In this document: positions 1 to 64,000 of the stretch, one piece after another
Layout of the letters: each line of letters starts with the position of its first letter
How positions within the stretch are numbered: position 1 is the first letter of the stretch
Origin: an uncultured Clostridia bacterium
GTDB taxonomy: Bacteria > Bacillota > Clostridia > Christensenellales > Borkfalkiaceae
Reading direction: 5' to 3'
Assembly: GCA_947630325.1 (NCBI GenBank)
Contig: CANRHB010000001.1
Location: forward strand, 219,579 to 283,578
DNA: 64,000 bases
Translations under genes and position numbers: made by a program
The notes under the pieces: generated by a model
The model's input: the letters and a program-made list of their open reading frames with translations, nothing else
What the model was told of the DNA's origin: nothing
Database searches by the model: none

Positions 1-419
1 GGAAAACGCTCCCCGCTTGCCGCAGAAAGCCCGAATTCGAGGTGAAATCCCGTCTTTTTTCCCGCGCGGGGAAGGGTGCAGCTCCCGCCGCCGAGAAAGA
101 CCCCCTTGAGATAGGCGATCCGCTCCTCCTCCGTCCGTTCCTCGCCGAGTTCCCACTCTCCCGCAAGATAAAAGGTCAGCTTGTCCTTGCCGTGCTTGGG
201 ATCGAGCGAGGCCTCGGTCAACGTCATTTCGCCGCCGACGCTCTCCGAAAGGGCGAGAAGATATTCCGCGGTGCTCTCGCTCTCGAGAGAGAGAAAACAA
301 CCCTCCCCCTCCCTTCTGCCGCCCGCGTCCAACACGCCGCAGAGGAGGGCAACGCCTTCCTCCCGCGTGCGCGGCGCGCGCCGCGTAAGTTCCCGCTTGA
401 TTTCCTGCGTAAAGTTCAT
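1..419 (-). CDS. whiA: WhiA-type DNA-binding regulator, N-terminal part (cut by window edge)
   Basis: Translating the minus strand from the ATG at 417-419 gives about 139 residues beginning MNFTQEIKRELTRR and containing RIAYLKGVFLGGGSC followed by GFHLEF. These match the N-terminal LAGLIDADG-like fold of WhiA, a conserved Gram-positive regulator of sporulation and division genes; the C-terminal helix-turn-helix lies outside the window. The start overlaps the stop of the upstream PHP gene by four bases (ATGA), so the two are translationally coupled. In many Bacillota whiA follows rapZ and yvcK; here those two are absent between murB and whiA. The motifs are seen directly, and the regulatory role is known for the family. 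Confidence 0.88.
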   Translation of the reverse strand, partial: MNFTQEIKRELTRRAPRTREEGVALLCGVLDAGGRREGEGCFLSLESESTAEYLLALSESVGGEMTLTEASLDPKHGKDKLTFYLAGEWELGEERTEEERIAYLKGVFLGGGSCTLPRAGKKTGFHLEFGLSAASGERF

Positions 420-1192
420 AGATTCCTTTTTTTATACTCCGCAAGGCGCAACACGGGCATTCTGCCGTCGATGTTGTCGATGCGCTCGAGGGGCACGCCG
501 ACCCGCTCGATCTGCTCCTTGGCAAGCGCAATGTCGCCCAGCCGCTTGGGGGAATGGGCGTCCGAATTCACCAAAAAGCGCGCGCTCGTCTTTTGCACGA
601 TGTCGCAAAGTTCCTCGTCCGTAAAATGCGTCTTTTTGCCGCTGATCTCCACGTAAGTGCCATAGTCGGCGCAACATTTCGCCACTTCGAGCGCGTCGGC
701 AAAGCATTGGAAATTGATGTGGGTAAGCATGTCCACGGGGTTCTTTTTGACGGTGTTGATGTACCCCTGCGTCTGGTCTTTGACGATCCGCCCCTTGAGG
801 TGAAGCCCCATGTTGTAGCTGAGATACCCTCTCCAGCCGTTCCGCCAATCCCGCCAGCTCTCGTGACTGCTCATGACATGGAATCCCGCAAGATAGAGGT
901 CGAAGTTGGCATAGTCCTCTATGCCGAGTTCGCTCGTCCCCTCCCTGCCGAGAATATTTTCCTCGATCCCGACAAGGATCTTTACGCCGTACTTTTTTTC
1001 GGCTTCTTCGATCTCATGGGTATAGCGCGCCCTTTCCTTGCGCTTCAAGCCAAAGACAAGGTGGGAATAGCCGTGCTCCGTCAGCGCAAACGCGGCGAGC
1101 CCGAGTTCTTTTGCCCGCGCCGCCTGCTCGTCCACCGTGCAATGCCCGTCCGAATATCTGGTGTGTGCGTGTAAGTCTGCTGTCAGTTTCAT
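416..1192 (-). CDS. PHP-domain phosphoesterase (YcdX/histidinol-phosphatase-like)
   Basis: This 258-residue protein starts with the metal-binding motif DLHAHTRYSDGH (residues 6-17). It also carries TEHG near residue 38, a Glu in VGIEENI near 75, an internal HxxN-type histidine region near 160 and a C-terminal SDAHSP. These are the metal ligands of PHP-domain phosphoesterases. Such proteins hydrolyse phosphate esters with a di- or trinuclear metal site; the substrate cannot be read from the sequence. A PHP gene between murB and the rapZ-yvcK-whiA cluster is common in Clostridia. It lies 54 bp after murB and overlaps whiA by 4 bp, so it belongs to the same operon. Confidence 0.88.
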   Translation of the reverse strand: MKLTADLHAHTRYSDGHCTVDEQAARAKELGLAAFALTEHGYSHLVFGLKRKERARYTHEIEEAEKKYGVKILVGIEENILGREGTSELGIEDYANFDLYLAGFHVMSSHESWRDWRNGWRGYLSYNMGLHLKGRIVKDQTQGYINTVKKNPVDMLTHINFQCFADALEVAKCCADYGTYVEISGKKTHFTDEELCDIVQKTSARFLVNSDAHSPKRLGDIALAKEQIERVGVPLERIDNIDGRMPVLRLAEYKKRNL

Positions 1193-1246
1193 GCCTTTGT
1201 TCTTTCCCTGTATATCATCATGTAAAATGTGGGCCCATGGAGGGTG

Positions 1247-2128
1247 TTATGGGAGGCGGCGGACCTCCTCGCGGAGCAATATCCCCGTCTTGCGCTCTAC
1301 TTCCCGTTTGATGAGGGCGATGAGCGTGGAGACGTCGGCAGAAGTCCCTCCCTCGTTGAGAATAAAGTTGCCGTGCTCCTTGGAGACGACCGCCCCGCCG
1401 ACGCGCGCGCCCTTCAAGCCGCAACGCTCGATGAGCCGCCCCGCCGAATCCCCCTCGGGGTTGACGAACACACAGCCCATGCTCCTGCCCTTGGGAAGAT
1501 GCGCCCGCTTTGCGCGGAACGTTTCGAGCCGCCGCGAAATTTCGCATAGCGAAGAAGCCTTCCCCTTTAAGTATGCGCCCGTGACGGCGATCCCGCTCTG
1601 GAAAATGCTGAATTTTTCCGAAAAAGCGCAGTCGCGGTGGGAAAGTGTCGTAATTTTTCCCCTTTCTATGCCGATGACCGTTGCCGTGACGTCCGAAAAA
1701 TGGGTTTCCGCAACGCCCGCATTCATCGTGATCCCCCCGCCGACCGTCATGGGAATGCCCGTGAACGCCTCGAACCCGCCGAGCCCATGCGCACACGCAA
1801 AGCGGAGGAGCGCGCCGCCCGTGACCCCCGCTCCCGCGAACAAAGTCTCCCCGTCCGCATAGAGCGTGTTGAGCCGCCCGAACCGCACGACGACCCCCTC
1901 AAAGGGTGCGTCCGCAGGCAAAACATTCGCGCCCGCGCCCAAAAAACAGTGCGGGATCCCCCTCTTCCGGAGGTAGACGAGCAGTTCCGCCGCACTCTCG
2001 GTATCCCCCGGCGAAGCGGCAAAGGAGGCGGTCCCCCCGCACCCGATCGTGGTGTGCCGCGAGAAGGAAAACCCCCTCTCCCAAACGACTTTCGGGAACC
2101 GCGCGGGAAGTTCGGCAAACTGCTCCAT
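1247..2128 (-). CDS. murB: UDP-N-acetylenolpyruvoylglucosamine reductase
   Basis: This 293-residue FAD enzyme reduces UDP-GlcNAc-enolpyruvate to UDP-MurNAc in the cytoplasmic stage of peptidoglycan synthesis. The FAD-binding part shows GCGGTASF near residue 29 and LGAGANVLPAD near 62. The C-terminal catalytic domain shows GCVFVNPEGDSAGRLIE followed by KGARVGGAVVSKEHGNFI. In most MurB proteins the residue after the first Gly of that motif is the catalytic Ser (GSxF); here it is Cys, a substitution I have noted separately. The start has a clear AAAGGAG ribosome site. The gene heads a murB-PHP-whiA operon. Confidence 0.95.
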   Translation of the reverse strand: MEQFAELPARFPKVVWERGFSFSRHTTIGCGGTASFAASPGDTESAAELLVYLRKRGIPHCFLGAGANVLPADAPFEGVVVRFGRLNTLYADGETLFAGAGVTGGALLRFACAHGLGGFEAFTGIPMTVGGGITMNAGVAETHFSDVTATVIGIERGKITTLSHRDCAFSEKFSIFQSGIAVTGAYLKGKASSLCEISRRLETFRAKRAHLPKGRSMGCVFVNPEGDSAGRLIERCGLKGARVGGAVVSKEHGNFILNEGGTSADVSTLIALIKREVERKTGILLREEVRRLP

Positions 2129-2167
2129 TTTGGTCTCCTTTTATTCTACCATACTTTGACGGCGAAT

Positions 2168-3061
2168 TCAAATACTTTTCAAGAATTTTTCAAGATTTTT
2201 TCGGTCCCGCACCGCGCCGAGGAGCGCCGCCCGCCCCTCCTCCGAGAGAAAGGCCCCCGGGGTGCGCTCTGCCGCCGTTTCCCCGAGCGGGAACATACCG
2301 AGCGAGGAGAGCGTCTCCTGCGTCTTTGGGGAGAGCAATTCCTCGAGAAAGGCGAGACACACCCCCTTTTTTTCGGCAGAGAGGACAGAAATATACTGAT
2401 AAAGGTCGGAATAACCATCGAGCGGCTTTTGGTAGACGGTGACATTTCGCGCTTGAAAGCGGCAGATGTCCCGCTGGGTGCCAAGAAGATAGCGGTATTT
2501 TCCGTTCAAAAAAGCGGTGTAGGCCGAAAGGGAGGGCAATTCCTCCCCCTCGATCCCGCTCAGCGAGGCGGCGACCCGGGGCAGGTTGCTCCCCCCGCAG
2601 GAAATCGCGGTTTTGCCCTCCTCCTTGAAGTCGTCGGAGAGGGAAAAGAGATAGTACCTCCCCGCGCACCAAGGATAGGCGAGGGTCTTTCCCCCCATCT
2701 CCCCGCCCGCAAAGGAGTAAGGAAGGGGCAAGGAGAGCTCCGCGAACTCGGAGAGCCCGACGCCGAAGGAGAGCATGTCGGGAAAGTCGCCCTCCGCAAA
2801 GGCGGTGCGCGCCCCCTCCGCCGTAAGCGAAAGGACGAGGAAATACACCCCCTCCGTTTTCTCCTCCACCCGCCGCGCGACCGATTTCAAGAAGGCGGTG
2901 CGCGAACCTTTGCCGCCCTCGAAGGTGTCCACGTTCCACATCCGCACCACTTGGCGGACGGGGGGCGATTCCTCCTCCTTGGGATAGAAGGCGCAGGCGA
3001 ACACAAGCGCCGCGGCGAGGAGGAAGGGCAGGCCCGTTTTGACGATCTTTCCGACTTTCAC
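2168..3061 (-). CDS. Probable solute-binding lipoprotein (orphan)
   Basis: This 297-residue protein starts at a GTG and opens with a basic N-terminus, a hydrophobic stretch and a Cys at about residue 23 in LVFAC, which fits a lipoprotein signal. The mature part has the look of family 1 extracellular solute-binding proteins: VVRMWNVDTFEGGKGSRTAFL near the start and GDFPDMLSFG near residue 92, as in sugar-binding receptors. No permease or ATPase gene is nearby, so the partner transporter would have to be elsewhere. No strong ribosome site precedes the GTG, so the start is less certain than the gene. It is followed by murB on the same strand after 39 bp. Confidence 0.7.
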   Translation of the reverse strand: MKVGKIVKTGLPFLLAAALVFACAFYPKEEESPPVRQVVRMWNVDTFEGGKGSRTAFLKSVARRVEEKTEGVYFLVLSLTAEGARTAFAEGDFPDMLSFGVGLSEFAELSLPLPYSFAGGEMGGKTLAYPWCAGRYYLFSLSDDFKEEGKTAISCGGSNLPRVAASLSGIEGEELPSLSAYTAFLNGKYRYLLGTQRDICRFQARNVTVYQKPLDGYSDLYQYISVLSAEKKGVCLAFLEELLSPKTQETLSSLGMFPLGETAAERTPGAFLSEEGRAALLGAVRDRKNLEKFLKSI

Positions 3062-3136
3062 GGGGTATTTTATGAAAATTCAAGGCGAAAAATGCGGCAA
3101 CGGGGGACGCCGAAAATTGCAAAGGCAAAATTTTAA

Positions 3137-3158
3137 GGGGACGCCAAGAGGCGTCCCC
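3137..3158. terminator. Stable hairpin between DUF1540 gene and lipoprotein gene
   Basis: A perfect 9-bp stem, GGGGACGCC, pairs with GGCGTCCCC across an AAGA loop. The T-run is weak on either strand, so it may also act as a processing or stability element for the lipoprotein mRNA. Confidence 0.55.
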
Positions 3159-3163
3159 CGCGC

Positions 3164-3190
3164 TTTTGCATGACGCGACGTCATGCAAAA
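3164..3190 (-). terminator. Terminator-like inverted repeat downstream of DUF1540 gene
   Basis: A perfect 12-bp inverted repeat, TTTTGCATGACG and its complement, surrounds CGA. The A and T ends make it work as an intrinsic terminator in either direction. It sits about 65 bp after the stop of the DUF1540 gene on the minus strand. Confidence 0.65.
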
Positions 3191-3254
3191 ACTCTATCTG
3201 AAAGCGGTTTCCCGCCAACAGATAACTTGCGCAAAGCCGCTCTTTTTATGCGGC

Positions 3255-3407
3255 TTATCTGCGCTTTTGGTAGCTGTCGCAACAGGTGCAGTGTTCGCAG
3301 TCGCAGGTGTTGCCGACGTGGATCCTGTCGAGTTCGCAGTGCATACCGTCCTGATTGAAACGGCACTCGGTGACCCCGCAGGAAACGCCCTTGTTGATCT
3401 GTTCCAT
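3255..3407 (-). CDS. DUF1540 small cysteine-rich protein
   Basis: This 50-residue protein starts at the ATG at 3405-3407 with the ribosome site GAAGGAGGGG. It carries the pattern of DUF1540: VSCGVTECRFN, then GMHCELDRIHVG and a cluster CDCEHCTCC. Eight cysteines in 50 residues suggest metal binding. The family is common in Clostridia and other sporeformers, and its function is unknown. It is transcribed away from rplI. Confidence 0.85.
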   Translation of the reverse strand: MEQINKGVSCGVTECRFNQDGMHCELDRIHVGNTCDCEHCTCCDSYQKRR

Positions 3408-3461
3408 AGTCCCCTCCTTCTCTCCTATTTTGCGCCGTTTTTTTAATTTTATCGGAAAAGG

Positions 3462-3490
3462 TTGACAAACCCCCGCCGCTTTGTTACAAT
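3462..3490 (+). promoter_or_regulatory. Sigma-A-type promoter of rplI
   Basis: TTGACA (3462-3467), a 17-bp spacer and TACAAT (3485-3490). The expected start near 3497 gives a short leader before the ATG at 3513. Confidence 0.85.
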
Positions 3491-3512
3491 ATACCAAAAG
3501 GAGAAGAAAATC

Positions 3513-3956
3513 ATGAAAGTCATTCTCAAAGCGGACGTAAAAGGAAGCGGCAAAAAGGGAGACATTCTCGAAGTCTCGGACGGCTATGCGAAAAATTTCC
3601 TGCTCAAAAAGGGGCTGGCGGAGATCGCCACCTCTTCGGGCATCAACGAGATCAACCAGCGGAAGAACGCGGACGAGTTCCACAAGGCGGAGAGCATCAA
3701 AGCGCAGAAGGAACTTGCGGCAAAACTCAACGGCGTGACGGTGCCCGTCTCCATCCGCACGGGCGAAAACGGCAAGGTGTTCGGCTCGGTCACCACCGAA
3801 AAGATCGCCTCCGCTCTCTCGGAACTCGGCTATGAAGTGGATAAAAAGCGGATCGTCACCAAAGAGCCCATCAAAAATGTGGGCGACTATGAAGCCGAAG
3901 TCAAATTCATCGAAGGCGTTTCGGCAAAGATCAAGATCGTGGTCTCCCCTCTGTAA
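3513..3956 (+). CDS. rplI: 50S ribosomal protein L9
   Basis: This 147-residue protein begins MKVILKADVKGSGKKGDILEVSDGYAKNFL, the highly conserved N-terminal domain of bL9 that binds 23S rRNA. A long connecting helix and the C-terminal domain ending in KIKIVVSPL follow. The length is normal for the family. The ATG at 3513 has an AAAGGAG site at 3497-3502; an earlier in-frame ATG would lie within the promoter and is not used. The gene is monocistronic here, with its own promoter and terminator, not in the common rpsF-ssb-rpsR or dnaB operon. Confidence 0.97.
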   Translation: MKVILKADVKGSGKKGDILEVSDGYAKNFLLKKGLAEIATSSGINEINQRKNADEFHKAESIKAQKELAAKLNGVTVPVSIRTGENGKVFGSVTTEKIASALSELGYEVDKKRIVTKEPIKNVGDYEAEVKFIEGVSAKIKIVVSPL

Positions 3957-3974
3957 TTACATAACTTTTTGAAA

Positions 3975-4006
3975 AGGCGCCCGTTTTGGGCGTCTTTCTT
4001 TTTGTT
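3975..4006 (+). terminator. Terminator of rplI
   Basis: GGCGCCC-GTTTT-GGGCGTC (one G-T pair) is followed by a T-rich tract (TTTCTTTTTGTTTTTT). Confidence 0.85.
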
Positions 4007-4020
4007 TTTTGGGGTTTAAC

Positions 4021-4047
4021 ATAGTATTATGTCTGACATAGTACTAT
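4021..4047. repeat. Dispersed TATGTC palindrome, copy 1
   Basis: A 27-bp palindrome centred on T4034: TATGTC and GACATA flank the centre, and ATAGTA and TACTAT form the outer arms. Each half differs from the complement of the other only by a transition that keeps a G-T pair. Three related copies lie in other intergenic regions of the window (about 13770, 19573 and 29137). Confidence 0.8.
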
Positions 4048-4084
4048 ACTAACGGGCAATAAACGCCTTGAATTTGCACGAAAA

Positions 4085-4110
4085 AGCGGCACAGCCGAGG
4101 CCGTGCCGCT
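4085..4110 (-). terminator. Terminator of adhE
   Basis: AGCGGCAC pairs with GTGCCGCT. On the minus strand it is followed by TTTTT, about 80 bp after the adhE stop. Confidence 0.8.
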
Positions 4111-4188
4111 CTCCCCCGCTCTTCCTATTTGGCACTGACGGAAGAGTTTATGGGGAAGCCGAAATTCCGCATTCAACCAACCTTACGG

Positions 4189-6804
4189 TCATTTCCGCGT
4201 TGTTCCGTAGTAAGCGCTGAGATACATCTCCTTGATCTCGCTCATGAGCGGATAGCGGGGATTCGCGCCCGTGCACTGGTCGTCGAACGCCGCCTCCGTC
4301 ATTTCGTCGAGTTTGGAAAGGAACTCCTCTTCGGTAAATTTCCCCTCCAATGCCTCCTTTATCGTCTTGGGCTGACCGATCTTCTCTTCGAGTTCCAACA
4401 GTTTTTTGATGAGCGCCTCGACGAGTTCCTCATCCGTCTCCCCCTTGAGCCCCAAATAGCGGGCGACGTCCGCATATCTTGCGCGGCACTGCGGGTAGGC
4501 GTACTGCGGGAAGGTGCCCATTTTGGCGGGCGCTTCGCTGCTGTTGAAGCGGATCACCTGTTCGAGCATCAGGCTGTTCGCCACGCCGTGGGCGATGTGG
4601 AAGTAGGAGCCGAGTTTGTGCGCCATGGAATGGCAGACGCCAAGGAAGGCGTTCGCAAACGCCATGCCCGCCATCGTCGCCGCATTTGCGACTTTTTCGC
4701 GCGCGACCGCGTCGTGCGCCCCCTTTTCATAGGCGCGGGGCAGATATTCGAACAAAATTTTGAGCGCTTCCTTGGCGATGCCGTTGGTAAAGTCGGTCGC
4801 CATGACGGACGCGATCGCCTCCAAAGCATGGCTGACCGCGTCGATCCCCGCGCAGGAGGTGAGCCCCTTGGGGATGTTCATCATGAGCTCGGCGTCCACG
4901 ATCGCCATGTTGGGCATGAGCGCATAGTCGGCAAGAGGATATTTCGTGCCCGTCTTTTCGTCGGTGATGACGGCGAAGGGGGTGACTTCGCTCCCCGTGC
5001 CCGCAGTGGTGGGAATGGCGACGAACAGCGCCTTTTCGCCCATCTTGGGGAAGGAATAGACCCTTTTTCGGATGTCCATAAAGCGCATTGCCATGTCCTC
5101 GAAGGCGGCCTCGGGGTGTTCATAGAGCACCCACATGATCTTTGCGGCGTCCATGGGAGAGCCGCCGCCCACCGCGATGATGACGTCGGGCGCAAAGGCT
5201 TTCATCTGCTCCAGCCCCTCTTTTGCACATGCGAGGGTGGGGTCGGGGGTCACTTTGAAGTAGGTCGCAAAGGAGATCCCCTCCTCGGCTAAAACCTTCT
5301 CGATCTGTTTTGTGAAGCCGCTCTCGAACAGGAAGGAGTCCGTGACGATGAAGGCTTTTTTCTTATGATATTCCGCGCCGAGCTCCTTCAAGGCAAGAGG
5401 GAGACAGCCGCGCTTGAAGTAAACTTTTTCGGGGGCTCTGAACCAAAGCATGTTTTCTCTCCTTTCGGCTACCGTCTTGATGTTGATGAGGTGCTTGACG
5501 CCGACGTTCTCCGAGACGGAATTGCCGCCCCAGCTTCCGCAACCGAGGGTCATCGACGGCGGGAAACGGAAATTGTAGAGATCGCCGATGCCGCCCTGCG
5601 AGGACGGAGTGTTGACGACGATACGGCAGGTGCGCATACGTTCGCGGAAATATTCGAGTTTCTTCTGCTCCGTTTCAACATTCAGATAGATGGAGGAGGT
5701 ATGCCCCAGCCCGCCGTCGCGGATGAGGCGGTCCGCCTTGTTCACCGCGTCCTCGAAATCCTCGGCGCAGTACATCGCAAGCACGGGCGAGAGTTTTTCG
5801 TGGGCGAATTCCTCCGAAAGGTCCACCGATTCCACCTCGCCGACGAGCACCCGCGTGCCCTCGGGCGCTTCGAACCCCGAAAGTTTTGCGATGGTGCAGG
5901 CAGTCTGCCCGACGATGCGGGAGTTGAGCGCACCGTTGATGATGATGGTCTTGCGCACTTTCTCCGTCTCCTCGGGGGAGAGAATGTATGCGCCGCGGTA
6001 CACAAGTTCCTTCTTGAAGGCTTCGTAAATGTTTTTATGGACGATGACGGACTGTTCGGAGGCGCAGATCATTCCGTTATCGAACGTCTTGCTGTGCAAA
6101 ATTGAGGAGACGGCGAGTTTGATATCCGCAGTTTCGTCGATGACGGCGGGGGTGTTGCCCGCTCCCACGCCGAGCGCAGGCTTGCCCGACGAATACGCCG
6201 CCTGCACCATGCCGGGACCGCCCGTTGCAAGAATGAGGTCCGCCTCCCGCATGATCATGCCCGAAAGAGGGACGGTGGGCATGTTGATCCAGCCGATGAT
6301 GTCCTCGGGCGCGCCCGCCTTGACTGCCGCCTCGAGCACGATCCTCGCCGCTTCGATGGTGCTCTTTTTCGCACGCGGATGGGGGGAGATGATGAGCCCG
6401 TTGCGGGTCTTTAAGCACAAAAGGCACTTGAAAATGGCGGTGGAAGTGGGGTTTGTGGTGGGAATGACCGCCGCGATCACGCCGATGGGCTCGGCGATGC
6501 GGGTGTAGCCGTTGTGCTCGTCCCGCTCGATGACGCCGCAAGTTTTTTCGTTTTTGTAGGCGTTGTAGATGTATTCGGAGGCATAATGGTTTTTGATGAC
6601 CTTGTCCTCCACGATTCCCATGCCCGTCTCTTCTACCGCAAGTTTGGCAAGCGGAATGCGCGCCCTGTTCGCTGCGACAGCCGCCGCGTAGAAAATTTTA
6701 TCGACTTGCTCCTGCGTGTAGACGGAAAATTTTTCCTGCGCGGCACGCACCCGCGCGATCGCTCGCTTGAGCGATTCCTCATCGTTGACGATAAAGTCCT
6801 TCAT
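4189..6804 (-). CDS. adhE: Bifunctional acetaldehyde/alcohol dehydrogenase
   Basis: This 871-residue protein has the two-domain layout and length of AdhE. The N-terminal aldehyde dehydrogenase domain converts acetyl-CoA to acetaldehyde, with the catalytic Cys at residue 247 in NGMICASEQ and an NAD-binding region around PTTNPTSTA. The C-terminal iron alcohol dehydrogenase domain reduces acetaldehyde to ethanol; it shows GGGSPMDAAK and the metal-binding histidines in HALEA, HGVANSLMLE and related segments. I chose the start MKDF at 6804, with AAAGAGG five bases upstream. Longer in-frame starts exist, but the one at 6903 lies upstream of the promoter. AdhE regenerates NAD during fermentation, which fits a strict anaerobe. 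Confidence 0.97.
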   Translation of the reverse strand: MKDFIVNDEESLKRAIARVRAAQEKFSVYTQEQVDKIFYAAAVAANRARIPLAKLAVEETGMGIVEDKVIKNHYASEYIYNAYKNEKTCGVIERDEHNGYTRIAEPIGVIAAVIPTTNPTSTAIFKCLLCLKTRNGLIISPHPRAKKSTIEAARIVLEAAVKAGAPEDIIGWINMPTVPLSGMIMREADLILATGGPGMVQAAYSSGKPALGVGAGNTPAVIDETADIKLAVSSILHSKTFDNGMICASEQSVIVHKNIYEAFKKELVYRGAYILSPEETEKVRKTIIINGALNSRIVGQTACTIAKLSGFEAPEGTRVLVGEVESVDLSEEFAHEKLSPVLAMYCAEDFEDAVNKADRLIRDGGLGHTSSIYLNVETEQKKLEYFRERMRTCRIVVNTPSSQGGIGDLYNFRFPPSMTLGCGSWGGNSVSENVGVKHLINIKTVAERRENMLWFRAPEKVYFKRGCLPLALKELGAEYHKKKAFIVTDSFLFESGFTKQIEKVLAEEGISFATYFKVTPDPTLACAKEGLEQMKAFAPDVIIAVGGGSPMDAAKIMWVLYEHPEAAFEDMAMRFMDIRKRVYSFPKMGEKALFVAIPTTAGTGSEVTPFAVITDEKTGTKYPLADYALMPNMAIVDAELMMNIPKGLTSCAGIDAVSHALEAIASVMATDFTNGIAKEALKILFEYLPRAYEKGAHDAVAREKVANAATMAGMAFANAFLGVCHSMAHKLGSYFHIAHGVANSLMLEQVIRFNSSEAPAKMGTFPQYAYPQCRARYADVARYLGLKGETDEELVEALIKKLLELEEKIGQPKTIKEALEGKFTEEEFLSKLDEMTEAAFDDQCTGANPRYPLMSEIKEMYLSAYYGTTRK

Positions 6805-6844
6805 GAAAACCTCTTTCACAGAAAGCATTCCCTTTCTCGGCTTC

Positions 6845-6873
6845 ATCATACCATTGTTTGCCGAATTTGTCAA
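6845..6873 (-). promoter_or_regulatory. Promoter of adhE
   Basis: On the minus strand TTGACA (6868-6873), a 17-bp spacer and TATGAT (6845-6850). The predicted start near 6838 rules out the longest in-frame reading of adhE. Confidence 0.8.
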
Positions 6874-6908
6874 TCGTTTGGAAAAAATTAGGTAAAAGAG
6901 CAAAAAAG

Positions 6909-6931
6909 AAGTCCCGCAGTCCGCAGGGCTT
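6909..6931 (-). terminator. Minus-strand terminator upstream of adhE promoter
   Basis: AAGTCCCGC and GCAGGGCTT form an imperfect stem, followed on the minus strand by TTCTTTTTT. It would stop transcription coming from valS through the repeat island. Confidence 0.6.
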
Positions 6932-6954
6932 TACATTATTATATATGGGGGGGA

Positions 6955-7525
6955 TGATTGTCATTTCGCCCCGCGCTTCTTATTTGTCATTTCGACCAAG
7001 CCGCTATGCGGCGCGGAGAAATCTCGCTTTATTATAATGCGGTAGAGATTTCAACTTCGTCGCAGGCTCCTCGTGCCGCCCTTAGACAACATAGAACGTG
7101 CGGGCGGGGCGGCTTCGCTCGAAATGACGTTTGGGAATGGGGGTTCGTATTCCCCTGCTATCCCCAATTTGTCATTTCGACCAAGCCGCTATGCGGCGCG
7201 TGGAGAAATCTCGCTTTATTATAATGCGGTAGAGATGTCTCGGCTTCGCTCGAAATGACATTTTAGAACGTGCGAGCGGGGCGGCTTCGCTCGACATGAC
7301 GTTTGGGAAATAGCATTCTGTTTCATCTTGCTGTCCCTAAAAGGGAAAGTGGCGAACGCAGTGAGCCAAAAGGGTTTCAAAAACCCCTCAGTCTCGCTCC
7401 GCTCGACAGCTCCCCTACAGGGGCGCCAAGAATAAGATGCCCCCCTACCCTACCCCTCCGCCAACAAGTTGGGAGAGGGCGAGAATAAACCCCCTCGGAG
7501 AGAGAGGGGGCATGTTTCTTACATG
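6955..7525. repeat. Mosaic repeat island between adhE and valS
   Basis: This gene-free stretch consists of repeated modules. A unit running from TCATTTCGACCAAGCCGC through a GCGGTAGAGAT segment to CTTCGCTCGAAATGAC occurs twice (about 6981-7150 and 7168-7310). A second module, with CCCCTCAGTC and CTCCCCTACAGGGGCGCC, lies at about 7330-7432. A third, rich in CCCCCT and containing AACAAGTTGGGAGAGG, runs to 7512. Inverted or partial copies of these modules occur at 34830-34990 and 58130-58740. Short reading frames here are not convincing as genes. Confidence 0.8.
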
Positions 7526-7529
7526 TTTC

Positions 7530-10151
7530 TTAAAGGTCGGAGAGTTGCTTTTCGATCTTCTTCTTCATGTCGATGAACTTTTCGAGTTTGGCGCGCTCGT
7601 CGTCCACCACCTTTTTGGGAGCCTTCGCAATGAAATTGTTGTTGGCGAGTTTCCCGCCTGCGCGGGCGATCTCCCCTTCCACGCGCTCGAGTTCCTTTTC
7701 GAGCCGTGCACGCTCCTCTTTGAAATCGACGAGTTCTCCGAGCGGCACGAACAGGTGCCCGAGTTCGCACACCTGCGAAACCGTCTTCTCCCCGGCTTCC
7801 GCGCCGTCCGAGATGAAGTCGATCTCGCTTGCGCCCGCAAGCCGTAAAATGGCGTTTTTGTTGACGCAGACAAGCCGCTTTTGCTCGGTGACGAGGAAGA
7901 GGTGCACCTTCTTTGCGGGCGGGCAATTCACCGCCACCTTCATGGCGCGCACCGTCTTTACAAGGTCGATGACCCCTTCGAACGCCTTTGCCTCCTTCTT
8001 ATAGGAATATTTGGTATTGTAGCGGGGGTAGTCCGCCACGATGATCTTGCCCTTGACCCCGGGAAGGTAGCCGTAAATTTCCTCCGTGACGAAGGGAATG
8101 AAGGGGTGCAACAGCTTGAGGGTGTTTTCGAGCACATACATGAGCACGCCGAGCTGCGCACGCTTCCTTTCCTTGTCCTCGCCGTAGAGGGCGGGTTTGC
8201 TCAGCTCGATGTACCAATCGCAGAAGTCCTCCCAAACAAAATCGGTTAGCTTGTCCGCCGCGATGCCGAGGTCGTACTTCTGCATGGAGAGCGTCACCTC
8301 GCGCACCGTGGACATCAGCCGCGAGATGATCCAGCGGTCGGCGGGTTGCAATTTGATCTCCTCGAATTTGGGGACCTTCTCCCCCTTTGCGTTCATGAGG
8401 ACGAAGCGGGAGGCGTTCCACACTTTATTGATGAAGTTGCGCGCCCACTCCACTTTGGTGTCGGTAAAGCGGGTGTCGTTGCCGGGAGCGATGCCCGTAA
8501 GAAGGGAGAGACGGAGAGAGTCCGCGCCGTATTTTTCGATGACTTCGAGCGGGTCGATGCCGTTGCCGAGCGACTTGCTCATCTTGCGCCCCTGCTCGTC
8601 CCGCACGAGGCCGTGGATGAGGACGTCGCGGAAAGGCACCTTGCCCGTGTGTTCGATCCCCGAGAACATCATGCGCATCACCCAGAAGGGAATGATGTCG
8701 TACCCCGTGACGAGGACGTCTGTGGGATAGAAATACTTGAAGTCGGGGGTCTCCTCGGGCCAGCCGAGGGTGGAGAAGGGCCAGAGCGCGGAGGAGAACC
8801 ACGTGTCGAGGCAATCTTCCTCCTGCTTTAAGTCGGTTCCGCCGCACTTGGGACAGACGGAGGGCGTTTCGCGGGAGCAGATGACCTCGCCGCAGGTACA
8901 GTACCAAATGGGAATGCGGTGCCCCCACCACAGCTGGCGGGAGATGCACCAATCGCGGATATTTTCCAGCCAATTAAAGTAAATTTTGGCGAAACGGTCG
9001 GGGACAAACTTTGTCTTGTTCTTCACGACCGCGTCGATGGCGGGTTTTGCAAGCGGCTTCATGCGGACAAACCACTGCTTGGAGACGATGGGCTCGAGGG
9101 TCGCGTTGCAACGGTGGCAGTGCCCCACATTGTGCGTGTGCGGCTCGATCTTGACGAGGAGCCCCTTTTCTTTCATCTCCTCAACGATGCGCTTCCGTGC
9201 CTCGTATCTGTCCAGCCCTTGGAACTTGCCTCCTTCCCCGTTGACGGTGCCGTCGTCATTCAATACCTTGATCATGGGCAGGTTGTGGCGGAGCCCCACT
9301 TCGAAGTCGTTGGGATCGTGCGCGGGGGTGATCTTCACAGCGCCCGTGCCGAATTCCACGTCCACATAGTCGTCCGCAACGACGGGGATCTCCCTTCCCA
9401 CGAGGGGAAGAACGAGGGTCTTGCCGACAAGATGGGCATACCGCTCGTCATTCGGGTTGACGGCGACCGCCGTATCGCCGAGCATGGTCTCGGGACGGGT
9501 GGTGGCGATGGTGATGAACTCCTCCGAGCCCTTCACGGGATAGTTGAAATACCAAAAACTGCCCTTGTCCTCGGAGTAGGCGACCTCCTCGTCGGAGAGC
9601 GCGGTGCGGCAGTCGGGACACCAATTTATGATGCGGCTCCCGCGGTAGATGAGCCCCTTTTCATGGAGGCGGCAGAACGCTTCGCGCACCGCCTTGGAAC
9701 AGCGGTCGTCCATGGTGAAGGCGAGCCTGTCCCAATCGCAGGAGGAGCCGAGTTTTTTGAGCTGGCCGATGATCTTGCCGCCGTACTGCTCTTTCCATGC
9801 CCAAGCGCGGCGCAAAAATTCCTCTCTGCCCAAATTTTCCTTGCTCGTGCCCTCGCTGCGGAGTTTTTCGACGATTTTATGTTCGGTGGCAAGCGACGCG
9901 TGGTCGGTCCCCGGGAGCCAGAGGACAGAATACCCCTGCATCCGCTTGAAGCGGGTGACGGTGTCCTGCATGGTCTCGTCCATGGCGTGCCCCATGTGAA
10001 GTTGGCCCGTGATGTTGGGCGGGGGCATCATCACCGTGAAAGGCACCTTTTTGGGGTCGATCTCGGCGTGAAAATATTTCCCCTCCATCCAATCCGCATA
10101 GATGCGGTCCTCGAAATCTTTGGGGTTGTACGTCGTTTGCATTTCTTTCAT
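7530..10151 (-). CDS. valS: Valyl-tRNA synthetase
   Basis: This 873-residue class I aminoacyl-tRNA synthetase charges tRNA-Val and edits misactivated threonine. The HIGH motif appears as HMGH within PPPNITGQLHMGHAMDE, and KMSKS as RKMSKSLGN. Between them sit the editing domain and a Cys-rich segment with paired CxxC motifs. The C-terminal coiled-coil arm (KEERARLEKELERVEGEIARAGGKLAN) is typical of ValRS. I chose the ATG at 10151, preceded by AAAGGTG; longer in-frame starts overlap or precede the -10 box. The leader is only about 25 bases, too short for a T-box. Confidence 0.97.
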   Translation of the reverse strand: MKEMQTTYNPKDFEDRIYADWMEGKYFHAEIDPKKVPFTVMMPPPNITGQLHMGHAMDETMQDTVTRFKRMQGYSVLWLPGTDHASLATEHKIVEKLRSEGTSKENLGREEFLRRAWAWKEQYGGKIIGQLKKLGSSCDWDRLAFTMDDRCSKAVREAFCRLHEKGLIYRGSRIINWCPDCRTALSDEEVAYSEDKGSFWYFNYPVKGSEEFITIATTRPETMLGDTAVAVNPNDERYAHLVGKTLVLPLVGREIPVVADDYVDVEFGTGAVKITPAHDPNDFEVGLRHNLPMIKVLNDDGTVNGEGGKFQGLDRYEARKRIVEEMKEKGLLVKIEPHTHNVGHCHRCNATLEPIVSKQWFVRMKPLAKPAIDAVVKNKTKFVPDRFAKIYFNWLENIRDWCISRQLWWGHRIPIWYCTCGEVICSRETPSVCPKCGGTDLKQEEDCLDTWFSSALWPFSTLGWPEETPDFKYFYPTDVLVTGYDIIPFWVMRMMFSGIEHTGKVPFRDVLIHGLVRDEQGRKMSKSLGNGIDPLEVIEKYGADSLRLSLLTGIAPGNDTRFTDTKVEWARNFINKVWNASRFVLMNAKGEKVPKFEEIKLQPADRWIISRLMSTVREVTLSMQKYDLGIAADKLTDFVWEDFCDWYIELSKPALYGEDKERKRAQLGVLMYVLENTLKLLHPFIPFVTEEIYGYLPGVKGKIIVADYPRYNTKYSYKKEAKAFEGVIDLVKTVRAMKVAVNCPPAKKVHLFLVTEQKRLVCVNKNAILRLAGASEIDFISDGAEAGEKTVSQVCELGHLFVPLGELVDFKEERARLEKELERVEGEIARAGGKLANNNFIAKAPKKVVDDERAKLEKFIDMKKKIEKQLSDL

Positions 10152-10182
10152 ATCTTTCACCTTTATGAGCGCGATTATTTCC

Positions 10183-10211
10183 ATTATATCCCTTTCGCGC
10201 CCGATTGTCAA
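10183..10211 (-). promoter_or_regulatory. Promoter of valS
   Basis: Minus strand TTGACA (10206-10211), a 17-bp spacer, and TATAAT (10183-10188): a full consensus promoter. Confidence 0.9.
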
Positions 10212-10228
10212 TTATTCCCGCCGCGACA

Positions 10229-10245
10229 TAGGATATATTATCCTA
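10229..10245. promoter_or_regulatory. Operator-like palindrome upstream of ABC importer operon
   Basis: TAGGATA-TAT-TATCCTA is a perfect 17-bp inverted repeat. It ends 20 bp before the ATG of the importer lipoprotein and contains a possible -10 (TATATT). A repressor bound here would control the importer. Confidence 0.45.
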
Positions 10246-10264
10246 AAATTTTCGGAGAAAGGCT

Positions 10265-11263
10265 ATGAAAAAAATACTTACGCTGTTTGCGGCAGGACTG
10301 TTTGCCCTGCTCCCCCTTTCCGCCTGCGGCAAGACCGAAGGCGGGATAAAGACGCTTCGCATCAACGAGGTGACGCACTCTATCTTTTATGCGCCCATGT
10401 ACCTCGCCGACTCCCTCGGCTATTTCGAGGAAGAGGGCTTGAAGATCGAACTCACCAACGGCGGCGGCGCGGACAAAGTGATGTCTGCCGTGCTCTCGGG
10501 AGACGCGGACATCGGGTTCTGCGGGCCCGAGGCGGCGCTCTATGTGCTCCTCGGGGGAACGGGAGACGTGCCCACCGTGTTCGGACAGCTGACCAAGCGG
10601 GACGGCTCCTTCCTCGTTTCGAGAAAGGAAGAGCCCGACTTCAAATGGACCGACCTCAAAGGAAAGGAAATTTTGGCGGGGCGCCGCGGAGGCGTTCCCG
10701 CAATGACCTTTGAGTATGTGCTCAAAGAAAACGGCTTTACGAAGGAGGACATCAACCTCAATTTCGACGTCTCCTTCAACAACATGACGGCGGCCTTCCT
10801 CGAGGGCACCGCGGACTATTGCACCATCTTCGAGCCGACCGCCTCCGAAGTGCAGGCGGAGGGCAAGGGCTACATCGTTGCGGCGGTGGGCGACGCGTCG
10901 GGAGAGGTCCCCTATACCTCCTTCATCGCCAAGCGGAGTTGGCTCGACAAGAACGGCGACACCGCCAAAGGGTTCTTGCGGGCGATCATGAAGGCGATTG
11001 ACTTTGCCGTGACCGCCGACCCCGACGAGGCGGCGACCTATCTCTACAAACAATTCCCCGACACCTCCTATGCCTCCATCACGACGAGCTTAAAGAGTTA
11101 TATCCGCATCGACTCGTGGCAGAAGAATATGCAGATGACCGAGGCGAGTTTCGACCGCTTGCAGAACATCATCGAGGCGGCGGGAGAACTGCCTGCACGG
11201 GGAGATTTTTCAAAACTCGTGGACAATTCTTTCGCAAAAGAGGCGTTTGAAGGCCTCAAATAA
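10265..11263 (+). CDS. ABC importer substrate-binding lipoprotein, NMT1/SsuA family
   Basis: This 332-residue protein has a lipoprotein signal (MKKILTLFAAGLFALLPLSAC, Cys at 21). A periplasmic-binding-like fold of the NMT1/THI5/SsuA type follows: LRINEVTHSIFYAPMYLA, a DSLGYFEEEGLKIEL segment, and GDADIGFCGPEA near residue 80. Members bind pyrimidine precursors, sulfonates, nitrate or related small molecules. The ligand here is not resolvable, and no thiamine riboswitch is seen upstream. It is followed by an ATPase (45-bp gap) and a permease, completing a canonical importer. The ribosome site GGAGAAAGG precedes the start. Confidence 0.9.
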   Translation: MKKILTLFAAGLFALLPLSACGKTEGGIKTLRINEVTHSIFYAPMYLADSLGYFEEEGLKIELTNGGGADKVMSAVLSGDADIGFCGPEAALYVLLGGTGDVPTVFGQLTKRDGSFLVSRKEEPDFKWTDLKGKEILAGRRGGVPAMTFEYVLKENGFTKEDINLNFDVSFNNMTAAFLEGTADYCTIFEPTASEVQAEGKGYIVAAVGDASGEVPYTSFIAKRSWLDKNGDTAKGFLRAIMKAIDFAVTADPDEAATYLYKQFPDTSYASITTSLKSYIRIDSWQKNMQMTEASFDRLQNIIEAAGELPARGDFSKLVDNSFAKEAFEGLK

Positions 11264-11308
11264 CGCCCAAACGCCCTTAGATACCGCCGCGTTCAAAGGA
11301 AAAACATC

Positions 11309-12043
11309 ATGAAAGAAAAAATTCTGAAGTTTGAGAACGTCAAACTCATCTACCACACCGTGCGGGGGGAGACGGTGGCGACCGAGAATTTGAGTTTTTC
11401 GGTGGAGGAGGGAGAGTTCGTTGCCATGATCGGCCCCTCCGGCTGCGGCAAAAGCACCCTCCTCTCCCTCGCCGCTGGACTGCTTGCGCCCTCGGAGGGA
11501 AGCGTAGAACGGCGGGGGAGCGTCGGCTATATGCTCCAACGCGACGAACTTTTCCCATGGCGCACCATCGAAAAAAATATTCAACTCCCCCTCGAGATCG
11601 AAAAAAAACTTACCCCCGAGGCGAAAAAGGAGGCGAGAGAACTTGCCGAAAAGTACGGGCTAAAAGATTTTTTGGGAAGCTATCCCTCCGAACTTTCGGG
11701 GGGAATGCGGCAGAGGGCGGCACTCATCCGCACCCTCGCCATGCGCCCCGATATTCTGCTCCTCGACGAGCCCTTTTCCGCTCTCGACTACCAGACGCGG
11801 CTCAACGTGACGCAGGACGTTGCGGGGATCATCCGCAGAGAGAAAAAGACCGCCCTTCTCATCACGCACGACATCTCCGAGGCGATCTCCCTTGCCGACC
11901 GCGTGATCGTGCTCACCGACCGCCCCGCCCGCGTCGCGCACACCCACACCCTCGACTTTGAGGAGACAGATCCCCTCAAACGGCGGGAAAACAGACAGTT
12001 CTCCGCATGGTTCGAACTGCTCTGGAAGGAGTTGAACGTATGA
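11309..12043 (+). CDS. ABC importer ATPase (SsuB/TauB-like)
   Basis: This 244-residue ATPase energises the importer encoded around it. Walker A is GPSGCGKST (about residues 43-51), the signature is LSGGMRQRAALIRTLA, Walker B is ILLLDEPFSALD, and the switch His is in LLITHDISEA. The LDYQTR segment after the D-loop is typical of the nitrate/sulfonate/taurine subfamily. Its stop overlaps the permease start by four bases (ATGA), showing translational coupling. Confidence 0.95.
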   Translation: MKEKILKFENVKLIYHTVRGETVATENLSFSVEEGEFVAMIGPSGCGKSTLLSLAAGLLAPSEGSVERRGSVGYMLQRDELFPWRTIEKNIQLPLEIEKKLTPEAKKEARELAEKYGLKDFLGSYPSELSGGMRQRAALIRTLAMRPDILLLDEPFSALDYQTRLNVTQDVAGIIRREKKTALLITHDISEAISLADRVIVLTDRPARVAHTHTLDFEETDPLKRRENRQFSAWFELLWKELNV

Positions 12044-12849
12044 AAAACACGAATTTCTCCGCCGAGCACCTCAAATGGCGGAAAAAACGAAAGATAAGGC
12101 TCATTGTCGTCCAATCCCTCCGCGTGGGGCTCCTCCTCTTTTTTCTCCTTTTCTGGGAACTCTCTACGCGGCTGGGCTGGGCGGACCCCTTTTTGGTAAG
12201 CTCCCCCTCCCGCATTGCCGCCACCATCGGTTCGCTCTATGCGGAGGGAACGCTCTTCTACCACATCGGCGTCACCCTGCTTGAAACGGCGATCGGTTTT
12301 CTTGCCGCCGTCGCGCTCGGGTATGCGATCGCCCTCCTCCTTTGGTGGAGCGATATGCTCCGCCGCATCCTCGAGCCCTACATCGTGGTGCTCAACGCCC
12401 TGCCCAAGATCGCCATGGGACCCCTCATCATCATCTGGTGCGGGACGGGAAGCAAGGCGATCGTGTTCATGACCATCCTCGTCGGCATCATCGTCGTCAT
12501 CATGCACATGCTCTCCGCCTTCCTCGAGACGGACGCGAACAAACTGCTTCTGCTCCGCTCCATGGGCGCAAGCAAATTGCAGATCCTCACAAAGCTCGTC
12601 ATCCCCTCATCGCGCGCGGCGTTTATCTCCATGTTGAAGGTGGCCGTGGGCATGAGTTGGATCGGCTCGATCATGGGCGAATATATCGTGTCCCGCGCGG
12701 GGCTCGGCTACCTCATCGTGTACGGCGGGCAGGTGTTCAAACTCGACCTTGTGATGACGGCGACCGTGATCCTTTGCGCGCTTGCCGCGGGAATGTACTT
12801 CCTTGTGGTGCTTCTCGAAAAGATACTCGTAAAAAATACAAAGAATTGA
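12040..12849 (+). CDS. ABC importer permease (SsuC/TauC-like)
   Basis: This 269-residue membrane protein starts at the ATG overlapping the ATPase stop. It has about six hydrophobic segments and an EAA-type loop (LLRSMGASKLQILTKLVIPSSRAAFISML) that contacts the ATPase. It belongs to the BPD_transp_1 family of the nitrate/sulfonate class. The last 240 bases are also open on the opposite strand as the tail of the YkvI-like gene. The start MKNTNF was preferred over an earlier in-frame ATG because of the ATGA overlap. Confidence 0.93.
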   Translation: MKNTNFSAEHLKWRKKRKIRLIVVQSLRVGLLLFFLLFWELSTRLGWADPFLVSSPSRIAATIGSLYAEGTLFYHIGVTLLETAIGFLAAVALGYAIALLLWWSDMLRRILEPYIVVLNALPKIAMGPLIIIWCGTGSKAIVFMTILVGIIVVIMHMLSAFLETDANKLLLLRSMGASKLQILTKLVIPSSRAAFISMLKVAVGMSWIGSIMGEYIVSRAGLGYLIVYGGQVFKLDLVMTATVILCALAAGMYFLVVLLEKILVKNTKN

Positions 12850-13752
12850 AAAGGCAAGTCCCGCTCCCCCGAGCACGGGATAGAGCAGACGGACGATGCC
12901 CGAAAGCCCCAATCTCGACAGACAGAACGCCGCCGCGAGTACAGACACCCGCGCGGCGTTTTTTGTTTTGGGAGAAGGGAGCACTTCGCAGAGGGCAAGA
13001 AGCGGATAGAGCGCGGAGCCGAGCGAGGTGACGATGGCAAGCCCCGAGGCGACATAAAATATTTTGTTCCCCCGCATGGCGGAGAGGAAGGGAAGTTCGG
13101 CGCCGATCGCGCTCTCCCCCGCCCGAAAGACAGCGCCGAGCACCGCGCACGCGCAGAGAAAGATGAGAAGAGAGGCAAGGAGCGCAGAGAGCACGGGACG
13201 CTCCGCCTCCGCCCCGACGTCGAGGAGAACGGGCACCGCAAGCAAGACGTTCATGCCCGCATACAGCGCGCCCATTCCCGCCCCCGCGGGCAGGGGGGAA
13301 ACGAGCGTTCCGCCGCGCGCGAAGATCAGCACAAAGGCGACGAGCACGGGCACGAGAATGCAGTTGAGCAGAGTGATGCCGCGCGTTCCCTTCCTCAAAA
13401 ACAGGAGCACGGCGGCAAGCCCCAAGAGGGAAAGAAGGGGCGAAAAGGTCGGCGCGAGAGCGTCTAAGCCCGCCAGCATTCCCGCGCAGGGAACAAAGGA
13501 GAGCAGAGAGATCGCCGTGCGCACCCACTTCCCCCCGCGGCCGAAGAGTGCCCCCATCGCCTTCGCATATCCCCCATGCCGCTTCCCGAGCAAAAGGAAG
13601 AGGGAGGTTAGCGCAAAAAAGAGAAAGAAGGACAAAGCAAGGGCGGGCAGAACGCTCTTCACGCGGAAGAAACGGACAAGTTCCGCGCCCGACAGAAAAC
13701 CCGCGCCGATGCACGTCCCCACAATGAATAGCGTCGTTTTGATGAGCCCCAT
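12607..13752 (-). CDS. YkvI-like multispan membrane protein with antisense-overlapping tail
   Basis: The first 312 or so residues look like a real protein of the YkvI/putative transporter type. It begins MGLIKTTLFIVGTCIGAGFLSGAE, which resembles the first helix of APC-fold transporters, and has about nine or ten hydrophobic helices. From about residue 302 to the stop at residue 381 the frame runs antisense through the 3' end of the ABC permease. That tail is charged and histidine-rich (EKHHKEVHSRGKRAKDHGRRHH), unlike the rest. The original stop may have been lost, or the C-terminus truncated by rearrangement. No terminator separates these convergent genes. Substrate unknown. Confidence 0.72.
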   Translation of the reverse strand: MGLIKTTLFIVGTCIGAGFLSGAELVRFFRVKSVLPALALSFFLFFALTSLFLLLGKRHGGYAKAMGALFGRGGKWVRTAISLLSFVPCAGMLAGLDALAPTFSPLLSLLGLAAVLLFLRKGTRGITLLNCILVPVLVAFVLIFARGGTLVSPLPAGAGMGALYAGMNVLLAVPVLLDVGAEAERPVLSALLASLLIFLCACAVLGAVFRAGESAIGAELPFLSAMRGNKIFYVASGLAIVTSLGSALYPLLALCEVLPSPKTKNAARVSVLAAAFCLSRLGLSGIVRLLYPVLGGAGLAFSILCIFYEYLFEKHHKEVHSRGKRAKDHGRRHHKVEFEHLPAVHDEVAEPRAGHDIFAHDRADPTHAHGHLQHGDKRRAR

Positions 13753-13769
13753 TTCCTATATCTATGAAA

Positions 13770-13830
13770 TTATGTCTGACAAAATACACAAAATATGGAA
13801 AAAAGAGAAGAATTCTGTCTGACATAGTAC
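13770..13830. repeat. Dispersed TATGTC palindrome, copy 2 (split)
   Basis: Two partial copies: TTATGTCTGACAAAATAC (13770-13787) and TTCTGTCTGACATAGTAC (13813-13830). The left half fits the first and the right half the second, with TGTCTGACA repeated about 43 bp apart, as if a full palindrome had received a short insertion. It lies between the divergent YkvI-like and PadR-like genes, next to the -35 of the latter. Confidence 0.65.
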
Positions 13831-13839
13831 TTCGCATAC

Positions 13840-13868
13840 TTGACAAATACGAAAATGTGTTGTATAAT
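13840..13868 (+). promoter_or_regulatory. Promoter of the PadR-like gene
   Basis: TTGACA (13840-13845), 17-bp spacer, TATAAT (13863-13868). AAGGAG lies at 13883-13888, before the ATG at 13896. Confidence 0.88.
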
Positions 13869-13895
13869 ATTGGCAGAAAACCAAGGAGAACGTTT

Positions 13896-16475
13896 ATGGA
13901 GCAGGATTTTTTCCGTTTCGACCATGACGGGGACGACGACGAGACCATTGACAATGCGGATCGCGGCAGCTCCCAAGAGAGCGGGTTGCCCCTTGTCTCC
14001 CCTTTCCTCCCGGACGAGGATCGCGGCCTCTATTTTGAGGACGACGACGAGCCCGAGGAAGAGCCCGAAACTCCGACTGTCGAGTTTGAGGACGAGCCCG
14101 GGGAAGAGCCCGAAACTCCGACTGTAGAGTTCGAGGACGAACCCGAGGAAGAGCCCGAAACTCCGACTGTCGAGTTTGAGGACGAGCCCGAGGAAGAGCC
14201 CGAAACTCCAACTGTCGAGTTTGAGGACGAGCCCGAGGAAGAGCCCGAAACTCCGACTGTCGAGTTCGAGGAAGAGCCCGAGGAAGAGCCCGAAACTCCG
14301 ACTGTCGAGTTTGAGGACGAGCCCGAGAATGAGCCCGAAACTCCCACAGTAGAGTTCGAGGACGAGCCCGAGGAAAACGAGGAAAAGGAAGAGAAGGACG
14401 ACTCACCCGCCATCAGTTCGGATTTGATACGCGGACACATCAACACCATCATTCTCCGTTCGCTCTATGACGGGGATAAGTACGGTTACGAAATCATTAC
14501 GGAGATCGAGCGCAAGAGCCGCGGGCAGTACACCATGAAACAGCCCTCCCTTTACAGCGCCCTCAAGCGGCTGGAAAAGGACGGCTACATCACCTCCTAT
14601 TGGGGAGGCTCCGTGGGCGGAGGCAGGAGGAAGTACTTCTCCCTCACCGACGCGGGGAAGGAGATCTCCGAGCGCAACCAGACGGAGTGGGAGTATTCCC
14701 GCACCGTGATCGACAGCTTGATCTCGGACAAGGAATTCGATTTTACCGAACCCGCCCCCAATGCGGTGGATATGCGGGTGCTCAAACAGTCCACTTCCCG
14801 CGTGCCGGGCCGCGACGAGGAGGACGAACTTCCCGAAGAGACGGAGGACGATCTCGCCGCGCAGCGCGCCGCCTTTGAGGAGGAGCGGGCGAGATACGAA
14901 GAGTCTCTCCGCGTGCGCGAAGAGGTGCTCCGCGCAAGGGAAGAGGCGGGCACCAAGCGGGAACAGGAACTCCTCGAACGGGAGTTTGCTCTCGCCGAAG
15001 AGGAACGCCGCCGCGAGGAGGCCGCCTCTGCCGAGGAGCCCGAAGAAACAGAGGTTTCCGAAGAAACAGAAGTTCCCGAAGAAAACGAGGGCGCCGAAGA
15101 GACGCTTGCGGAGACCGCTGAAGTCCCCGAGGTGACCGAAGAGGTGACCGAGCCCGAGGAAAACGAGGAACCCGCATCGGCGGAACCCCCCGAAGAAGCC
15201 GAAGAGCCCGAAACGATCCTCTCGGAGGAAGAGCAACAGCTTCTTGCCGAGGAGGAGATACGCCTTGCCGCAGAGGAAAGAATGCGGCAGATCGAAGAAG
15301 CGCGCCGTCTCGAAGCGGAGGCGCAGGCGCAGAAAGAGTTCCTCGAGGCACAACAGCGCAGGCAGGCCGCAAGCGAGACGCTCTTTGCCCCCACGGACGA
15401 GGATCGTGCGCGCGCCCTCTCGCTTGCGCAGGAAAAGGAAGAGCAGAACGCCCGCATCCGCGAAATGGAACCCTTTGCCGAGGAACGCGCCCGCTATGAA
15501 CAGCGGTTGCGCGACCAGGCGGCGGAGTTCCGCGAAATGCACGCGCGCGAACTCGCCGAGCAGGAGGCCCGCATCCGCGAAGAGGATGAACGGCTCTACC
15601 GCCACCGCGAACAGCAGATCATTCATCAAAATTATCTCAATCTCGTGAACGGAGGTTCGAACGAGGAACGCACCGAGGGCAGTTATTATTATGAAAAGCC
15701 CGCCGCGGAAGATTACGTGTACGTCTCCAAACCCGAGGCGGAACGGGAGTACCGCTCCATCATCCGCAGTCTCTACAACGGCGCACTGCCGCAGGAGGAA
15801 CCCGAGCCCATACCCGCTCCCGTGCCCCCTGTTCCCCCCGTTCCCACGCCTCCTCCCGCACCCGAGCCCGTTCCCGTGCGCACCGCGGAGCCGAAGGAAG
15901 AGGAACCCGCTCCCGCACCTGAGCCCAAACCCGCACGGGTGTACACGGGCCGCCCCCTCGACGGCGTGGACTTTTACGATCTCGAATCCCTCGCCGCACA
16001 GGACGGCATCCGCATCACGACTTCGGGCGGACGGCACAAGGAGGAGATGGTGAAGTCCGAGAGCCTCGTCCACCGCGGAAAAGCGCTCTTCTTCAGCGCG
16101 CTCGTCGTATTCCTGCTTTGCCTTGCGGAAGGGAGCATCGCGCTCGGCTTCCAGAGCAGACTCAAACTCCCCCGCTTCTACCCCTACTTCATTTGGGGAA
16201 CAGGGCTTGCGCTTTTGCTCGTGACCTTCCTGATGTACATCAACCGCTTCGGCGAACGGTCGCTGAGAAAGACGGGAAATCTGCTCGTCAACACCATCGT
16301 CGCCTATGCGCTCTGTGTGATCGTGATCCTCATCGTCGCCCTCGCCGCCAAAGCCGACTTCGCCGATATGGGACAGCTGATGACCTTTGTCATCCTCCCC
16401 GCGGTGTACTTCTTCTCCATCGTCGTGTTCGGCATCGTCTACTATTTGCAGGTGCGACCCATCGACGAAGAATGA
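13896..16475 (+). CDS. Membrane-anchored PadR-like protein with acidic repeats and coiled coil
   Basis: This 859-residue protein combines parts not usually found together. Residues 1-51 are acidic. Residues 52-156 are seven tandem copies of the 15-residue unit EPEEEPETPTVEFED. Residues about 177-275 form a PadR winged helix: RGHINTIILRSLYDG, YEIITEIERKS, PSLYSALKRLEKDGYI, then a GGGRRKYFSLTDAG wing. Residues about 290-640 are a Glu/Arg-rich predicted coiled coil, followed by a Pro-rich linker near 675-710. The last 130 residues hold four predicted membrane helices (about 729-752, 763-782, 795-818, 826-848). PadR proteins are normally short soluble repressors, so this could be a membrane-tethered DNA-binding protein. 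No partner gene is adjacent: rho is convergent and the YkvI-like gene divergent. Confidence 0.88.
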   Translation: MEQDFFRFDHDGDDDETIDNADRGSSQESGLPLVSPFLPDEDRGLYFEDDDEPEEEPETPTVEFEDEPGEEPETPTVEFEDEPEEEPETPTVEFEDEPEEEPETPTVEFEDEPEEEPETPTVEFEEEPEEEPETPTVEFEDEPENEPETPTVEFEDEPEENEEKEEKDDSPAISSDLIRGHINTIILRSLYDGDKYGYEIITEIERKSRGQYTMKQPSLYSALKRLEKDGYITSYWGGSVGGGRRKYFSLTDAGKEISERNQTEWEYSRTVIDSLISDKEFDFTEPAPNAVDMRVLKQSTSRVPGRDEEDELPEETEDDLAAQRAAFEEERARYEESLRVREEVLRAREEAGTKREQELLEREFALAEEERRREEAASAEEPEETEVSEETEVPEENEGAEETLAETAEVPEVTEEVTEPEENEEPASAEPPEEAEEPETILSEEEQQLLAEEEIRLAAEERMRQIEEARRLEAEAQAQKEFLEAQQRRQAASETLFAPTDEDRARALSLAQEKEEQNARIREMEPFAEERARYEQRLRDQAAEFREMHARELAEQEARIREEDERLYRHREQQIIHQNYLNLVNGGSNEERTEGSYYYEKPAAEDYVYVSKPEAEREYRSIIRSLYNGALPQEEPEPIPAPVPPVPPVPTPPPAPEPVPVRTAEPKEEEPAPAPEPKPARVYTGRPLDGVDFYDLESLAAQDGIRITTSGGRHKEEMVKSESLVHRGKALFFSALVVFLLCLAEGSIALGFQSRLKLPRFYPYFIWGTGLALLLVTFLMYINRFGERSLRKTGNLLVNTIVAYALCVIVILIVALAAKADFADMGQLMTFVILPAVYFFSIVVFGIVYYLQVRPIDEE
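14049..14363 (+). repeat. 45-bp minisatellite inside the PadR-like gene
   Basis: Seven tandem 45-bp units, each encoding EPEEEPETPTVEFED with few substitutions (for example G for E in unit 2 and N for E in unit 7). The units are nearly identical at DNA level, so copy number could change by slippage or recombination without breaking the frame. Confidence 0.95.
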
Positions 16476-16491
16476 CCCGAAATATGAAAAC

Positions 16492-16519
16492 GGCGGCTCC
16501 GCAAACTTGCGGAGCCGCC
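16492..16519. terminator. Bidirectional terminator between PadR-like gene and rho
   Basis: A 13-bp stem, GGCGGCTCCGCAA with its complement, is followed by CTCTCTTTTT on the plus strand and preceded by AAAA, which gives a T-run on the minus strand. Confidence 0.85.
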
Positions 16520-16535
16520 TCTCTTTTTGAACGGT

Positions 16536-17984
16536 TCAACTTCCCTTATAAACTTTCAGCCACTCGGGCAGGCGGGCGACGAATTCGTCGTTGCTCTGCG
16601 TCTTTTTCATCATATCGAGGATCCCCTCCGTGCTCTCGGCAAGCCCGCGCTCCCGCAGTTTGTACACGGCGGAAAGTTCTGCTTTCGGCATGAGAAGTTC
16701 CTCCTTGCGCGTTCCCGAACGGCGCAAGTCGACGGCGGGGAAGATGCGTCTCTCCGCAAGTTCCCGCGAAAGGAAAATGTCGCTGTTGCCCGTGCCCTTG
16801 AACTCCTCGTAAATGACGTCGTCCATGCGGCTCCCCGTGTCCACCAACGCGGTCGCAAGAATGGTGATGCTCCCCGCCTCCACGGTGTTGCGCGCCGCGC
16901 CGAAAAAGCGTTTGGGCTCGGCGAACGCACCCGCGTCCAGCCCGCCCGAAAGCGTTTTGCCTGTGCTCTCCGTCATATAATTGTAGGCGCGGGTAAGTTT
17001 GGTTAGGGAGTCGAGCAAAATGACGACGTCCCGCCCGAGTTCGGCAAGCCGCTTGGCGTGCGCGATGGTAAGTTCGGCCGCGCGGATATGATGGTCGGCG
17101 CCTTCGTCGAAGGTGGAATAGATCACCTCCGCCGAGTTCACGCTCGAACGGAAGTCGGTGACCTCCTCGGGCCGCTCGTCGATGAGCAGGACGATGACGT
17201 CGATCTCTTTGTGATTTTCGGAGATCGCGCGGGCGATGTCCTTCAAAAGGGTCGTCTTGCCCGCCTTGGGAGGGGCAATGATGAGGGCGCGCTGACCCTT
17301 GCCGATGGGCGCGAACAAGTCTAAAAGGCGCAACGAAAGGACATCGCTCCCCTGAGAAAGGGTGATGCGCTCATTGGGGTAACCAGCGGTAAGGGTATCG
17401 AAGAAGAGACGCTCCTCATAGGCTCCGACGGGACGGCCGTTGACGCTCAGAAGTTCCCCGATCGCCGCCGAATCGTTTTTGAGGCGGGGCTTGGGAATGC
17501 AGGCGACAAAGTCCCCCTCCCGTAGCTTTAGGGCGTGAATGATGGGCGCGGCGATGAAAACGTCCCCGCCGTTGGTCGGCTGGCAGTTCTTCGCACGCAA
17601 AAATCCATAGCCGCTCTGCATGATCTCGAGGATCCCCGAGCAGGTCGGCTGTTCATAGTACCCCTTCTCATCCCCGCTTGCCACTTCGAGAATGGGCGGC
17701 TTTACCTCCTTCTCCCCCTTGCGGCGGATGTCGCTGAGTTTTTGGATGATGGAGGGGTCGATATAACTCTGTTTGACGGGCGCGCCTCTGCCCGAACGGG
17801 GCACGGGCATCGACCGACCCATGAGAATGTCCACGATCCCGCCCACGAGAACGGTCTTGTTCCCCGAGCGGTCGGTGGGAACGCCGTGCATTCTGCCCAA
17901 AATGCGCAGGGTAGGCAGGGGCAGACTTTCGAGAAAAGTGCGATATTCCTGTTCGATCTCTTTTTCCATTTCCTTATCTATCAT
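16536..17984 (-). CDS. rho: Transcription termination factor Rho
   Basis: This 482-residue RNA-dependent helicase/ATPase terminates transcription. An N-terminal extension precedes the RNA-binding cold-shock-like domain (CSGILEIMQSGYGFLRA, then GDVFIAAPIIHALKLREGDFV). The ATPase core has Walker A APPKAGKTTLLKDIA, Walker B VIVLLIDERPEEVTD and the Q/R loop region SGGLDAGAFAEPKRFFGAARN. It overlaps the upstream MBL gene by 11 bases and has GGAGAGG as a ribosome site inside that gene. Confidence 0.97.
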   Translation of the reverse strand: MIDKEMEKEIEQEYRTFLESLPLPTLRILGRMHGVPTDRSGNKTVLVGGIVDILMGRSMPVPRSGRGAPVKQSYIDPSIIQKLSDIRRKGEKEVKPPILEVASGDEKGYYEQPTCSGILEIMQSGYGFLRAKNCQPTNGGDVFIAAPIIHALKLREGDFVACIPKPRLKNDSAAIGELLSVNGRPVGAYEERLFFDTLTAGYPNERITLSQGSDVLSLRLLDLFAPIGKGQRALIIAPPKAGKTTLLKDIARAISENHKEIDVIVLLIDERPEEVTDFRSSVNSAEVIYSTFDEGADHHIRAAELTIAHAKRLAELGRDVVILLDSLTKLTRAYNYMTESTGKTLSGGLDAGAFAEPKRFFGAARNTVEAGSITILATALVDTGSRMDDVIYEEFKGTGNSDIFLSRELAERRIFPAVDLRRSGTRKEELLMPKAELSAVYKLRERGLAESTEGILDMMKKTQSNDEFVARLPEWLKVYKGS

Positions 17985-18609
17985 CGCAGGTCCTCTCCAT
18001 AAAGATAATTTGCGTCTCTCCCTCCGGTCTTTCGGAGAGAGCGAGCGTTTGTGCCGTTTTTGTATTCCCGAAGAGGGACAAAAATTCCTCCGCGCCCGAA
18101 ATGTCCACGGTAAGCCCCTTCACCTTGTAGTGCATGGGCACGCAGATCGCGGGACGCATCCCCTCGACGTATTTTTTGGCTTCGCGCGCGCCGATGGTGT
18201 AATTCCCGCCGACGGGGAGGAGCAATACGTCCGCCCGTCCGAGCCGTTTGAGCACGTTTGAGGAGCAGGGCTCCCCGATGTCGCCGAGGTGCAGAACGGA
18301 GATCCCCTCCGCCTCGAAACGGAAGGCAAGCGTCTTTCCGCGCTTTCTGCCGCCTGCGTCGTCGTGGTCGCAGAGGACGGAGGTAATGTGCACGCCGCCC
18401 ACGTCGAAAACGCCCTCTTCCCTGAGGACGACGGGCGCGCGCACCCCGCCCACGTTGCAGTGGTCGTAATGCGAATGGCTCACCGTGACGGCGTCCGCGC
18501 GGACATGCGGCAACGGAATGCCGACGTCCCCGAACGGATCGGTCACAATGCGGGTCCCCTCTTCAAAGGTCAAAAGAAAAGAGGAATGCCCCAAATATTG
18601 AATTTTCAT
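17974..18609 (-). CDS. MBL-fold metal-dependent hydrolase (UPF0173/UlaG-like)
   Basis: This 211-residue protein begins MKIQYLGHSSFLLTFEEG and carries the metallo-beta-lactamase metal motif SHSHYDHCN (HxHxDH), a HLGDIG aspartate and a C-terminal VPMHYK histidine. These fit the UPF0173/UlaG-like group of metal-dependent hydrolases, which are often annotated without a known substrate. It is translationally coupled to rho by an 11-bp overlap. Confidence 0.9.
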   Translation of the reverse strand: MKIQYLGHSSFLLTFEEGTRIVTDPFGDVGIPLPHVRADAVTVSHSHYDHCNVGGVRAPVVLREEGVFDVGGVHITSVLCDHDDAGGRKRGKTLAFRFEAEGISVLHLGDIGEPCSSNVLKRLGRADVLLLPVGGNYTIGAREAKKYVEGMRPAICVPMHYKVKGLTVDISGAEEFLSLFGNTKTAQTLALSERPEGETQIIFMERTCDDR

Positions 18610-18730
18610 GACGCCTCCGAAAAAAAGAATGAAATCAAGCCTTTAAGCCTTTCGAAAAGTGAAGCGGAACACAAAAAATTCCTATGCGAACAGTATAGCG
18701 TAAAATTTGCAAAATGTAAAGGGAAAATGC

Positions 18731-19549
18731 TTATTTTTCCGAAAAATAAGCCTCGTAAGCAAGCCGACCTTCCCGAAGGCAACTCAAAAGCGCCTCTTCG
18801 TCCCCCTCTTTGAGCGCTTCGGCGTACCCGCTGAGCCGCTTTGACAGCCCCTCGATCTCGGCAAGAAGGTTGTCGCGGTTATAAAAGTAGAGGTCCTTCC
18901 ACAAATTCTCGTCCACGCCGCCGACCCGCGTCATGTCCTGGAAACTGCCGCCCGTAAAACCGCCGATCCCCTTTGCCGTGGGGCTCTTGATATAGGCGTT
19001 CGAGACGATGTGCGCAAGCTGGGAGGTAAGCGCGATCTTCTTGTCGTGCTCCTCCGCCGTGGTGCGGACGATCCGCCCGAACCCCGCGTCGCGCGCAAGA
19101 CGCTCTATCGTTTTGAGCGCGTCCCCGTCCGTCTTGTCGTTTACGGTCAGGATGAGATTTTTGCCGCGGAAGAGACAAGGGTCGGAGGAAGCGATCCCGC
19201 TCGTCTCCTTGCCCGCCATGGGGTGCGCGCCCACATAGCGGTAGCGGCGCGGCTTGGAAAAGACAGCTTGCTCAATTACCCGCTTTACGCCGCAGATGTC
19301 GCAGACGATTGCACCCTCGGGAAATTCCCCCTCTTCAAGTTCCTTTAGGGTGGGCTTGGGCGGAAGGGCGAGAAAGACGACTTCGGCCCCCTCATAGCTT
19401 TTTGCCTCGCCGTCGATCATGCCGCGGGAAAGAGCGACCTCAATGGGACCCTTACTTCTGTTCTTTCCCAGGACGGTGTGACCGCTTGCTTTGAGCGACG
19501 CCGCAAGCGACGCCCCGATGATGCCGAGGCCATAGACAACAATTTGCAT
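18731..19549 (-). CDS. tyrA: Prephenate dehydrogenase
   Basis: This 272-residue NAD(P)-dependent enzyme of tyrosine synthesis has an N-terminal Rossmann motif (VYGLGIIGASLAASLKASG). The catalytic region shows GAHPMAGKETSGI and TSQLAHIVSNAY. The GGSFQDMTRV segment is also diagnostic. It converts prephenate to 4-hydroxyphenylpyruvate. GAGGGAAAATT precedes the ATG. With aroA nearby and aroK at 39166, part of the aromatic amino acid pathway is present in this window. Confidence 0.94.
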   Translation of the reverse strand: MQIVVYGLGIIGASLAASLKASGHTVLGKNRSKGPIEVALSRGMIDGEAKSYEGAEVVFLALPPKPTLKELEEGEFPEGAIVCDICGVKRVIEQAVFSKPRRYRYVGAHPMAGKETSGIASSDPCLFRGKNLILTVNDKTDGDALKTIERLARDAGFGRIVRTTAEEHDKKIALTSQLAHIVSNAYIKSPTAKGIGGFTGGSFQDMTRVGGVDENLWKDLYFYNRDNLLAEIEGLSKRLSGYAEALKEGDEEALLSCLREGRLAYEAYFSEK

Positions 19550-19572
19550 AATTTTCCCTCAAAAAATTAGTA

Positions 19573-19615
19573 ATTATGTCACACATAGTACGTATTATGT
19601 CACGCATAATACTAT
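19573..19615. repeat. Dispersed TATGTC palindrome, copy 3 (double)
   Basis: TTATGTCACACATAGTAC (19573-19590) is followed by TATTATG-TCACG-CATAATA (19593-19611), a perfect 7-bp stem. The pair lies between the converging ends of its neighbourhood: upstream of tyrA and downstream of the YgjP-like gene. The same two-part layout recurs at 29137-29183. Confidence 0.78.
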
Positions 19616-19628
19616 GCAAACATCAATA

Positions 19629-20258
19629 TTATAAGAATTCGATGGCGGGATTTGCCTTTAACGCCTTTCTCCGCGCTTTCCAATCGGGCAAAATATCCCC
19701 CACCACTTCCCAGAATTCCGCGCTGTGGTTGAACACGACGGTGTGCGCAAGTTCGTGCACGGCGACGTATTCGCAAAGTTTGGGCGGCAGAAAGGCAACG
19801 CGGAAGGTGTAGGCGATCACCCCGTCGCGGTTGCAGGAGCCCCACCTTCCCCTTGCGGAGGAGATGCGCACGGCGCGATAGCAAAAGCCGTATTCTTTCG
19901 CAATGCGGGAGGTGACCCTCTCCATGACTTGAAGAGAAAATTTTTTCAAGAGGCGGGCAAGCGCTTCCCCTCTCTCCTCTTCGGGCAAAAATACCATGCC
20001 CTCGCCGATGCGCGTTCTGCCGCTTGCAATCGTATATGCGCTTCCGAAGAGTAAGAGGTTTGCGCCGTTTGAAAGGTCGAGTTTCGGCCTTTGCTCCACT
20101 GCCTGCAGGCGCTTTTCGACCCAGGAAGCGTGCGACCCGACAAAGCGGGAGATGTAATCTTTGCTCACCCCATAGGGCGCGCGCACGACCACTTCCCCCT
20201 CCCGCGTGACGGTAAGCGAGAGCGTTTTCCGTCTGCTTCGCACGATCTTCACTTCCAT
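19629..20258 (-). CDS. YgjP-like M48-type metallopeptidase (DUF45)
   Basis: This 209-residue protein begins MEVKIVRSRRKTLSLTVTREGEVVVRAP. It contains SSARGRWGSCNRDGVIAYTFRVAFLP and the zinc motif VHELAHTVVFNHSAEFW (HExxH with a downstream His and Glu). This is the YgjP/DUF45 (WLM-related) family. Its peptidase role is inferred from the motif and its substrate is unknown. The ATG at 20256-20258 lies only seven bases after a TATAAT box, predicting an essentially leaderless mRNA. Confidence 0.9.
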   Translation of the reverse strand: MEVKIVRSRRKTLSLTVTREGEVVVRAPYGVSKDYISRFVGSHASWVEKRLQAVEQRPKLDLSNGANLLLFGSAYTIASGRTRIGEGMVFLPEEERGEALARLLKKFSLQVMERVTSRIAKEYGFCYRAVRISSARGRWGSCNRDGVIAYTFRVAFLPPKLCEYVAVHELAHTVVFNHSAEFWEVVGDILPDWKARRKALKANPAIEFL

Positions 20259-20265
20259 GGCACCT

Positions 20266-20294
20266 ATTATAACACGCCTTGCGAGATTTTTCAA
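20266..20294 (-). promoter_or_regulatory. Promoter of YgjP-like gene (leaderless layout)
   Basis: Minus strand TTGAAA (20289-20294), 17-bp spacer, TATAAT (20266-20271). Only 7 bases separate the -10 from the ATG. Confidence 0.75.
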
Positions 20295-20302
20295 CCAATC
20301 GT

Positions 20303-20331
20303 TTGACCTTTTTCTGCGCTTTTGTTATACT
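20303..20331 (+). promoter_or_regulatory. Promoter of aroA (leaderless layout)
   Basis: TTGACC (20303-20308), 17-bp spacer, TATACT (20326-20331). The ATG is at 20338, so the predicted start is at or next to the A of the ATG. Confidence 0.75.
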
Positions 20332-20337
20332 TGTTGC

Positions 20338-21603
20338 ATGGAAATTTACGAATGCGCACGGCTGACGCGGAAAGAATTCGCCGTTTCGGTCCCCGCTTCC
20401 AAGAGTATCTTGAACCGCGCCCTCCTGCTTGCCGCCTTTACCGAGGGCGACACCCTGCTTTCGGGCTGCGGAAATTTCGGGCAGGACAGCGAAGATCTGC
20501 TCTCCTGTCTCTCTTCGCTCGGCATTAGCACAGAGCGGGCGGGCGATAAAATTTGCGTGCACGGCGCCGCTACATTCGGCAAAAAGGCAACTTTGAACGT
20601 GGGGAGCGCGGGCACCGCCGCCCGTTTTTTGACGGCCATCCTCGCTTTTTCGGGGGGAGAATATGACCTCGACGCCTCCCCCCAGATGAAAAAACGCCCC
20701 ATGGACTTTTTGGACGTGCTCGAAAGGGAGGGTGTGCGGATAGAATACGGCGAAAAAGTCGGGCATTTCCCCTTCCGCCTTGAAAGCCGTGGCATTTCTT
20801 CGGACGTTCTCACCGTGGACACCGACGTCAGCACCCAATATGCGAGTGGGCTCCTGCTTGCCGCCGCCGTCGGGAACAAGCCGCTTACCCTTCTTCTCAC
20901 GGGAAGCCGCACGGAGGGCAGTTACATTCAAACGACCCTCGACGTGGTGCGCGCGTTCGGCGGAAATTTCTCCCGCGCGGGAAACAAAATTACCCTCTTC
21001 CCCATCCAAACCGCCGCGAAGGAGTATGCGGTCGCCCCCGATTTTTCGGGCGCGTGCTACTTTTACGCCCTCTCCCTCCTCTGCGGGGCAAGGGCGCTCG
21101 TGAACGGCGCGCACCCCGATTGCGGACAGACCGATTTGAAACTGCTCGATGTTTTGAAAGAAAAAGGGGTAAAAGTGACTGACACCCCCGCGGGAATGGT
21201 AGCGGACGGCGGAAATATTTCCACTTTTAGCGGGTTCGACGTGGATATGCAAGATTTTTCGGACCAAACGCTGACGCTTGCCGCGCTTGCGCCGTTTGCG
21301 GCGACCCCCTCCGTTCTCAAAAACATCGGGCACATCCGCAAGCAGGAGTGCGACCGCGTGGAGGCGATCTTGCACAATCTGACCGCCCTCGGCGTGCCCT
21401 GCGAATGCCGCGGCGAGGATATCTTGATATATCCCGCGCCCGTGCGCCCCGCAACGCTCGAAAGTTACGGGGACCACCGCGTCGCCATGGCGTTTGCGCT
21501 TGTCGGGCTCAAAGCGGACGGGATAAAAATCAAAGATCCCGAATGCTGTAAAAAGACATTTGGGAACTACTTTGAAATTTTGGATGAATTGACGAAAAAA
21601 TAA
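20338..21603 (+). CDS. aroA: 3-phosphoshikimate 1-carboxyvinyltransferase (EPSP synthase)
   Basis: This 421-residue enzyme joins shikimate-3-phosphate and phosphoenolpyruvate in the shikimate pathway. Diagnostic segments are VSVPASKSILNRALLLAAF at the N-terminus, NVGSAGTAARFLTA (residues about 86-99), a GDHRVAMAFAL segment near the C-terminus and IRKQECDRVEAI. The start at 20338 was chosen because it begins the conserved domain and follows the -10 box by six bases; the longer frame from 20206 would cross the divergent YgjP-like gene. No Shine-Dalgarno sequence is present. Confidence 0.95.
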   Translation: MEIYECARLTRKEFAVSVPASKSILNRALLLAAFTEGDTLLSGCGNFGQDSEDLLSCLSSLGISTERAGDKICVHGAATFGKKATLNVGSAGTAARFLTAILAFSGGEYDLDASPQMKKRPMDFLDVLEREGVRIEYGEKVGHFPFRLESRGISSDVLTVDTDVSTQYASGLLLAAAVGNKPLTLLLTGSRTEGSYIQTTLDVVRAFGGNFSRAGNKITLFPIQTAAKEYAVAPDFSGACYFYALSLLCGARALVNGAHPDCGQTDLKLLDVLKEKGVKVTDTPAGMVADGGNISTFSGFDVDMQDFSDQTLTLAALAPFAATPSVLKNIGHIRKQECDRVEAILHNLTALGVPCECRGEDILIYPAPVRPATLESYGDHRVAMAFALVGLKADGIKIKDPECCKKTFGNYFEILDELTKK

Positions 21604-21632
21604 ACCGAGCGGTGGTAGAACCCAACGAAAAG

Positions 21633-21658
21633 AGCGAAACATTGATTTCGCTTTTTTC
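21633..21658 (+). terminator. Terminator of aroA
   Basis: AGCGAAA-CATTGA-TTTCGCT followed by six T residues. Confidence 0.85.
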
Positions 21659-21681
21659 TTTTGCGAAAAAGCGCGTGGCGC

Positions 21682-21710
21682 TTGACTTCTTCTCGCCCTT
21701 GTGCTATACT
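21682..21710 (+). promoter_or_regulatory. Promoter of the structured RNA/leader
   Basis: TTGACT (21682-21687), 17-bp spacer, TATACT (21705-21710). Seven bases downstream is G21717, the first base of the RNA closing stem. Confidence 0.85.
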
Positions 21711-21716
21711 AAAAAT

Positions 21717-21937
21717 GCCAAACAAACTTTATAACCGATGATGGGAGGATTTTTATGTTTTTTTAATAGGAACAGGGAAGGTTTATCCTGCCCTTATGTT
21801 GTACATATTAGAATTTTGCAAAACTGCAAATTCCAATATATGTACGACATTGATCCGTCCCATATATAAAGTTTGTTTGGCGACAACCGGAGTTTGCGTT
21901 TTGTATGCGTCAGCTTCGGTTGGCGCATTTTTTATTT
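21717..21937 (+). ncRNA. Unclassified structured RNA: leader/attenuator or independent small RNA
   Basis: The predicted transcript starts at G21717. GCCAAACAAACTTTATA (21717-21733) pairs perfectly with 21865-21881 (P1, 17 bp). Inside, ATGGGAGGAT (21741-21750) pairs with 21853-21863 with one bulged G (P2). A hairpin with AGGG/CCCT and AGG/CCT steps spans 21774-21794 (P3). GTACATA and its complement near 21801-21845 carry an inner GAATTT/AAATTC plus GCA/TGC stem-loop (P4). A terminator follows at 21906-21933: TGCGTCAGC, a TTCG loop, the pairing arm, then six T. Bases 21880-21889 can alternatively pair with 21917-21926 and disrupt that terminator. The LRR lipoprotein ATG is at 21957, after AAGGAG. 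I do not recognise the family; it does not look like 6S, SRP or tmRNA. Confidence 0.75.
21906..21933 (+). terminator. UUCG-loop terminator at the end of the structured RNA
   Basis: A nine-pair stem, TGCGTCAGC with GTTGGCGCA (two G-T pairs), is closed by TTCG and followed by TTTTTT. It ends about 24 bp before the lipoprotein start. Confidence 0.88.
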
Positions 21938-21956
21938 ATTTACAAGGAGAAAGTTT

Positions 21957-23240
21957 ATGAAAAAACGGTTTATCATGATTTTGTCGCTCGTATTTGCGAT
22001 TTGCCTGTGCTTTGCGCTCACCGCCTGCGGCGGACTTTTCGGTATCGGATCAAGCGGGAACAACAGCGGAAGCAACAATTCAAGCAGTGCGGGCTCTTCG
22101 AGTTCCTCGGGCTCCTCGGGCAACAACAGCGGGTCAAGTTCGAGCGGAAACAACAGCCAGCCCAAAGAGGACAACGACGGCACCTTTATCTATTCTGGCG
22201 CCTCTATCAAAGCGGCGAGCACTTCGATTTCGGGCGAGATTACGATCCCCGCGGAGCGCAATGGTACCCCGATCGACACGATCCCTGCGGACGCATTCAA
22301 AGGGTGCAACGCGATCACTTCCATTACCGTTCCCGAAAGCGTGACGACGATCGGTGCAGGCGCGTTTAACGGTTGCTCTTCCCTTCGGAGCATCACTTTA
22401 CCTTTTGTCGGTAGTCAACAAGGAAATAGCGGTGAAGAAGCGGCATGTTTTGGGTATATATTTGGAGAAAGATCTTATCAAGGTGGTGTGTCGATACAAC
22501 AAACCTACGATACAGGGTTTAAAACGTACGAAAATTTTTACATTCCTTCTACTTTGCGAAACGTTACCATTACAAAAGAATCTATTCTCAATTATGGAGC
22601 TTTCCAAAATTGTTCCATGTTGACCAAAATCGAATTAAACAACGAAATTATTCAAGTAGGAGTTAGTTGTTTTGAAGATTGCTCAAAAATCGAAGAAATC
22701 AACCTGCAGAGTATTTCGATCATCCCCGCTTCTTTGTTTAGCGGATGTATCTCATTGAAAAAGTTCACAATTAACTCTTCTGTCGATACCATTGGAGAAA
22801 AAGCATTCAAAGGCTGTAGTGCATTATCGTCCATCAATTCGGAAACGGCGGGGACCTTTATCATTCCGGATACAATAACTTCGATTGGGTCGGCAGCATT
22901 CAACGGGTGTTCCATGGTTAAAACCATCATTTTGCCCTTTGTCGGCAGTCAAAAGGGAAATAGCGGGACAGTATCGGCTTGTTTTGGGTATGTTTTCGGC
23001 TCAACCCCATACCAAGGTGGAACATCGATACGCCAAACGTACAGCACAGGTTTTAAAACGTATGAAGATTTTTACATCCCCACTATCCTGCGTAGTGTAA
23101 CAATTACAAGCGAAACGGTTTTGTGTTATGGCGCGTTCCAAAACTGCTCTATGCTCCAATCTATTACAATCAACAAAGGGGCGCAGAGTTCCGTCGGTGA
23201 AAAAGCCTTCGAGAATACCGCAAAACCCACTTGGATATGA
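21957..23240 (+). CDS. BspA-like leucine-rich-repeat lipoprotein
   Basis: This 427-residue protein has a lipoprotein signal with Cys 24 (ALTAC), then a Ser/Gly/Asn-rich linker (about residues 33-70) and LRR_5/BspA-type repeats (for example ITSITVPESVTTIGAGAFNG). BspA-like proteins are cell-surface proteins often linked to adhesion. Residues about 134-224 and 313-402 are near-duplicates, including LPFVGSQ, CFGY, TGFKTYE and YGAFQNCSML. From about base 22400 the gene is visibly richer in A+T than its 5' end, suggesting the repeat region was acquired or exchanged. The start MKKRF has AAGGAGAAAG upstream and sits right after the structured RNA. Confidence 0.88.
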   Translation: MKKRFIMILSLVFAICLCFALTACGGLFGIGSSGNNSGSNNSSSAGSSSSSGSSGNNSGSSSSGNNSQPKEDNDGTFIYSGASIKAASTSISGEITIPAERNGTPIDTIPADAFKGCNAITSITVPESVTTIGAGAFNGCSSLRSITLPFVGSQQGNSGEEAACFGYIFGERSYQGGVSIQQTYDTGFKTYENFYIPSTLRNVTITKESILNYGAFQNCSMLTKIELNNEIIQVGVSCFEDCSKIEEINLQSISIIPASLFSGCISLKKFTINSSVDTIGEKAFKGCSALSSINSETAGTFIIPDTITSIGSAAFNGCSMVKTIILPFVGSQKGNSGTVSACFGYVFGSTPYQGGTSIRQTYSTGFKTYEDFYIPTILRSVTITSETVLCYGAFQNCSMLQSITINKGAQSSVGEKAFENTAKPTWI

Positions 23241-23258
23241 CCTACACATAATATGACA

Positions 23259-23294
23259 AACGCCGCGGCGCTTCCATGGAAGCGCCGCGGCGTT
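23259..23294. terminator. 36-bp perfect palindrome, terminator of LRR lipoprotein
   Basis: A perfect 18+18 bp palindrome (AACGCCGCGGCGCTTCCA and its complement) is followed on the plus strand by CTTTTTTCTC. It sits between convergent genes. Confidence 0.85.
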
Positions 23295-23305
23295 CTTTTT
23301 TCTCT

Positions 23306-23668
23306 TCAATTCTCAATATACTTTTTCAAAATTTCGAACATTTCGTCGGAGATGACGTGCTCGATGCGGCAAGCGTTGCTCTCGGCAAGCTCCTTGTCCG
23401 CCCCCACCGCCATGAGCGCCTTGGTGATGACGCGGTGGCGTTCGTACACCCCCGCCGCCTTCTTCTGCCCGCTTGCCGTCAGCGTGATGTCGCCCGATCC
23501 GTCGATTTCGATATATCCCTTCTTGTGCAACAGCCCCACCGCGCGGGAAACGCTCGACTTGGCATAGCCGAGTTCCTCGCAGACGTCGATGGAGCGGACG
23601 TTCGCCCGCTTCTCCTTCAAAAGCAAAATTGTTTCAAGATACATCTCTTCCGATTCGTGCGATCTCAT
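23306..23668 (-). CDS. DtxR/MntR-family metal-dependent repressor
   Basis: This 120-residue regulator has the winged helix typical of DtxR/MntR: SEEMYLETILLLKEKRANVRSIDVCEELGYAKSSVSRAVGLL. The dimerisation region follows, with ERHRVITKALMAVGADKELAESNACRIEHVISDEMF. The Glu/His positions in that part resemble the metal ligands of MntR. It probably senses manganese or iron and represses uptake genes; no such gene is adjacent. An inverted repeat sits inside its own promoter, pointing to autoregulation. GAGAGGG precedes the ATG. Confidence 0.92.
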   Translation of the reverse strand: MRSHESEEMYLETILLLKEKRANVRSIDVCEELGYAKSSVSRAVGLLHKKGYIEIDGSGDITLTASGQKKAAGVYERHRVITKALMAVGADKELAESNACRIEHVISDEMFEILKKYIEN

Positions 23669-23693
23669 AGCATCCCTCTCGCTCGTTTTTTAC

Positions 23694-23722
23694 ATTATAC
23701 AACATTTTATGTGAAATGTAAA
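23694..23722 (-). promoter_or_regulatory. Promoter of dtxR/mntR-like gene with operator in the spacer
   Basis: Minus strand TTTACA (23717-23722), 17-bp spacer, TATAAT (23694-23699). The spacer holds ACATTT-TATGTG-AAATGT (23702-23719), an 18-bp inverted repeat well placed as the regulator's own operator. Confidence 0.75.
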
Positions 23723-23740
23723 GAATATTTTGAAATTTTT

Positions 23741-25585
23741 TTACTCTTTTACCCGCACATAGATCGCATAGCGTTCCTTGTACCGCTTGAAGTGGGGAGA
23801 AAATTTGAGCGGCGGCTCCGACTTCATCACAAAAATTTCCCCCTCCCGCACGAAAAATTTCGTCGGCTCTTCGAAGAGGGCATAGAGGTCGTTCACCTTG
23901 ACCGTGACCTCGCACGGCTCTCCCGAGGGAATGGTGACGTTTTCGCCCGTCGTCTCCGTCCGCATGTCATCACTGCCGAGGTCTGCGGAGAGCAGAACGC
24001 CGCCGAAGCGGAAGGCAAAGGCGTTTTCGCCGTCGGGAAGCCCCTTCATCCCCATCTCCACGGGGATCTTCAGCGTGATCTCGTCCCCCTCCTTCACCGC
24101 CACCGTCACATGGCCGCTCCCCTCGAGCAGTTTGACGGGCGCGCCGTTCTTTGTCGCCTCGGGATATCCCGCCGCCCACTCGGGAAGGCGCAGGCAGAGC
24201 AGGAACGGCTCCTTTGCCCTGAGCACCTTGAAGGTCGCCCCCTCTCCAAAGGGAAGATCCGCACTCTGCAAAAGGGCGACGTCCTCCCCCTCATAGACGG
24301 AGGAGAGATACCGCTCCACGAACAGGCTCTTGCCGTTGCGGTAGTAGATGCCGTCGCCGAGCTTGGTGAAATTCTCCATTCCCGTGCCCGTACAGCACCA
24401 AAAATTTTGCTCGGGCGAGGAGAAAACCTTGAAATAGCCGCTTGCCATCGCCTGGAAATAGGTCGTCATGCCCGTTTCGGGGTTTTGGGAGGAGAGAATT
24501 TGATTGGTGAACGCGTTGTCGTAATAGTCGCAGTACTCCTTCCGCCCCGTGGCGAGGAACAAGCCGCGCGCAAGTTTCAACATGTTGTAGACATTGCAGG
24601 TCTCGCAGTTGCAGTTTGTGCGCTCTTTGTCGAGAACATCGTCCTTGCCGAAGCGCTCCCACTCAGAATTCCCCCCCGTCGCATAGGTGTGATGGGTCGT
24701 CACCGTTTGGAAGAAACACTCCGCCGCATGAAGATAGCGAGAAGCGTCCACCTTTTCGCCGCAGAGTTCCCCCCCGTGGAGGGTAAGGTAGCGGTTGAGC
24801 GCGCCGAGGAATTTGGGGATCGTCGTGTTCGCGTGCAGGTCGTCGAGAACGTTTGGCTCCATGGAGAGGACGCGGTCGAAGAGTTCCTCCTCGTCGAAGA
24901 GATGGGCGGCGACGGCGTGCGCGGGCTTCTCTGTAAGCGAGTAGAGTTCATAGAGGGCGTCGTTCATGCCGCCGTACTCCGTCTCGAGCACCGTTTTATG
25001 GGTTCTTTCGTCCCAAGAAGAGGCGCGCTCATACACCCAATCGCCGAGTTTTTCGGCCACAGAGAGAGCGGGCGCATACCCCGTGCACTTGTATGCTTCC
25101 ACGAGCCCCGCCAAAATTTTGTGCAGGGTGTACCACGGCACCCACGCCTGCGTATAGATGTCCGTCTCGCCCCGCTCCACATGGTCGAACTGCGCCTCGA
25201 TGCCGCCCGCGACCGGAGGAGCCCCCCATACGAGCCCGATCGGCGCCGCCTTCTGGCACTCTGCAAGGCAGTCGATGATGTTCTTCATCTTGTTGAATAG
25301 TTTTTTTCGGTCGGGTTCGGGCACGGCGGGGTTGACCGCCCCCTGCGATACCGCCGTAAGATAGTGCCCCAAAGTGTGTCCGCCCATGAGCCCGCTCTCC
25401 CAGCCGCCATAGCGGACAAAGGGCGTTTTCAGCCCCGCGTTCTCGCAGAAGCCCGCAAGCAACCTCCCCTCTTGCAGAGAGAGCAGGTACGAAACTTCCT
25501 TTTCGAGTGCGTTTTTGCAGTAGCCGTCCGTCACCGTGACCTGCGATAGCGCGGCGGGTTGCAAGTTAGTCTTTAATTTGATCAT
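23741..25585 (-). CDS. GH127-family beta-L-arabinofuranosidase
   Basis: This 614-residue protein matches the DUF1680/GH127 layout, an (alpha/alpha)6 barrel followed by beta-sandwich domains. The zinc-cysteine catalytic site is visible: a Glu and Cys in NCNCETCNVYNM and the pair in FWCCTGTGMENF. In characterised members one of these cysteines is the nucleophile. GGWESGLMGGHTLGHYLTA near the N-terminus is also typical. It has no signal peptide, so it would act on imported oligosaccharides. Its ATG overlaps the stop of the upstream phosphatase by four bases. Together with the GH51-type lipoprotein at 47177 it suggests use of arabinose-containing plant glycans. Confidence 0.92.
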   Translation of the reverse strand: MIKLKTNLQPAALSQVTVTDGYCKNALEKEVSYLLSLQEGRLLAGFCENAGLKTPFVRYGGWESGLMGGHTLGHYLTAVSQGAVNPAVPEPDRKKLFNKMKNIIDCLAECQKAAPIGLVWGAPPVAGGIEAQFDHVERGETDIYTQAWVPWYTLHKILAGLVEAYKCTGYAPALSVAEKLGDWVYERASSWDERTHKTVLETEYGGMNDALYELYSLTEKPAHAVAAHLFDEEELFDRVLSMEPNVLDDLHANTTIPKFLGALNRYLTLHGGELCGEKVDASRYLHAAECFFQTVTTHHTYATGGNSEWERFGKDDVLDKERTNCNCETCNVYNMLKLARGLFLATGRKEYCDYYDNAFTNQILSSQNPETGMTTYFQAMASGYFKVFSSPEQNFWCCTGTGMENFTKLGDGIYYRNGKSLFVERYLSSVYEGEDVALLQSADLPFGEGATFKVLRAKEPFLLCLRLPEWAAGYPEATKNGAPVKLLEGSGHVTVAVKEGDEITLKIPVEMGMKGLPDGENAFAFRFGGVLLSADLGSDDMRTETTGENVTIPSGEPCEVTVKVNDLYALFEEPTKFFVREGEIFVMKSEPPLKFSPHFKRYKERYAIYVRVKE

Positions 25586-26061
25586 GAAATTTTCCTCCCG
25601 TTCGGAAACAGATATTTCAGGAGTGCGGCACAGCCCTCCGTGATGTCGTCAAAAGTCTCGTCGAAATTTCCCGTATACCAAGGATCGGCGATCGCGCGGG
25701 GATGGGTCGTGAAGTCCAAAAGGCACTTCACCTTATGGGCGTTCTCGGCTCCCACGACGCGCAGAATGTCCCTGCGGTTGTATTCGTCCATGCCGATGAG
25801 AAGGTCGAACTTTTTGCCGTCCTCCCTCGTCAAGAGCCGCGCGCGGTGCGGAATGAGCGGGATCCCCTCCCTGTTCAATTTCTCCCGCGTACCGCGGTGC
25901 GGAGGGTTGCCGAGCTCGTCCGTATGCGCCGCCGCGGACGCCGCCGCGACCTCGCCTTCTACGCCGAACTGCTTCGCCATGTGAGCAAAAACGCTCTCCG
26001 CCATGGGGGATCGGCAGATATTTCCGTGACAAATGAACAAAATTTGTTTCAATTTATTCAA
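25582..26061 (-). CDS. Low-molecular-weight protein tyrosine phosphatase
   Basis: This 159-residue protein has the P-loop CHGNICRS (Cys 11, Arg 17) and the general-acid loop DPWYTG near residue 127, both diagnostic of LMW-PTPs. These remove phosphate from tyrosine (sometimes arginine) in proteins. The start is a TTG at 26059-26061; another TTG three codons downstream would also fit, and neither has a strong ribosome site. It is coupled to the GH127 gene by an ATGA overlap, an unusual partnership. Confidence 0.92.
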   Translation of the reverse strand: MNKLKQILFICHGNICRSPMAESVFAHMAKQFGVEGEVAAASAAAHTDELGNPPHRGTREKLNREGIPLIPHRARLLTREDGKKFDLLIGMDEYNRRDILRVVGAENAHKVKCLLDFTTHPRAIADPWYTGNFDETFDDITEGCAALLKYLFPNGRKIS

Positions 26062-26130
26062 AATCCGCCCTTTTTTACCTTATTTTGAAAAATATTTTCT
26101 TCTTTTTTGTGTTTTTTTTATCAAAAACGA

Positions 26131-26159
26131 TTGCAATTTCTTTAATTATGTGATATGAT
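26131..26159 (+). promoter_or_regulatory. Promoter of small Xre gene (leaderless layout)
   Basis: TTGCAA (26131-26136), 17-bp spacer, TATGAT (26154-26159), then six bases to the ATG at 26166. Confidence 0.65.
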
Positions 26160-26165
26160 AATGCC

Positions 26166-26369
26166 ATGAAGATATTTGCCGAACGGCTTATGGAGATGCG
26201 TAAAGAGAGAGGCCTGTCGCAGGCGACCGTTGCGAGAGATTTGGGAGTAAGTTTGGGGATCGTCTGCTATTGGGAAACCAACAAGAGCGATCCGACCGCT
26301 TCCAATATCGCAAAGGTTGCACGTTATTTTAACGTGTCCTCTGATTATCTTCTCGGTCTTGCAGACTGA
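26166..26369 (+). CDS. Small Xre-family HTH regulator
   Basis: This 67-residue protein is a single HTH_3 domain: FAERLMEMRKERGLSQATVARDLGVSLGIVCYWE, then TNKSDPTASNIAKVARYFNVSSDYLLGL. The ending resembles many short Cro/CI-like regulators. There is no second domain, so it probably dimerises through its helices. The codons and the flanks are richer in A+T than the neighbours. No ribosome site is seen, and the ATG would lie at the predicted transcription start. The target is unknown; flanking genes are transcribed away. Confidence 0.93.
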   Translation: MKIFAERLMEMRKERGLSQATVARDLGVSLGIVCYWETNKSDPTASNIAKVARYFNVSSDYLLGLAD

Positions 26370-26388
26370 GTTTTTACAATCCCCCCCA

Positions 26389-26458
26389 AACCGACAACTG
26401 AATATTCTTATTTTGCGGCACTTGGGTGTCGGTTTTAAGCCGAAGCATCGGCTGTTTT
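26389..26458 (+). terminator. Two hairpins downstream of the Xre gene
   Basis: AAACCGACA and TGTCGGTTT (26389-26436) can pair across a 30-base loop. Just after it, GCCGA-AGCA-TCGGC is followed by TGTTTTG, a plausible terminator for the Xre mRNA. Confidence 0.6.
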
Positions 26459-26471
26459 GTATTTGAAAAAG

Positions 26472-26496
26472 GTAGCTCTGAAGAAATTCAGAGCTT
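26472..26496. terminator. Terminator overlapping the M50 gene end
   Basis: AGCTCTGA-AGAAAT-TCAGAGCT followed by TTTTCG on the plus strand. The stem overlaps the last codons of the minus-strand M50 gene. Confidence 0.7.
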
Positions 26497-27381
26497 TTTC
26501 GATTTTTCGGCAAGCGTCTCCTCGAGCGCATTCACCCCGAAAAGCGGCGATCTCTCCGGGACGAACGTCCCCTCGAAATACCCGAGATAGCGCATACACT
26601 CCTCCTCTTCCCCCTCGGAGAGCCCCTCGCACTCCGAAAGGCGGAGGAGGTTTTTTTTCGCCGCCTCCTCTTCCCCCTCGGCAAGCAGGCATTGCCCTTT
26701 TAGCAGGAGCAGGGCATGATAGGCGGGGAGATCCTCCCTTACGACGGGCGCACAGAAAAGCAGTTCTTTGGGAAGATCCGAATGCTTTCCTTTATATAAG
26801 ATGCCTTGCGCGGTAAGGACGCGGAGGGCGACTTCCTCCTCGGGACGGTTTTTGAGTAGCCCCAAGAGGACGGCGCCGTCCGTCTTGCCCGCAGAAAGTT
26901 CGGCGGGAAGCAGGGCGCGCACCCCCTCATAGAACACAAAGCCGGACAGCGCGCCGCACCCCATGGCGCGGGTGGGCAGAAACAGCCACAGAAGAAAGAG
27001 CGCAACGCCGACCAAGATATTTACAACCGCTCCGCCGAGGGTGAGCGCGAAAAATTTCCCCTTGACGTGCTTGCCGTTTTTGGGGTACATCGCCGTCTCC
27101 CCCGCGACCGCGCCCCGCGTAAAGGGGTGAAATCCGAAACGGGCGAGTTTCATTCCCGCAAACGCGCCGAAGAGAAGATGTCCGCATTCGTGCAAAAGCA
27201 CGGGAAGTCCCACGACCGAGACGGCGACCGCCAAAGGATACTGCCAAAGCTCCGCATCCCCGCGCGGAAATTCTTCGAACGGCGGCACGAACAGGGGGAG
27301 GAGCAACATGCCGATCCCGAACACGAGAAAGAGGGTCACGTCCGCCGCATAATATAAAATTCTCTTCGTTCTGCCGCTCAT
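26488..27381 (-). CDS. M50-type membrane metallopeptidase
   Basis: This 297-residue protein has an HECGH zinc motif (VLLHECGHLLFGAFAG) inside a hydrophobic segment, plus membrane helices at about residues 11-33, 48-75, 110-135 and 140-155 and a long soluble C-terminal tail rich in Glu and Leu. It resembles site-2-type proteases that cut within membranes, including sporulation examples such as SpoIVFB. The start overlaps the ppx stop by four bases, so it belongs to the yabP-yabQ-divIC-ppx operon. The family's aspartate motif near the C-terminal helices is not obvious, so activity is not assured. Confidence 0.78.
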   Translation of the reverse strand: MSGRTKRILYYAADVTLFLVFGIGMLLLPLFVPPFEEFPRGDAELWQYPLAVAVSVVGLPVLLHECGHLLFGAFAGMKLARFGFHPFTRGAVAGETAMYPKNGKHVKGKFFALTLGGAVVNILVGVALFLLWLFLPTRAMGCGALSGFVFYEGVRALLPAELSAGKTDGAVLLGLLKNRPEEEVALRVLTAQGILYKGKHSDLPKELLFCAPVVREDLPAYHALLLLKGQCLLAEGEEEAAKKNLLRLSECEGLSEGEEEECMRYLGYFEGTFVPERSPLFGVNALEETLAEKSKKL

Positions 27382-28235
27382 TTCAGCCCCCGCAAGTAGC
27401 AATAGCCCTCTAAATTGTCACGGTCGGAGGCATACACCCCGCCGAGAGAGAGTTTTTTCATGATCTCCGAAAGGAGCACCGCGCCGCCCGCGATGATGTC
27501 CGCACGGCGTTCGTCCATGCCCTTGATTTTTTTGCGCTCCTCCGCAGAGAGGGAGAGGAGCCTGTCCGCAAGGGCGGAAATTTGCGCCTCTCTCATATAA
27601 AAATCTTGAATTTTTTCTCCGTCGTACTCTTCGAGCCCGAGCAAAACGGAGGCAAGCGTGGACCCTGTGCCGCCGATCGCATACATATTCCCGACAGGAC
27701 GGACCCCTTCGAGCGGAGAGACCGCCGTGCAGATTTCGGAGAGCAACTTCTTTCCGTCCTCCCCGCACTTGTCATAGAGCCGCACCGCGCCGACGGGCAA
27801 AGAGACCGAAAAGAAAATTTTTCCCTCTTTGCGCAGACACACCTCCGTGCTTGCGCCGCCGATGTCGAGGATGCCGCCCTCTTCATTTCCGCCGAGCGCG
27901 CCCGAAAGCCCCAAAAGAGCCTCCTCCCCGCCCGAAACGACGTCCACTTTGAGATTACAGATTTTTTTCACTTCGGCACAGAAGTCCGCGCCGTTTTCGG
28001 CGGAACGCACCGCGGCGGTCGCAAAGGCATGGACCTGCGCGCCCGCGGCTCTCCCCTCTTCGGCATAACGTTTGACGGCCTCCGCCGTGCGGACGATCGC
28101 CGCCTCCTTCAATCTGCCCGTAAGCGCCAGCCCTTCGCCGAGACGGGTGGTGTTTACCCGCTTATATAAAGATTTTCCGCCCTCCCATAGCATCAGGCGG
28201 ACGGAATTGGAACCGATATCGATGATCGCTTGCAT
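27378..28235 (-). CDS. Ppx/GppA-family exopolyphosphatase
   Basis: This 285-residue protein has the ASKHA nucleotide-binding fold. IDIGSNSVRLMLWE at the N-terminus, GGILDIGGASTEVCL in the middle and NMYAIGGTGSTLASVLL are the phosphate- and metal-binding loops of Ppx/GppA. Members hydrolyse polyphosphate or pppGpp; the short length corresponds to the single catalytic module. Its ATG overlaps the divIC stop by one base and its stop overlaps the M50 gene. A ppx gene near divIC and yabPQ is known in Clostridia. Confidence 0.9.
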   Translation of the reverse strand: MQAIIDIGSNSVRLMLWEGGKSLYKRVNTTRLGEGLALTGRLKEAAIVRTAEAVKRYAEEGRAAGAQVHAFATAAVRSAENGADFCAEVKKICNLKVDVVSGGEEALLGLSGALGGNEEGGILDIGGASTEVCLRKEGKIFFSVSLPVGAVRLYDKCGEDGKKLLSEICTAVSPLEGVRPVGNMYAIGGTGSTLASVLLGLEEYDGEKIQDFYMREAQISALADRLLSLSAEERKKIKGMDERRADIIAGGAVLLSEIMKKLSLGGVYASDRDNLEGYCYLRGLK

Positions 28236-28498
28236 TATTTGAACCCGTTCTGGCGGGCATAGTAGTAGAGGCCCTCGCCCGACCGATAATAGTCGAGATC
28301 GTTCTCGCCCTGCTCGATCGCCCGTTGATATTCGCCGATGCGGTCGTCGAGCTCATCCTTTTTGGAGTTCGCCACCCCCATTTGCACAAACTGCACAATG
28401 ACGATGACGATCAAAAAAATGATGAGAAGCACACCCGCAACCGTCGCGCCTACTGCGATGCGCTTTGCTTTCTCTTCGGAGATCTGTTTTTTCGGCAT
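28235..28498 (-). CDS. divIC: DivIC/FtsB-like septum formation protein
   Basis: This 87-residue protein has a charged N-terminus, one membrane helix (about residues 16-38) and a coiled-coil segment (NSKKDELDDRIGEYQRAIEQ) ending in a DLDYYRSGEGLYYYARQNGFK segment. The last part resembles the EYIEKxARexLGMVkpGE region of DivIC/FtsB but is degenerate. Such proteins join FtsL and DivIB in the divisome. Its place after yabQ matches the yabP-yabQ-divIC order of sporeformers. The gene starts inside the 3' end of yabQ (49-bp overlap). Confidence 0.85.
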   Translation of the reverse strand: MPKKQISEEKAKRIAVGATVAGVLLIIFLIVIVIVQFVQMGVANSKKDELDDRIGEYQRAIEQGENDLDYYRSGEGLYYYARQNGFK

Positions 28499-28824
28499 TT
28501 CCCATCCCTTCTCTTTTGTTTTTTCGATACAAAACCATTATATATCTTTTTCGGAAAAAATGCAACCGTTTTATGCAGACTTTTCAAATAAAGGAAAAAT
28601 CCCGCGGCGCAACCGAAAAAATGGTAAAAACGGAGGGCGGGAAGGGCAAATTTGAGAGAAAACAGGAGATAGAGCCCCGCAAAAAAGAGGCAAAAGAGCC
28701 CCTCCGCGATCGCTGAGAGGAGGCGGCTTTTGAAGGGATAGGCAAGTCCCGTGAAAAGATCATACGCCGCTCCGCCGACAAAGCCGAGCAACGAGCAGAG
28801 CAAAAAGGCGTGCAGATGGCTCAC
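28450..28824 (-). CDS. yabQ: Sporulation protein YabQ
   Basis: This 124-residue membrane protein starts at a GTG at 28822-28824 that overlaps the yabP stop (GTGA). It has several hydrophobic segments (HAFLLCSLLGFVGGAAYDLFTG, then AIAEGLFCLFFAGLYLLF and a third) followed by FFLYLKSLHKTVAFFPKKIYNGF, which matches the C-terminal part of YabQ, a protein needed for spore cortex formation. The basic tail overlaps the start of divIC by 49 bp. Confidence 0.88.
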   Translation of the reverse strand: MSHLHAFLLCSLLGFVGGAAYDLFTGLAYPFKSRLLSAIAEGLFCLFFAGLYLLFSLKFALPALRFYHFFGCAAGFFLYLKSLHKTVAFFPKKIYNGFVSKKQKRRDGKCRKNRSPKRKQSASQ

Positions 28825-29069
28825 TTGAAGAGCCCCGCAAGTTTTCCCTTTCCGCTCCCGTAACGAAGAGCGCGCACCTCTCCGCTTGCCGAGAAATTGC
28901 CGCTCCCCTGCGAAAAGGTCAAAATTTTGAGTTTGTCGCCGTCGATCGTTACCCTCTGCCCGCCCACTTTGAGCAGGATGCGGGTCTCCGAAAAGGCGTC
29001 TACACTCTCCACGCAGGTCATGGAGATCTTCTTCCGTTGTTCGATGGTAAGGATGCTCTGGTTTTCCAT
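28821..29069 (-). CDS. yabP: Sporulation protein YabP
   Basis: This 82-residue protein matches YabP/YqfC: QSILTIEQRKKISMTCVESVDAFSETRILLKVGGQRVTIDGDKLKILTFS, a small beta-rich domain. YabP is needed for spore coat or cortex assembly in Bacillus. It starts the yabP-yabQ-divIC-ppx-M50 operon and is the clearest sign that the organism sporulates. A GCATATT sequence 20 bases upstream resembles a mother-cell sigma-E -35, but I could not place a matching -10. Confidence 0.9.
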   Translation of the reverse strand: MENQSILTIEQRKKISMTCVESVDAFSETRILLKVGGQRVTIDGDKLKILTFSQGSGNFSASGEVRALRYGSGKGKLAGLFK

Positions 29070-29106
29070 GCTCTACCAATATGCAAACAGAGCGCAAAAT
29101 AGAACA

Positions 29107-29129
29107 AAACCGCCCGATTCGGACGGTTT
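29107..29129. terminator. Terminator between typA and yabP
   Basis: AAACCGCCC and GGACGGTTT form a stem with one mismatch. It follows typA on the minus strand after the palindrome element. Confidence 0.55.
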
Positions 29130-29136
29130 GACAAAT

Positions 29137-29183
29137 ACTATGTCACACATAGTTTTAATATTATGTCACGCATAGTACTATGC
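29137..29183. repeat. Dispersed TATGTC palindrome, copy 4 (double)
   Basis: ACTATGT-CAC-ACATAGT (29137-29153) is a perfect 7-bp stem. It is followed by ATTATGTCACGCATAGTACTATGC. The layout and most bases match copy 3 at 19573-19615. Confidence 0.8.
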
Positions 29184-29216
29184 TAAATGGCATTTTTCGA
29201 GGTTTGGAGCCCCTTT

Positions 29217-31043
29217 TTACTGCAATTTTGCCTTTGCGCGCGCTTTGGCGCGGAGTTCGCCGTCCAAAATGCGTTTGCGGATACGGATGCTCTGCGGCGT
29301 CACTTCCAAGAGCTCGTCGTCCTTGATAAATTCGAGACACTCTTCGAGGCTCATTTTCTTGGGGGTGATGAGGCGGAGGGCTTCGTCCGAAGAGGAGGAG
29401 CGGGTGTTGGTTAGGTGCTTCGTCTTGCACACGTTCACGTTGATGTCCTCGTCCTTGGGAGAAAACCCGATGACCATGCCCTCGTACACCTGCACGCCCG
29501 CGCCGATGAAGAGCACTCCCCTCCCCTGCGCGTTGAAGAGCCCGTAAGTGACCGCCTCGCCGCTCTCGAACGCGACAAGAGAGCCCGTGTTGCGCTTTTG
29601 GATCTCCCCCTTATAGGGCTGGTATTCATAGAACACCGAGCTCATGACGCCCTCGCCCTTGGTGTCCGTTAAAAATTCGCTCTTGTAGCCGAAGAGCCCC
29701 CGCGCGGGCACCAAAAATTCGAGGCGCATCCTCGAGCCGATGGCGCTCATGTGCACGAGTTCCCCCTTCCTTTCGCCCATGCTCTGGAACACGGGACCCG
29801 TGCTCGTCTCGGGAACGTCCACGATGAGCCGCTCCACGGGTTCATACCGCTTTCCGTCGATCTCTTTGAAGAGAACTTTGGGGGCGCTCACCTGGAATTC
29901 GTACCCCTCGCGGCGCATGGTTTCGATGAGGATGGAAAGGTGCATCTCCCCTCTGCCGCTCACGCGGAAGGCGTCGGTCGAATCGGTGTCCTCCACTCTG
30001 AGGGAGACGTCGCGCAGAAGTTCGCGGTAGAGCCTGTCGCGCAGATGCCGCGTGGTGACCCACTTGCCCTCCTTCCCCGCAAAGGGAGAATCGTTGACGG
30101 AGAAGATCATCTCCACGGTGGGTTCGGAAATTTTGACAAAGGGCACGGGCTCCACATGGGTTGCCGAACAGACGGTATCGCCGATGTTGATGCCCTCGAG
30201 GCCCGCGAAGCAGACGATGTCGCCCGCTTTTGCGTTTTCGCAGGGCACGCGGTTCAAGCCCTCGATCTCATACAGCCCCACGAGTTTTCCCTTGGTGTTG
30301 ACATCCTCGTGGTTGTAGTTGCAGACGACGACCTCCTGGTTGGGGCGCGCCTGCCCGCGTTCGATCCTGCCGATCCCGATCCTGCCGACGTACTCGTTGT
30401 AGTCGATGGAGGAGACGAGGATCTGCAATTCCCCCGTCTCGTCCATCTCGAGGGGCGGGAAGTGGGAAAGGATCATATCGAAGAGAGGCTTTAAGTCGGT
30501 CCCCTCCTCCAAAGGGTCGAGCGAAGAGGTGCCCTCCCTGCCCGAGCAGTACACAAAGGGACTTTCGAGCTGTTCGTCCGTTGCGTTGAGGTCCATTAAA
30601 AGTTCGAGCACTTCGTCGTTGACTTCGGAGATGCGCGCGTCGGGGCGGTCGATCTTGTTGACGACGATGATGAGTTTGAGCCCGAGTTCGAGCGCCTTTT
30701 GGGTGACAAAGCGGGTCTGCGGCATGGGACCTTCGGCGGCGTCCACGAGAAGGAGAACGCCCGAAACCATCTTGAGCGACCGCTCCACTTCGCCCGAGAA
30801 ATCGGCGTGGCCGGGGGTGTCGACGATGTTGATCTTCACCCCGTTATAGTGAATGGAGGTGTTCTTTGCGAGAATGGTGATGCCGCGCTCGCGCTCCAAG
30901 TCGCCGCTGTCCATCACGCGCTCTTCAACCGCCTGATTTTCACGGAAGGTGCCGCTCTGCTTGAGCATCTGGTCGACAAGGGTCGTCTTGCCGTGGTCGA
31001 CGTGCGCGATGATCGCAATGTTTCGTAAATCGTTTCTGATCAT
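29217..31043 (-). CDS. typA: GTP-binding protein TypA/BipA
   Basis: This 608-residue translational GTPase aids ribosome assembly and stress adaptation. The G1 motif is AHVDHGKTTL, G3 is VDTPGHADF, G4 is NKIDRP and the G2 region is ERGITI. EF-G-like domains and the TypA-specific C-terminal domain (LVPARGLFGYKSEFLTDTKGEG, then NTRSSSSDEALRL) follow. I chose the ATG at 31043, with GAGGAAG upstream. Confidence 0.96.
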   Translation of the reverse strand: MIRNDLRNIAIIAHVDHGKTTLVDQMLKQSGTFRENQAVEERVMDSGDLERERGITILAKNTSIHYNGVKINIVDTPGHADFSGEVERSLKMVSGVLLLVDAAEGPMPQTRFVTQKALELGLKLIIVVNKIDRPDARISEVNDEVLELLMDLNATDEQLESPFVYCSGREGTSSLDPLEEGTDLKPLFDMILSHFPPLEMDETGELQILVSSIDYNEYVGRIGIGRIERGQARPNQEVVVCNYNHEDVNTKGKLVGLYEIEGLNRVPCENAKAGDIVCFAGLEGINIGDTVCSATHVEPVPFVKISEPTVEMIFSVNDSPFAGKEGKWVTTRHLRDRLYRELLRDVSLRVEDTDSTDAFRVSGRGEMHLSILIETMRREGYEFQVSAPKVLFKEIDGKRYEPVERLIVDVPETSTGPVFQSMGERKGELVHMSAIGSRMRLEFLVPARGLFGYKSEFLTDTKGEGVMSSVFYEYQPYKGEIQKRNTGSLVAFESGEAVTYGLFNAQGRGVLFIGAGVQVYEGMVIGFSPKDEDINVNVCKTKHLTNTRSSSSDEALRLITPKKMSLEECLEFIKDDELLEVTPQSIRIRKRILDGELRAKARAKAKLQ

Positions 31044-31072
31044 AAATATCTTCCTCTTAAAAACCACAGATG

Positions 31073-31101
31073 ATTATAGTACTTTTCGGCGCTTTTGACA
31101 A
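31073..31101 (-). promoter_or_regulatory. Promoter of typA
   Basis: Minus strand TTGTCA (31096-31101), 17-bp spacer, TATAAT (31073-31078). Confidence 0.8.
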
Positions 31102-31238
31102 CAAAAATGAGGGTATTTTGCGAAAAAATAACCTTGTTCGACCTGCTTGCGATTTTCCCGCAAAATATTTTTGCGAAAGCGACATTTTTTGTGAAAATCT
31201 CACGGCTACCGCCAAAAATGAAAAAATAATAAAAATTC

Positions 31239-31267
31239 TTGACATTTCTCGGCTCATTTGTTATTCT
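31239..31267 (+). promoter_or_regulatory. Promoter of large lipoprotein gene
   Basis: TTGACA (31239-31244), 17-bp spacer, TATTCT (31262-31267); TATAAT also lies five bases further on. Confidence 0.75.
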
Positions 31268-31298
31268 ATAATTAAAATATATTTGAATGGAGGCGCAT

Positions 31299-34253
31299 AT
31301 GAAAAAGTTTCTTACAGCGATTCTTGCGGTCTGCCTCGCGCTTTCCTGCACGTTTGCGCTGGCGGCCTGCACGAAGGACCCACCCTCCTCGGATGATCCG
31401 TCTACCCAAAATCCCCCGTCGGAGAATCCGGACACCCCGTCTGATCCCGATGAGCCGGACGAACCCGATACGCCGTCTGAGCCCGACGAGCCCGACGAGC
31501 CCGATGAGCCTGTAAAGCCCGAGCCCATCGACTGCGGCGCGTTTGCGCGCAAGTGGGTCGCTTACGGCTATACGCTCGATCTCGTTGAATGCACCCTTAC
31601 GGGGAGCGGATACGACGGGTTCGAAGTTGTCTCGATGGAGGGAGAGGGCGAAAGCGCCGTGATCTCCTGCAAGGCGGGCGACAAAACGTACACCCTTACG
31701 CTCAACGACGAGGGCGCGCTCGAACTCAAAAACGGCGACGCGGCGGAACTTACCTTCCTTGCCGCAAACCCCTTCGCGGGAGCCTGGGCGCCCGACGACC
31801 CCTATATGTTTACCTATTACATGTTCTCGCCCGAGATCGGCGCCGACGGAACGTTCGCATGGGACCAATACGCATATGAGATCGACGAGCCTCTCGAACT
31901 TGACGGCACCGCAACGACGGTGTTCTCCATTGGCGAAAGCGGCGCAGACGTCAGCTTGAAACTTAATTACGGGACGGTCACCCTCGCCGACGGCGTGGCA
32001 CACTTCGACGACGGCTACGGCTGGGCTTATGATCTTTTGCCCTACACGGACAACGTGAAGGAGGGAAGCTATTTCGACGAGGCGGGCGCCGTCTTTTCCT
32101 ACCAAGAGGGCAAGTTCTCTCTCGGCGGAAAGTCGGCCGCTGCAGAGGCGAAGGCAAGCGCATACGGGAGCGGCCTCTCCTTTACGGTGGACGGGAAGGA
32201 CTATCTCTTCCAGGTCGGTCCTGCGGGAGAATACATTGTGACCGACGGCGTTGCGCATAGGGCCTATCCCTATCAAACGGACCTGCTCGTCGGCGCATGG
32301 TCGGACAACGACGGCAATACCCTCGTATTCCAAGACGGCGAAGAGGTGAAATATAACGACGTCGCCTATGCGTTGGCTCCCTCCGTGAAACTCGGGGAGA
32401 TCGTGATCGGCTTCTCCGCCGGAACCAACAAATATGAAATTCGCTTTACCGACGTGGAGGTCGCGCTCGAATTCTCCGACACTTACGGCGTAAGCAGTGT
32501 GTTTGTGCGCGACGACTTCAAAAAAGAATATGTCGGCGGCTATACGAACTATCTCGACGCCTTTGAGATCGGCGAAGATTACGCAATGAAGAACAAGATC
32601 GACGGCGGGGACACGCTGTTCCCCGCATCTGCAAAGGGCTCCTTTGAATATCTCACCGAAGAAGATTTTACGGACATTGATGAGGAGCTTACGGTGGTCG
32701 CCTACAGTTTTGGGAATTACGCAATGTTCTGCTTCCCGACCGAATCCTGCGATCCCTTCCTCGTCTTTGAAAAGACCGACGGAATATATGAAACTTATTG
32801 TGTCCTGTATGCGGAGAGCGATCTGCCCGCGATCATCGAGCTGTTCAACGCAGGGCTCGAAGGCGAGGAGGACGTCTTCACGACGGGCGGGACTTCGCCC
32901 GATACCCTCTCCATCGACTTTGAGGGGGGAACGGTCACCGCAACGGGCGCCCATCCCGTCACCGGAGCAACCTTTTACCTCGATCTGGACGAATACGGTT
33001 CCCCCGTGCTCTGCTATCTCTCGGACGACAATTCCGTCTTTCATACCGTCCAGCCCTCCGCCTTGGGGCTCTACGACACGATGTTCTCGCTCGATACCGA
33101 AGAAGAACCCGACGAAAAGAGTTATATCTCCAAAGAACAGTACGAGAAACTGCTCGGCATGTCCTTTGTCTACCACGGCCCCTATTACGATGAAATGATC
33201 GTGATCGGGGAGGACGGCACGTTGTCCCTCTCCACCACCGATTATACCGAGAGCGACGATGCGATCACCCTTGTGAAATACCCCTATCAGCTCACGCGCT
33301 ATACTTTCTTTGGAGAGAGCATCATCGGGCTTGCGTTCAGTGTGGAGGGCAGCACGCTCACTCTGCTTGTCAATATTTATGACCTGCAATATGCTACCGT
33401 TATGGGAGTACAGTACTGCCGCGCCGATCTTTCGCCGTTTGTCGGCGTGTATGAGGCGGGCGACAAGACAATAGAACTCACCGTACAGGCGACCGTGGTC
33501 GTGGACGGCGCGGAAATGGAACTCACCTCGCCCGTGACCGTAACGGACGGCAAGGCGACGGCTACTTACACCGCGGACGGGACCTCTTACACGGTGGAAT
33601 TCACCGCCGAAAGCGCGACCCTGAGCGGGGTAACTTACACCAAAAACACAAATGTCTTTGAGCTTGACAAGTTTGTCGGCGTCTACACGGTCGGCGAACA
33701 TGAGGTGGAAGTAAAAGTGACGGCGATCGGTATCAACATTCCCCTCTCCGTCGTCGCCACCGTTGACGGCACGAGTGCGACTTATGAAACTTCCTTCACG
33801 GAAGACGGGCAGGTGCTCACCATCTCCGCTCTCGACTTCATGACGTTCGAAACGGTCACGATCACCCTCACGCTGAAAGGCGATCAGATTACCGTCTCCG
33901 ACGGCACGAACAGCGCCACCGCGGAAGCCGCCGATTGGGACTTCGAGAAATTTGTGTTCGAAGAAGATCTTGCGCTCACGGACAGCGAGGGCACGGTGCA
34001 TAACCTCATTTGTCTGCCCAAAGAAGGCGGGAAAGCGCCCCTCTTCTTCTATGACGATAAGGAGACGATGTGCACCGAATACATCGTTGCAAAGGGCGCG
34101 GACGGGACGTATACCCTCACGTTGTCCGCGGGTATTGAGACGGTGGTGATCACCTGCAATGCGGACGGAACGCTTACGGCAAGCTATCCCGCAAGCGACA
34201 TTCCCCTTCCTCCCCCTCCTCTCCCCGCACCGCCTGCCCCTCCCGCTCCTTAA
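31299..34253 (+). CDS. Large repeat-containing lipoprotein of unknown function
   Basis: This 984-residue protein has a lipoprotein signal (MKKFLTAILAVCLALSC and AACTKD, Cys near 24). An Asp/Glu/Pro-rich linker follows (about residues 27-70, DEPDEPDTPSEPDEP), which probably spans the cell wall. The body contains several related beta-rich units: GAFARKWVAYGY, FAGAWAPDDPY, LLVGAWSDNDG, FVGVYEAGDKTIEL and FVGVYTVGEHEVEV each open a segment of about 80-120 residues. The C-terminus ends in a Pro-rich run (PLPPPPLPAPPAPPAP). I do not recognise a catalytic domain. The start MKKFL at 31299 has GGAGG upstream. Confidence 0.85.
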   Translation: MKKFLTAILAVCLALSCTFALAACTKDPPSSDDPSTQNPPSENPDTPSDPDEPDEPDTPSEPDEPDEPDEPVKPEPIDCGAFARKWVAYGYTLDLVECTLTGSGYDGFEVVSMEGEGESAVISCKAGDKTYTLTLNDEGALELKNGDAAELTFLAANPFAGAWAPDDPYMFTYYMFSPEIGADGTFAWDQYAYEIDEPLELDGTATTVFSIGESGADVSLKLNYGTVTLADGVAHFDDGYGWAYDLLPYTDNVKEGSYFDEAGAVFSYQEGKFSLGGKSAAAEAKASAYGSGLSFTVDGKDYLFQVGPAGEYIVTDGVAHRAYPYQTDLLVGAWSDNDGNTLVFQDGEEVKYNDVAYALAPSVKLGEIVIGFSAGTNKYEIRFTDVEVALEFSDTYGVSSVFVRDDFKKEYVGGYTNYLDAFEIGEDYAMKNKIDGGDTLFPASAKGSFEYLTEEDFTDIDEELTVVAYSFGNYAMFCFPTESCDPFLVFEKTDGIYETYCVLYAESDLPAIIELFNAGLEGEEDVFTTGGTSPDTLSIDFEGGTVTATGAHPVTGATFYLDLDEYGSPVLCYLSDDNSVFHTVQPSALGLYDTMFSLDTEEEPDEKSYISKEQYEKLLGMSFVYHGPYYDEMIVIGEDGTLSLSTTDYTESDDAITLVKYPYQLTRYTFFGESIIGLAFSVEGSTLTLLVNIYDLQYATVMGVQYCRADLSPFVGVYEAGDKTIELTVQATVVVDGAEMELTSPVTVTDGKATATYTADGTSYTVEFTAESATLSGVTYTKNTNVFELDKFVGVYTVGEHEVEVKVTAIGINIPLSVVATVDGTSATYETSFTEDGQVLTISALDFMTFETVTITLTLKGDQITVSDGTNSATAEAADWDFEKFVFEEDLALTDSEGTVHNLICLPKEGGKAPLFFYDDKETMCTEYIVAKGADGTYTLTLSAGIETVVITCNADGTLTASYPASDIPLPPPPLPAPPAPPAP

Positions 34254-34267
34254 ACATTTTGCCATAG

Positions 34268-34304
34268 AAAATATCCCTCGCGTTTGCATGCGGGGGATAT
34301 TTTT
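34268..34304 (+). terminator. Terminator of large lipoprotein gene
   Basis: AAATATCCC and GGGATATTT with an internal G+C-rich loop, followed by TTTT. Confidence 0.8.
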
Positions 34305-34313
34305 ATAAGGCGT

Positions 34314-34805
34314 TTAGTTTACGGAGCGATTGCGATAGGTGCAGAACTTGATGGTGTAGCCGTTGTCCTCTTGGGGTTCGCTCTCGAAGACGAGTTCGAA
34401 GTTTTCGTCCTCGTCAAGGTTGGGCGCGAACACGTCCGCACCGCCGCTTGCCTCCACCTTGGTGACGAGCGCCTCGGTGCAGTAGGGCAGAAGGGCGCGG
34501 TAGACGCTCGCCCCGCCGATGACAAACACATCATTTTGCGGGTATTTTTTGACCTCTTCGAAGAGTTCTTCAAGGCTGTGGACAGTGATGACGTCCTCGC
34601 CTGCGTTCTCGGGCGAGAGGACGATGTTGACGCGGTTTTTTAGGGGCTTCCCCTCGGGAAAAGAGCGCAGGGTATTCAGCCCCATGACGACGACCTTTCC
34701 CTTCGTCGTCTCGCGGAAAAATTTCATGTCCTTGGGGAGGGAGAACATCAGGCCGTTGTTCTTTCCGATCCCCCACTCTCTGTCTGCATGAAAAATGGCT
34801 TTCAT
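34314..34805 (-). CDS. folA: Dihydrofolate reductase
   Basis: This 163-residue enzyme makes tetrahydrofolate. Conserved parts are ADREWGIGKNNGLMFSLPKDMKFF (substrate and Met20 loop), GKVVVMGLNTLRSFP (NADPH binding) and FVIGGASVYRALLPYC. It lies 190 bp after thyA and probably shares its transcript, which fits its role of regenerating folate used by thymidylate synthase. GAGG precedes the ATG. Confidence 0.95.
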   Translation of the reverse strand: MKAIFHADREWGIGKNNGLMFSLPKDMKFFRETTKGKVVVMGLNTLRSFPEGKPLKNRVNIVLSPENAGEDVITVHSLEELFEEVKKYPQNDVFVIGGASVYRALLPYCTEALVTKVEASGGADVFAPNLDEDENFELVFESEPQEDNGYTIKFCTYRNRSVN

Positions 34806-34819
34806 AGTGTTGACCTCAT

Positions 34820-34990
34820 ATGGAATAAGGTAGAGATACCCACCCCCTTAGTCCCCCTCCGATGGAGGGGGTTTCGCTTGCCCCCCTCCGTGGGAAGGAG
34901 TTCCGCTTTCTTGCCCCCTCCTCAGGGGGGGTTATAATAAGGTGCCCCCTTCCCTACCCTCCCCCCAACGAGTTGGGGGGAGGCAAGAAG
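34820..34990. repeat. Short C/G-rich repeat island between thyA and folA
   Basis: The stretch has alternating CCCCCTCC and GGAGGGGG blocks (for example TCCGATGGAGGGGG and CTCCTCAGGGGGGG) and ends in CCAACGAGTTGGGGGGAGG, like the third module of the island at 7440-7512. No gene is visible. Confidence 0.7.
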
Positions 34991-34996
34991 CGCGTT

Positions 34997-35827
34997 TTAC
35001 ACCGCGATAGGGATCTTGACGTCGAAGGGGTGGAATTGGTAGTTCTCGAGCGAGAAACTGTCGCGGGTGAAAGAGTAAAAATTTGAAATACTTTCGTCCA
35101 TGGAAAATAGAGGTGCGGGAAGAGGTTCGCGGGTGATGAGCTCCTTTACGATGGGCACATGGCGGTCGTACAAATGCGCGTCGGCGATGACGTGCACGAG
35201 TTCCCCCGCCTTGAGCCCGCTTGCCTGCGCAAACATTTTGAGGAGCACCGCATACTGCACCACATTCCAGTTATTCGCGGCAAGCATGTCCTGCGAACGC
35301 TGGTTCAAAATGCCGTTTAAGGTGTCTCCCGAGACGTTGAAGGTCATGGAATAGGCGCAAGGATAGAGGTGCATTTCGTGGAGATCGGCAAAGTTATATA
35401 AATTGGTCATGATCCTGCGCGAGGCGGGATTGTGCTTTAAGTCGAAAAGCACTCTGTCCACTTGGTCGAACTCCCCCTCCTTATACTGCGCCTTTTGGGC
35501 GAGTTGATAACCGTATGCCTTGCCGATAGAGCCGCTCTCGTCCGCCCAACTGTCCCAGATGTGGGGTTTTAAGTCGTGGATGTTATTGCTCTTTTTCTGC
35601 CAGATCCACAAAATTTCGTCGATACAACTCTTAAAAGCCGTGCGGCGAATTGTTAAAATGGGAAATTCCTCCTGCAAATTGTAACGGTTGACGACGCCGA
35701 ACTTCTTCACCGTGTGGGCGGGCGTGCCGTCCTCCCAGCGGGGACGGACCTCGCGGTCGGTATCCCAAACGCCGTTTTCCAAAATATCCTTGCAATTTTG
35801 AATAAAAATTTCGTCCGCTCTGCTCAT
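34997..35827 (-). CDS. thyA: Thymidylate synthase (ThyA type)
   Basis: This 276-residue enzyme methylates dUMP using methylene-tetrahydrofolate. The core region LYPCAYSMTFNVSGDTLNGILNQRSQDMLAANNWNVVQYAVLLKM contains the catalytic Cys and the RSxD phosphate site. The usual PCH is PCA and the family QF is TF, so this is a divergent clostridial-type ThyA. HVIADAHLYDRHV holds the conserved DxHxYxxH motif. It is followed by folA, with gltX upstream 32 bp away. Confidence 0.93.
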   Translation of the reverse strand: MSRADEIFIQNCKDILENGVWDTDREVRPRWEDGTPAHTVKKFGVVNRYNLQEEFPILTIRRTAFKSCIDEILWIWQKKSNNIHDLKPHIWDSWADESGSIGKAYGYQLAQKAQYKEGEFDQVDRVLFDLKHNPASRRIMTNLYNFADLHEMHLYPCAYSMTFNVSGDTLNGILNQRSQDMLAANNWNVVQYAVLLKMFAQASGLKAGELVHVIADAHLYDRHVPIVKELITREPLPAPLFSMDESISNFYSFTRDSFSLENYQFHPFDVKIPIAV

Positions 35828-35859
35828 GCTCTCTCCTTTGTAATTCTCCGCGCGGGGAC

Positions 35860-37491
35860 TTATAACTGCGCCTTAATGCGGGCGCGGGTCTCCTTCTCGC
35901 CCAAGATCTGTTGAATGGTGCATAGGTCGGGGGTGTTCGCCCTGCCCGTTGTGGCGATGCGCAGAATTTCGGCAACGTCCGCAACGCTCCCTTTGTAATT
36001 TTCGGGGTTTGTCTTATATTCCTTCATCTCGGCGGCAAAGCCGTTCTCCGCCGCCGTCTCCTTCACCTTTGCAAACCACGTCTGCCCGTCATCAGCGGGG
36101 TCATATTTCTTCAAAAACGAGGTAAGAACGGCAACGCGCGTCTCTTGATCGCACCTGTATTCGTCCTCCTGCGGGGTGCGCTCAAAGAAGAATTTGATGA
36201 ACTCCATCGCCTGCGAGGCGGTGGTGAAGTCCTTCCGCCGCTTCTTGCCGCCGATCCCCATGCAGAGGGTAAGCGTATTTAGCATCTTTTCGCGGTCTAC
36301 AAAATACCCCTTCTGCGTCTCCGTGCCGTACTCGTCCGCCCACGTTTTGAGGAAGTCAAACATCTCCTCCGCGGAGAGTTTGGAGAGCTCGTCCTTGGAA
36401 ATGTCGTTGAGTTTGTCGAGGTCGAAGAGGGTGCCGCTCTTGCTCATCTTTCCTGCCGAAAATTTGAAACTTTCGAGCGGAGCCTCGGGGTTCTTACGGT
36501 ACCACTCCTCGAAGTTGGAATTGAGGAGGGTCAGCATGTACACCTTGACGGCGCGGGCAAAATATCCCTCCTTGCGGTAAAATTCGAGGGAGAGTTCGGG
36601 GTCCTTGCGCTTTGAAAGTTTGCGGCGGGACTCGCCGTCCTGCTTCATGAGGGAGCAGTTGTGCCCATAGCGGGGTCGCTCGAAGCCGAGCGCCTCGAAA
36701 AGTTCGATGTGAATGGGCAAACTTGCAAGCCATTCCTCGCCGCGGATGACGAGGGTGGTGCGCATGAAATGATCGTCGATGGCGTGGGCGAAGTGATAGG
36801 TGGGAATGCCGTCCGATTTCAAGATGACGACGTCCTGGTCGTTCTCGGGCACGGTGATGTCCCCCTTGATCTCGTCGCGGAACTTGCGCTTGTTCTCGGG
36901 GTTGCCGAGCGACTTCAAACGAATGACAAAGGGCTTTCCCTCGTCGAGGTTTCGATAAATTTCCTCCTCGGAGAGGTTGCGGCACTTGGCGTATTTTCCA
37001 TAGTAGCCCGTAACCTCCTTCTTGGCGGTCTGCTCCTCGCGGAGGGCGGAGAGTTCCTCCTCGGTGCAAAAGCAGGGGTATGCCCTCCCCTCTTCGACGA
37101 GATGTTTTACGAACGCGCGGTAAATTTCGGCGCGCTGACGCTGGTACCAGGGGGCGTAAGTGTCGTCGCCGCCGATCTCCGCGCCCTCGTCGAATTTGAT
37201 GTCGAAATAGCGGAGGGCGTTTTTCACCGCCTCCACCGCGCCGTCCACTTTGCGCTTTAAGTCGGTGTCCTCGATGCGCAGATATAAAATGCCGCCGCTC
37301 TGGTGGGCGATGCGCTCGTTGGCGATCGCCGCAAAGAGGTTGCCGAGGTGGATAAACCCCGTGGGCGAGGGCGCAAGGCGGGTGACCTCCGCGCCCTTTG
37401 GAAGGTTGCGCGGCGGATATTTTTCCTCATAGCTTTCAAGCGGGGGATATTCCCCGGGCAGGAGCCGCTCCGCCAATGCTTTGTAATTCAT
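35860..37491 (-). CDS. gltX: Glutamyl-tRNA synthetase
   Basis: This 543-residue class I synthetase charges tRNA-Glu. RLAPSPTGFIHLGNLFAAIANERIA has the HIGH motif as HLGN, and RRKLSKRKDP is the KMSKS equivalent. LRIEDTDLKRKVDGAVEAV is also typical. The start MNYKAL at 37491 has AGGAGG seven bases upstream. The gene follows a histidine phosphatase by 11 bp, and thyA follows it. Confidence 0.95.
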   Translation of the reverse strand: MNYKALAERLLPGEYPPLESYEEKYPPRNLPKGAEVTRLAPSPTGFIHLGNLFAAIANERIAHQSGGILYLRIEDTDLKRKVDGAVEAVKNALRYFDIKFDEGAEIGGDDTYAPWYQRQRAEIYRAFVKHLVEEGRAYPCFCTEEELSALREEQTAKKEVTGYYGKYAKCRNLSEEEIYRNLDEGKPFVIRLKSLGNPENKRKFRDEIKGDITVPENDQDVVILKSDGIPTYHFAHAIDDHFMRTTLVIRGEEWLASLPIHIELFEALGFERPRYGHNCSLMKQDGESRRKLSKRKDPELSLEFYRKEGYFARAVKVYMLTLLNSNFEEWYRKNPEAPLESFKFSAGKMSKSGTLFDLDKLNDISKDELSKLSAEEMFDFLKTWADEYGTETQKGYFVDREKMLNTLTLCMGIGGKKRRKDFTTASQAMEFIKFFFERTPQEDEYRCDQETRVAVLTSFLKKYDPADDGQTWFAKVKETAAENGFAAEMKEYKTNPENYKGSVADVAEILRIATTGRANTPDLCTIQQILGEKETRARIKAQL

Positions 37492-37502
37492 ATCATATCC
37501 TC

Positions 37503-38210
37503 CTAAAAGGTTTCTTGCATGATGTCGGTAAAATAGCCGCTCTCCGAGATGGGTTCTCCGCCTGCGATGAGGTGATGGCAGTCCCCGATCCGCTCGGCGC
37601 GGAAGTATGCCTCTCTGCCGTGCCGCTCCTCGGTGTTGAGGACGGTGACGGAGGTCGGCGGGAGAAAGAGCCCATGGAGCAGCGCCTGCGCGGGCAGGTT
37701 GAGAAGGTGCGAGAGCATGACCATGGAGACCCCGAAATGGCAAAAGCACACGACCGTCCTTTTGTTGGACGCGACGGCAAGATAGTACCTGCCGTTTCGC
37801 ACATAGCCGTGCTTTGCAAGTAATTCGTCGAGGGAGGCGCAGACCCGCACGTACTCGCCTTTAAGTTTGAGCATACGTGGAACGTTCACCCACTCGTTTT
37901 CGGTAAAATTTCTGTCCTCGTCCGTCCACTGCGAGGGGAAGAAGTCCCAAGGAATGCGTTCGCCGCCCCGCCCGTCGTCGATGGGATAGTAAAACTCCTC
38001 CAACCATTTCAACTCGGCCGCCGATTTTCCCCACGCCGCAAGACAGGGCGCGGCAGTCTCCTTCGCCCGCCCGAGCGGGGAGACATACACGTCGTCCACA
38101 TGCCAATTCTTTGCGCGCTCATAAAGGAGTTGCGCTTCCCTCCTGCCCTTTTCGGTAAGAGTATCGTCGATGTAGTTAGGGTCGCCGTGGCGAATGAGGA
38201 TCAATCTCAT
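37503..38210 (-). CDS. Histidine phosphatase superfamily protein
   Basis: This 235-residue protein begins MRLILIRHGDPNY, the RHG phosphohistidine motif, with a later SPLGRAKETAAPCL arginine, a Glu in EFYYP and a second catalytic His in VCFCHFGVSMVML. It is a phosphoglycerate-mutase-like phosphatase of unknown substrate. Its start overlaps the PanE-like gene by four bases and it runs into gltX. Confidence 0.9.
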   Translation of the reverse strand: MRLILIRHGDPNYIDDTLTEKGRREAQLLYERAKNWHVDDVYVSPLGRAKETAAPCLAAWGKSAAELKWLEEFYYPIDDGRGGERIPWDFFPSQWTDEDRNFTENEWVNVPRMLKLKGEYVRVCASLDELLAKHGYVRNGRYYLAVASNKRTVVCFCHFGVSMVMLSHLLNLPAQALLHGLFLPPTSVTVLNTEERHGREAYFRAERIGDCHHLIAGGEPISESGYFTDIMQETF

Positions 38211-39169
38211 AGTAGCTCCAAGCTCTCGGGTGCGATCTCCGCAAGCCCGTTTTCGATGTCGTGCACGAGGGAGACTGCCGCGGAGAGCATGGGCGTCTCC
38301 ACCCCGAGTTTTTCTCCCGCCTTGACGACCGCGCCCGCCACAAAGTCGACGTCGCACCGCCGCCCCGCCTCGAGGTCCTTGAGCATTCCCGAGCGGATGT
38401 CCTTGTGCTTTTTCATGGCGACGGGAAGGAGGAGCCCAGCAAAGGGCGAAGAGAAGAGTTTCAAAATGTCGTGCCCGTTCTGGACGAGGCGTTTGCACCC
38501 CGCCGCCTTCGCAACGAAGATCGTCTCCCGCATGAGGGAGAGGACGAGTTTTTTGTGCTTCTTTGCAAGTTCGCCGAAGGAAAGAGCGGAAATCGCGGAA
38601 AGGGTGGAGAACGCCGCATTGACGACAAGTTTGCTAAACCTGATCTCGGCAAGATCCCCCACCGTCACCGTGAACGCGGACGAGAGCAGGGTTTTGAGTT
38701 CTTCGAGTTTCTTCCCTCTGCCGTATGCGCCGAGCGCGAGGCACAGTTCTTTTGAAGTAAGTTTCACTTTGCCGGGAGAAACAAGTTCCGCGCCCCAGCC
38801 GAGCGCGCAACCGTAAATTCCGTCCTTGGGCAGGACGCGCGCAAGTCCCTCTTCGGGAAGCCCGTTCTGCACGGTGACGAGGGCTCCGTCCTCTTTCAAA
38901 AAGGGCGTTAAGAATGCGGCGATCGCGCCGTTCTCCCTCTGCTTTGTGGCGAGAAAGATGACGTCGTACTCCCCTTTCATCTCCCCGGGAAGGAGGGCGT
39001 GGACGGGGACGGTCCCATTTCCCTCGATTTCCGCGCCGCGGGTGTTGAGCGCGTTCACATGGGCGGCGTTACGGGTGACAAAGTCGCAGGAAAGGGCGGG
39101 ATCTTTCCGCACCAGCCATGCGCCGAGGCTTGTTCCCATGGCGCCCGCGCCGTAAATACAAATTCTCAT
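38207..39169 (-). CDS. panE: Ketopantoate reductase family protein
   Basis: This 320-residue protein opens with the Rossmann motif IYGAGAMGTSLGAWL. It has LATKQRENG, VTVQNGLPEE and a Lys in FSKLVVNAAF, as in ketopantoate reductases, which reduce 2-dehydropantoate with NADPH for coenzyme A synthesis. Related family members act on other 2-keto acids, so the symbol is tentative. It overlaps aroK upstream and the phosphatase downstream, each by ATGA. Confidence 0.8.
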   Translation of the reverse strand: MRICIYGAGAMGTSLGAWLVRKDPALSCDFVTRNAAHVNALNTRGAEIEGNGTVPVHALLPGEMKGEYDVIFLATKQRENGAIAAFLTPFLKEDGALVTVQNGLPEEGLARVLPKDGIYGCALGWGAELVSPGKVKLTSKELCLALGAYGRGKKLEELKTLLSSAFTVTVGDLAEIRFSKLVVNAAFSTLSAISALSFGELAKKHKKLVLSLMRETIFVAKAAGCKRLVQNGHDILKLFSSPFAGLLLPVAMKKHKDIRSGMLKDLEAGRRCDVDFVAGAVVKAGEKLGVETPMLSAAVSLVHDIENGLAEIAPESLELL

Positions 39170-39657
39170 AAAAAGAGCAATTCCTCTGCGATCTCTTCGG
39201 GCGACTTTCCCGTGCAATCTGCGGCAAGATCGGCATATTTTTCATAGAGCGGCACGCGCTCGGCATAGAGTTCTTTCAAGGTGGCGATATTCCCCCGCAT
39301 GACGACGCCGCGCGCCGTGAAGTCGGGAATGCGCTTTTCCACTTCCCGCTCGGAGAGCTTCAAATAGACGGTCTTTCCGAGCGATTTCAAGTGCGCCATC
39401 GCCCGCTCCGAATAGACCGCGCTCCCGCCCGTTGCGATGACGGCGTTCTCCTCTTTGACGGAGCAGAGCGTCTCTTCCTCCACTTTAAGAAACCCCTCCG
39501 CGCCGAGACGGGCGATGGTAGCGGAAAGGGGCTCTTTTGTGCGGGCGCGGATGAGCTCGTCCCCGTCCAAAAAGAGACGGCCGCTCTTTTTTGCGAGGAG
39601 TTTTCCGACGCTCGTCTTTCCCGACGAGGGCATTCCGATGAGGACGACGCTGTTCAT
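39166..39657 (-). CDS. aroK: Shikimate kinase
   Basis: This 163-residue kinase phosphorylates shikimate. Walker A is IGMPSSGKTSVGKLLA, the substrate motif is FLDGDELI (equivalent to DxD), and VIATGGSAVYSE is the GGGxV-like site. It provides the substrate of AroA, encoded at 20338. It is first in a tightly overlapping aroK-panE-phosphatase-gltX-thyA-folA series. Confidence 0.93.
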   Translation of the reverse strand: MNSVVLIGMPSSGKTSVGKLLAKKSGRLFLDGDELIRARTKEPLSATIARLGAEGFLKVEEETLCSVKEENAVIATGGSAVYSERAMAHLKSLGKTVYLKLSEREVEKRIPDFTARGVVMRGNIATLKELYAERVPLYEKYADLAADCTGKSPEEIAEELLFL

Positions 39658-39725
39658 ACTTTTTCATTATAATGCTTCTTTTGGAAAAAGTCAACAGTGC
39701 GCCCCTTCTCTGTCCCAAAAAAAAG

Positions 39726-39754
39726 TTGACTTCTTCCCCCGCCCGCGCTATAAT
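39726..39754 (+). promoter_or_regulatory. Promoter of small lipoprotein gene
   Basis: TTGACT (39726-39731), 17-bp spacer, TATAAT (39749-39754). Confidence 0.85.
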
Positions 39755-39770
39755 TGTGGTAATTCCACAA
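39754..39770. promoter_or_regulatory. Operator-like inverted repeat at the transcription start
   Basis: TTGTGG-TAATT-CCACAA, a perfect 17-bp inverted repeat covering the expected start at about 39761. The position fits a repressor site; as RNA it could also form a small 5' hairpin. Confidence 0.5.
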
Positions 39771-39783
39771 GGAGGAGAGAATA

Positions 39784-40236
39784 ATGAAAAAGAAAGTATC
39801 GCTTATCACTTGTCTGATGCTTGCCGCGGTCATGCTTCTCGTGTTCTGCGGGTGCAGTTCCTTCGGCGGCATCAAGTCCGCTTACGAAAAAGAGGGCTAT
39901 GAAGAGGCCGAACTCTCGAAGGAGATCAAGGCTCTTTACGAGAACACGGAGGAATACAAGAAAATTTCCGAAGTCGTCAAAATTCACGTTATGCAGAAAA
40001 AGTCCACGGGCGAGAGCGTGCTCGGCGACCTTGCAAACAAACTCACCGTCGCCGTTATCGCGGAGTTCAACTCCAACGAGGAGATGGAGCAGGCTCTTAA
40101 AGACCATGTGACCGACGCGGACGCGAAAAACGTGTATGACGAGCTCCAGAAACTCGAAACCGTAAGCGGAAATTGCCTGTTGCTCTTCTATACTCCCGCA
40201 ACGAAAGGGCTGGAAATTTTCAAAAACACCAAATAA
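39784..40236 (+). CDS. Small lipoprotein of unknown function
   Basis: This 150-residue protein has a signal MKKKVSLITCLMLAAVMLLVFCGCSS with a lipobox Cys near 24, and then a mostly helical, charged body (SAYEKEGYEEAELSKEIKALYENTEEYKKISEVV). I do not recognise the family. The promoter, ribosome site (GGAGGAG) and terminator show it is a single-gene transcription unit. Confidence 0.85.
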   Translation: MKKKVSLITCLMLAAVMLLVFCGCSSFGGIKSAYEKEGYEEAELSKEIKALYENTEEYKKISEVVKIHVMQKKSTGESVLGDLANKLTVAVIAEFNSNEEMEQALKDHVTDADAKNVYDELQKLETVSGNCLLLFYTPATKGLEIFKNTK

Positions 40237-40241
40237 CCCCT

Positions 40242-40272
40242 ATTCCCTTCCCCTGCGGAAGGGAATTTTTTT
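40242..40272 (+). terminator. Terminator of small lipoprotein gene
   Basis: TTCCCTTCC-CCTGC-GGAAGGGAA followed by seven T residues. Confidence 0.9.
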
Positions 40273-40300
40273 CGAATTTTCAAAATACACCCAAAAAAAG

Positions 40301-40329
40301 TTGTCTTTCTTGCGGGGTTATGCTATAAT
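40301..40329 (+). promoter_or_regulatory. Promoter of secG-rnr-smpB
   Basis: TTGTCT (40301-40306), 17-bp spacer, TATAAT (40324-40329). Confidence 0.85.
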
Positions 40330-40363
40330 ATCTTCCGTATTCTGCTGAAAAAGGAAAAAGGCT

Positions 40364-40672
40364 ATGAATTTTGGAGCATTTTTTGCAAGTTTATTGGCGC
40401 CGATCGACTATCTCGCCTACCGCGTAACGAGTTTGGTGCTCATCATCCTCATGTTTGTTGCCGCGCTTGCGGCGATCATCCTCGTCATGTTCCAACCCGG
40501 GAACTCTCAGGGCATCGACGCGCTCAGCGGCTCGAGCGAAACCTTCTATGGAAAGAACAAGGGAAAGTCCACCGAGTCCATCTTAAAGCGTTGGACGGTC
40601 GCCTGCCTCGTCATTTTGGGGGTGTTGGCGGTGGTGTTCTTCATCATCTCCATCGAATCGCTTTGGGCATAA
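40364..40672 (+). CDS. secG: Protein translocase subunit SecG
   Basis: This 102-residue protein has two membrane helices (about residues 20-43 and 77-98) around a polar loop. The loop, MFQPGNSQGIDALSGSSETFYGKNKGKS, is the SecG signature. SecG assists the SecYEG channel. It opens the common secG-rnr-smpB operon. Confidence 0.93.
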   Translation: MNFGAFFASLLAPIDYLAYRVTSLVLIILMFVAALAAIILVMFQPGNSQGIDALSGSSETFYGKNKGKSTESILKRWTVACLVILGVLAVVFFIISIESLWA

Positions 40673-40726
40673 CCGAAAAAAGACTTTTTACGGGCGGCGA
40701 AAAGCTGCCCGTTTTTTTGACTTGAT

Positions 40727-42811
40727 ATGAACGTAAAACACGCGTTGCTTGAAAAATTCAAGGACGGCTCCTTTGCCCTCTGCACCGACTATGAGATCGC
40801 AAAACTTCTGCGCCTCGGAAAGCGGGAGAGCGCAGGGCTCCGCGACATCCTCCTCTCCCTCTGCCGCGAGGGCGAACTGCTTACCGACAGCCGCTCCCGC
40901 TTCGGCACAGCGGAGCAATTCGGCGCGCGCAAGGGAGAATTTCTCGGCAACGAGCGCGGGTTCGGGTTTGTCACCTTCGGGGACGGTTCGCCCGATCTCT
41001 TCATCCCCCGCCGCGCGACCTTCGGAGCCCTCCACGGCGACACCGTGCTGGCCTTCGGCGTGGAGGGCCGCTCGGACGACGAGGGGGAAATTCTCGCCAT
41101 CTTGGACCGCGGCTGTAAGGAGACGGTGGGCACCTACCGCCGCGAACGGCAGGTGGGCTACCTCGTCCCCGACGACAGGCGGCTGAGCGTGGAGATTTAC
41201 ATCCCCGCAGGCAAGCAGAACGGCGCGAAGAGCGGCTGTAAAGCGGTCGCAAAAGTGCGCTCTTTTACGGGAAAGACGCCCGTCGGGGAAATTATAGAGG
41301 TCCTCGGGCGGGAGGGCGACTTCTTCACCGAGGAACTCTCCCTCATCCGCGCCCATAAACTGCGTGAAGAGTTCCCCGCGGACGTCCTTTCGGAGGGAAA
41401 GAAGCAGGCGGAGCGATCTTTCTCGCAAACCGACCTCAAAGGAAGGGAGGACCTGAGAAATCAGCTCATCATCACCGTGGACGGCGAGGACACGCGGGAC
41501 ATCGACGACGCTATCTCCATCGAAAAACGGGCGGGGAAGTTCTATTTGGGCGTGCACATCGCCGACGTTTCCCATTACGTTGCGCGGGGGAGCCGCCTCG
41601 ACGGGGAGGCCTTTCTGCGCGGGACGAGCGTGTACTTCCCCGACCGCGTTCTCCCCATGCTCCCCCCTTCCCTTTCCAACGACATCTGCTCCCTCAACGA
41701 GGGCGTGGACAGGCTTACCCTCTCCTGCTTGATGACGGTGGACGCGCACGGAAACGTGACGAAAAAGCGGATATGCCCCTCAATTATCCGCTCCCGCCAC
41801 CGCATGACCTATACCGACATGACAAAACTCGCCGAACGCGACCCCGAGACGGCGAAAAAATACCCCGATCTTCTCGAATTTGCCGAGGTCGCCTCCGAAC
41901 TTACGGGCATTCTCAAACGGGCGCGGGAGGGACGGGGCGGCATTGCGCTCGACGTGAAGGAGGCAAAGATCCTCTATGAGGACGGGACGATCTCCATTCC
42001 CGATTTCGAGCGCACGATCTCCCACGAGATGATAGAACAATTCATGGTGCTTGCCAACGAGAGCGTTGCCGAGCTCATGACCGAAAAAAAGGTCCCCTTT
42101 GTCTACCGCGTCCACGAGCCGCCGAGTGCGGAGAAGGCGCAAGGGCTACTCGCTTTTCTCTCCGAGGCGGGCATACGGGCGAATTTCAACACCCAAAAAG
42201 TGACCCCGCGCGACTATGCCGCCATTCTCTCCCGTCTCGAAGGCTCCCCCCTCTCTCCCCTCGTCAACCGCGTGATGTTGCGCTCCATGATGAAGGCGCG
42301 CTACTCCCCCGAGAACGTGGGGCACTTCGGGCTCGCCTCCGACTGCTATTGCCACTTTACCTCCCCCATCCGCCGCTATCCCGACCTCTGCATCCACCGC
42401 ATCATCAAAGAGGCGATCATAGATCCCGCGGCGGCGAAAAAATACGAGGGGTTCGTTGCGGACGCCTCCATCCGCTCCTCGGAGTGCGAAAAGAACGCCG
42501 CGGACGCAGAGCGGGAGGTGGACGCCCTCTATATCGTGGCCTACATGCAGGACAAGATCGGGAAAAGGTATGAGGCGACGATTTCGGGCATGAATTCTTA
42601 CGGGCTGTTTGCCGAACTTTCCAACACCGTTGAGGGGTTCATTCCCATCGACACCCTGCCCGACGATCGTTACGAATATCTCGAGGACAGACACATTTTA
42701 AGGGGCATAAGGCATTCCTACATGCTCGGGGAAAAGATCGAAATAGAAGTGACGGGAACAGATTGGGGAATGCGGAGGACGAACTTCGCATTGCTCCGAA
42801 AAGGAGTTTGA
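40727..42811 (+). CDS. rnr: Ribonuclease R
   Basis: This 694-residue 3'-5' exoribonuclease has an N-terminal winged helix, cold-shock domains (GNERGFGFVTFGDGSPDLFIP), the catalytic RNB domain with VDGEDTRDIDDAISIE (metal-binding aspartates) and a C-terminal S1 domain (GKRYEATISGMNSYGLFAEL). RNase R degrades structured RNA and acts with tmRNA-SmpB on stalled messages, which fits the downstream smpB. Confidence 0.96.
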   Translation: MNVKHALLEKFKDGSFALCTDYEIAKLLRLGKRESAGLRDILLSLCREGELLTDSRSRFGTAEQFGARKGEFLGNERGFGFVTFGDGSPDLFIPRRATFGALHGDTVLAFGVEGRSDDEGEILAILDRGCKETVGTYRRERQVGYLVPDDRRLSVEIYIPAGKQNGAKSGCKAVAKVRSFTGKTPVGEIIEVLGREGDFFTEELSLIRAHKLREEFPADVLSEGKKQAERSFSQTDLKGREDLRNQLIITVDGEDTRDIDDAISIEKRAGKFYLGVHIADVSHYVARGSRLDGEAFLRGTSVYFPDRVLPMLPPSLSNDICSLNEGVDRLTLSCLMTVDAHGNVTKKRICPSIIRSRHRMTYTDMTKLAERDPETAKKYPDLLEFAEVASELTGILKRAREGRGGIALDVKEAKILYEDGTISIPDFERTISHEMIEQFMVLANESVAELMTEKKVPFVYRVHEPPSAEKAQGLLAFLSEAGIRANFNTQKVTPRDYAAILSRLEGSPLSPLVNRVMLRSMMKARYSPENVGHFGLASDCYCHFTSPIRRYPDLCIHRIIKEAIIDPAAAKKYEGFVADASIRSSECEKNAADAEREVDALYIVAYMQDKIGKRYEATISGMNSYGLFAELSNTVEGFIPIDTLPDDRYEYLEDRHILRGIRHSYMLGEKIEIEVTGTDWGMRRTNFALLRKGV

Positions 42812-42812
42812 A

Positions 42813-43262
42813 ATGAAGATCATTGCCGTAAATAAATCCGCCTCCTTCGAATATTTCATCGAGGAACGCTATGAGGCGGGCATCGTGCTCGAAGGGAGCG
42901 AAGTGAAATCTCTGCGGGGCGGAAAGGCCTCCTTGGGAGAGTGTTTCTGCGAAGTGCGGGCGGGAGAGGTCATCGTGAAGAATATGCACATCGCCCTCTA
43001 TGACAAGAGCGGGGCCTTCTCCACCAAGGACAGCCGCCGCGACAGAAAGTTGCTCCTGCACAGACAAGAGATCCACAAAATCGTGGGCAAGGTGCACGAA
43101 AAAGGATATACCCTCGTGCCCCTCAAACTCTATTTTAAGGACGCGCTCGTCAAGATGGAGGTCGCGCTCTGCCGCGGCAAACACACCTATGATAAAAAAC
43201 AGGCGCTCAAAGCGCGAGACACCAAGCGCGACACCGACCGCGCCATCAAAGAAATGATGTGA
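42813..43262 (+). CDS. smpB: SsrA (tmRNA)-binding protein SmpB
   Basis: This 149-residue protein carries the conserved segments NKSASFEYFIEERYEAGIVLEGSEVKSLR and GKASLGECFCEV, then LLLHRQEIHKIVGKVHEKGYTLVPLKLYF and the basic C-terminal tail. It delivers tmRNA to stalled ribosomes. It starts one base after the rnr stop with AAAAGGAG upstream. I see no tmRNA gene after it. Confidence 0.96.
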   Translation: MKIIAVNKSASFEYFIEERYEAGIVLEGSEVKSLRGGKASLGECFCEVRAGEVIVKNMHIALYDKSGAFSTKDSRRDRKLLLHRQEIHKIVGKVHEKGYTLVPLKLYFKDALVKMEVALCRGKHTYDKKQALKARDTKRDTDRAIKEMM

Positions 43263-43272
43263 AACCGAATAT

Positions 43273-43312
43273 GCGGCGGCGGAGGACAAAAGTCCTCCGC
43301 CGCCGCGTTTTT
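43273..43312 (+). terminator. Terminator of secG-rnr-smpB
   Basis: A perfect 15-bp stem, GCGGCGGCGGAGGAC and its complement, around AAAA, followed by GTTTTTATT. Confidence 0.92.
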
Positions 43313-43631
43313 ATTCGGTTTTTCTCTCCTCCTCGGGAAGGGACATGATGTCCTCGAAAAGTTTGGTCACCACGCCGTTCCCGCCGAGTTCGTGGTACGC
43401 CTCATAGCTCCGCCGCGCCGATTCCTTGACATAGATGGGACAGTACCCCCGCCCCATGTATTTGTCGTGGTACTCGATGAGTTGGTTGCGAAGAAGGCTC
43501 TGCACCCCCTCGTCGAGCGCCTTTTCCCGCTTGACCCCCTTCTTCCATTTTGTGATAAGAAAGGTGACAAGCCCGCCTGCGACCGAGGAGGTAAGGCAGG
43601 AGATCACGCTTGACAAAAGCACGCTGTTCAT
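43311..43631 (-). CDS. Small single-span protein, phage-holin-like
   Basis: This 106-residue protein begins MNSVLLSSVISCLTSSVAGGLVTFLI, one membrane segment. A soluble part with KWKKGVKREKALDEGVQSLLRNQLIEYHDKYMGRGYCPIYVKESARRSYEAYHELGGNGVV follows. Proteins with this ending are frequent in Clostridia and their phages and are often called holin-like, though no lysis role is shown. The start overlaps the upstream lipase stop by four bases. Confidence 0.75.
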   Translation of the reverse strand: MNSVLLSSVISCLTSSVAGGLVTFLITKWKKGVKREKALDEGVQSLLRNQLIEYHDKYMGRGYCPIYVKESARRSYEAYHELGGNGVVTKLFEDIMSLPEEERKTE

Positions 43632-44248
43632 GCCGTCACCTCCCGCGAGAGCTCCGCAAGATAACTTTCGGGACGGTGGGAAGCCACCCCGCCGAATCCG
43701 CGCTCCCGCCCGATGTGCAGGATCCTGCCCACGTGCCGATAGCCGAAAATACGGGGCGGCAGGTGGGTGACGATGTCGCGGCAATTTCTGACGACGGTGA
43801 AATTTTTGAAGCGCGCCTTCACCCGCCTGTTCAAAAATCCCCAAAAGACGCGCGGACAGCCGAACCCGAACCCCGCGATGTTTTCGGCGATGTCGGGGCG
43901 GTGATAGACGCAGTACTCGTGGCACAAAAGCGCGAGCGCCGCGCCGTGCGAATAGCCCGAAATGACGATCTTCTTTACGCGCTTATCGGCGATGTAGGGC
44001 GCGATGAGCGGCTCGATCGTCTTGAACACCCTCAAAAATCCGCGGTGGACGAACCACAGTTCCCCCATTTTGCGGTAGGGTTTGGCGGGAAAATCGAGAT
44101 TGTTTTTCCAATCGGTCGCACCGTTGCTCTTTTCGAAAAGAAGATAAAGGGCGTCTTTTTCCCGCTCAACGAGATAGGACGCCGCATTTTCTTGAAGTTG
44201 CTTATATGGCGCACGCAAGGTGCGCAGAAACAGTTGATATAATTTCAT
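43628..44248 (-). CDS. Lipase class 3 family hydrolase
   Basis: This 206-residue protein has the alpha/beta-hydrolase nucleophile elbow GYSHGAA (Ser 100) and the later aspartate and histidine expected for a class 3 lipase (NCRDIVTHLPP, then HIGRE). The FGFGCPRVFW segment is characteristic of Lipase_3. There is no signal peptide. Coupling to a holin-like protein recalls phage cassettes. The substrate is unknown. Confidence 0.88.
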   Translation of the reverse strand: MKLYQLFLRTLRAPYKQLQENAASYLVEREKDALYLLFEKSNGATDWKNNLDFPAKPYRKMGELWFVHRGFLRVFKTIEPLIAPYIADKRVKKIVISGYSHGAALALLCHEYCVYHRPDIAENIAGFGFGCPRVFWGFLNRRVKARFKNFTVVRNCRDIVTHLPPRIFGYRHVGRILHIGRERGFGGVASHRPESYLAELSREVTA

Positions 44249-44381
44249 TGGGTCCTCCCCCTTTTTTCTCCCTTCTATTTTATCATAGGAATGAGAGGTT
44301 TATGGGGATAGGTGCCATTTTTTTTGCGCTCTTCCGCAAAAAAGAACCCACGGGAATCTATTCGGCGCGCGACGGGAACGC

Positions 44382-44410
44382 TTGACATTCTATTGATAAA
44401 AGAATACAAT
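44382..44410 (+). promoter_or_regulatory. Promoter of the ABC exporter gene
   Basis: TTGACA (44382-44387), 17-bp spacer, TACAAT (44405-44410). Confidence 0.85.
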
Positions 44411-44476
44411 AATATTGACCGAAATTTAACGATCGCGTGAAAAATTATCGTCTTTCTCAAAAAACGAAGGGGAATA

Positions 44477-47089
44477 ATGATACAGGCAAAAGAACTCACA
44501 AAAATATACAAGAGCCGCAAAGGCGGGACGTGCGTTGCGCTCGACCACATCAGCTTTCATTTGCCCGATAAAGGGTTCGTCTTTGTGATAGGCAAGAGCG
44601 GGAGCGGCAAGACGACGCTTTTATCCCTTCTCGGCGGGCTGGACACCATCACCTCGGGCGAGATCGTTGAAAACGGCCGAGAACTGAGCCGATTCGGGCT
44701 CGGGGAACAAGTTTGTTACCGCAACTCGACGATCGGTTTCATCTTCCAGGACTTTCACCTCCTGGACGATCTGACCATATACGAAAACATCTCCCTCGCG
44801 CTTGAAATCCGCGGGGAAGAAGACAGAGAAAAGGTGCTCAAAGCGCTTGCGGACACCGACCTTGCGGAATTTGAAAACCGCTATCCGAAAGAACTTTCGG
44901 GCGGGCAAAAACAGCGTGTTGCGATCGCCCGCGCACTTGTCAAGCAACCGTCCATGATCCTTGCGGACGAGCCCACGGGCAACCTCGACAGCAAGACGAC
45001 CGTGCAGATCCTCGACCTGCTCAAGGAACTCTCCAAAGAGAAACTCGTCGTCATCGTCTCCCATAACCTCAGCGACGCGGAACATTATGCCGACGAGATC
45101 CTTGAGCTTTCCGAGGGCAAGATCCTTCGGCACGTCAAGCGTAACCAAGCGTTCGACAACCGGCTGAGGGTGGTGAACGACACGCTTATCATTCCATACG
45201 GCGAAAAATTTACAGACGAAAATTTGAACAGTGTCAATTCCATTTTGGAAAGCGGCGGCATCAAAACCATAAGGCAAGAGAGCGACAGATTTTTGCCCCA
45301 TGAGGAGGTCCCGCCCGAAACTGCTTCCCCTCTGCCGTTTGCGAAAAAACACATCAAATTGCGATCGGCAGCAAAACTCTCCGTCAAATTTGCCCGCCGC
45401 AGTTGGCTCTGGTTCTGCGCCTACTCTGTCATTTTTGCCGTCATATTGGTCGTTTTGGGCCTTTCTCAGCTCATTATGAACTTCAACGGCGGCAAAGTGG
45501 TCGCAACGGAAATGGCAAAGCGAAGCCTAAGCTGTACCTCCTTCCTTAAAAACGAGAACGACTGCTATGAAAGTGTGGATCCGCTCCGCATTCTGGACGT
45601 CAACGAGGGCGACCTCCAAAAATTCTATGACGCAGGATATGAGGGGAAGGCATATCCGCTCATCAATTTTTCTGTTCAAAACGCGGGCGCGACCGACACC
45701 CTCGCGCAAAAAAAAGTAAAAATCGATACCAACCCCTACAACGTCGACGCAACGGGCGGATTGCTCATAACGGACGAAGAATTTGTAAAGAACAAATTCG
45801 GCAAGCTGGAATTTCTCGCCACAGCGGATGTACAACGCGACGACGGAATTTTCATTACCGACTACCTCGCCGATTCGGTCATTCTCAACCGTCCCGACCA
45901 ACAGCTGACCTATCGGGACCTTCTGCAAGAAGTGCATTGGAATACATATCAAAGTTGGGCTTACGTCAACGGGATCATATATACCGGCTATAAGCAACGC
46001 TACAAAGATATCATCGAGATCCTGTCCGATCCGCAACTTTCCAAAGCGGATATCCGTGAGTTCATCAAGAACGAAAAGTGCCTCGAAATGTTCGACGAAT
46101 TGACGCAGTATCTCAACATTGCCTACACTTTCAACAAAGATTTTGTAGATGCCGCCGCGAAACTCAAAGGAAAACAGGCGATCGCCTCCGCGCGGAGTTG
46201 TTTTGAAATGGACGGGCGGATCTACAATTTTGAATCCAAATATTTTTCGGACGAAAGTGCACGCAGTAGCAAACGGACATTGAAAGAGAACGAGATCATA
46301 ATGAACTATGAGACGTACAATAGTGTGTTCGGCAAATCATACACGCCGCTGACCCTCAAAGATTTCGTCCCCCATTCGGTCACGCTGCACTATTATTTGT
46401 TCTGCGACCAATACAGATCGGTCGAAAAGTACGAAAAGACGTTCACCATCGTTAAGTTATCCGAAAAAGGGCTCCCCTGTTATATATCGGGAGAAACGTT
46501 TGAAGAGTTGTCGCGCATAGAATACTTTACCATGGGCTACTACTTCGACAATGCGGGGCAGACGGAACTTCTCGTCAACGTGGCGAACGACAACGGCTTC
46601 GTTCCAAACTCCTCCATCGGCAGTACCATCACCACAATGGCCGGGGCGGTGGAAGTATTCAGCCGCTTTTTCGATCTGATATTCATCATACTGTGCGTGG
46701 CGCTACTGATCCTCATGATACAGTTCGAGTTGAAAAACGTCAAAGACAAGATGAAAAATATCGGGGTCATAAAAGCTCTCGGCGGCAGAGATCTCGATCT
46801 CATTGTCATCTTCGGTTTCCAGGTGCTTGTCACGGGACTTGCAATGATCGCTCTCTATATCGTCGGCTCCTTCGTATTCATTGGGCTTGCCAACAAAGTG
46901 CTTGTGCTGTCGCTCTCCAAGTTTGCCAAGAACACCGTCGTGATGGATATTGCCTTCCTTACCGTCAAATGGCAGTACGTTTTGCAAAACTGTCTGCTTG
47001 CGCTCATCATATTAGTCCTGTCCTTTGTTGTGCCCATGGTGCGGCTCAGATATATCAAGCCAACAAATGTCATAAAAGCAAAAGAATAA
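44477..47089 (+). CDS. MacB/FtsX-type ABC transporter, ATPase-permease fusion
   Basis: This 870-residue protein joins an N-terminal ATPase to an FtsX-like permease. ATPase features are Walker [10 protein letters not shown] (39-47), Q-loop [10 protein letters not shown], signature [15 protein letters not shown] and Walker [13 protein letters not shown]. The permease has one helix near residue 310-335, a large extracytoplasmic domain of about 390 residues, and three helices at the end ([17 protein letters not shown], then an [22 protein letters not shown] segment and the last one). Such type VII transporters work in peptide or antibiotic efflux or in cell-envelope signalling. No accessory two-component system is adjacent. 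Start has AAGGGGA upstream. Confidence 0.93.
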
Positions 47090-47120
47090 ACGCCAACGTG
47101 TATTTTCCATTTACAATAAG

Positions 47121-47152
47121 AAAGGACCCGACGCGGAAGGACGGGTCCTTTT
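47121..47152. terminator. Terminator between ABC exporter and GH51-type gene
   Basis: AAAGGACCCG and CGGGTCCTTTT form a stem usable in both directions. Confidence 0.82.
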
Positions 47153-47176
47153 GAATTGAGGTTTTGTTCTGCGCGC

Positions 47177-49516
47177 TTATTTGGTGTGCACGCGGATGCA
47201 GATGACGCTGTAAGAGGAAAGGGTGTAACCGAAGGTAGACCCGACGCCGAGCGTGAATTCGCGGGGTTCCACTTCGTACCCGATCTGTCCGAAACGGTTG
47301 ATCCCCTTGGGTTTATTGGAACTGCTGCTTTCGAGCACGGTGCAATCGGCGACCGATTCGACCTTCGCCCCCGCAAGATCGACATTCACCGATTGGCGTT
47401 TGTCCCCCGCGTTGACGATCTTCACGATGATGTCCCCCGTCTTTTCGTCATAGGTGATGGATTGATAAACGCGGTTGACAACGTTCGCGTCCGCGTCGAT
47501 CTTCATGGTCGTCTCCGCCCCCTCTTTATAGGTCATGGCGGACTTGATGTATTTGGTGCCCGAATTGTTCATGAACAGCTTCTGCACATAGTAGTTGGGC
47601 GTTAAGAGCAATTCGGTGTTGGTGAAGTACATCATATCCACGGCCCATTGGTTGGCGCCGTTGTCGCGGAAAGTGCCGTCCGAAACGCCGAACATGGGCG
47701 CATATGCCGCGAGGTCCACAACGTCGCCGTTGCGCTCGAGCGCGGTCATGTATGCCGCTTCGGAGAGCGCCGTCATCCAGCTACCCGTTTCATATGTTCT
47801 CGGCAACCCCGCATATTGCGTTGCCGCGTTTGCCGAATATTCGCCGACAAATACTTTATAGGCATTTGCGCCCGTGCGGTCGTATTTGTCGTAAATGCAG
47901 GCCTCGGGAGAGGCGTAATACAGGAAGTCGTTATACCCCATGTAATAATGGTGGTCCACGACGCCGTAATCTCCCCAGCTTTCGATCTTACCCGCATTCA
48001 GATATTCCTGCGCCGCGCTGTCGGCAAGATAGGCGCGTGTGGGATTTTCGGGACCGCCGACAGCGTCCGAAAACACCATGCCGTTGCCGACGATAGGCTG
48101 TACGCCGCCGTAAACGGAGGGTTCGGCCTTTTGCTTCTCATGGAAAGCGTCGAGGAATTGCTCGTAATGGCGGTAATATGTATCGAAAAACTGCTCGTTC
48201 CCGATGCCGATGTACTTGACGTTGAAGGGTTCGGGGTGGCCCATATCCGCACGGATCTTCCCCCACTTGCTGTTCGTGTCGCCGTTTGCGAACTCGATGA
48301 GGTTGAGCGCGTCCTGCACATAGTCCTCCGTCTCCTTGAGGTGGCGGCCCTTCATCTGCGTGCCGCGCTTGCTCGCGTCTGCCGCGCCGCCCTGATCGGA
48401 GAACCCGCAGTTGACGATGGGCACGGGGCTTGCGCCGATGTCCTCGCAGAGGAGGAAATACTCATAGAACCCGACGCCGTAATCCATGTTATAGCCCCAG
48501 AGGTCGAAGTTGTTGGAGCGGGTAATGTATTCGCCGTAAGTCGTCGTCTCCTTCGTCTTGCCGTCGGTATCGAGCTGATAGGTGAAGGCAGGCACGATGT
48601 CGTCCCCCGCGTTGTTGCCGCTCTGGACGGCGCCGATGGAGTTCTTCCAATCGTACACCTCGAGGCAACGCCCCTGCTCGTCCACCGTGGAGTTGTCCCC
48701 CTCGATGATACAGCCGCCCGGGAAACGCATGAACTTGGGCGTTAAATCTTTGACCGCATTGTAAATATAGTTCTTGAAGCCGAGCGTGGAGTCGTTCGTC
48801 TCGAGCTGAGCGGCGTCCACAAGATAGGTGCCCGGCGTTGCGAAAGAAATTTCGAACTGCAAATGCTCGGTGGCGGTGCGCGAAGCCTTGAAGGTGCGCT
48901 GATATTTCACCCAATCGCCCTTCTTGACTTGGAATTTGACCGAACCGCAGTCCTTTCTCTCATAGGTATCGAACATGCGCACGGTGACGTCGGAATCCGC
49001 CCCCGCCTTGATGAATGCGGAGAAGGTGTACTTCGTCCCCTTTACAAGGGCAAGCGCGGGATATTTGTACCCCTCGTTGATGAGCCCGCCTCCCGCCGCC
49101 GTGACGTCCACCTTTGCATAATGCGGGTTGACGTTCGTCCCGACGGTATTGTTGTGGTAGGTTTTGTCGGAAGAGAGCACGCCCTCGGTGTCCCCCACTG
49201 TAAACGTCGCGCCCGTCAACGCCTTCCAATGGTTTTGATAGTTCGCGGTGGCGGCTCCCTGCTTGAGCTCCTCGAAATTGCCGTTTGCAAGCAAGTTGTC
49301 GTCGAGCGCATAGCCCGCATAGTTGATGTCCTCGAGGAAGGTGCCGAAGAGAAGATCGGAAATATCCACCGCGTCGGCTACCGTTTCGGCCTTGATGGTG
49401 ACGTCGGGATCGGTGTAAGTATCCCCTTTTACGTCCGCCCCGCAACCGGAGAGGCAGGAGAGGGCAAGCGCCCCGAGCGCCGCGCTCGAAAGGAGCGAAG
49501 TTACAAGTTTTTTCAT
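47177..49516 (-). CDS. Secreted alpha-L-arabinofuranosidase-like lipoprotein (GH51)
   Basis: This 779-residue protein has a lipoprotein signal ending LSCLSGC. An N-terminal barrel start (ISDLLFGTFLEDINYAGYALDDNLLANGNFE) is followed by a carbohydrate-binding-like insert (about residues 85-240), then the catalytic barrel. Expected GH51 catalytic glutamates are visible in IGIGNEQFF (acid/base) and FVGEYSANA (nucleophile), with MRFPGGCIIEGD as the conserved family segment. A C-terminal beta-sandwich follows. It would release arabinose from arabinan or arabinoxylan outside the cell, complementing the cytoplasmic GH127 enzyme at 23741. Confidence 0.9.
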   Translation of the reverse strand: MKKLVTSLLSSAALGALALSCLSGCGADVKGDTYTDPDVTIKAETVADAVDISDLLFGTFLEDINYAGYALDDNLLANGNFEELKQGAATANYQNHWKALTGATFTVGDTEGVLSSDKTYHNNTVGTNVNPHYAKVDVTAAGGGLINEGYKYPALALVKGTKYTFSAFIKAGADSDVTVRMFDTYERKDCGSVKFQVKKGDWVKYQRTFKASRTATEHLQFEISFATPGTYLVDAAQLETNDSTLGFKNYIYNAVKDLTPKFMRFPGGCIIEGDNSTVDEQGRCLEVYDWKNSIGAVQSGNNAGDDIVPAFTYQLDTDGKTKETTTYGEYITRSNNFDLWGYNMDYGVGFYEYFLLCEDIGASPVPIVNCGFSDQGGAADASKRGTQMKGRHLKETEDYVQDALNLIEFANGDTNSKWGKIRADMGHPEPFNVKYIGIGNEQFFDTYYRHYEQFLDAFHEKQKAEPSVYGGVQPIVGNGMVFSDAVGGPENPTRAYLADSAAQEYLNAGKIESWGDYGVVDHHYYMGYNDFLYYASPEACIYDKYDRTGANAYKVFVGEYSANAATQYAGLPRTYETGSWMTALSEAAYMTALERNGDVVDLAAYAPMFGVSDGTFRDNGANQWAVDMMYFTNTELLLTPNYYVQKLFMNNSGTKYIKSAMTYKEGAETTMKIDADANVVNRVYQSITYDEKTGDIIVKIVNAGDKRQSVNVDLAGAKVESVADCTVLESSSSNKPKGINRFGQIGYEVEPREFTLGVGSTFGYTLSSYSVICIRVHTK

Positions 49517-49545
49517 AAAAATTTCCCCCTAAAATTCTATAAAAC

Positions 49546-49574
49546 AGTGTAACAAATTTTGAAAAATCTGTCAA
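49546..49574 (-). promoter_or_regulatory. Promoter of the GH51-type gene
   Basis: Minus strand TTGACA (49569-49574), 17-bp spacer, TACACT (49546-49551). About 75-110 bp further upstream, TTTATTTAGA occurs twice (around 49640 and 49670), possibly a regulator site. Confidence 0.8.
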
Positions 49575-49755
49575 TACCTTTGAAAAAAGTTTTTTGGATA
49601 AACAATGCGGCCCAATATCCGCGGTTTTTACTTGAAAATTTATTTAGATAATAATCGAAACAAAGCAGGTTTATTTAGACAAACTTCAAAATAGAGCCTC
49701 GAAGCAAAAACCGACAGCCGAGAAAAGAAAAAAGCGAATTCCGCGAAGAAAGTGA

Positions 49756-49784
49756 TTGACACGAAAAGGCGGTTGTGATATAAT
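49756..49784 (+). promoter_or_regulatory. Promoter of tRNA-Leu
   Basis: TTGACA (49756-49761), 17-bp spacer, TATAAT (49779-49784): a perfect consensus promoter. Confidence 0.92.
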
Positions 49785-49795
49785 TGGGACGACAA

Positions 49796-49878
49796 GCGGA
49801 TGTGGCGAAATTGGCAGACGCGCAGGTTTCAGGTTCCTGTGGGAGACCATGCAGGTTCAAGTCCTGTCATCCGCACCA
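49796..49878 (+). tRNA. tRNA-Leu (anticodon CAG)
   Basis: The 83-base gene has a 7-bp acceptor stem (GCGGATG with CATCCGC), discriminator A and encoded CCA. A class II variable arm and TTCAA in the T loop are present. The anticodon loop is TTCAGGT, giving CAG for CUG codons. The anticodon stem has four good pairs and a T-T mismatch at the loop end (positions 31 and 39), which is unusual but tolerated in some tRNAs. It has its own strong promoter and terminator. Confidence 0.96.
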
Positions 49879-49883
49879 AATGT

Positions 49884-49918
49884 AAATAGCTTGAACCCTG
49901 CGTTCGGGCTATTTTTTT
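49884..49918 (+). terminator. Terminator of tRNA-Leu
   Basis: AATAGC and GCTATT form the outer stem with an inner GAAC/GTTC stem, followed by a run of T. It overlaps the end of the minus-strand recombinase gene. Confidence 0.85.
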
Positions 49919-50522
49919 ATATGAAAATCTGTTTTAATTTTCGGATATGATAATAAAAATTTTCCCGCTTGATGCCGAGGAGGCTTGCGGCATGGAGCGA
50001 GGAAATTCGTTTGTTGATATACTCCTCTGCAATTCTCAAAAATTCGGCAGAGTAAATTTTGGGCGGCCTGCCGAATTTTACGCCGTTTTGCTTCGCTATC
50101 TTGATCCCCTCGGCTTGGCGCGCGCGGATGTTCTCCCGCTCGTTTTCCGCTACAAAGGACAGCACCTGCAAAACGATGTCCGAGATGAATTTTCCGACAA
50201 GCGTGTCCGCCTTCGCCCGCGTATCGAGAAGCGGCATATCGAGAACGAGGATGTCCGCCCCCAAGGTGCCTGTGATGTACGACCATTCGGCGATGATCTG
50301 GTCGTAATTGCGTCCCAAACGGTCGATGGACTTCACAACGAGAAGGTCGTCGGCTTTCAACTTCTTCATGAGCCGCTTATATTCTCTGCGGTCAAAGTCC
50401 TTTCCGCTCTTCTTGTCGGTGAAAATATGTTGTTTTTCGATGCCGAACTCGATGAAGGCGGCGATCTGCCTCTCCAGGTTTTGGTCGCGTGCAGAGACGC
50501 GGGCATAAGCATACATTTCCAT
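49917..50522 (-). CDS. Serine recombinase (resolvase/invertase family)
   Basis: This 201-residue protein begins MEMYAYARVSARDQN with the nucleophile Ser 10. It has the catalytic-domain segments SGKDFDRREYKRLM, VKSIDRLGRNYDQI and ENERENIRARQAEGIKIAK, and ends with a helix-turn-helix after GRPPK. The size is that of resolvases and invertases, not large integrases. It sits directly behind tRNA-Leu. Direct repeats at 50621 and 50715 upstream of its start could be its target. AAGGAG precedes the ATG. Confidence 0.94.
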   Translation of the reverse strand: MEMYAYARVSARDQNLERQIAAFIEFGIEKQHIFTDKKSGKDFDRREYKRLMKKLKADDLLVVKSIDRLGRNYDQIIAEWSYITGTLGADILVLDMPLLDTRAKADTLVGKFISDIVLQVLSFVAENERENIRARQAEGIKIAKQNGVKFGRPPKIYSAEFLRIAEEYINKRISSLHAASLLGIKRENFYYHIRKLKQIFI

Positions 50523-50620
50523 AAAAAATACTCCTTCGGTTTCTTTTTATCATAGCAAAAAAAACGCAGACACGGTTTTGGCCGTTCCGCGTTTTTTGCC
50601 GCACATGGAAAAATTTATAA

Positions 50621-50734
50621 AAAAGTGTACTTTTTCTACAATGCCGAAAAATAAAAATTTTTGTGCATTTATTATAGCATAAAGGACAAAAAGGTGCAAG
50701 GATTTCGCGTAAGGAAAAGTACACTTAATCTACA
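50621..50734. repeat. Pair of 20-bp direct repeats upstream of the recombinase
   Basis: 50621-50640 and 50715-50734 share 16 of 20 bases (pattern AAAAGT-ACTT-TCTACA). The first contains the palindrome AAAAAGT-GT-ACTTTTT (50620-50635). They lie between the recombinase and the divergent Ig-like lipoprotein gene, where resolvase res sites are often found. Confidence 0.5.
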
Positions 50735-50751
50735 GCGCAAAGGAGAAAACA

Positions 50752-51696
50752 ATGAAAAAGTTTGCAACAACACTCACTGCGTTCGCCTGCGCCCTCTGCC
50801 TCTGCTTCGGACTTGCCGCCTGCGGCGAGAGCGAGACGGTTGCGGTGGAGAGCGTAAAACTCAGCGAAACGGCATTGACGCTCGAGATCGGCGAAAAAAA
50901 GACGCTCACGGCGACCGTTTCCCCCGATAATGCGACGGATAAAACGGTGACATGGAAGTCCGACCACTCCGAGATCGCAACAGTGGATAACGGAGAAGTG
51001 AAGGCGGTTGCCGAAGGAACGGCATCGATCACCGCGTCCGCAGGCGGCAAGAGCGCGACCTGCTCGGTCACCGTGAAAGCTCCCACCCCGACAAATGAGG
51101 TCACCGCAGACGAGTGGCGTTCCCTTATGGCGAATCAGAAAAATTTTAAGTTTTATGAGTGGGTAGATGGTTTAGAACTTAGTGCAGATCTTGACGACCC
51201 CGGTCATGTTATGTCATGGGACGGAGATAAAGTGATCGTTTACCAATACGACGGCCCCTTTCTCTTTGTTTCGCCGAATGCAAGTTACTGCTTTGTAAAC
51301 AGGTACGTTTTCGAAAACGGTAAGTTCGTCAATAAAAACAAATGGGCCAAAGAAAATGCCGATATGTCTGTTTCCATCTATGCTTCGCGTGATAGTCAAG
51401 CAGCGTTCTTTGCATTTTTAGGCGAACATTATAAGGACTTTGTTTATAAGGACGGCGCCTATACCTGCGCTTCGCTCACCTTCACATCCACGGTCGGATC
51501 CCAGAGCGTTGAACAGGTTTTTGAAGATATAAAAGTAGTTTTCGAGAACAAAACTTTGATGGAAATTTCGTACAGTATCGATACTTTAGAAAAAAATCCA
51601 GATGGGACCGCTATCATTGGACATGGCAAATATACCTCTTTCGGCAGGACGAAAATAGAAATACCGACCGAATACGACGACCACACCACCGCGTAA
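50752..51696 (+). CDS. Ig-like (BIG2) domain lipoprotein
   Basis: This 314-residue protein has a lipoprotein signal (MKKFATTLTAFACALCLCFGLAAC, Cys 24). A bacterial Ig-like BIG2 domain follows (about residues 30-108: VESVKLSETALTLEIGEKKTLTATVSPDNATDKTVTWKS, ending TCSVTV). The remaining 200 residues form a domain I do not recognise. That second part is clearly richer in A+T than the first, hinting at a different origin. It is likely exposed on the surface. GGAG lies nine bases before the ATG. Confidence 0.88.
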   Translation: MKKFATTLTAFACALCLCFGLAACGESETVAVESVKLSETALTLEIGEKKTLTATVSPDNATDKTVTWKSDHSEIATVDNGEVKAVAEGTASITASAGGKSATCSVTVKAPTPTNEVTADEWRSLMANQKNFKFYEWVDGLELSADLDDPGHVMSWDGDKVIVYQYDGPFLFVSPNASYCFVNRYVFENGKFVNKNKWAKENADMSVSIYASRDSQAAFFAFLGEHYKDFVYKDGAYTCASLTFTSTVGSQSVEQVFEDIKVVFENKTLMEISYSIDTLEKNPDGTAIIGHGKYTSFGRTKIEIPTEYDDHTTA

Positions 51697-51725
51697 AATT
51701 TCCCACGAAACGTGAAAAAAATTAT

Positions 51726-51762
51726 AAACAGAGCGTCCGCAAAATTTGAGGACGCTCTGTTT
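51726..51762. terminator. Bidirectional terminator between lipoprotein and RsbW-like genes
   Basis: AAACAGAGCGTCC pairs perfectly with GGACGCTCTGTTT around an 11-base loop; T-rich on the plus strand. Confidence 0.88.
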
Positions 51763-51765
51763 ATT

Positions 51766-52173
51766 TCAAAAATTCTTTTGAACGGTAAGGATGTTTTGGC
51801 CGTCCTTGTGCTCGTAATGCACGCCGTCCATGCTCTTTTTTACCATGTAGATGCCGAGGCCTCCGATGCCGCGCTCCTCGGCGGAAAGGGTGACGTCGGG
51901 GTCGGTCTTTTTGAGAGGATCGAAGGGCACGCCGCGGTCGAAAAAGGTGATGACGGCGGAGAGCGGTTCCTTTTTTACCTCCACCCGCACGGTGACGGGG
52001 CCCGTTTTGGGAAAATAGGCGTAATTTGCGATGTTTCCGAACAGTTCGTCGACGGCGATGTCGATGACGTGGAGGGTCCTTAACGGGCAGTTCCACGCTT
52101 CGAGTTCTTCGTTGACAAAGTCGGTCACCCGATCGAGATTCTCCGTTTTTGCTTCAACGGTGATCTCTTTCAT
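51766..52173 (-). CDS. RsbW/SpoIIAB-like serine kinase (anti-sigma type HATPase)
   Basis: This 135-residue protein has the GHKL ATPase motifs: N box VDELFGNIANYAYFP, G1 FDRGVPFDPL and G2 RGIGGLGIYMVKKSMD. It is the size of RsbW/SpoIIAB-type kinases, which phosphorylate an antagonist STAS protein and often hold a sigma factor. It overlaps the SpoIIE-type phosphatase by four bases and ends the STAS-NRPS-phosphatase-kinase operon. No sigma factor gene is present, so the target of the switch is not clear. Confidence 0.93.
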   Translation of the reverse strand: MKEITVEAKTENLDRVTDFVNEELEAWNCPLRTLHVIDIAVDELFGNIANYAYFPKTGPVTVRVEVKKEPLSAVITFFDRGVPFDPLKKTDPDVTLSAEERGIGGLGIYMVKKSMDGVHYEHKDGQNILTVQKNF

Positions 52174-53621
52174 TCCCCTACCTCCGCCTTTGCCTTGTAT
52201 TCGAGGCAGAGCATGGTGATGTCGTCGAATTGAGGGGCGCTTCCCACAAACTTATCGATGTCCGCTTTCACGGCGGGGAGAAGGTCCGAAGGGGGAAGTT
52301 CGCTGTTGTCGCCGAGCACCTGTTCGAGCCGTTCCATGCCGTAAAGGTGATTGCCCGCGTCGGTCGCCTCGGTGACGCCGTCGGTGTATTGGAAGATCTT
52401 GTCCCCCACCTCCATCGTCAGCGTGCCCGCGCGGTACTTCATGCCGTCCATGCCCGCAAGCACGAACCCGGGTTTTATCTTGTGCGGCAGGAATTTCTCT
52501 CCCTTTTTGCAGAGGAAGGGGGTCTCATGCCCTGCGTTGACATAGCGCAGTTCCCCCGTCACGAGGTCCAGAACGCCCATGAACGCCGTGATGAACAACC
52601 CCTCGCTGTTGCTCTCGCAAAGAAGCTGGTTGACCTCCGAAAAGACGGCGCCGAGGTCGGCGTCCTTCGTCGTATGGTCCTTGATGAGGGTCTTGCCGAT
52701 GACCATGAAGAGGGCCGCGGGCACCCCTTTGCCCGAGACGTCCGCCATGACGATGGCGACGTGGGTATCGTCCACCATAAAGAAGTCGTAAAAGTCGCCG
52801 CCGACCTCCTTTGCGGGGTTCATGGTCGCAAAGATATCGAACTCCTTCCTGTCGGGGAAGGCGGGGAAGATGCAGGGCAGCATGGACTGCTGGATGTTCG
52901 CCGCGACGGAGAGCTCCGCCTCCGTTTTCATCGCCTTTGCGCTCTGGTTGACCGAATAGAAGATCATCCAGAATTCGACGACGAAGATGATGCACATGGT
53001 AAGATAGAGCGGGAAGAACAGCTGATGGTTGGGGAAGATGCCCACGCTGTTGCTGATGAGGTTGACGACGTAAAAGCCGATGACCGAGATAAAGAGCGGC
53101 GGCACAAAGATGCCCATTCTCCCCTTCACCGCCTCGACGGTGGCGTGGAGGCGCTTCTTGAAGAAGATCGCATACAAGACCGCGATGACGATGTACACAA
53201 ACAGCTTGATCCCGATGAAGAAGAGCAGGTTGGCTACTTCGTAAGGGCTCTCTTTGATGAGCCCGAGCACGGGGGCAAGCAACGAATCGGTGGTGCCGCA
53301 GAGCATGAAGGTGGAGACGTTCCCCACAAGGCAAGCCATGAGCGCGACCGAGAGTTTTGTGGACCACGTGTCCTTATACAAGATCTGCGAAATGATGCAC
53401 ACCATTGCCGAGAGCCCGAGGATCCCGAAGGCGTCGTTGGTAAGGTCGAGCCAATAGAAGAGGAAGGCGAGACCGTACCCGACGATCGCGCCCGCGCCCC
53501 AGACGAGGGCGCGGATCCACCCCTTGTACTTGGGCATGAGGGTGATCCCCGTAAGGACCGCGCTGAATACCGAAGCGAGATAGACCGCAAAGGTCCATAA
53601 TGCGATGACTGTAAATTCCAT
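52170..53621 (-). CDS. Membrane SpoIIE/RsbU-type PP2C phosphatase
   Basis: This 483-residue protein has about seven membrane helices in residues 1-230, a short linker (AELSVAANIQQSMLP) and a PP2C-type domain. That domain shows KEVGGDFYDFFMVDD, VMADVSGKGVPAALFM, FITAFMGVLD and QFDDITMLCL, including the metal-binding aspartates. Such proteins dephosphorylate STAS antagonists in response to a signal. The N-terminal region may sense a ligand in the membrane, perhaps the NRPS product. I chose the ATG at 53621 because GGAGG lies five bases upstream; a TTG at 53639 is less likely. It follows the NRPS by 14 bp. Confidence 0.92.
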   Translation of the reverse strand: MEFTVIALWTFAVYLASVFSAVLTGITLMPKYKGWIRALVWGAGAIVGYGLAFLFYWLDLTNDAFGILGLSAMVCIISQILYKDTWSTKLSVALMACLVGNVSTFMLCGTTDSLLAPVLGLIKESPYEVANLLFFIGIKLFVYIVIAVLYAIFFKKRLHATVEAVKGRMGIFVPPLFISVIGFYVVNLISNSVGIFPNHQLFFPLYLTMCIIFVVEFWMIFYSVNQSAKAMKTEAELSVAANIQQSMLPCIFPAFPDRKEFDIFATMNPAKEVGGDFYDFFMVDDTHVAIVMADVSGKGVPAALFMVIGKTLIKDHTTKDADLGAVFSEVNQLLCESNSEGLFITAFMGVLDLVTGELRYVNAGHETPFLCKKGEKFLPHKIKPGFVLAGMDGMKYRAGTLTMEVGDKIFQYTDGVTEATDAGNHLYGMERLEQVLGDNSELPPSDLLPAVKADIDKFVGSAPQFDDITMLCLEYKAKAEVGE

Positions 53622-53635
53622 TTTATCCTCCGAAA

Positions 53636-56600
53636 TCAAAACATATCCATATCGCCGAGGGCGGTAAGATATTTTTCAAGATATTCGTCCGTGATCTCCC
53701 GCCAACCGCATCCGAGCGAATGCAACTTTTCGAGCGTATAAGCGCGGGAGAACGGAATGTAGTCGAAATCGGCGTTCCCTCTTTCGATGGAGAGCATTTC
53801 GACGGAGCCGCTCTTTTCCCCGGACAGTTTGAGTTCTTCGATCTTTTTCTCGAACGCCTCGTCGGAGACGATCTCCACGGGGCGGTCCAACTTCTTCAAG
53901 ATCTCGAAGAGGCGGGCAAACGCCGTCTCCGCGGGCGGGCAGACGTGGAACGCGCCCCCCTCTCCGCTCTTGCAAAGCGCGACGACCATCTTCGCCACTT
54001 CGTCCACGGGAGAGAATTCCACCGTGGAATCATAGAGGGACTGCGGCACCGCGCCGATGTCGAGATAGGCGGAGAGCCTGCGGGTAAAGCCGTTGGAGCG
54101 CAAATTCATCTGGAATTCGCCGTCCGAGAGCCTGCCCTGCAAGTTGCCGACGCGCATGATCTGCACTTTGAGCCCCTTGTCCGCCGCCGCGCGCAGGAGG
54201 GCGTATTCCGCCTTGAACTTGGTGTAGATGTATTCGTTGAAGATGCGCTGTCCGACGTAAAGGTCCTCCTCTTGGAACAGCATTTGGGAAAGAGCAGACT
54301 TTTTTGCCATTCCCCCCACGCTCACCGTGGAGATTTGAAGCAGGCGTGCGCCCGTCTTTAAGGCGTAGGCGATGAGGTTTTGCACCCCGCCCTCGTTGAC
54401 GCGGGAGAGCGCGTCGCCATAGGCAAAGTGCGCTACGTTCGCCGCGCAGTTGATGATGAGGTCGATCTTTTCCTCAAACGGTTCGGCAAACAGGTCGGGG
54501 TTCGAAATGTCCCCCTCGACGGCCGTCCACTTTTTCTCCTCGGTGAAATCGTCCTCGGCATAGTAGAAGAGGGCGCCGCGGATGCGCTTTTCGGCCGTCA
54601 TCTTTTTCTTGGTGCGGGCGAGGCAGTAGATGTGCTCCGCACTGCCGCTCCTCAAAAGTTCGGCGAGGATATGGTTGCCCAAAAAGCCCGTGCCGCCCGT
54701 TAAAAGTACGTTGCCGAGTTTCCCCCCGAGCGGGGCGTGCGCTTTGAGATATTCCCCGATCCCCTCATAGTTGAGGTCGTGGATGGGATATTGCTCTTCC
54801 TCGCTCCCCCCTTCCATGAGTGCGGCGAGTTTCGCGGGGGTGGGACAGCGGTAAATGTCGCTGTAACCCGGGGCGTTTTCCTTGCGGATGCGCTCCAAGG
54901 CAAGCATGAGTTCCATTGCGCCGAGAGAGTCGCCGCCGAGTTCGAAAAAGTCGTCGTCCGCACCGACGTCCGTGACGCCGAGCACCTCCTCGAACGCGCC
55001 GCAAATGCGCTTTTCGAGTTCGCTTTCGGGCGCGCGGTAGGAGCCGCGGAGATCGACGCTCTCCGCTTCCAACTTTTTATAATCGGTCTTGCCGCCCGCC
55101 GTCTGCGGCAGAGCGGGAAGGCGCACAAAGACGTCGGGGACCATGTAGTGGGTAAGCGTCGCCGAGATGTGCGCTTTGAGTTCTTCGCTCAAATCCCTTG
55201 CCGCCGAGTAGAAGGCGACGAGGTGTTCGCTGTGGCGGCTCTTTTTGACGAGGCACGCCGCCTGCGTCACCTCCGCAAAGGAGAGCATGGCGCTCTCGAT
55301 CTCGGGAAGTTCTATTCTCAATCCCCGAAGTTTGACCTGTCTGTCCCGCCGCCCCATGTAGAGGACCCTGCCGTCGGGAAGAAGCCTGCCCGTATCTCCC
55401 GTGCGATAGAGGGCTCTTCCCTTCCGCACGATGAAATGCGCCGCCGTCTCCTCGGGGCGGTTGAGATACCCAAGACCCAGCCCCGCGCCATAGATGCAGA
55501 TCTCCCCCACTGCGCCAAAGGGAAGAGGGTCGCCGTTTTTATCCGCGATGAGAATGCCCGTGTTTGCGATGGGCTTTCCGATGGAACGGCTGTCCCCGTC
55601 CTCCGTGATGGTCGCACCGATGGTGACTTCCGTCGGTCCGTACCCGTTGAAGATGTGCACGCCGAGTTCTTTGAGGGAGGCGATGAGGGAGGGCGGCAAC
55701 ACTTCGCCCGCCGAGAGCACCGCTTTGAGCTTTTCCGTCTCCGCAAGGAAACGGGGGTTGCGCAGATAACTTGCAAGACGGGTGGGCGTGCAGTGCAGTG
55801 CGTCCGCGCCGTGGGCGGCGATACACTCCGCAAGCCGCTCGGGGTTGATCATGCCCTCCTCGTCGGCAAGTTCCACGAATTTGCCGTTGAAGAGGGTCAC
55901 GAAAAATTCAAAGAGCGAGATGTCAAAGCAGATGGAGCCGATGGCCGTAAGCCCCTTGCAGTGCTTTGTAAGATAGCGGTTGAAGGGGTTGTTTTGAGGT
56001 TTTACGATGTTGGCGATGCCGCGGTGCGAGAGCATGACCCCCTTGGGTCTGCCCGTCGTGCCCGAAGTGTAGATCATATAGGCGACGTCCGCCTGCGAAA
56101 CGTCGGGAAGGGAAGCGTTGCCGCCCTTCAAGAGTTCGTCGATGTCGAGCCCCTTTCCCGTCTCCGAAGAGGTGATGAGGAAGGCGGCCGCACTGTCCTG
56201 CAAGATGTAGTCGATACGGTCCTGCGGATAGGCGGGATCGACGGGGATAAACGCCGCGCCCGCTTTGGAAATGCCGAAGAGGGCGGGAAGAAGGCGGATG
56301 TCCCGCTTGAGCATGAACCCGACCTTGTCCCCCCGCTTTACCCCACGCGCCACAAGGGCACGGGCGATCGCGTCCGACTGTGCGTCGAGTTCGGAAAAGC
56401 TGAGCGTCTTGTCCCCCGCATACACCGCGGGCGCATTGGGACGCTCCTTTGCAACGGCGCGAAGAAGGGAGGGAATGGTCTCCGCGCTGTCGATTGGATA
56501 CTCTTCCCCGCGCACTGCGTTTAGACGCGCCTTTTCCCGCTCTCCGAGAATGTCGATCTCGGCAAGCGGTTTCTCCTTCACGCCCTGCGCAAGAATATGT

Positions 56601-57721
56601 TCGATACTTTCAAAGAAATATTCCGCGCGCTCCTCGTCATACACCCCTTTGCGGCAATCGAGCGAACACGCCATATTCTCCCCCGCGAACACGTTCAGAA
56701 CGAGGTGGTTGCCGAGCGCGCCCGCAACGCTCACCGAAATTTTATGCGGAACGGCGGAATGGAGGGAAAAGTCGTAATAATTGAACCCGTATTGCGAAAC
56801 GTTCTTGATTTGGGCGACGTGCGCAAGGCGGGAATAGCCGATCTTGCTGTGACGGGAGGCCTCTTTCCCCGCTTCCTGCGCGCGGCGGCAGAGGTCGGCA
56901 AAGCTTTTACACCCCTCGAGTTTGAGCCGAAGCGGCACGAGCAGAATATAGCAGCCGAGGACGTCCGCCGTCTTTGCATTGCGGTTGCGGCGGGACATGA
57001 GCACCGTCGCCTCCTCCCCGTCCGTCGCGCGGGCGAGGTAGAGGGCCTCCGCCGCGAGGAAGGCGTAGGGAAGATGGAACCCCTCTCTCTTTGCAAATGC
57101 GGAGAGCTCTTCGATGAGCGCGGGAGAGAAGTTGCGGAAACAGGTCAGCTTTTCCCCCGTCCCGCCGTCGGGAAAGAGAATTGTCTCCTTGGAAAAGCCG
57201 TCGAATTGCTCCTTCCAATAGGCGTCGTCGTCCGCCTCTTCCTGCGTTTCCTCGCCGAAATAGCGGGAGACGGGCGGCTCCTTCCCCTCGAGCGCGTCGA
57301 GTACGCGCTGCGCAAAGAGGTACATCCCCCTCCCGTCCATGATGACGTGGTGGAAGCGGGCATAGAGAAAAACTTTCCCCTCGGAGGGAATGATCTCTGT
57401 TTCATAGAGTTTTTCCGCAGGGTCGATCCGCTCGGCGTCCTTTCTTCGCATGTAGGCGAGGGCCTCGTCTTTTGTCATCTCGGGCAAAACGCGGGAAAGA
57501 TGGGGCTCGCTGTCCTCGAACTTCTCCCCCGTAAAGCGGACGGCAAAAACGTCCGCCGAACGGATCACGCGATCGGCGGCAAGACGCACTTCCTCGGCGC
57601 TGCGGCCCTCTATCTCCAACGTGACGGAGATGGTGTTGAACGCCGCGCCCTCGGCAACTCTCTCTTCCCGCAAAATTTCCTCCTGGGGAAGTTGCGGGGC
57701 ATATGATCTCAAATCGCTCAT
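53636..57721 (-). CDS. Single-module NRPS (C-A-PCP) with terminal thioester reductase
   Basis: This 1361-residue enzyme has four domains. The condensation domain (1 to about 400) has HHVIMDG at 124-130. The adenylation domain (about 410-890) has IYTSGTTGRPKG near 550, NGYGPTE near 692, YRTGDTGRLL near 772 and the A10 Lys 878 in GGKTDYKKL. The carrier protein has FFELGGDSLGAMEL, phosphopantetheine Ser 932. The reductase has GGTGFLG at 1009-1015 and YxxxK at 1164-1168. The expected product is an N-acylated amino aldehyde or alcohol released with NADPH. The residues lining the pocket read as D600, I601, F604, H643, L669, A671, G693, I701, G702; I cannot match these to a known amino acid. It is flanked by STAS, phosphatase and kinase genes, with no PPTase or exporter. 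Confidence 0.95.
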   Translation of the reverse strand: MSDLRSYAPQLPQEEILREERVAEGAAFNTISVTLEIEGRSAEEVRLAADRVIRSADVFAVRFTGEKFEDSEPHLSRVLPEMTKDEALAYMRRKDAERIDPAEKLYETEIIPSEGKVFLYARFHHVIMDGRGMYLFAQRVLDALEGKEPPVSRYFGEETQEEADDDAYWKEQFDGFSKETILFPDGGTGEKLTCFRNFSPALIEELSAFAKREGFHLPYAFLAAEALYLARATDGEEATVLMSRRNRNAKTADVLGCYILLVPLRLKLEGCKSFADLCRRAQEAGKEASRHSKIGYSRLAHVAQIKNVSQYGFNYYDFSLHSAVPHKISVSVAGALGNHLVLNVFAGENMACSLDCRKGVYDEERAEYFFESIEHILAQGVKEKPLAEIDILGEREKARLNAVRGEEYPIDSAETIPSLLRAVAKERPNAPAVYAGDKTLSFSELDAQSDAIARALVARGVKRGDKVGFMLKRDIRLLPALFGISKAGAAFIPVDPAYPQDRIDYILQDSAAAFLITSSETGKGLDIDELLKGGNASLPDVSQADVAYMIYTSGTTGRPKGVMLSHRGIANIVKPQNNPFNRYLTKHCKGLTAIGSICFDISLFEFFVTLFNGKFVELADEEGMINPERLAECIAAHGADALHCTPTRLASYLRNPRFLAETEKLKAVLSAGEVLPPSLIASLKELGVHIFNGYGPTEVTIGATITEDGDSRSIGKPIANTGILIADKNGDPLPFGAVGEICIYGAGLGLGYLNRPEETAAHFIVRKGRALYRTGDTGRLLPDGRVLYMGRRDRQVKLRGLRIELPEIESAMLSFAEVTQAACLVKKSRHSEHLVAFYSAARDLSEELKAHISATLTHYMVPDVFVRLPALPQTAGGKTDYKKLEAESVDLRGSYRAPESELEKRICGAFEEVLGVTDVGADDDFFELGGDSLGAMELMLALERIRKENAPGYSDIYRCPTPAKLAALMEGGSEEEQYPIHDLNYEGIGEYLKAHAPLGGKLGNVLLTGGTGFLGNHILAELLRSGSAEHIYCLARTKKKMTAEKRIRGALFYYAEDDFTEEKKWTAVEGDISNPDLFAEPFEEKIDLIINCAANVAHFAYGDALSRVNEGGVQNLIAYALKTGARLLQISTVSVGGMAKKSALSQMLFQEEDLYVGQRIFNEYIYTKFKAEYALLRAAADKGLKVQIMRVGNLQGRLSDGEFQMNLRSNGFTRRLSAYLDIGAVPQSLYDSTVEFSPVDEVAKMVVALCKSGEGGAFHVCPPAETAFARLFEILKKLDRPVEIVSDEAFEKKIEELKLSGEKSGSVEMLSIERGNADFDYIPFSRAYTLEKLHSLGCGWREITDEYLEKYLTALGDMDMF

Positions 57722-57724
57722 GAT

Positions 57725-58021
57725 TTATTCTATTGTAAGGATTTCCGAAAAGCCCGTGATCTCGAATACTTCGGCGATCGTCTCGTTGACGTTTTTGATG
57801 ACCATGGAACCTTGCTTGTTCATGACCTTTTGCGCGGCCAGCAAAACGCGCAGGCCCGCCGAAGAGAGATATTCGAGTTTTGCAAAATCAAGGACAAGCT
57901 CGGTAATATCTGTAATACTGCGCTTGAATTCGGTTTCAAGCTGAGGCGCCGTTGTGGTATCGAGTCTGCCCTCGAGCGCAACGACAAGTTTGGTTCCCTC
58001 TTGTTTTTTGTCGATCATCAT
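57725..58021 (-). CDS. STAS-domain anti-anti-sigma-like antagonist
   Basis: This 98-residue protein is a STAS domain: LVVALEGRLDTTTAPQLETEF, then ELVLDFAKLEYLSSAGLRVLLAAQKVM. The SSAG region carries the Ser that RsbW-type kinases phosphorylate. It is the likely substrate of both the kinase at 51766 and the phosphatase at 52170. It is the first gene of the operon and lies three bases before the NRPS start. The ATG at 58021 (or the next codon) follows GGAGGG. Confidence 0.93.
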   Translation of the reverse strand: MMIDKKQEGTKLVVALEGRLDTTTAPQLETEFKRSITDITELVLDFAKLEYLSSAGLRVLLAAQKVMNKQGSMVIKNVNETIAEVFEITGFSEILTIE

Positions 58022-58060
58022 AACACCCTCCGAAAAGCGATAAAATTTGTTGATATTTGT

Positions 58061-58089
58061 ATTATAACTGATTTTCCCGTCCAACGCAA
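58061..58089 (-). promoter_or_regulatory. Promoter of the STAS-NRPS operon
   Basis: Minus strand TTGCGT (58084-58089), 17-bp spacer, TATAAT (58061-58066). Confidence 0.75.
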
Positions 58090-58124
58090 GGAAAAAAAGC
58101 CAAATAGTTTGTGAAATCTTTTTT

Positions 58125-58745
58125 GTTTGCCCCCTTATTTCCCCCTCCTTAGGGGGTACTTGCCCACCCTTGAGGGATGGGTGGCACGAGCGAAGCGAAG
58201 TTAACATGTCCTTATTACAATGCGGACACCCTTCGACAGGCTCAGGGTGACGTAATGATAATAAGGCGAGATTTCTCCACGCGCCGCATAGCGGCTTGGT
58301 CGAAATGACAATTAAAACCCTCGGCGCCCCTGTAGGGGAGCTGTCGCGCCTGCGCGACTGAGGGGTTCTCATACCAATAGACAGAAACCCTTTTCCCCTC
58401 GCGTTGCTCGGGTACTTTCTCATGCGGGTAGAGCCCCGCATTCGGTCACCGTTCGCGCCTCTGATGCGCTCACTCCTGTCGCATTGCGCCAACAGTTATC
58501 AACTGTTGGCAGAATGCAATGCTCCACCTAAAAGGGACAGCAAGGGAGGAATGCGTAAACCATTCCCAAATCACGTCATGTTGAGCGTAGTCGAAACATG
58601 CCCTTATTACAATGTGGACGCCCTTCGACTTCGCTCAGGGTGACGTAATTTAGAACACGCCCCACCCCCTCCCCCCTCCCACGGAGGGGGTAAATGGGAG
58701 ACCCCTCCCACGGAGGGGGTAGCTCTCCCTCAAGGGGGAGCCGAG
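58125..58745. repeat. Mosaic repeat island upstream of rarA
   Basis: The gene-free stretch repeats modules of the 6955-7525 island, some inverted: GCGAGATTTCTCCAC and CGCATAGCGGCTTGGTCG near 58265, GGCGCCCCTGTAGGGGAGC near 58323, CTAAAAGGGACAGC near 58529. It also has CCTTCGACAGGCTCAGGG near 58230 and CCTTCGACTTCGCTCAGGG near 58622, and several CCCACGGAGGGGG blocks at 58678-58720. No credible gene is present. Confidence 0.8.
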
Positions 58746-58804
58746 TTTTTACTCCCTTATTTTCTCAATGAAACGGAAAGAAATAACAATTAGAATGCGA
58801 CCGC

Positions 58805-58833
58805 TTGCGTTTTTTGCCGCGGCATGGTATAAT
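58805..58833 (+). promoter_or_regulatory. Promoter of rarA
   Basis: TTGCGT (58805-58810), 17-bp spacer, TATAAT (58828-58833). Confidence 0.78.
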
Positions 58834-58870
58834 AATGGTAATAAGAAGTCGGATACGGAGCAGAAATACC

Positions 58871-60193
58871 ATGATAGAACAAGGCACCCTTTTCGAAAAG
58901 GCGGAGTCGGAGCCGCTTGCGGCACGGCTAAGACCGCAAACGCTCGACGAATTTTGCGGGCAAAAACACCTTCTCGGCGAGGGAAAAGTACTGCGCAGGC
59001 TCATCGAGAGCGACAAAGTGGGCTCCATGATCTTTTGGGGGCCTCCCGGGGTGGGCAAAACCACCCTTGCGCGCATTATCGCCAACCGCACCAAAGCAAA
59101 CTTTATCGATTTTTCCGCCGTCACGAGCGGGATCAAAGAGATCAAACAGGTGATGGAACAGGCGGAGAAAAACAGGCGTTTCGGCGAAAAAACCATTCTC
59201 TTCGTCGATGAGATCCACCGCTTCAACAAGGCGCAACAGGACGCCTTTTTGCCCTATGTGGAGCGGGGAAGCATCATCCTCATCGGCGCGACGACCGAAA
59301 ACCCCTCTTTCGAGGTGAACGGCGCGCTTCTCTCCCGCTGTAAAGTGTTCGTATTGCAGGCGCTCAAGACGGAAGAACTTGCAGAACTTCTGCGCCGCGC
59401 CATTACCGACGAGCGCGGGTTCGGCAGACAGCGGGTGGAAATTTCGGACGAACTCCTCGAAACCATTGCAAATTTTGCGAACGGCGACGCACGGAGCGCC
59501 CTCTCCACCCTCGAGATGGCGGTTTTGAACGGAGACCTCAACGGGGACACCACCATCGTCACGAAAGAGACCATCGAGCAATGCACCTCGAAAAAGTCCC
59601 TCTTGTACGATAAATCGGGCGAGGAGCACTACAACCTCATTTCGGCGCTCCATAAGTCGATGCGCAACTCCGACCCCGACGCCGCCGTCTATTGGCTTGC
59701 GCGGATGCTCGAGGCGGGCGAGGATCCCCTCTACATCGCGCGGCGGGTGACGCGGTTTGCAAGCGAGGACGTGGGGCTTGCCGATCCGCGCGCGCTCGAG
59801 ATCGCCGTCGCCGCCTACCAAGCGTGCCACTTTATCGGAATGCCCGAGTGTTCGGTGCACCTCACCGAGGCGGTCGTCTATCTTTCGATGGCGCCCAAGT
59901 CCAACGCGCTCGACGTTGCATACGCCTTAGCCAAGAAGGACGCCTTGAACATGCTTGCAGAGCCCGTTCCCCTCGTCATCCGCAACGCGCCCACCAAACT
60001 CATGAAGGACATCGGGTACGGCAAGGGGTACCAATACGCGCACGACAGCGAGGACAAGCTGACCAACATGCAATGCCTGCCCGACAGCCTCTTGGGGAAA
60101 GAGTATTACTTCCCCACCGAAGAAGGCATTGAAAGCAGGATCAAAACCCGCCTCGCCGAAATAAAAGAATGGAAAAAGCAACACAAAAGTTGA
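58871..60193 (+). CDS. rarA: Replication-associated recombination protein A (RarA/MgsA)
   Basis: This 440-residue AAA+ ATPase acts at stalled replication forks. It starts MIEQGTLFEKAESEPLAARLRPQTLDEFCGQKHLLGEGKVLR. Walker A is GPPGVGKTTLARIIA, Walker B is ILFVDEIHRFNKAQQDAFLP and sensor I is IGATTENPSFE. The C-terminal part ending in the Tyr-rich KGYQYAHDSEDKL and LGKEYYFPTEEG is typical. I chose the ATG at 58871 because it lies downstream of the promoter. Confidence 0.95.
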   Translation: MIEQGTLFEKAESEPLAARLRPQTLDEFCGQKHLLGEGKVLRRLIESDKVGSMIFWGPPGVGKTTLARIIANRTKANFIDFSAVTSGIKEIKQVMEQAEKNRRFGEKTILFVDEIHRFNKAQQDAFLPYVERGSIILIGATTENPSFEVNGALLSRCKVFVLQALKTEELAELLRRAITDERGFGRQRVEISDELLETIANFANGDARSALSTLEMAVLNGDLNGDTTIVTKETIEQCTSKKSLLYDKSGEEHYNLISALHKSMRNSDPDAAVYWLARMLEAGEDPLYIARRVTRFASEDVGLADPRALEIAVAAYQACHFIGMPECSVHLTEAVVYLSMAPKSNALDVAYALAKKDALNMLAEPVPLVIRNAPTKLMKDIGYGKGYQYAHDSEDKLTNMQCLPDSLLGKEYYFPTEEGIESRIKTRLAEIKEWKKQHKS

Positions 60194-60200
60194 ATATACG

Positions 60201-60234
60201 CCGCGCCCTCCCGAAGGCCTTCGGGAGGGCGCGG
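60201..60234. terminator. 34-bp perfect palindrome between rarA and ASCH gene
   Basis: CCGCGCCCTCCCGAAGG is followed directly by its complement, a 17+17 bp palindrome without spacer. There is no clear T-run, so it may work as a bidirectional hairpin barrier between convergent genes. Confidence 0.65.
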
Positions 60235-60238
60235 AAGT

Positions 60239-60580
60239 TTATAGAAGTTGCAAAAGGATGGCGAGGACGCCGAATTTCCGTTGCTCTGCGGGGGAATAGT
60301 ACGCCTCCATGTCCCGGGGAGAGGCAAGCCGAAGCGTCTCTTCGGTGTAGCCGCATTCGAGGAGCGGAAGGGTGCGGTAGAGCGCATCGAAATCGGCAAA
60401 GACTTCCTTTCCCAATACCCTCGTCAAGAGCGTTTTCCCCGTGGCGTTGTCCGTGAACAAGATCTCGTCGCCGACCTCGATCTTTCTGCGCTTTTCGTCG
60501 TTGAGGCGCAACTCGTATCTTTTGCGTCCGCTTGCCAGCATCAAAAAGGGGGTGGGGTCGAGTTTCATCTCGTGCCGCAT
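60239..60580 (-). CDS. ASCH-domain protein (DUF3850-like)
   Basis: This 113-residue protein starts MRHEMKLDPTPFLMLASGRKRYELRLNDEKRRKIEVGDEILFTDNATG. This resembles the ASCH fold, with the conserved GxKxxExR-like GRKRYELRLND segment. ASCH proteins are thought to bind RNA or modified nucleosides. The start at 60580 has GGAGG six bases upstream; an ATG one codon earlier is possible. It follows a histidine phosphatase by 11 bp. Confidence 0.88.
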   Translation of the reverse strand: MRHEMKLDPTPFLMLASGRKRYELRLNDEKRRKIEVGDEILFTDNATGKTLLTRVLGKEVFADFDALYRTLPLLECGYTEETLRLASPRDMEAYYSPAEQRKFGVLAILLQLL

Positions 60581-60591
60581 CATATTCCTCC

Positions 60592-61122
60592 TTATAATTC
60601 GTAAGTTTCGATCGCGCCGTTGGGCTGGGAGTAGGCGTAGAACTCCTCGTCCGTCATCTGCTTGAAATAACTGCGGATGATCCTGCACGCGCTCCCGTGG
60701 GAGACGAGGAAAATATCCTGCCCCGCGTATTTCTCTTTTACTTCGTCCAAAAATTCATAGACGCGCGCCGCGACCTGCAAGTTGGACTCGCCGTGCGGGT
60801 ATTGCAGTGCGAAGCTGAAGCGGTAAACTTTGCCCTCGGGCGCCTCCACGCTCGTGCCCTCGAACGCGCCGAAGTCGCGCTCCTTCAAGCGATCGTCCAA
60901 GAGAATGGGAATGTTCCGCTCCCCCACGATGGCAAGCGCCGTCTCCCTTGCGCGCAGAAGAGGCGAGGAAACGACGAGCGAAAACGATAGTTCCTTCGCC
61001 TTTTGGGTTAGCGCCTTTGCCTCCGCCTTTCCCCGCGGCGAGAGCGGAATGTCGCTCCTCCCGCAATAGATCTTTTTTTCACTGCATTCGGTACTGCAAT
61101 GCCGCGCAACGTAAATTTTCAT
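60592..61122 (-). CDS. Histidine phosphatase family protein (CobC-like)
   Basis: This 176-residue protein has YVARHCSTECS at the N-terminus, where the usual RHG(E/Q)T has Cys in place of Gly. LSPRGKAEAKAL, SSPLLRARETA, ERDFGAFEG and the second catalytic His in FLVSHGSACRII follow. The layout fits alpha-ribazole phosphatase or phosphoglycerate-mutase-like enzymes. No cobalamin genes are near, so the substrate is open. Confidence 0.88.
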   Translation of the reverse strand: MKIYVARHCSTECSEKKIYCGRSDIPLSPRGKAEAKALTQKAKELSFSLVVSSPLLRARETALAIVGERNIPILLDDRLKERDFGAFEGTSVEAPEGKVYRFSFALQYPHGESNLQVAARVYEFLDEVKEKYAGQDIFLVSHGSACRIIRSYFKQMTDEEFYAYSQPNGAIETYEL

Positions 61123-61133
61123 ATTTCCTCTTT

Positions 61134-61179
61134 TTTTCCTCTTCTCCCGCAGAAAAAGTTCTGCGGGAGAAGAGGAAAA
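61134..61179. other. Long hairpin between peptidase E and histidine phosphatase genes
   Basis: CCTCTTCTCCCGCAG (61138-61152) pairs perfectly with 61161-61175, and the stem can extend by T-A pairs. On the coding strand it is followed by A residues, not T, so it is not an obvious terminator. It ends just before the ribosome site of the phosphatase gene. Confidence 0.6.
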
Positions 61180-61180
61180 T

Positions 61181-61867
61181 TTAGAATTGTGTTTTGAATA
61201 ACCGCTGTCCGTCCGTTCCGTCCAAGAGCCAAACTTTTCCGCCGCCCGAGACGGACGTTTGCGGCTCGCCGTCTACAAATTCGACCGCCGCGCCGTTTTC
61301 GAGCCCCCACGCGCGGAGACCCTCTTTGAGCACGATCGCGTCGAATTCCGCCGCCCGCTCGTTGTAGTGGGGACACGCCGTCCCTTTCAGCCAGCCGAGC
61401 CCGCGATACATGGCGTATTCTCCCTCGATGACCGAGTCCGAATACATCTCGTCGAACCAGCAGATCGCCCCCGCCGAGAGCCCCGCAACGAGCACACCGC
61501 GCTCATATGCCTCTTCGATGAGCGAAAGGAGCCCGCTCTTTTTCCAATGCTCGAGCATGAACACGGTGTTGCCGCCGCCGATGTAGAGAAAATCGGCTTT
61601 TTCGAACTTCCCCCTCATCTTTTCGAGGTCCCACTCCCTGTTCACGGTGAGCGCGACGTCCGTCTTTAACCCGTAAATGCCCGTATAGACCTTATGAAAG
61701 GTATTGTAGTAGGGCATACAGTCGTGGCTTGCGGTGGGAATGAACAGCCCGCACGCCCGTCTCTCCCCCGCCGCTTTTTTCGCTTCCGAAACAATGTATT
61801 CGTCGATTGGAAGCGTCTCTCTGTTTTTGAGTTCTCCCCCGCCGACCGCGAGAATGCGCTTAGCCAT
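61181..61867 (-). CDS. Peptidase E-like protein (S51 family)
   Basis: This 228-residue protein has FLYIGGGNTVFMLEHWKKSGL and the nucleophile elbow VAGLSAGAICWFDEMYSDS, in which Ser in GLSAGA is the catalytic residue. These are hallmarks of S51 peptidases (dipeptidase E, cyanophycinase relatives). Peptidase E cuts dipeptides with N-terminal Asp. Its start overlaps the PII-like gene by eight bases. Confidence 0.9.
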   Translation of the reverse strand: MAKRILAVGGGELKNRETLPIDEYIVSEAKKAAGERRACGLFIPTASHDCMPYYNTFHKVYTGIYGLKTDVALTVNREWDLEKMRGKFEKADFLYIGGGNTVFMLEHWKKSGLLSLIEEAYERGVLVAGLSAGAICWFDEMYSDSVIEGEYAMYRGLGWLKGTACPHYNERAAEFDAIVLKEGLRAWGLENGAAVEFVDGEPQTSVSGGGKVWLLDGTDGQRLFKTQF

Positions 61868-62696
61868 TTTTCTCCTCTTTTTGTTCGGCCCTCATCTCCG
61901 CTTCGTCCGCCGCAGAAATGCCCGCCGTCCTGTCCACGGGCAGGGAGAAGATGACGCCGCCCGCCTCCGTCTTTAAGCCGACCTTCTCGGAGAGGGCGTT
62001 CATGATGGCGAGTTTGCTCTCCCGCTTTGCAAGCACGAGCAAAATTTCCTGCTCCCGCGCAAGCGTAATGCCTATGAACTGCTCCGCCTTGTCGTTTTCG
62101 AGGGCGCGGGCGCGCAGAATGGTGCCGCCCGCTGCGCCTGCGGAGCGCGCCGCTTCCAACGCCTCGTCCACCCGTCCCGCCTCTACCGCGGCGACGATGA
62201 GATCGTATTTCCTGTCTTGATTGGTCATGATCTTTTTGCCCTCCGTCGTCTTGTTGGTTGCCGCCTTCAAAAGCCCGTTTGCCGTGATCTCCGAGATCCC
62301 CGTGAGCGGCATGGTGAAGGAAATGCCCTTCCCCACGAGATAGAGCGCCATCCGCGTGCGGAGGACCTTCAAAATTGCGTCCTCGTCGCTTTCGGGAATG
62401 AGCGAGACGATCACCGATTTCACGCTCTCGCCGATGCCGAGATAGTCGAGAAGCTGGGAGCGCGCCGTGCCCGTGCCCGTAAAGGTGCAGGAGAGCGCGA
62501 CCGAAGTCTCGTCCAAGATTTCCTTGAGTTTCCCCTCGTCCGAGGGACTGACCACGCTCATGAGAAGTTTGATACGGTTGGGCCTTTTGGGAGCGGGCTG
62601 TTTTACGCCGATCATCTCCCCCACCTTACCGCCCGCCGAAATGATCCCGTGAACGATCTGGGCGGCGGGGTTCTTATTTTCGTGCTTATCGCTCAT
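61860..62696 (-). CDS. Duplicated PII-like signalling protein
   Basis: This 278-residue protein appears to contain two PII-like (GlnB-fold) modules. The first (about 40-145) has IKLLMSVVSPSDEGKLKEILDETSVALSCTFTGTGTARSQLLDYLGIGESVKSVIVSLIP. The second (about 160-270) has YDLIVAAVEAGRVDEALEAARSAGAAGGTILRARA and FIGITLAREQEILLVL, matching the core of PII strands and the G-x-GG loop. Gene order and overlap by four bases with the DUF1538 membrane protein suggest it regulates that protein. No conserved uridylylation Tyr is evident. Confidence 0.82.
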   Translation of the reverse strand: MSDKHENKNPAAQIVHGIISAGGKVGEMIGVKQPAPKRPNRIKLLMSVVSPSDEGKLKEILDETSVALSCTFTGTGTARSQLLDYLGIGESVKSVIVSLIPESDEDAILKVLRTRMALYLVGKGISFTMPLTGISEITANGLLKAATNKTTEGKKIMTNQDRKYDLIVAAVEAGRVDEALEAARSAGAAGGTILRARALENDKAEQFIGITLAREQEILLVLAKRESKLAIMNALSEKVGLKTEAGGVIFSLPVDRTAGISAADEAEMRAEQKEEKNG

Positions 62697-64000
62697 GCAT
62701 CCACCTCGTATTCGAGAATCCTATCCCCCACGGAGAGGAAGTTGCGCTTGATACGGCGGGTCTTGTGCTTGTAGACGATGCCGAGAATTTGAATGGAGAT
62801 GAGCGGGGTTAGGGCGACGAACGCCACGCACCCGAACGCCTGCGTCATGATAGCGGCCGTGCTTCCGCCGTTCAAGGCGTAACAGGCGCCCACCGCCAGG
62901 GGGAGAACGAAGGAGGACACCATGGCCCCGCTTGCCACGCCGCCCGAGTCGAAGGCGATGCCCGTGAAGATGGGCGGGGTAAAGAAGGTAAGCACGAGCG
63001 CAAGCGCATACCCGGGAGCCAAGATCCACATGATGTTGATGCCCGTAAGGATACGGAGCATGGCGAGCCCCAAGGAGATACACACGCCCGCGCACAGCCC
63101 GCGCTTCATCGACCTTGCGCTGATGGCACCCGCGGAGGTGCGCTCCACCTGCTTGTTGAGGACGTGCACGGCGGGCTCCGCCGCAACGACGAAGTAGCCG
63201 ATGAGCATTCCCACGGGGATGAGCAGCCACCCGCCCCACAGGTTTGCGAGTTCCTCGCCGATCGCCCTGCCGACGGGCATGAACCCGACGTTCGCCCCCG
63301 TTAAAAAGAGGACGAGCCCCACAAAGGTGTAGGCGAACCCGACGAAAATGCGCACAAGCTGGCGTTTGCGGAAGGAGCGGGTGATAAGCTGAAAGCAGAG
63401 GAAGAACACGAGAATGGGCGTGATCGCTATGATCACCTCCAAGGCATAATCGGCAAATCCGTGCAGATAGAGGAAGAGAACGCCGTATGTATTCTGCGCG
63501 GAGTCGATCGCCTCATAGGGATAGCTGAGCCCGCCGATCTTGAAGGCGATCCCGAGAATGAGCACGGCGATGATGGGTCCCACGCTCGAGAGCGCAACGA
63601 GGCCGAAGGAGTCCGCCTGCCCCTTTCCGTCGCTTCGGATGGAGGCGACGCCCACGCCGAGGGACATGATGAACGGGACGGTCATGGGGCCCGTCGTCAC
63701 GCCGCCCGAGTCGAAGGAGACCGCCCAAAAATCGGGCGAGACGAAGATACTCAGTATAAACGCCGTCACATAGAACAGGATGAGGAGAATGCTCAGACGG
63801 ATGTGGAACACGATGCGGAGCATGGCGATCATGAGGAAGATCCCCACCCCCACCGCGACGGTGATGATGAGAAGGTAGTTGCCGAGGAAGGTGCGGTCCG
63901 AAAGGCTCTTCACCTGCCCCGCGAGAATTTGAAGGTCGGGCTCGGCGATCGTCACGATGATACCGATGACGAGGGAAACGAGGGCGATGAGCCAGATCTT
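62693..64000 (-). CDS. DUF1538 membrane protein (5' end outside window)
   Basis: At least 435 residues are visible; the frame remains open to the window edge through a hydrophobic segment (WLIALVSLVIGIIVTIAEPD), so the true start lies outside. The protein is an internal duplication: AEPDLQILAGQV matches AEPAVHVLNKQV, and FDSGGVTTGPMTVPFIMSLGVG matches FDSGGVASGAMVSSFVLPLAVG. This is the DUF1538 family, with about twelve membrane helices in the visible part, probably a transporter of unknown substrate. It overlaps the PII-like gene by ATGA. Confidence 0.9.
   Translation of the reverse strand, partial: KIWLIALVSLVIGIIVTIAEPDLQILAGQVKSLSDRTFLGNYLLIITVAVGVGIFLMIAMLRIVFHIRLSILLILFYVTAFILSIFVSPDFWAVSFDSGGVTTGPMTVPFIMSLGVGVASIRSDGKGQADSFGLVALSSVGPIIAVLILGIAFKIGGLSYPYEAIDSAQNTYGVLFLYLHGFADYALEVIIAITPILVFFLCFQLITRSFRKRQLVRIFVGFAYTFVGLVLFLTGANVGFMPVGRAIGEELANLWGGWLLIPVGMLIGYFVVAAEPAVHVLNKQVERTSAGAISARSMKRGLCAGVCISLGLAMLRILTGINIMWILAPGYALALVLTFFTPPIFTGIAFDSGGVASGAMVSSFVLPLAVGACYALNGGSTAAIMTQAFGCVAFVALTPLISIQILGIVYKHKTRRIKRNFLSVGDRILEYEVDA

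Follow-up and report, generated by a model that had tools for sequence, protein, structure and literature searches.

What does a partner switch control when the gene that it encloses encodes an NRPS and no sigma factor lies beside it? The question is raised by a four-gene operon in a 64,000-nucleotide stretch of DNA (hereafter, the window) from an uncultured Clostridia bacterium whose genome comprises 1.97 Mb in 40 contigs. The genes are arranged in the order STAS, NRPS, phosphatase and kinase, all on the minus strand, with the following features in window positions:

58061..58089, minus strand: putative promoter, with -35 TTGCGT at 58089-58084, a 17-bp spacer and -10 TATAAT at 58066-58061.
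58021-57725 (57725..58021), minus strand: STAS gene of the anti-sigma-antagonist type, 98 aa (PF01740, TIGR00377).
57721-53636, minus strand: single-module NRPS, 1361 aa (Condensation, AMP-binding, PP-binding, NAD_binding_4).
53621-52170, minus strand: SpoIIE/RsbU-type membrane phosphatase, with a possible alternative TTG start at 53639.
52935..53639, minus strand: sensor part of the phosphatase, residues 1-235 of the TTG reading.
52173-51766, minus strand: RsbW-like GHKL kinase, 135 aa (HATPase_c_2).

The open reading frames, domains and spacings agree with the operon described in the initial annotation: 3 bp separate STAS from NRPS, 14 bp separate NRPS from phosphatase (ATG at 53621), and phosphatase and kinase overlap by 4 bp. 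Given these short gaps and the overlap, co-transcription of the four genes is very likely. That one promoter drives them all, as had also been proposed, is plausible; the -10 element is perfect, but the -35 element has three of six matches and was too weak for the promoter to appear in the list of the consensus scan. Position 58089, previously given as the end of the operon, is the start of this putative promoter, and the STAS gene itself begins at 58021. Just 5' of the operon (58203-58642) are two repeat copies of 35 nt, 91% alike, with a spacing of 392, and letters similar to this repeat recur in a small ORF, in translation, on contig C9 of the same genome. A serine resolvase gene (49917-50522, minus strand) also lies near the operon.

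The partner switch that encloses the NRPS is complete, as claimed at the outset, and its active sites are intact. Among 62 distinct-locus hits, every one that covers the presumed phospho-acceptor Ser54 of the STAS protein has it (61), the remaining hit not reaching that position; a phosphorylatable serine is characteristic of partner-switching STAS proteins. The Glu/Asn N-box, DxG and GGLG motifs of RsbW-type kinases were invariant among 24 chosen kinase sequences, and the kinase family profile found RsbW 6m36 (E 5.4e-9) and SpoIIAB. The phosphatase has the Asp residues of PP2C enzymes, which we take to bind metal. In its predicted model (mean pLDDT 86.3), the catalytic domain is structurally nearest to RsbU of Rv1364c and SiaA; the listed structure hits all fall on the PP2C part and none on the sensor. 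The sensor forms seven long helices in the predicted structure, judged to be membrane-spanning from their hydrophobic letters. All 120 listed relatives of the sensor (of 132 found, in a search confined to proteins of 0.55-1.75 times the query length) carry SpoIIE, and three also have a kinase domain. The STAS phospho-Ser motif, GHKL kinase, PP2C phosphatase and conserved active-site residues are those of RsbU/RsbV/RsbW and SpoIIE/SpoIIAA/SpoIIAB. Unlike those systems, the window operon contains an NRPS and its own membrane sensor and no sigma gene.

Domain search divided the NRPS into C (about residues 1-400), A (404-890), PCP (895-970) and thioester reductase (1000-1361) domains. HHxxxDG, PCP Ser932 and reductase Y1164/K1168 were invariant in an alignment of 16 chosen sequences, as in a terminal-reductase NRPS of C-A-PCP-R architecture. 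The best-scoring NCBIfam model was AusA, far under its cut-off. A terminal thioester reductase is shared with AusA and with the gut dipeptide-aldehyde NRPSs reportedly described by Guo in 2017 in connection with ruminopeptin. Unlike these two-module enzymes, the window NRPS has only one C-A-PCP module, so the dipeptide aldehyde and its pyrazinone, which would match the peptide aldehyde or pyrazinone first suggested, are not expected from this enzyme alone. Reactive aldehydes are the reported products of gut terminal-reductase NRPSs (review PMC12327764). For a single module, the more likely product would be an N-acyl amino aldehyde or alcohol.

The nine A-domain specificity positions were placed by motifs at what we take to be the positions given in the literature. 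Among distinct loci, 61 carry DIFHLAGIG, five DIYHLAGIG and two DISHLAGIG; four partial hits were unreadable, and hits below 34% identity had been excluded beforehand. This code is kept across 35-94% NRPS identity, and its near-invariance indicates that the amino acid used by the family is nearly fixed, as far as the code predicts it. The start of the code presumably resembles that of hydroxyphenylglycine, and no substrate was assigned on that basis. The C domain showed the highest mean pairwise distance (1.42, compared with 0.64 for A and 0.83 for R; 45 complete loci), which weakly suggests that the acyl partner may vary, since C domains are generally less conserved. Inserts of at least 45 aa were present in four of 120 NRPS homologues. 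A fusion of the NRPS to a switch domain was considered and rejected: the inserts are low-complexity by eye, and L073 has an in-frame extension of 844 aa that appears spurious on visual inspection. In L050, the NRPS is 1524 aa long. A plasmid search returned 11 records, of which the 10 listed are distant NRPSs at 28-31% identity.

To survey gene order, genome contigs were scanned with the NRPS alignment, blind to the switch, and the best 80 of 138 relatives gave 79 loci (69 single-module and 10 multi-module). L110, L111 and L112 duplicate L033, L038 and L049; distinct-locus counts allow for this, and the correction left the relative weight of the readings below unchanged. The phosphatase was directly downstream of the NRPS in 59 of the 60 single-module loci with at least 1,600 bp downstream. 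Only L098 departs from this; it is a fragment at the edge of a contig, with 32% identity, and we take it for a multi-module enzyme. RsbW came next after the phosphatase in 47 of the 55 single-module loci with at least 2,200 bp downstream, including L060 and L062, where the two are fused, and was present somewhere in the locus in 52 of the 55. The four-gene synteny, a search for which the initial annotation had called for, is thus widespread and by no means restricted to this genome. STAS was found in 53 of the 69 single-module loci, mostly before the NRPS and sometimes behind RsbW; the 16 loci lacking a STAS hit include several short contigs but also the long L048, L060, L065, L073 and L087. 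In no multi-module locus of the 10 was a phosphatase directly behind the NRPS (L106 offers just 2 bp there). Some switch genes lie near the NRPS in multi-module L099, L101, L105 and L108 and in the family loci L113-L115; the multi-module relatives in the set are 31-33% identical. The association of NRPS and switch holds from 35 to 94% NRPS identity. The closest named loci belong to uncultured Clostridia MAGs with isolate names starting 'Lapin'. The gene set is present in many gut bacteria. In L050, L054, L055 and L094, the single-module NRPS and switch sit within large clusters that also encode amino-acid uptake and a cyclic-nucleotide-binding protein; those of L050 and L054 hold PPTase and MATE-RsbW genes as well.

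The distribution of NRPS and sensor was determined in 301 family genomes, in evenly drawn samples that bear the same genome labels for both. A near full-length NRPS occurred in four of them, namely the window's genome and those of L033, L038 and L049, and the sensor domain occurred in the same four, plus one weak fragment with stops. Among 391 class genomes, the window's was the sole one with the sensor, apart from two weak stop-containing matches in one other. The pairing resembles that of an autoinducer synthase with its receptor, in that the sensor is encoded with the NRPS, adjacent in all but one of the testable loci, and co-occurs with it. Synteny and co-occurrence both go beyond what chance would give. 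The sensor thus accompanies the NRPS as a product sensor would, and it may indeed sense the product. In tblastx comparisons with 10 stretches (8 distinct loci), a long matching block begins at 51579-51766 and ends at 58021-58199; outside it, hits are scattered, the longest being about 560 bp, even at 89-94% NRPS identity. Because the block stops at the operon borders, the operon is kept or moved as a single piece. Distances of the NRPS and the switch proteins also correlate over 45 loci, as co-inheritance predicts. Mirror-tree analysis gave a partial r of 0.62 between sensor and C domain once the A domain was allowed for; this was rejected as evidence for product sensing, because the phosphatase domain correlates likewise (0.55). 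The STAS protein shows little excess correlation with NRPS domains beyond the A domain (partial r 0.12-0.18). In L112, a TraG-like ATPase gene (11088-13754, minus strand) near the operon hints at a conjugative element.

The window's genome offers other switches for comparison. Genome-wide matches comprised five HATPase_c_2 (one, below cut-off, in a histidine kinase), five SpoIIE, six STAS and eight sigma region-2 domains. Three loci are relevant:

Contig C9:34000-46000, 2343-9800, minus strand (L117): sister cassette of STAS, RsbW, a short HlyD-like protein, an NHLM ABC pair and small ORFs.
Contig C7, 1381-3186, plus strand (L116): sigma switch of STAS, a SigB/F/G-type sigma factor and an RsbW-like gene, in that order.
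Contig C22, 1621-3491, minus strand (L118): STAS adjoining a SpoIIE-RsbW fusion protein of 554 aa.

The STAS and RsbW proteins of the C9 cassette are 72% and 66% identical, respectively, to those of the window operon, and a search at 1e-4 yielded no match between the sigma-linked RsbW of C7 and that of the operon. In this one genome, the NRPS operon thus has its kinase family in common with an export cassette, not with the sigma switch. Contigs C9 and C22 have no sigma region-2 match. On C9, the short protein resembles the start of an NHLM secretion protein, the NHLM ABC pair scores above cut-offs, and nearby lies a SpoIIE phosphatase whose HAMP-like stretch falls just below cut-off. Behind the exporter are two GG-leader-like small ORFs (69 and 71 aa) with similar C-terminal halves and a third (100 aa) that resembles Nif11-type leaders and has a Cys-rich end, all peptide family matches being below cut-offs. 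Relatives of the C9 exporter genes lie directly 3' of the NRPS operon's RsbW in L038, L049, L058, L071 and L100. A LanM-type protein (DUF4135, LANC_like) is encoded behind the NHLM exporter pair in L058 (21098-23974, plus strand).

In loci related to the NRPS-switch operon, RsbW-like domains were found fused to transporters, which is new here: as a C-terminal domain of MATE exporters in eight single-module loci, as an N-terminal domain of dicarboxylate symporters in seven fusions and, tentatively, as a tail on amino-acid ABC ATPases in eight. In four of the eight loci with a MATE fusion, the fusion follows a second, larger NRPS, to which it may belong. Of two ABC-ATPase tails scanned with Pfam, one reached 14.8 bits (cut-off 27.4) and the other gave no match, hhalign gave 63% and 96%, and a PDB profile search gave no useful hit for the tail (one at E 0.57) and none for the symporter domain. 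An RsbW-only profile found none of the seven symporter and eight ABC fusions. No MATE-type fusion was detected in the window's own genome by PF13581, to which the degenerate symporter and ABC types are invisible. The fused kinase domains suggest that the switch may act directly on the production and transport of small molecules. Neither the four-gene family nor the kinase-transporter fusions were found described in the literature consulted, a body that includes few subscription papers.

Related arrangements have been reported. In the SiaABCD system of Pseudomonas aeruginosa, SiaC binding activates the enzyme SiaD (PMC8457831). Here, too, a switch is encoded with an enzyme, and SiaA is among the nearest phosphatase folds; unlike SiaABCD, the operon pairs the switch with an NRPS and has an RsbW-type kinase, and STAS-enzyme contact is putative. 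A comparable archaeal gene set has been in print since 2010, in clusters mru0066-0071 and mru0512-0516 of Methanobrevibacter ruminantium: an NRPS is flanked by two phosphatases, STAS and MatE, and a PPTase cluster contains STAS, phosphatase and kinase, for which the authors suggested roles in sensing the environment, in regulating expression of the NRPS and in export (PMC2812497). Unlike the window enzyme, that NRPS is two-module and archaeal, and the available text does not describe the synteny family, the sensor or the fusions for M. ruminantium (PMC2812497). Anti-anti-sigma genes lie beside a single-module PKS with a reductase domain in a sponge symbiont (PMC3908369). The available text of PMC4987999 mentions NRPS genes, but neither a sigma factor nor a phosphatase. 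Partner switches with an output other than a known sigma factor are considered an open question (review PMC8256260).

We propose, with about even confidence, that the partner switch acts on biosynthesis and transport proteins and is driven by its dedicated sensor. The proposal builds on what sequence and predicted structure establish, namely gene content, intact residues, synteny, co-occurrence of sensor and NRPS, and kinase-transporter fusions; from these we infer the direction of the switch, its target and ligand, the product, and the action of the operon's RsbW on the NRPS or a transporter. The four genes form one inherited unit of an NRPS and a dedicated partner switch, in which the single-module NRPS would convert one amino acid, nearly fixed across the family, into an N-acyl amino aldehyde (or alcohol). 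The membrane phosphatase would read an extracellular or membrane signal and then dephosphorylate STAS; unphosphorylated STAS would bind RsbW-type domains, and RsbW would rephosphorylate it. The output would most likely be post-translational: RsbW, or the transporter-fused RsbW-like domains in relatives, would hold biosynthesis or transport proteins in one state until STAS removes it.

In a classical switch, RsbW would instead hold a sigma factor encoded elsewhere, with the NRPS co-expressed as part of that sigma factor's regulon or as a target of it. The membership of RsbW and STAS in anti-sigma families, the eight sigma region-2 matches in the genome and its STAS-sigma-RsbW locus on another contig fit such a switch, as does L057, where a sigma gene directly precedes RsbW. 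We nevertheless regard it as rather unlikely. As first observed, the window operon has no sigma gene, and a profile built from this genome's eight sigma factors picked out a sigma-like ORF in L057 alone among 68 distinct single-module loci; within the reach of that profile, a sigma factor hidden near the operon was rejected. It is the exporter-linked RsbW, not the sigma-linked one, that resembles the operon's kinase, and RsbW-like domains are fused to transporters. To our knowledge, archaea have no sigma factors, so the NRPS-switch set of M. ruminantium likewise fits a non-sigma target.

Control of the SiaC type, in which unphosphorylated STAS would bind and activate the NRPS and RsbW would serve merely as STAS kinase, appears less probable still. 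Some loci have their STAS gene behind RsbW and others have none near the NRPS, the rare NRPS inserts look low-complexity and not dock-like, and the correlation of STAS with NRPS domains is small once the A domain is accounted for. Least probable, in our judgment, is mere co-travel on mobile DNA, with a sensor that responds to something unrelated and a product that does not feed back on the switch. The sharp operon borders in all 10 stretches, the TraG-like gene in L112 and the patchy presence in family genomes would suit it; the persistence of the association down to 35% NRPS identity, the constant joining of the sensor to a SpoIIE domain among its listed relatives and the correlated distances of NRPS and switch proteins argue against it.

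The family offers directly testable candidate targets, namely the transporters with fused RsbW domains and the NRPS in the operon, as well as a control handle on terminal-reductase NRPSs. More speculatively, and with distinctly less confidence, the operon may be part of a gut communication circuit, in which an acyl-amino aldehyde with a fixed amino-acid core, made by the NRPS, would be sensed by the dedicated phosphatase and the phosphorylation state of STAS would be broadcast to RsbW domains on exporters, amino-acid importers and other parts. Partner switching would then govern synthesis and transport at the level of proteins, without sigma factors, and bacteria and archaea would have this kind of control in common.
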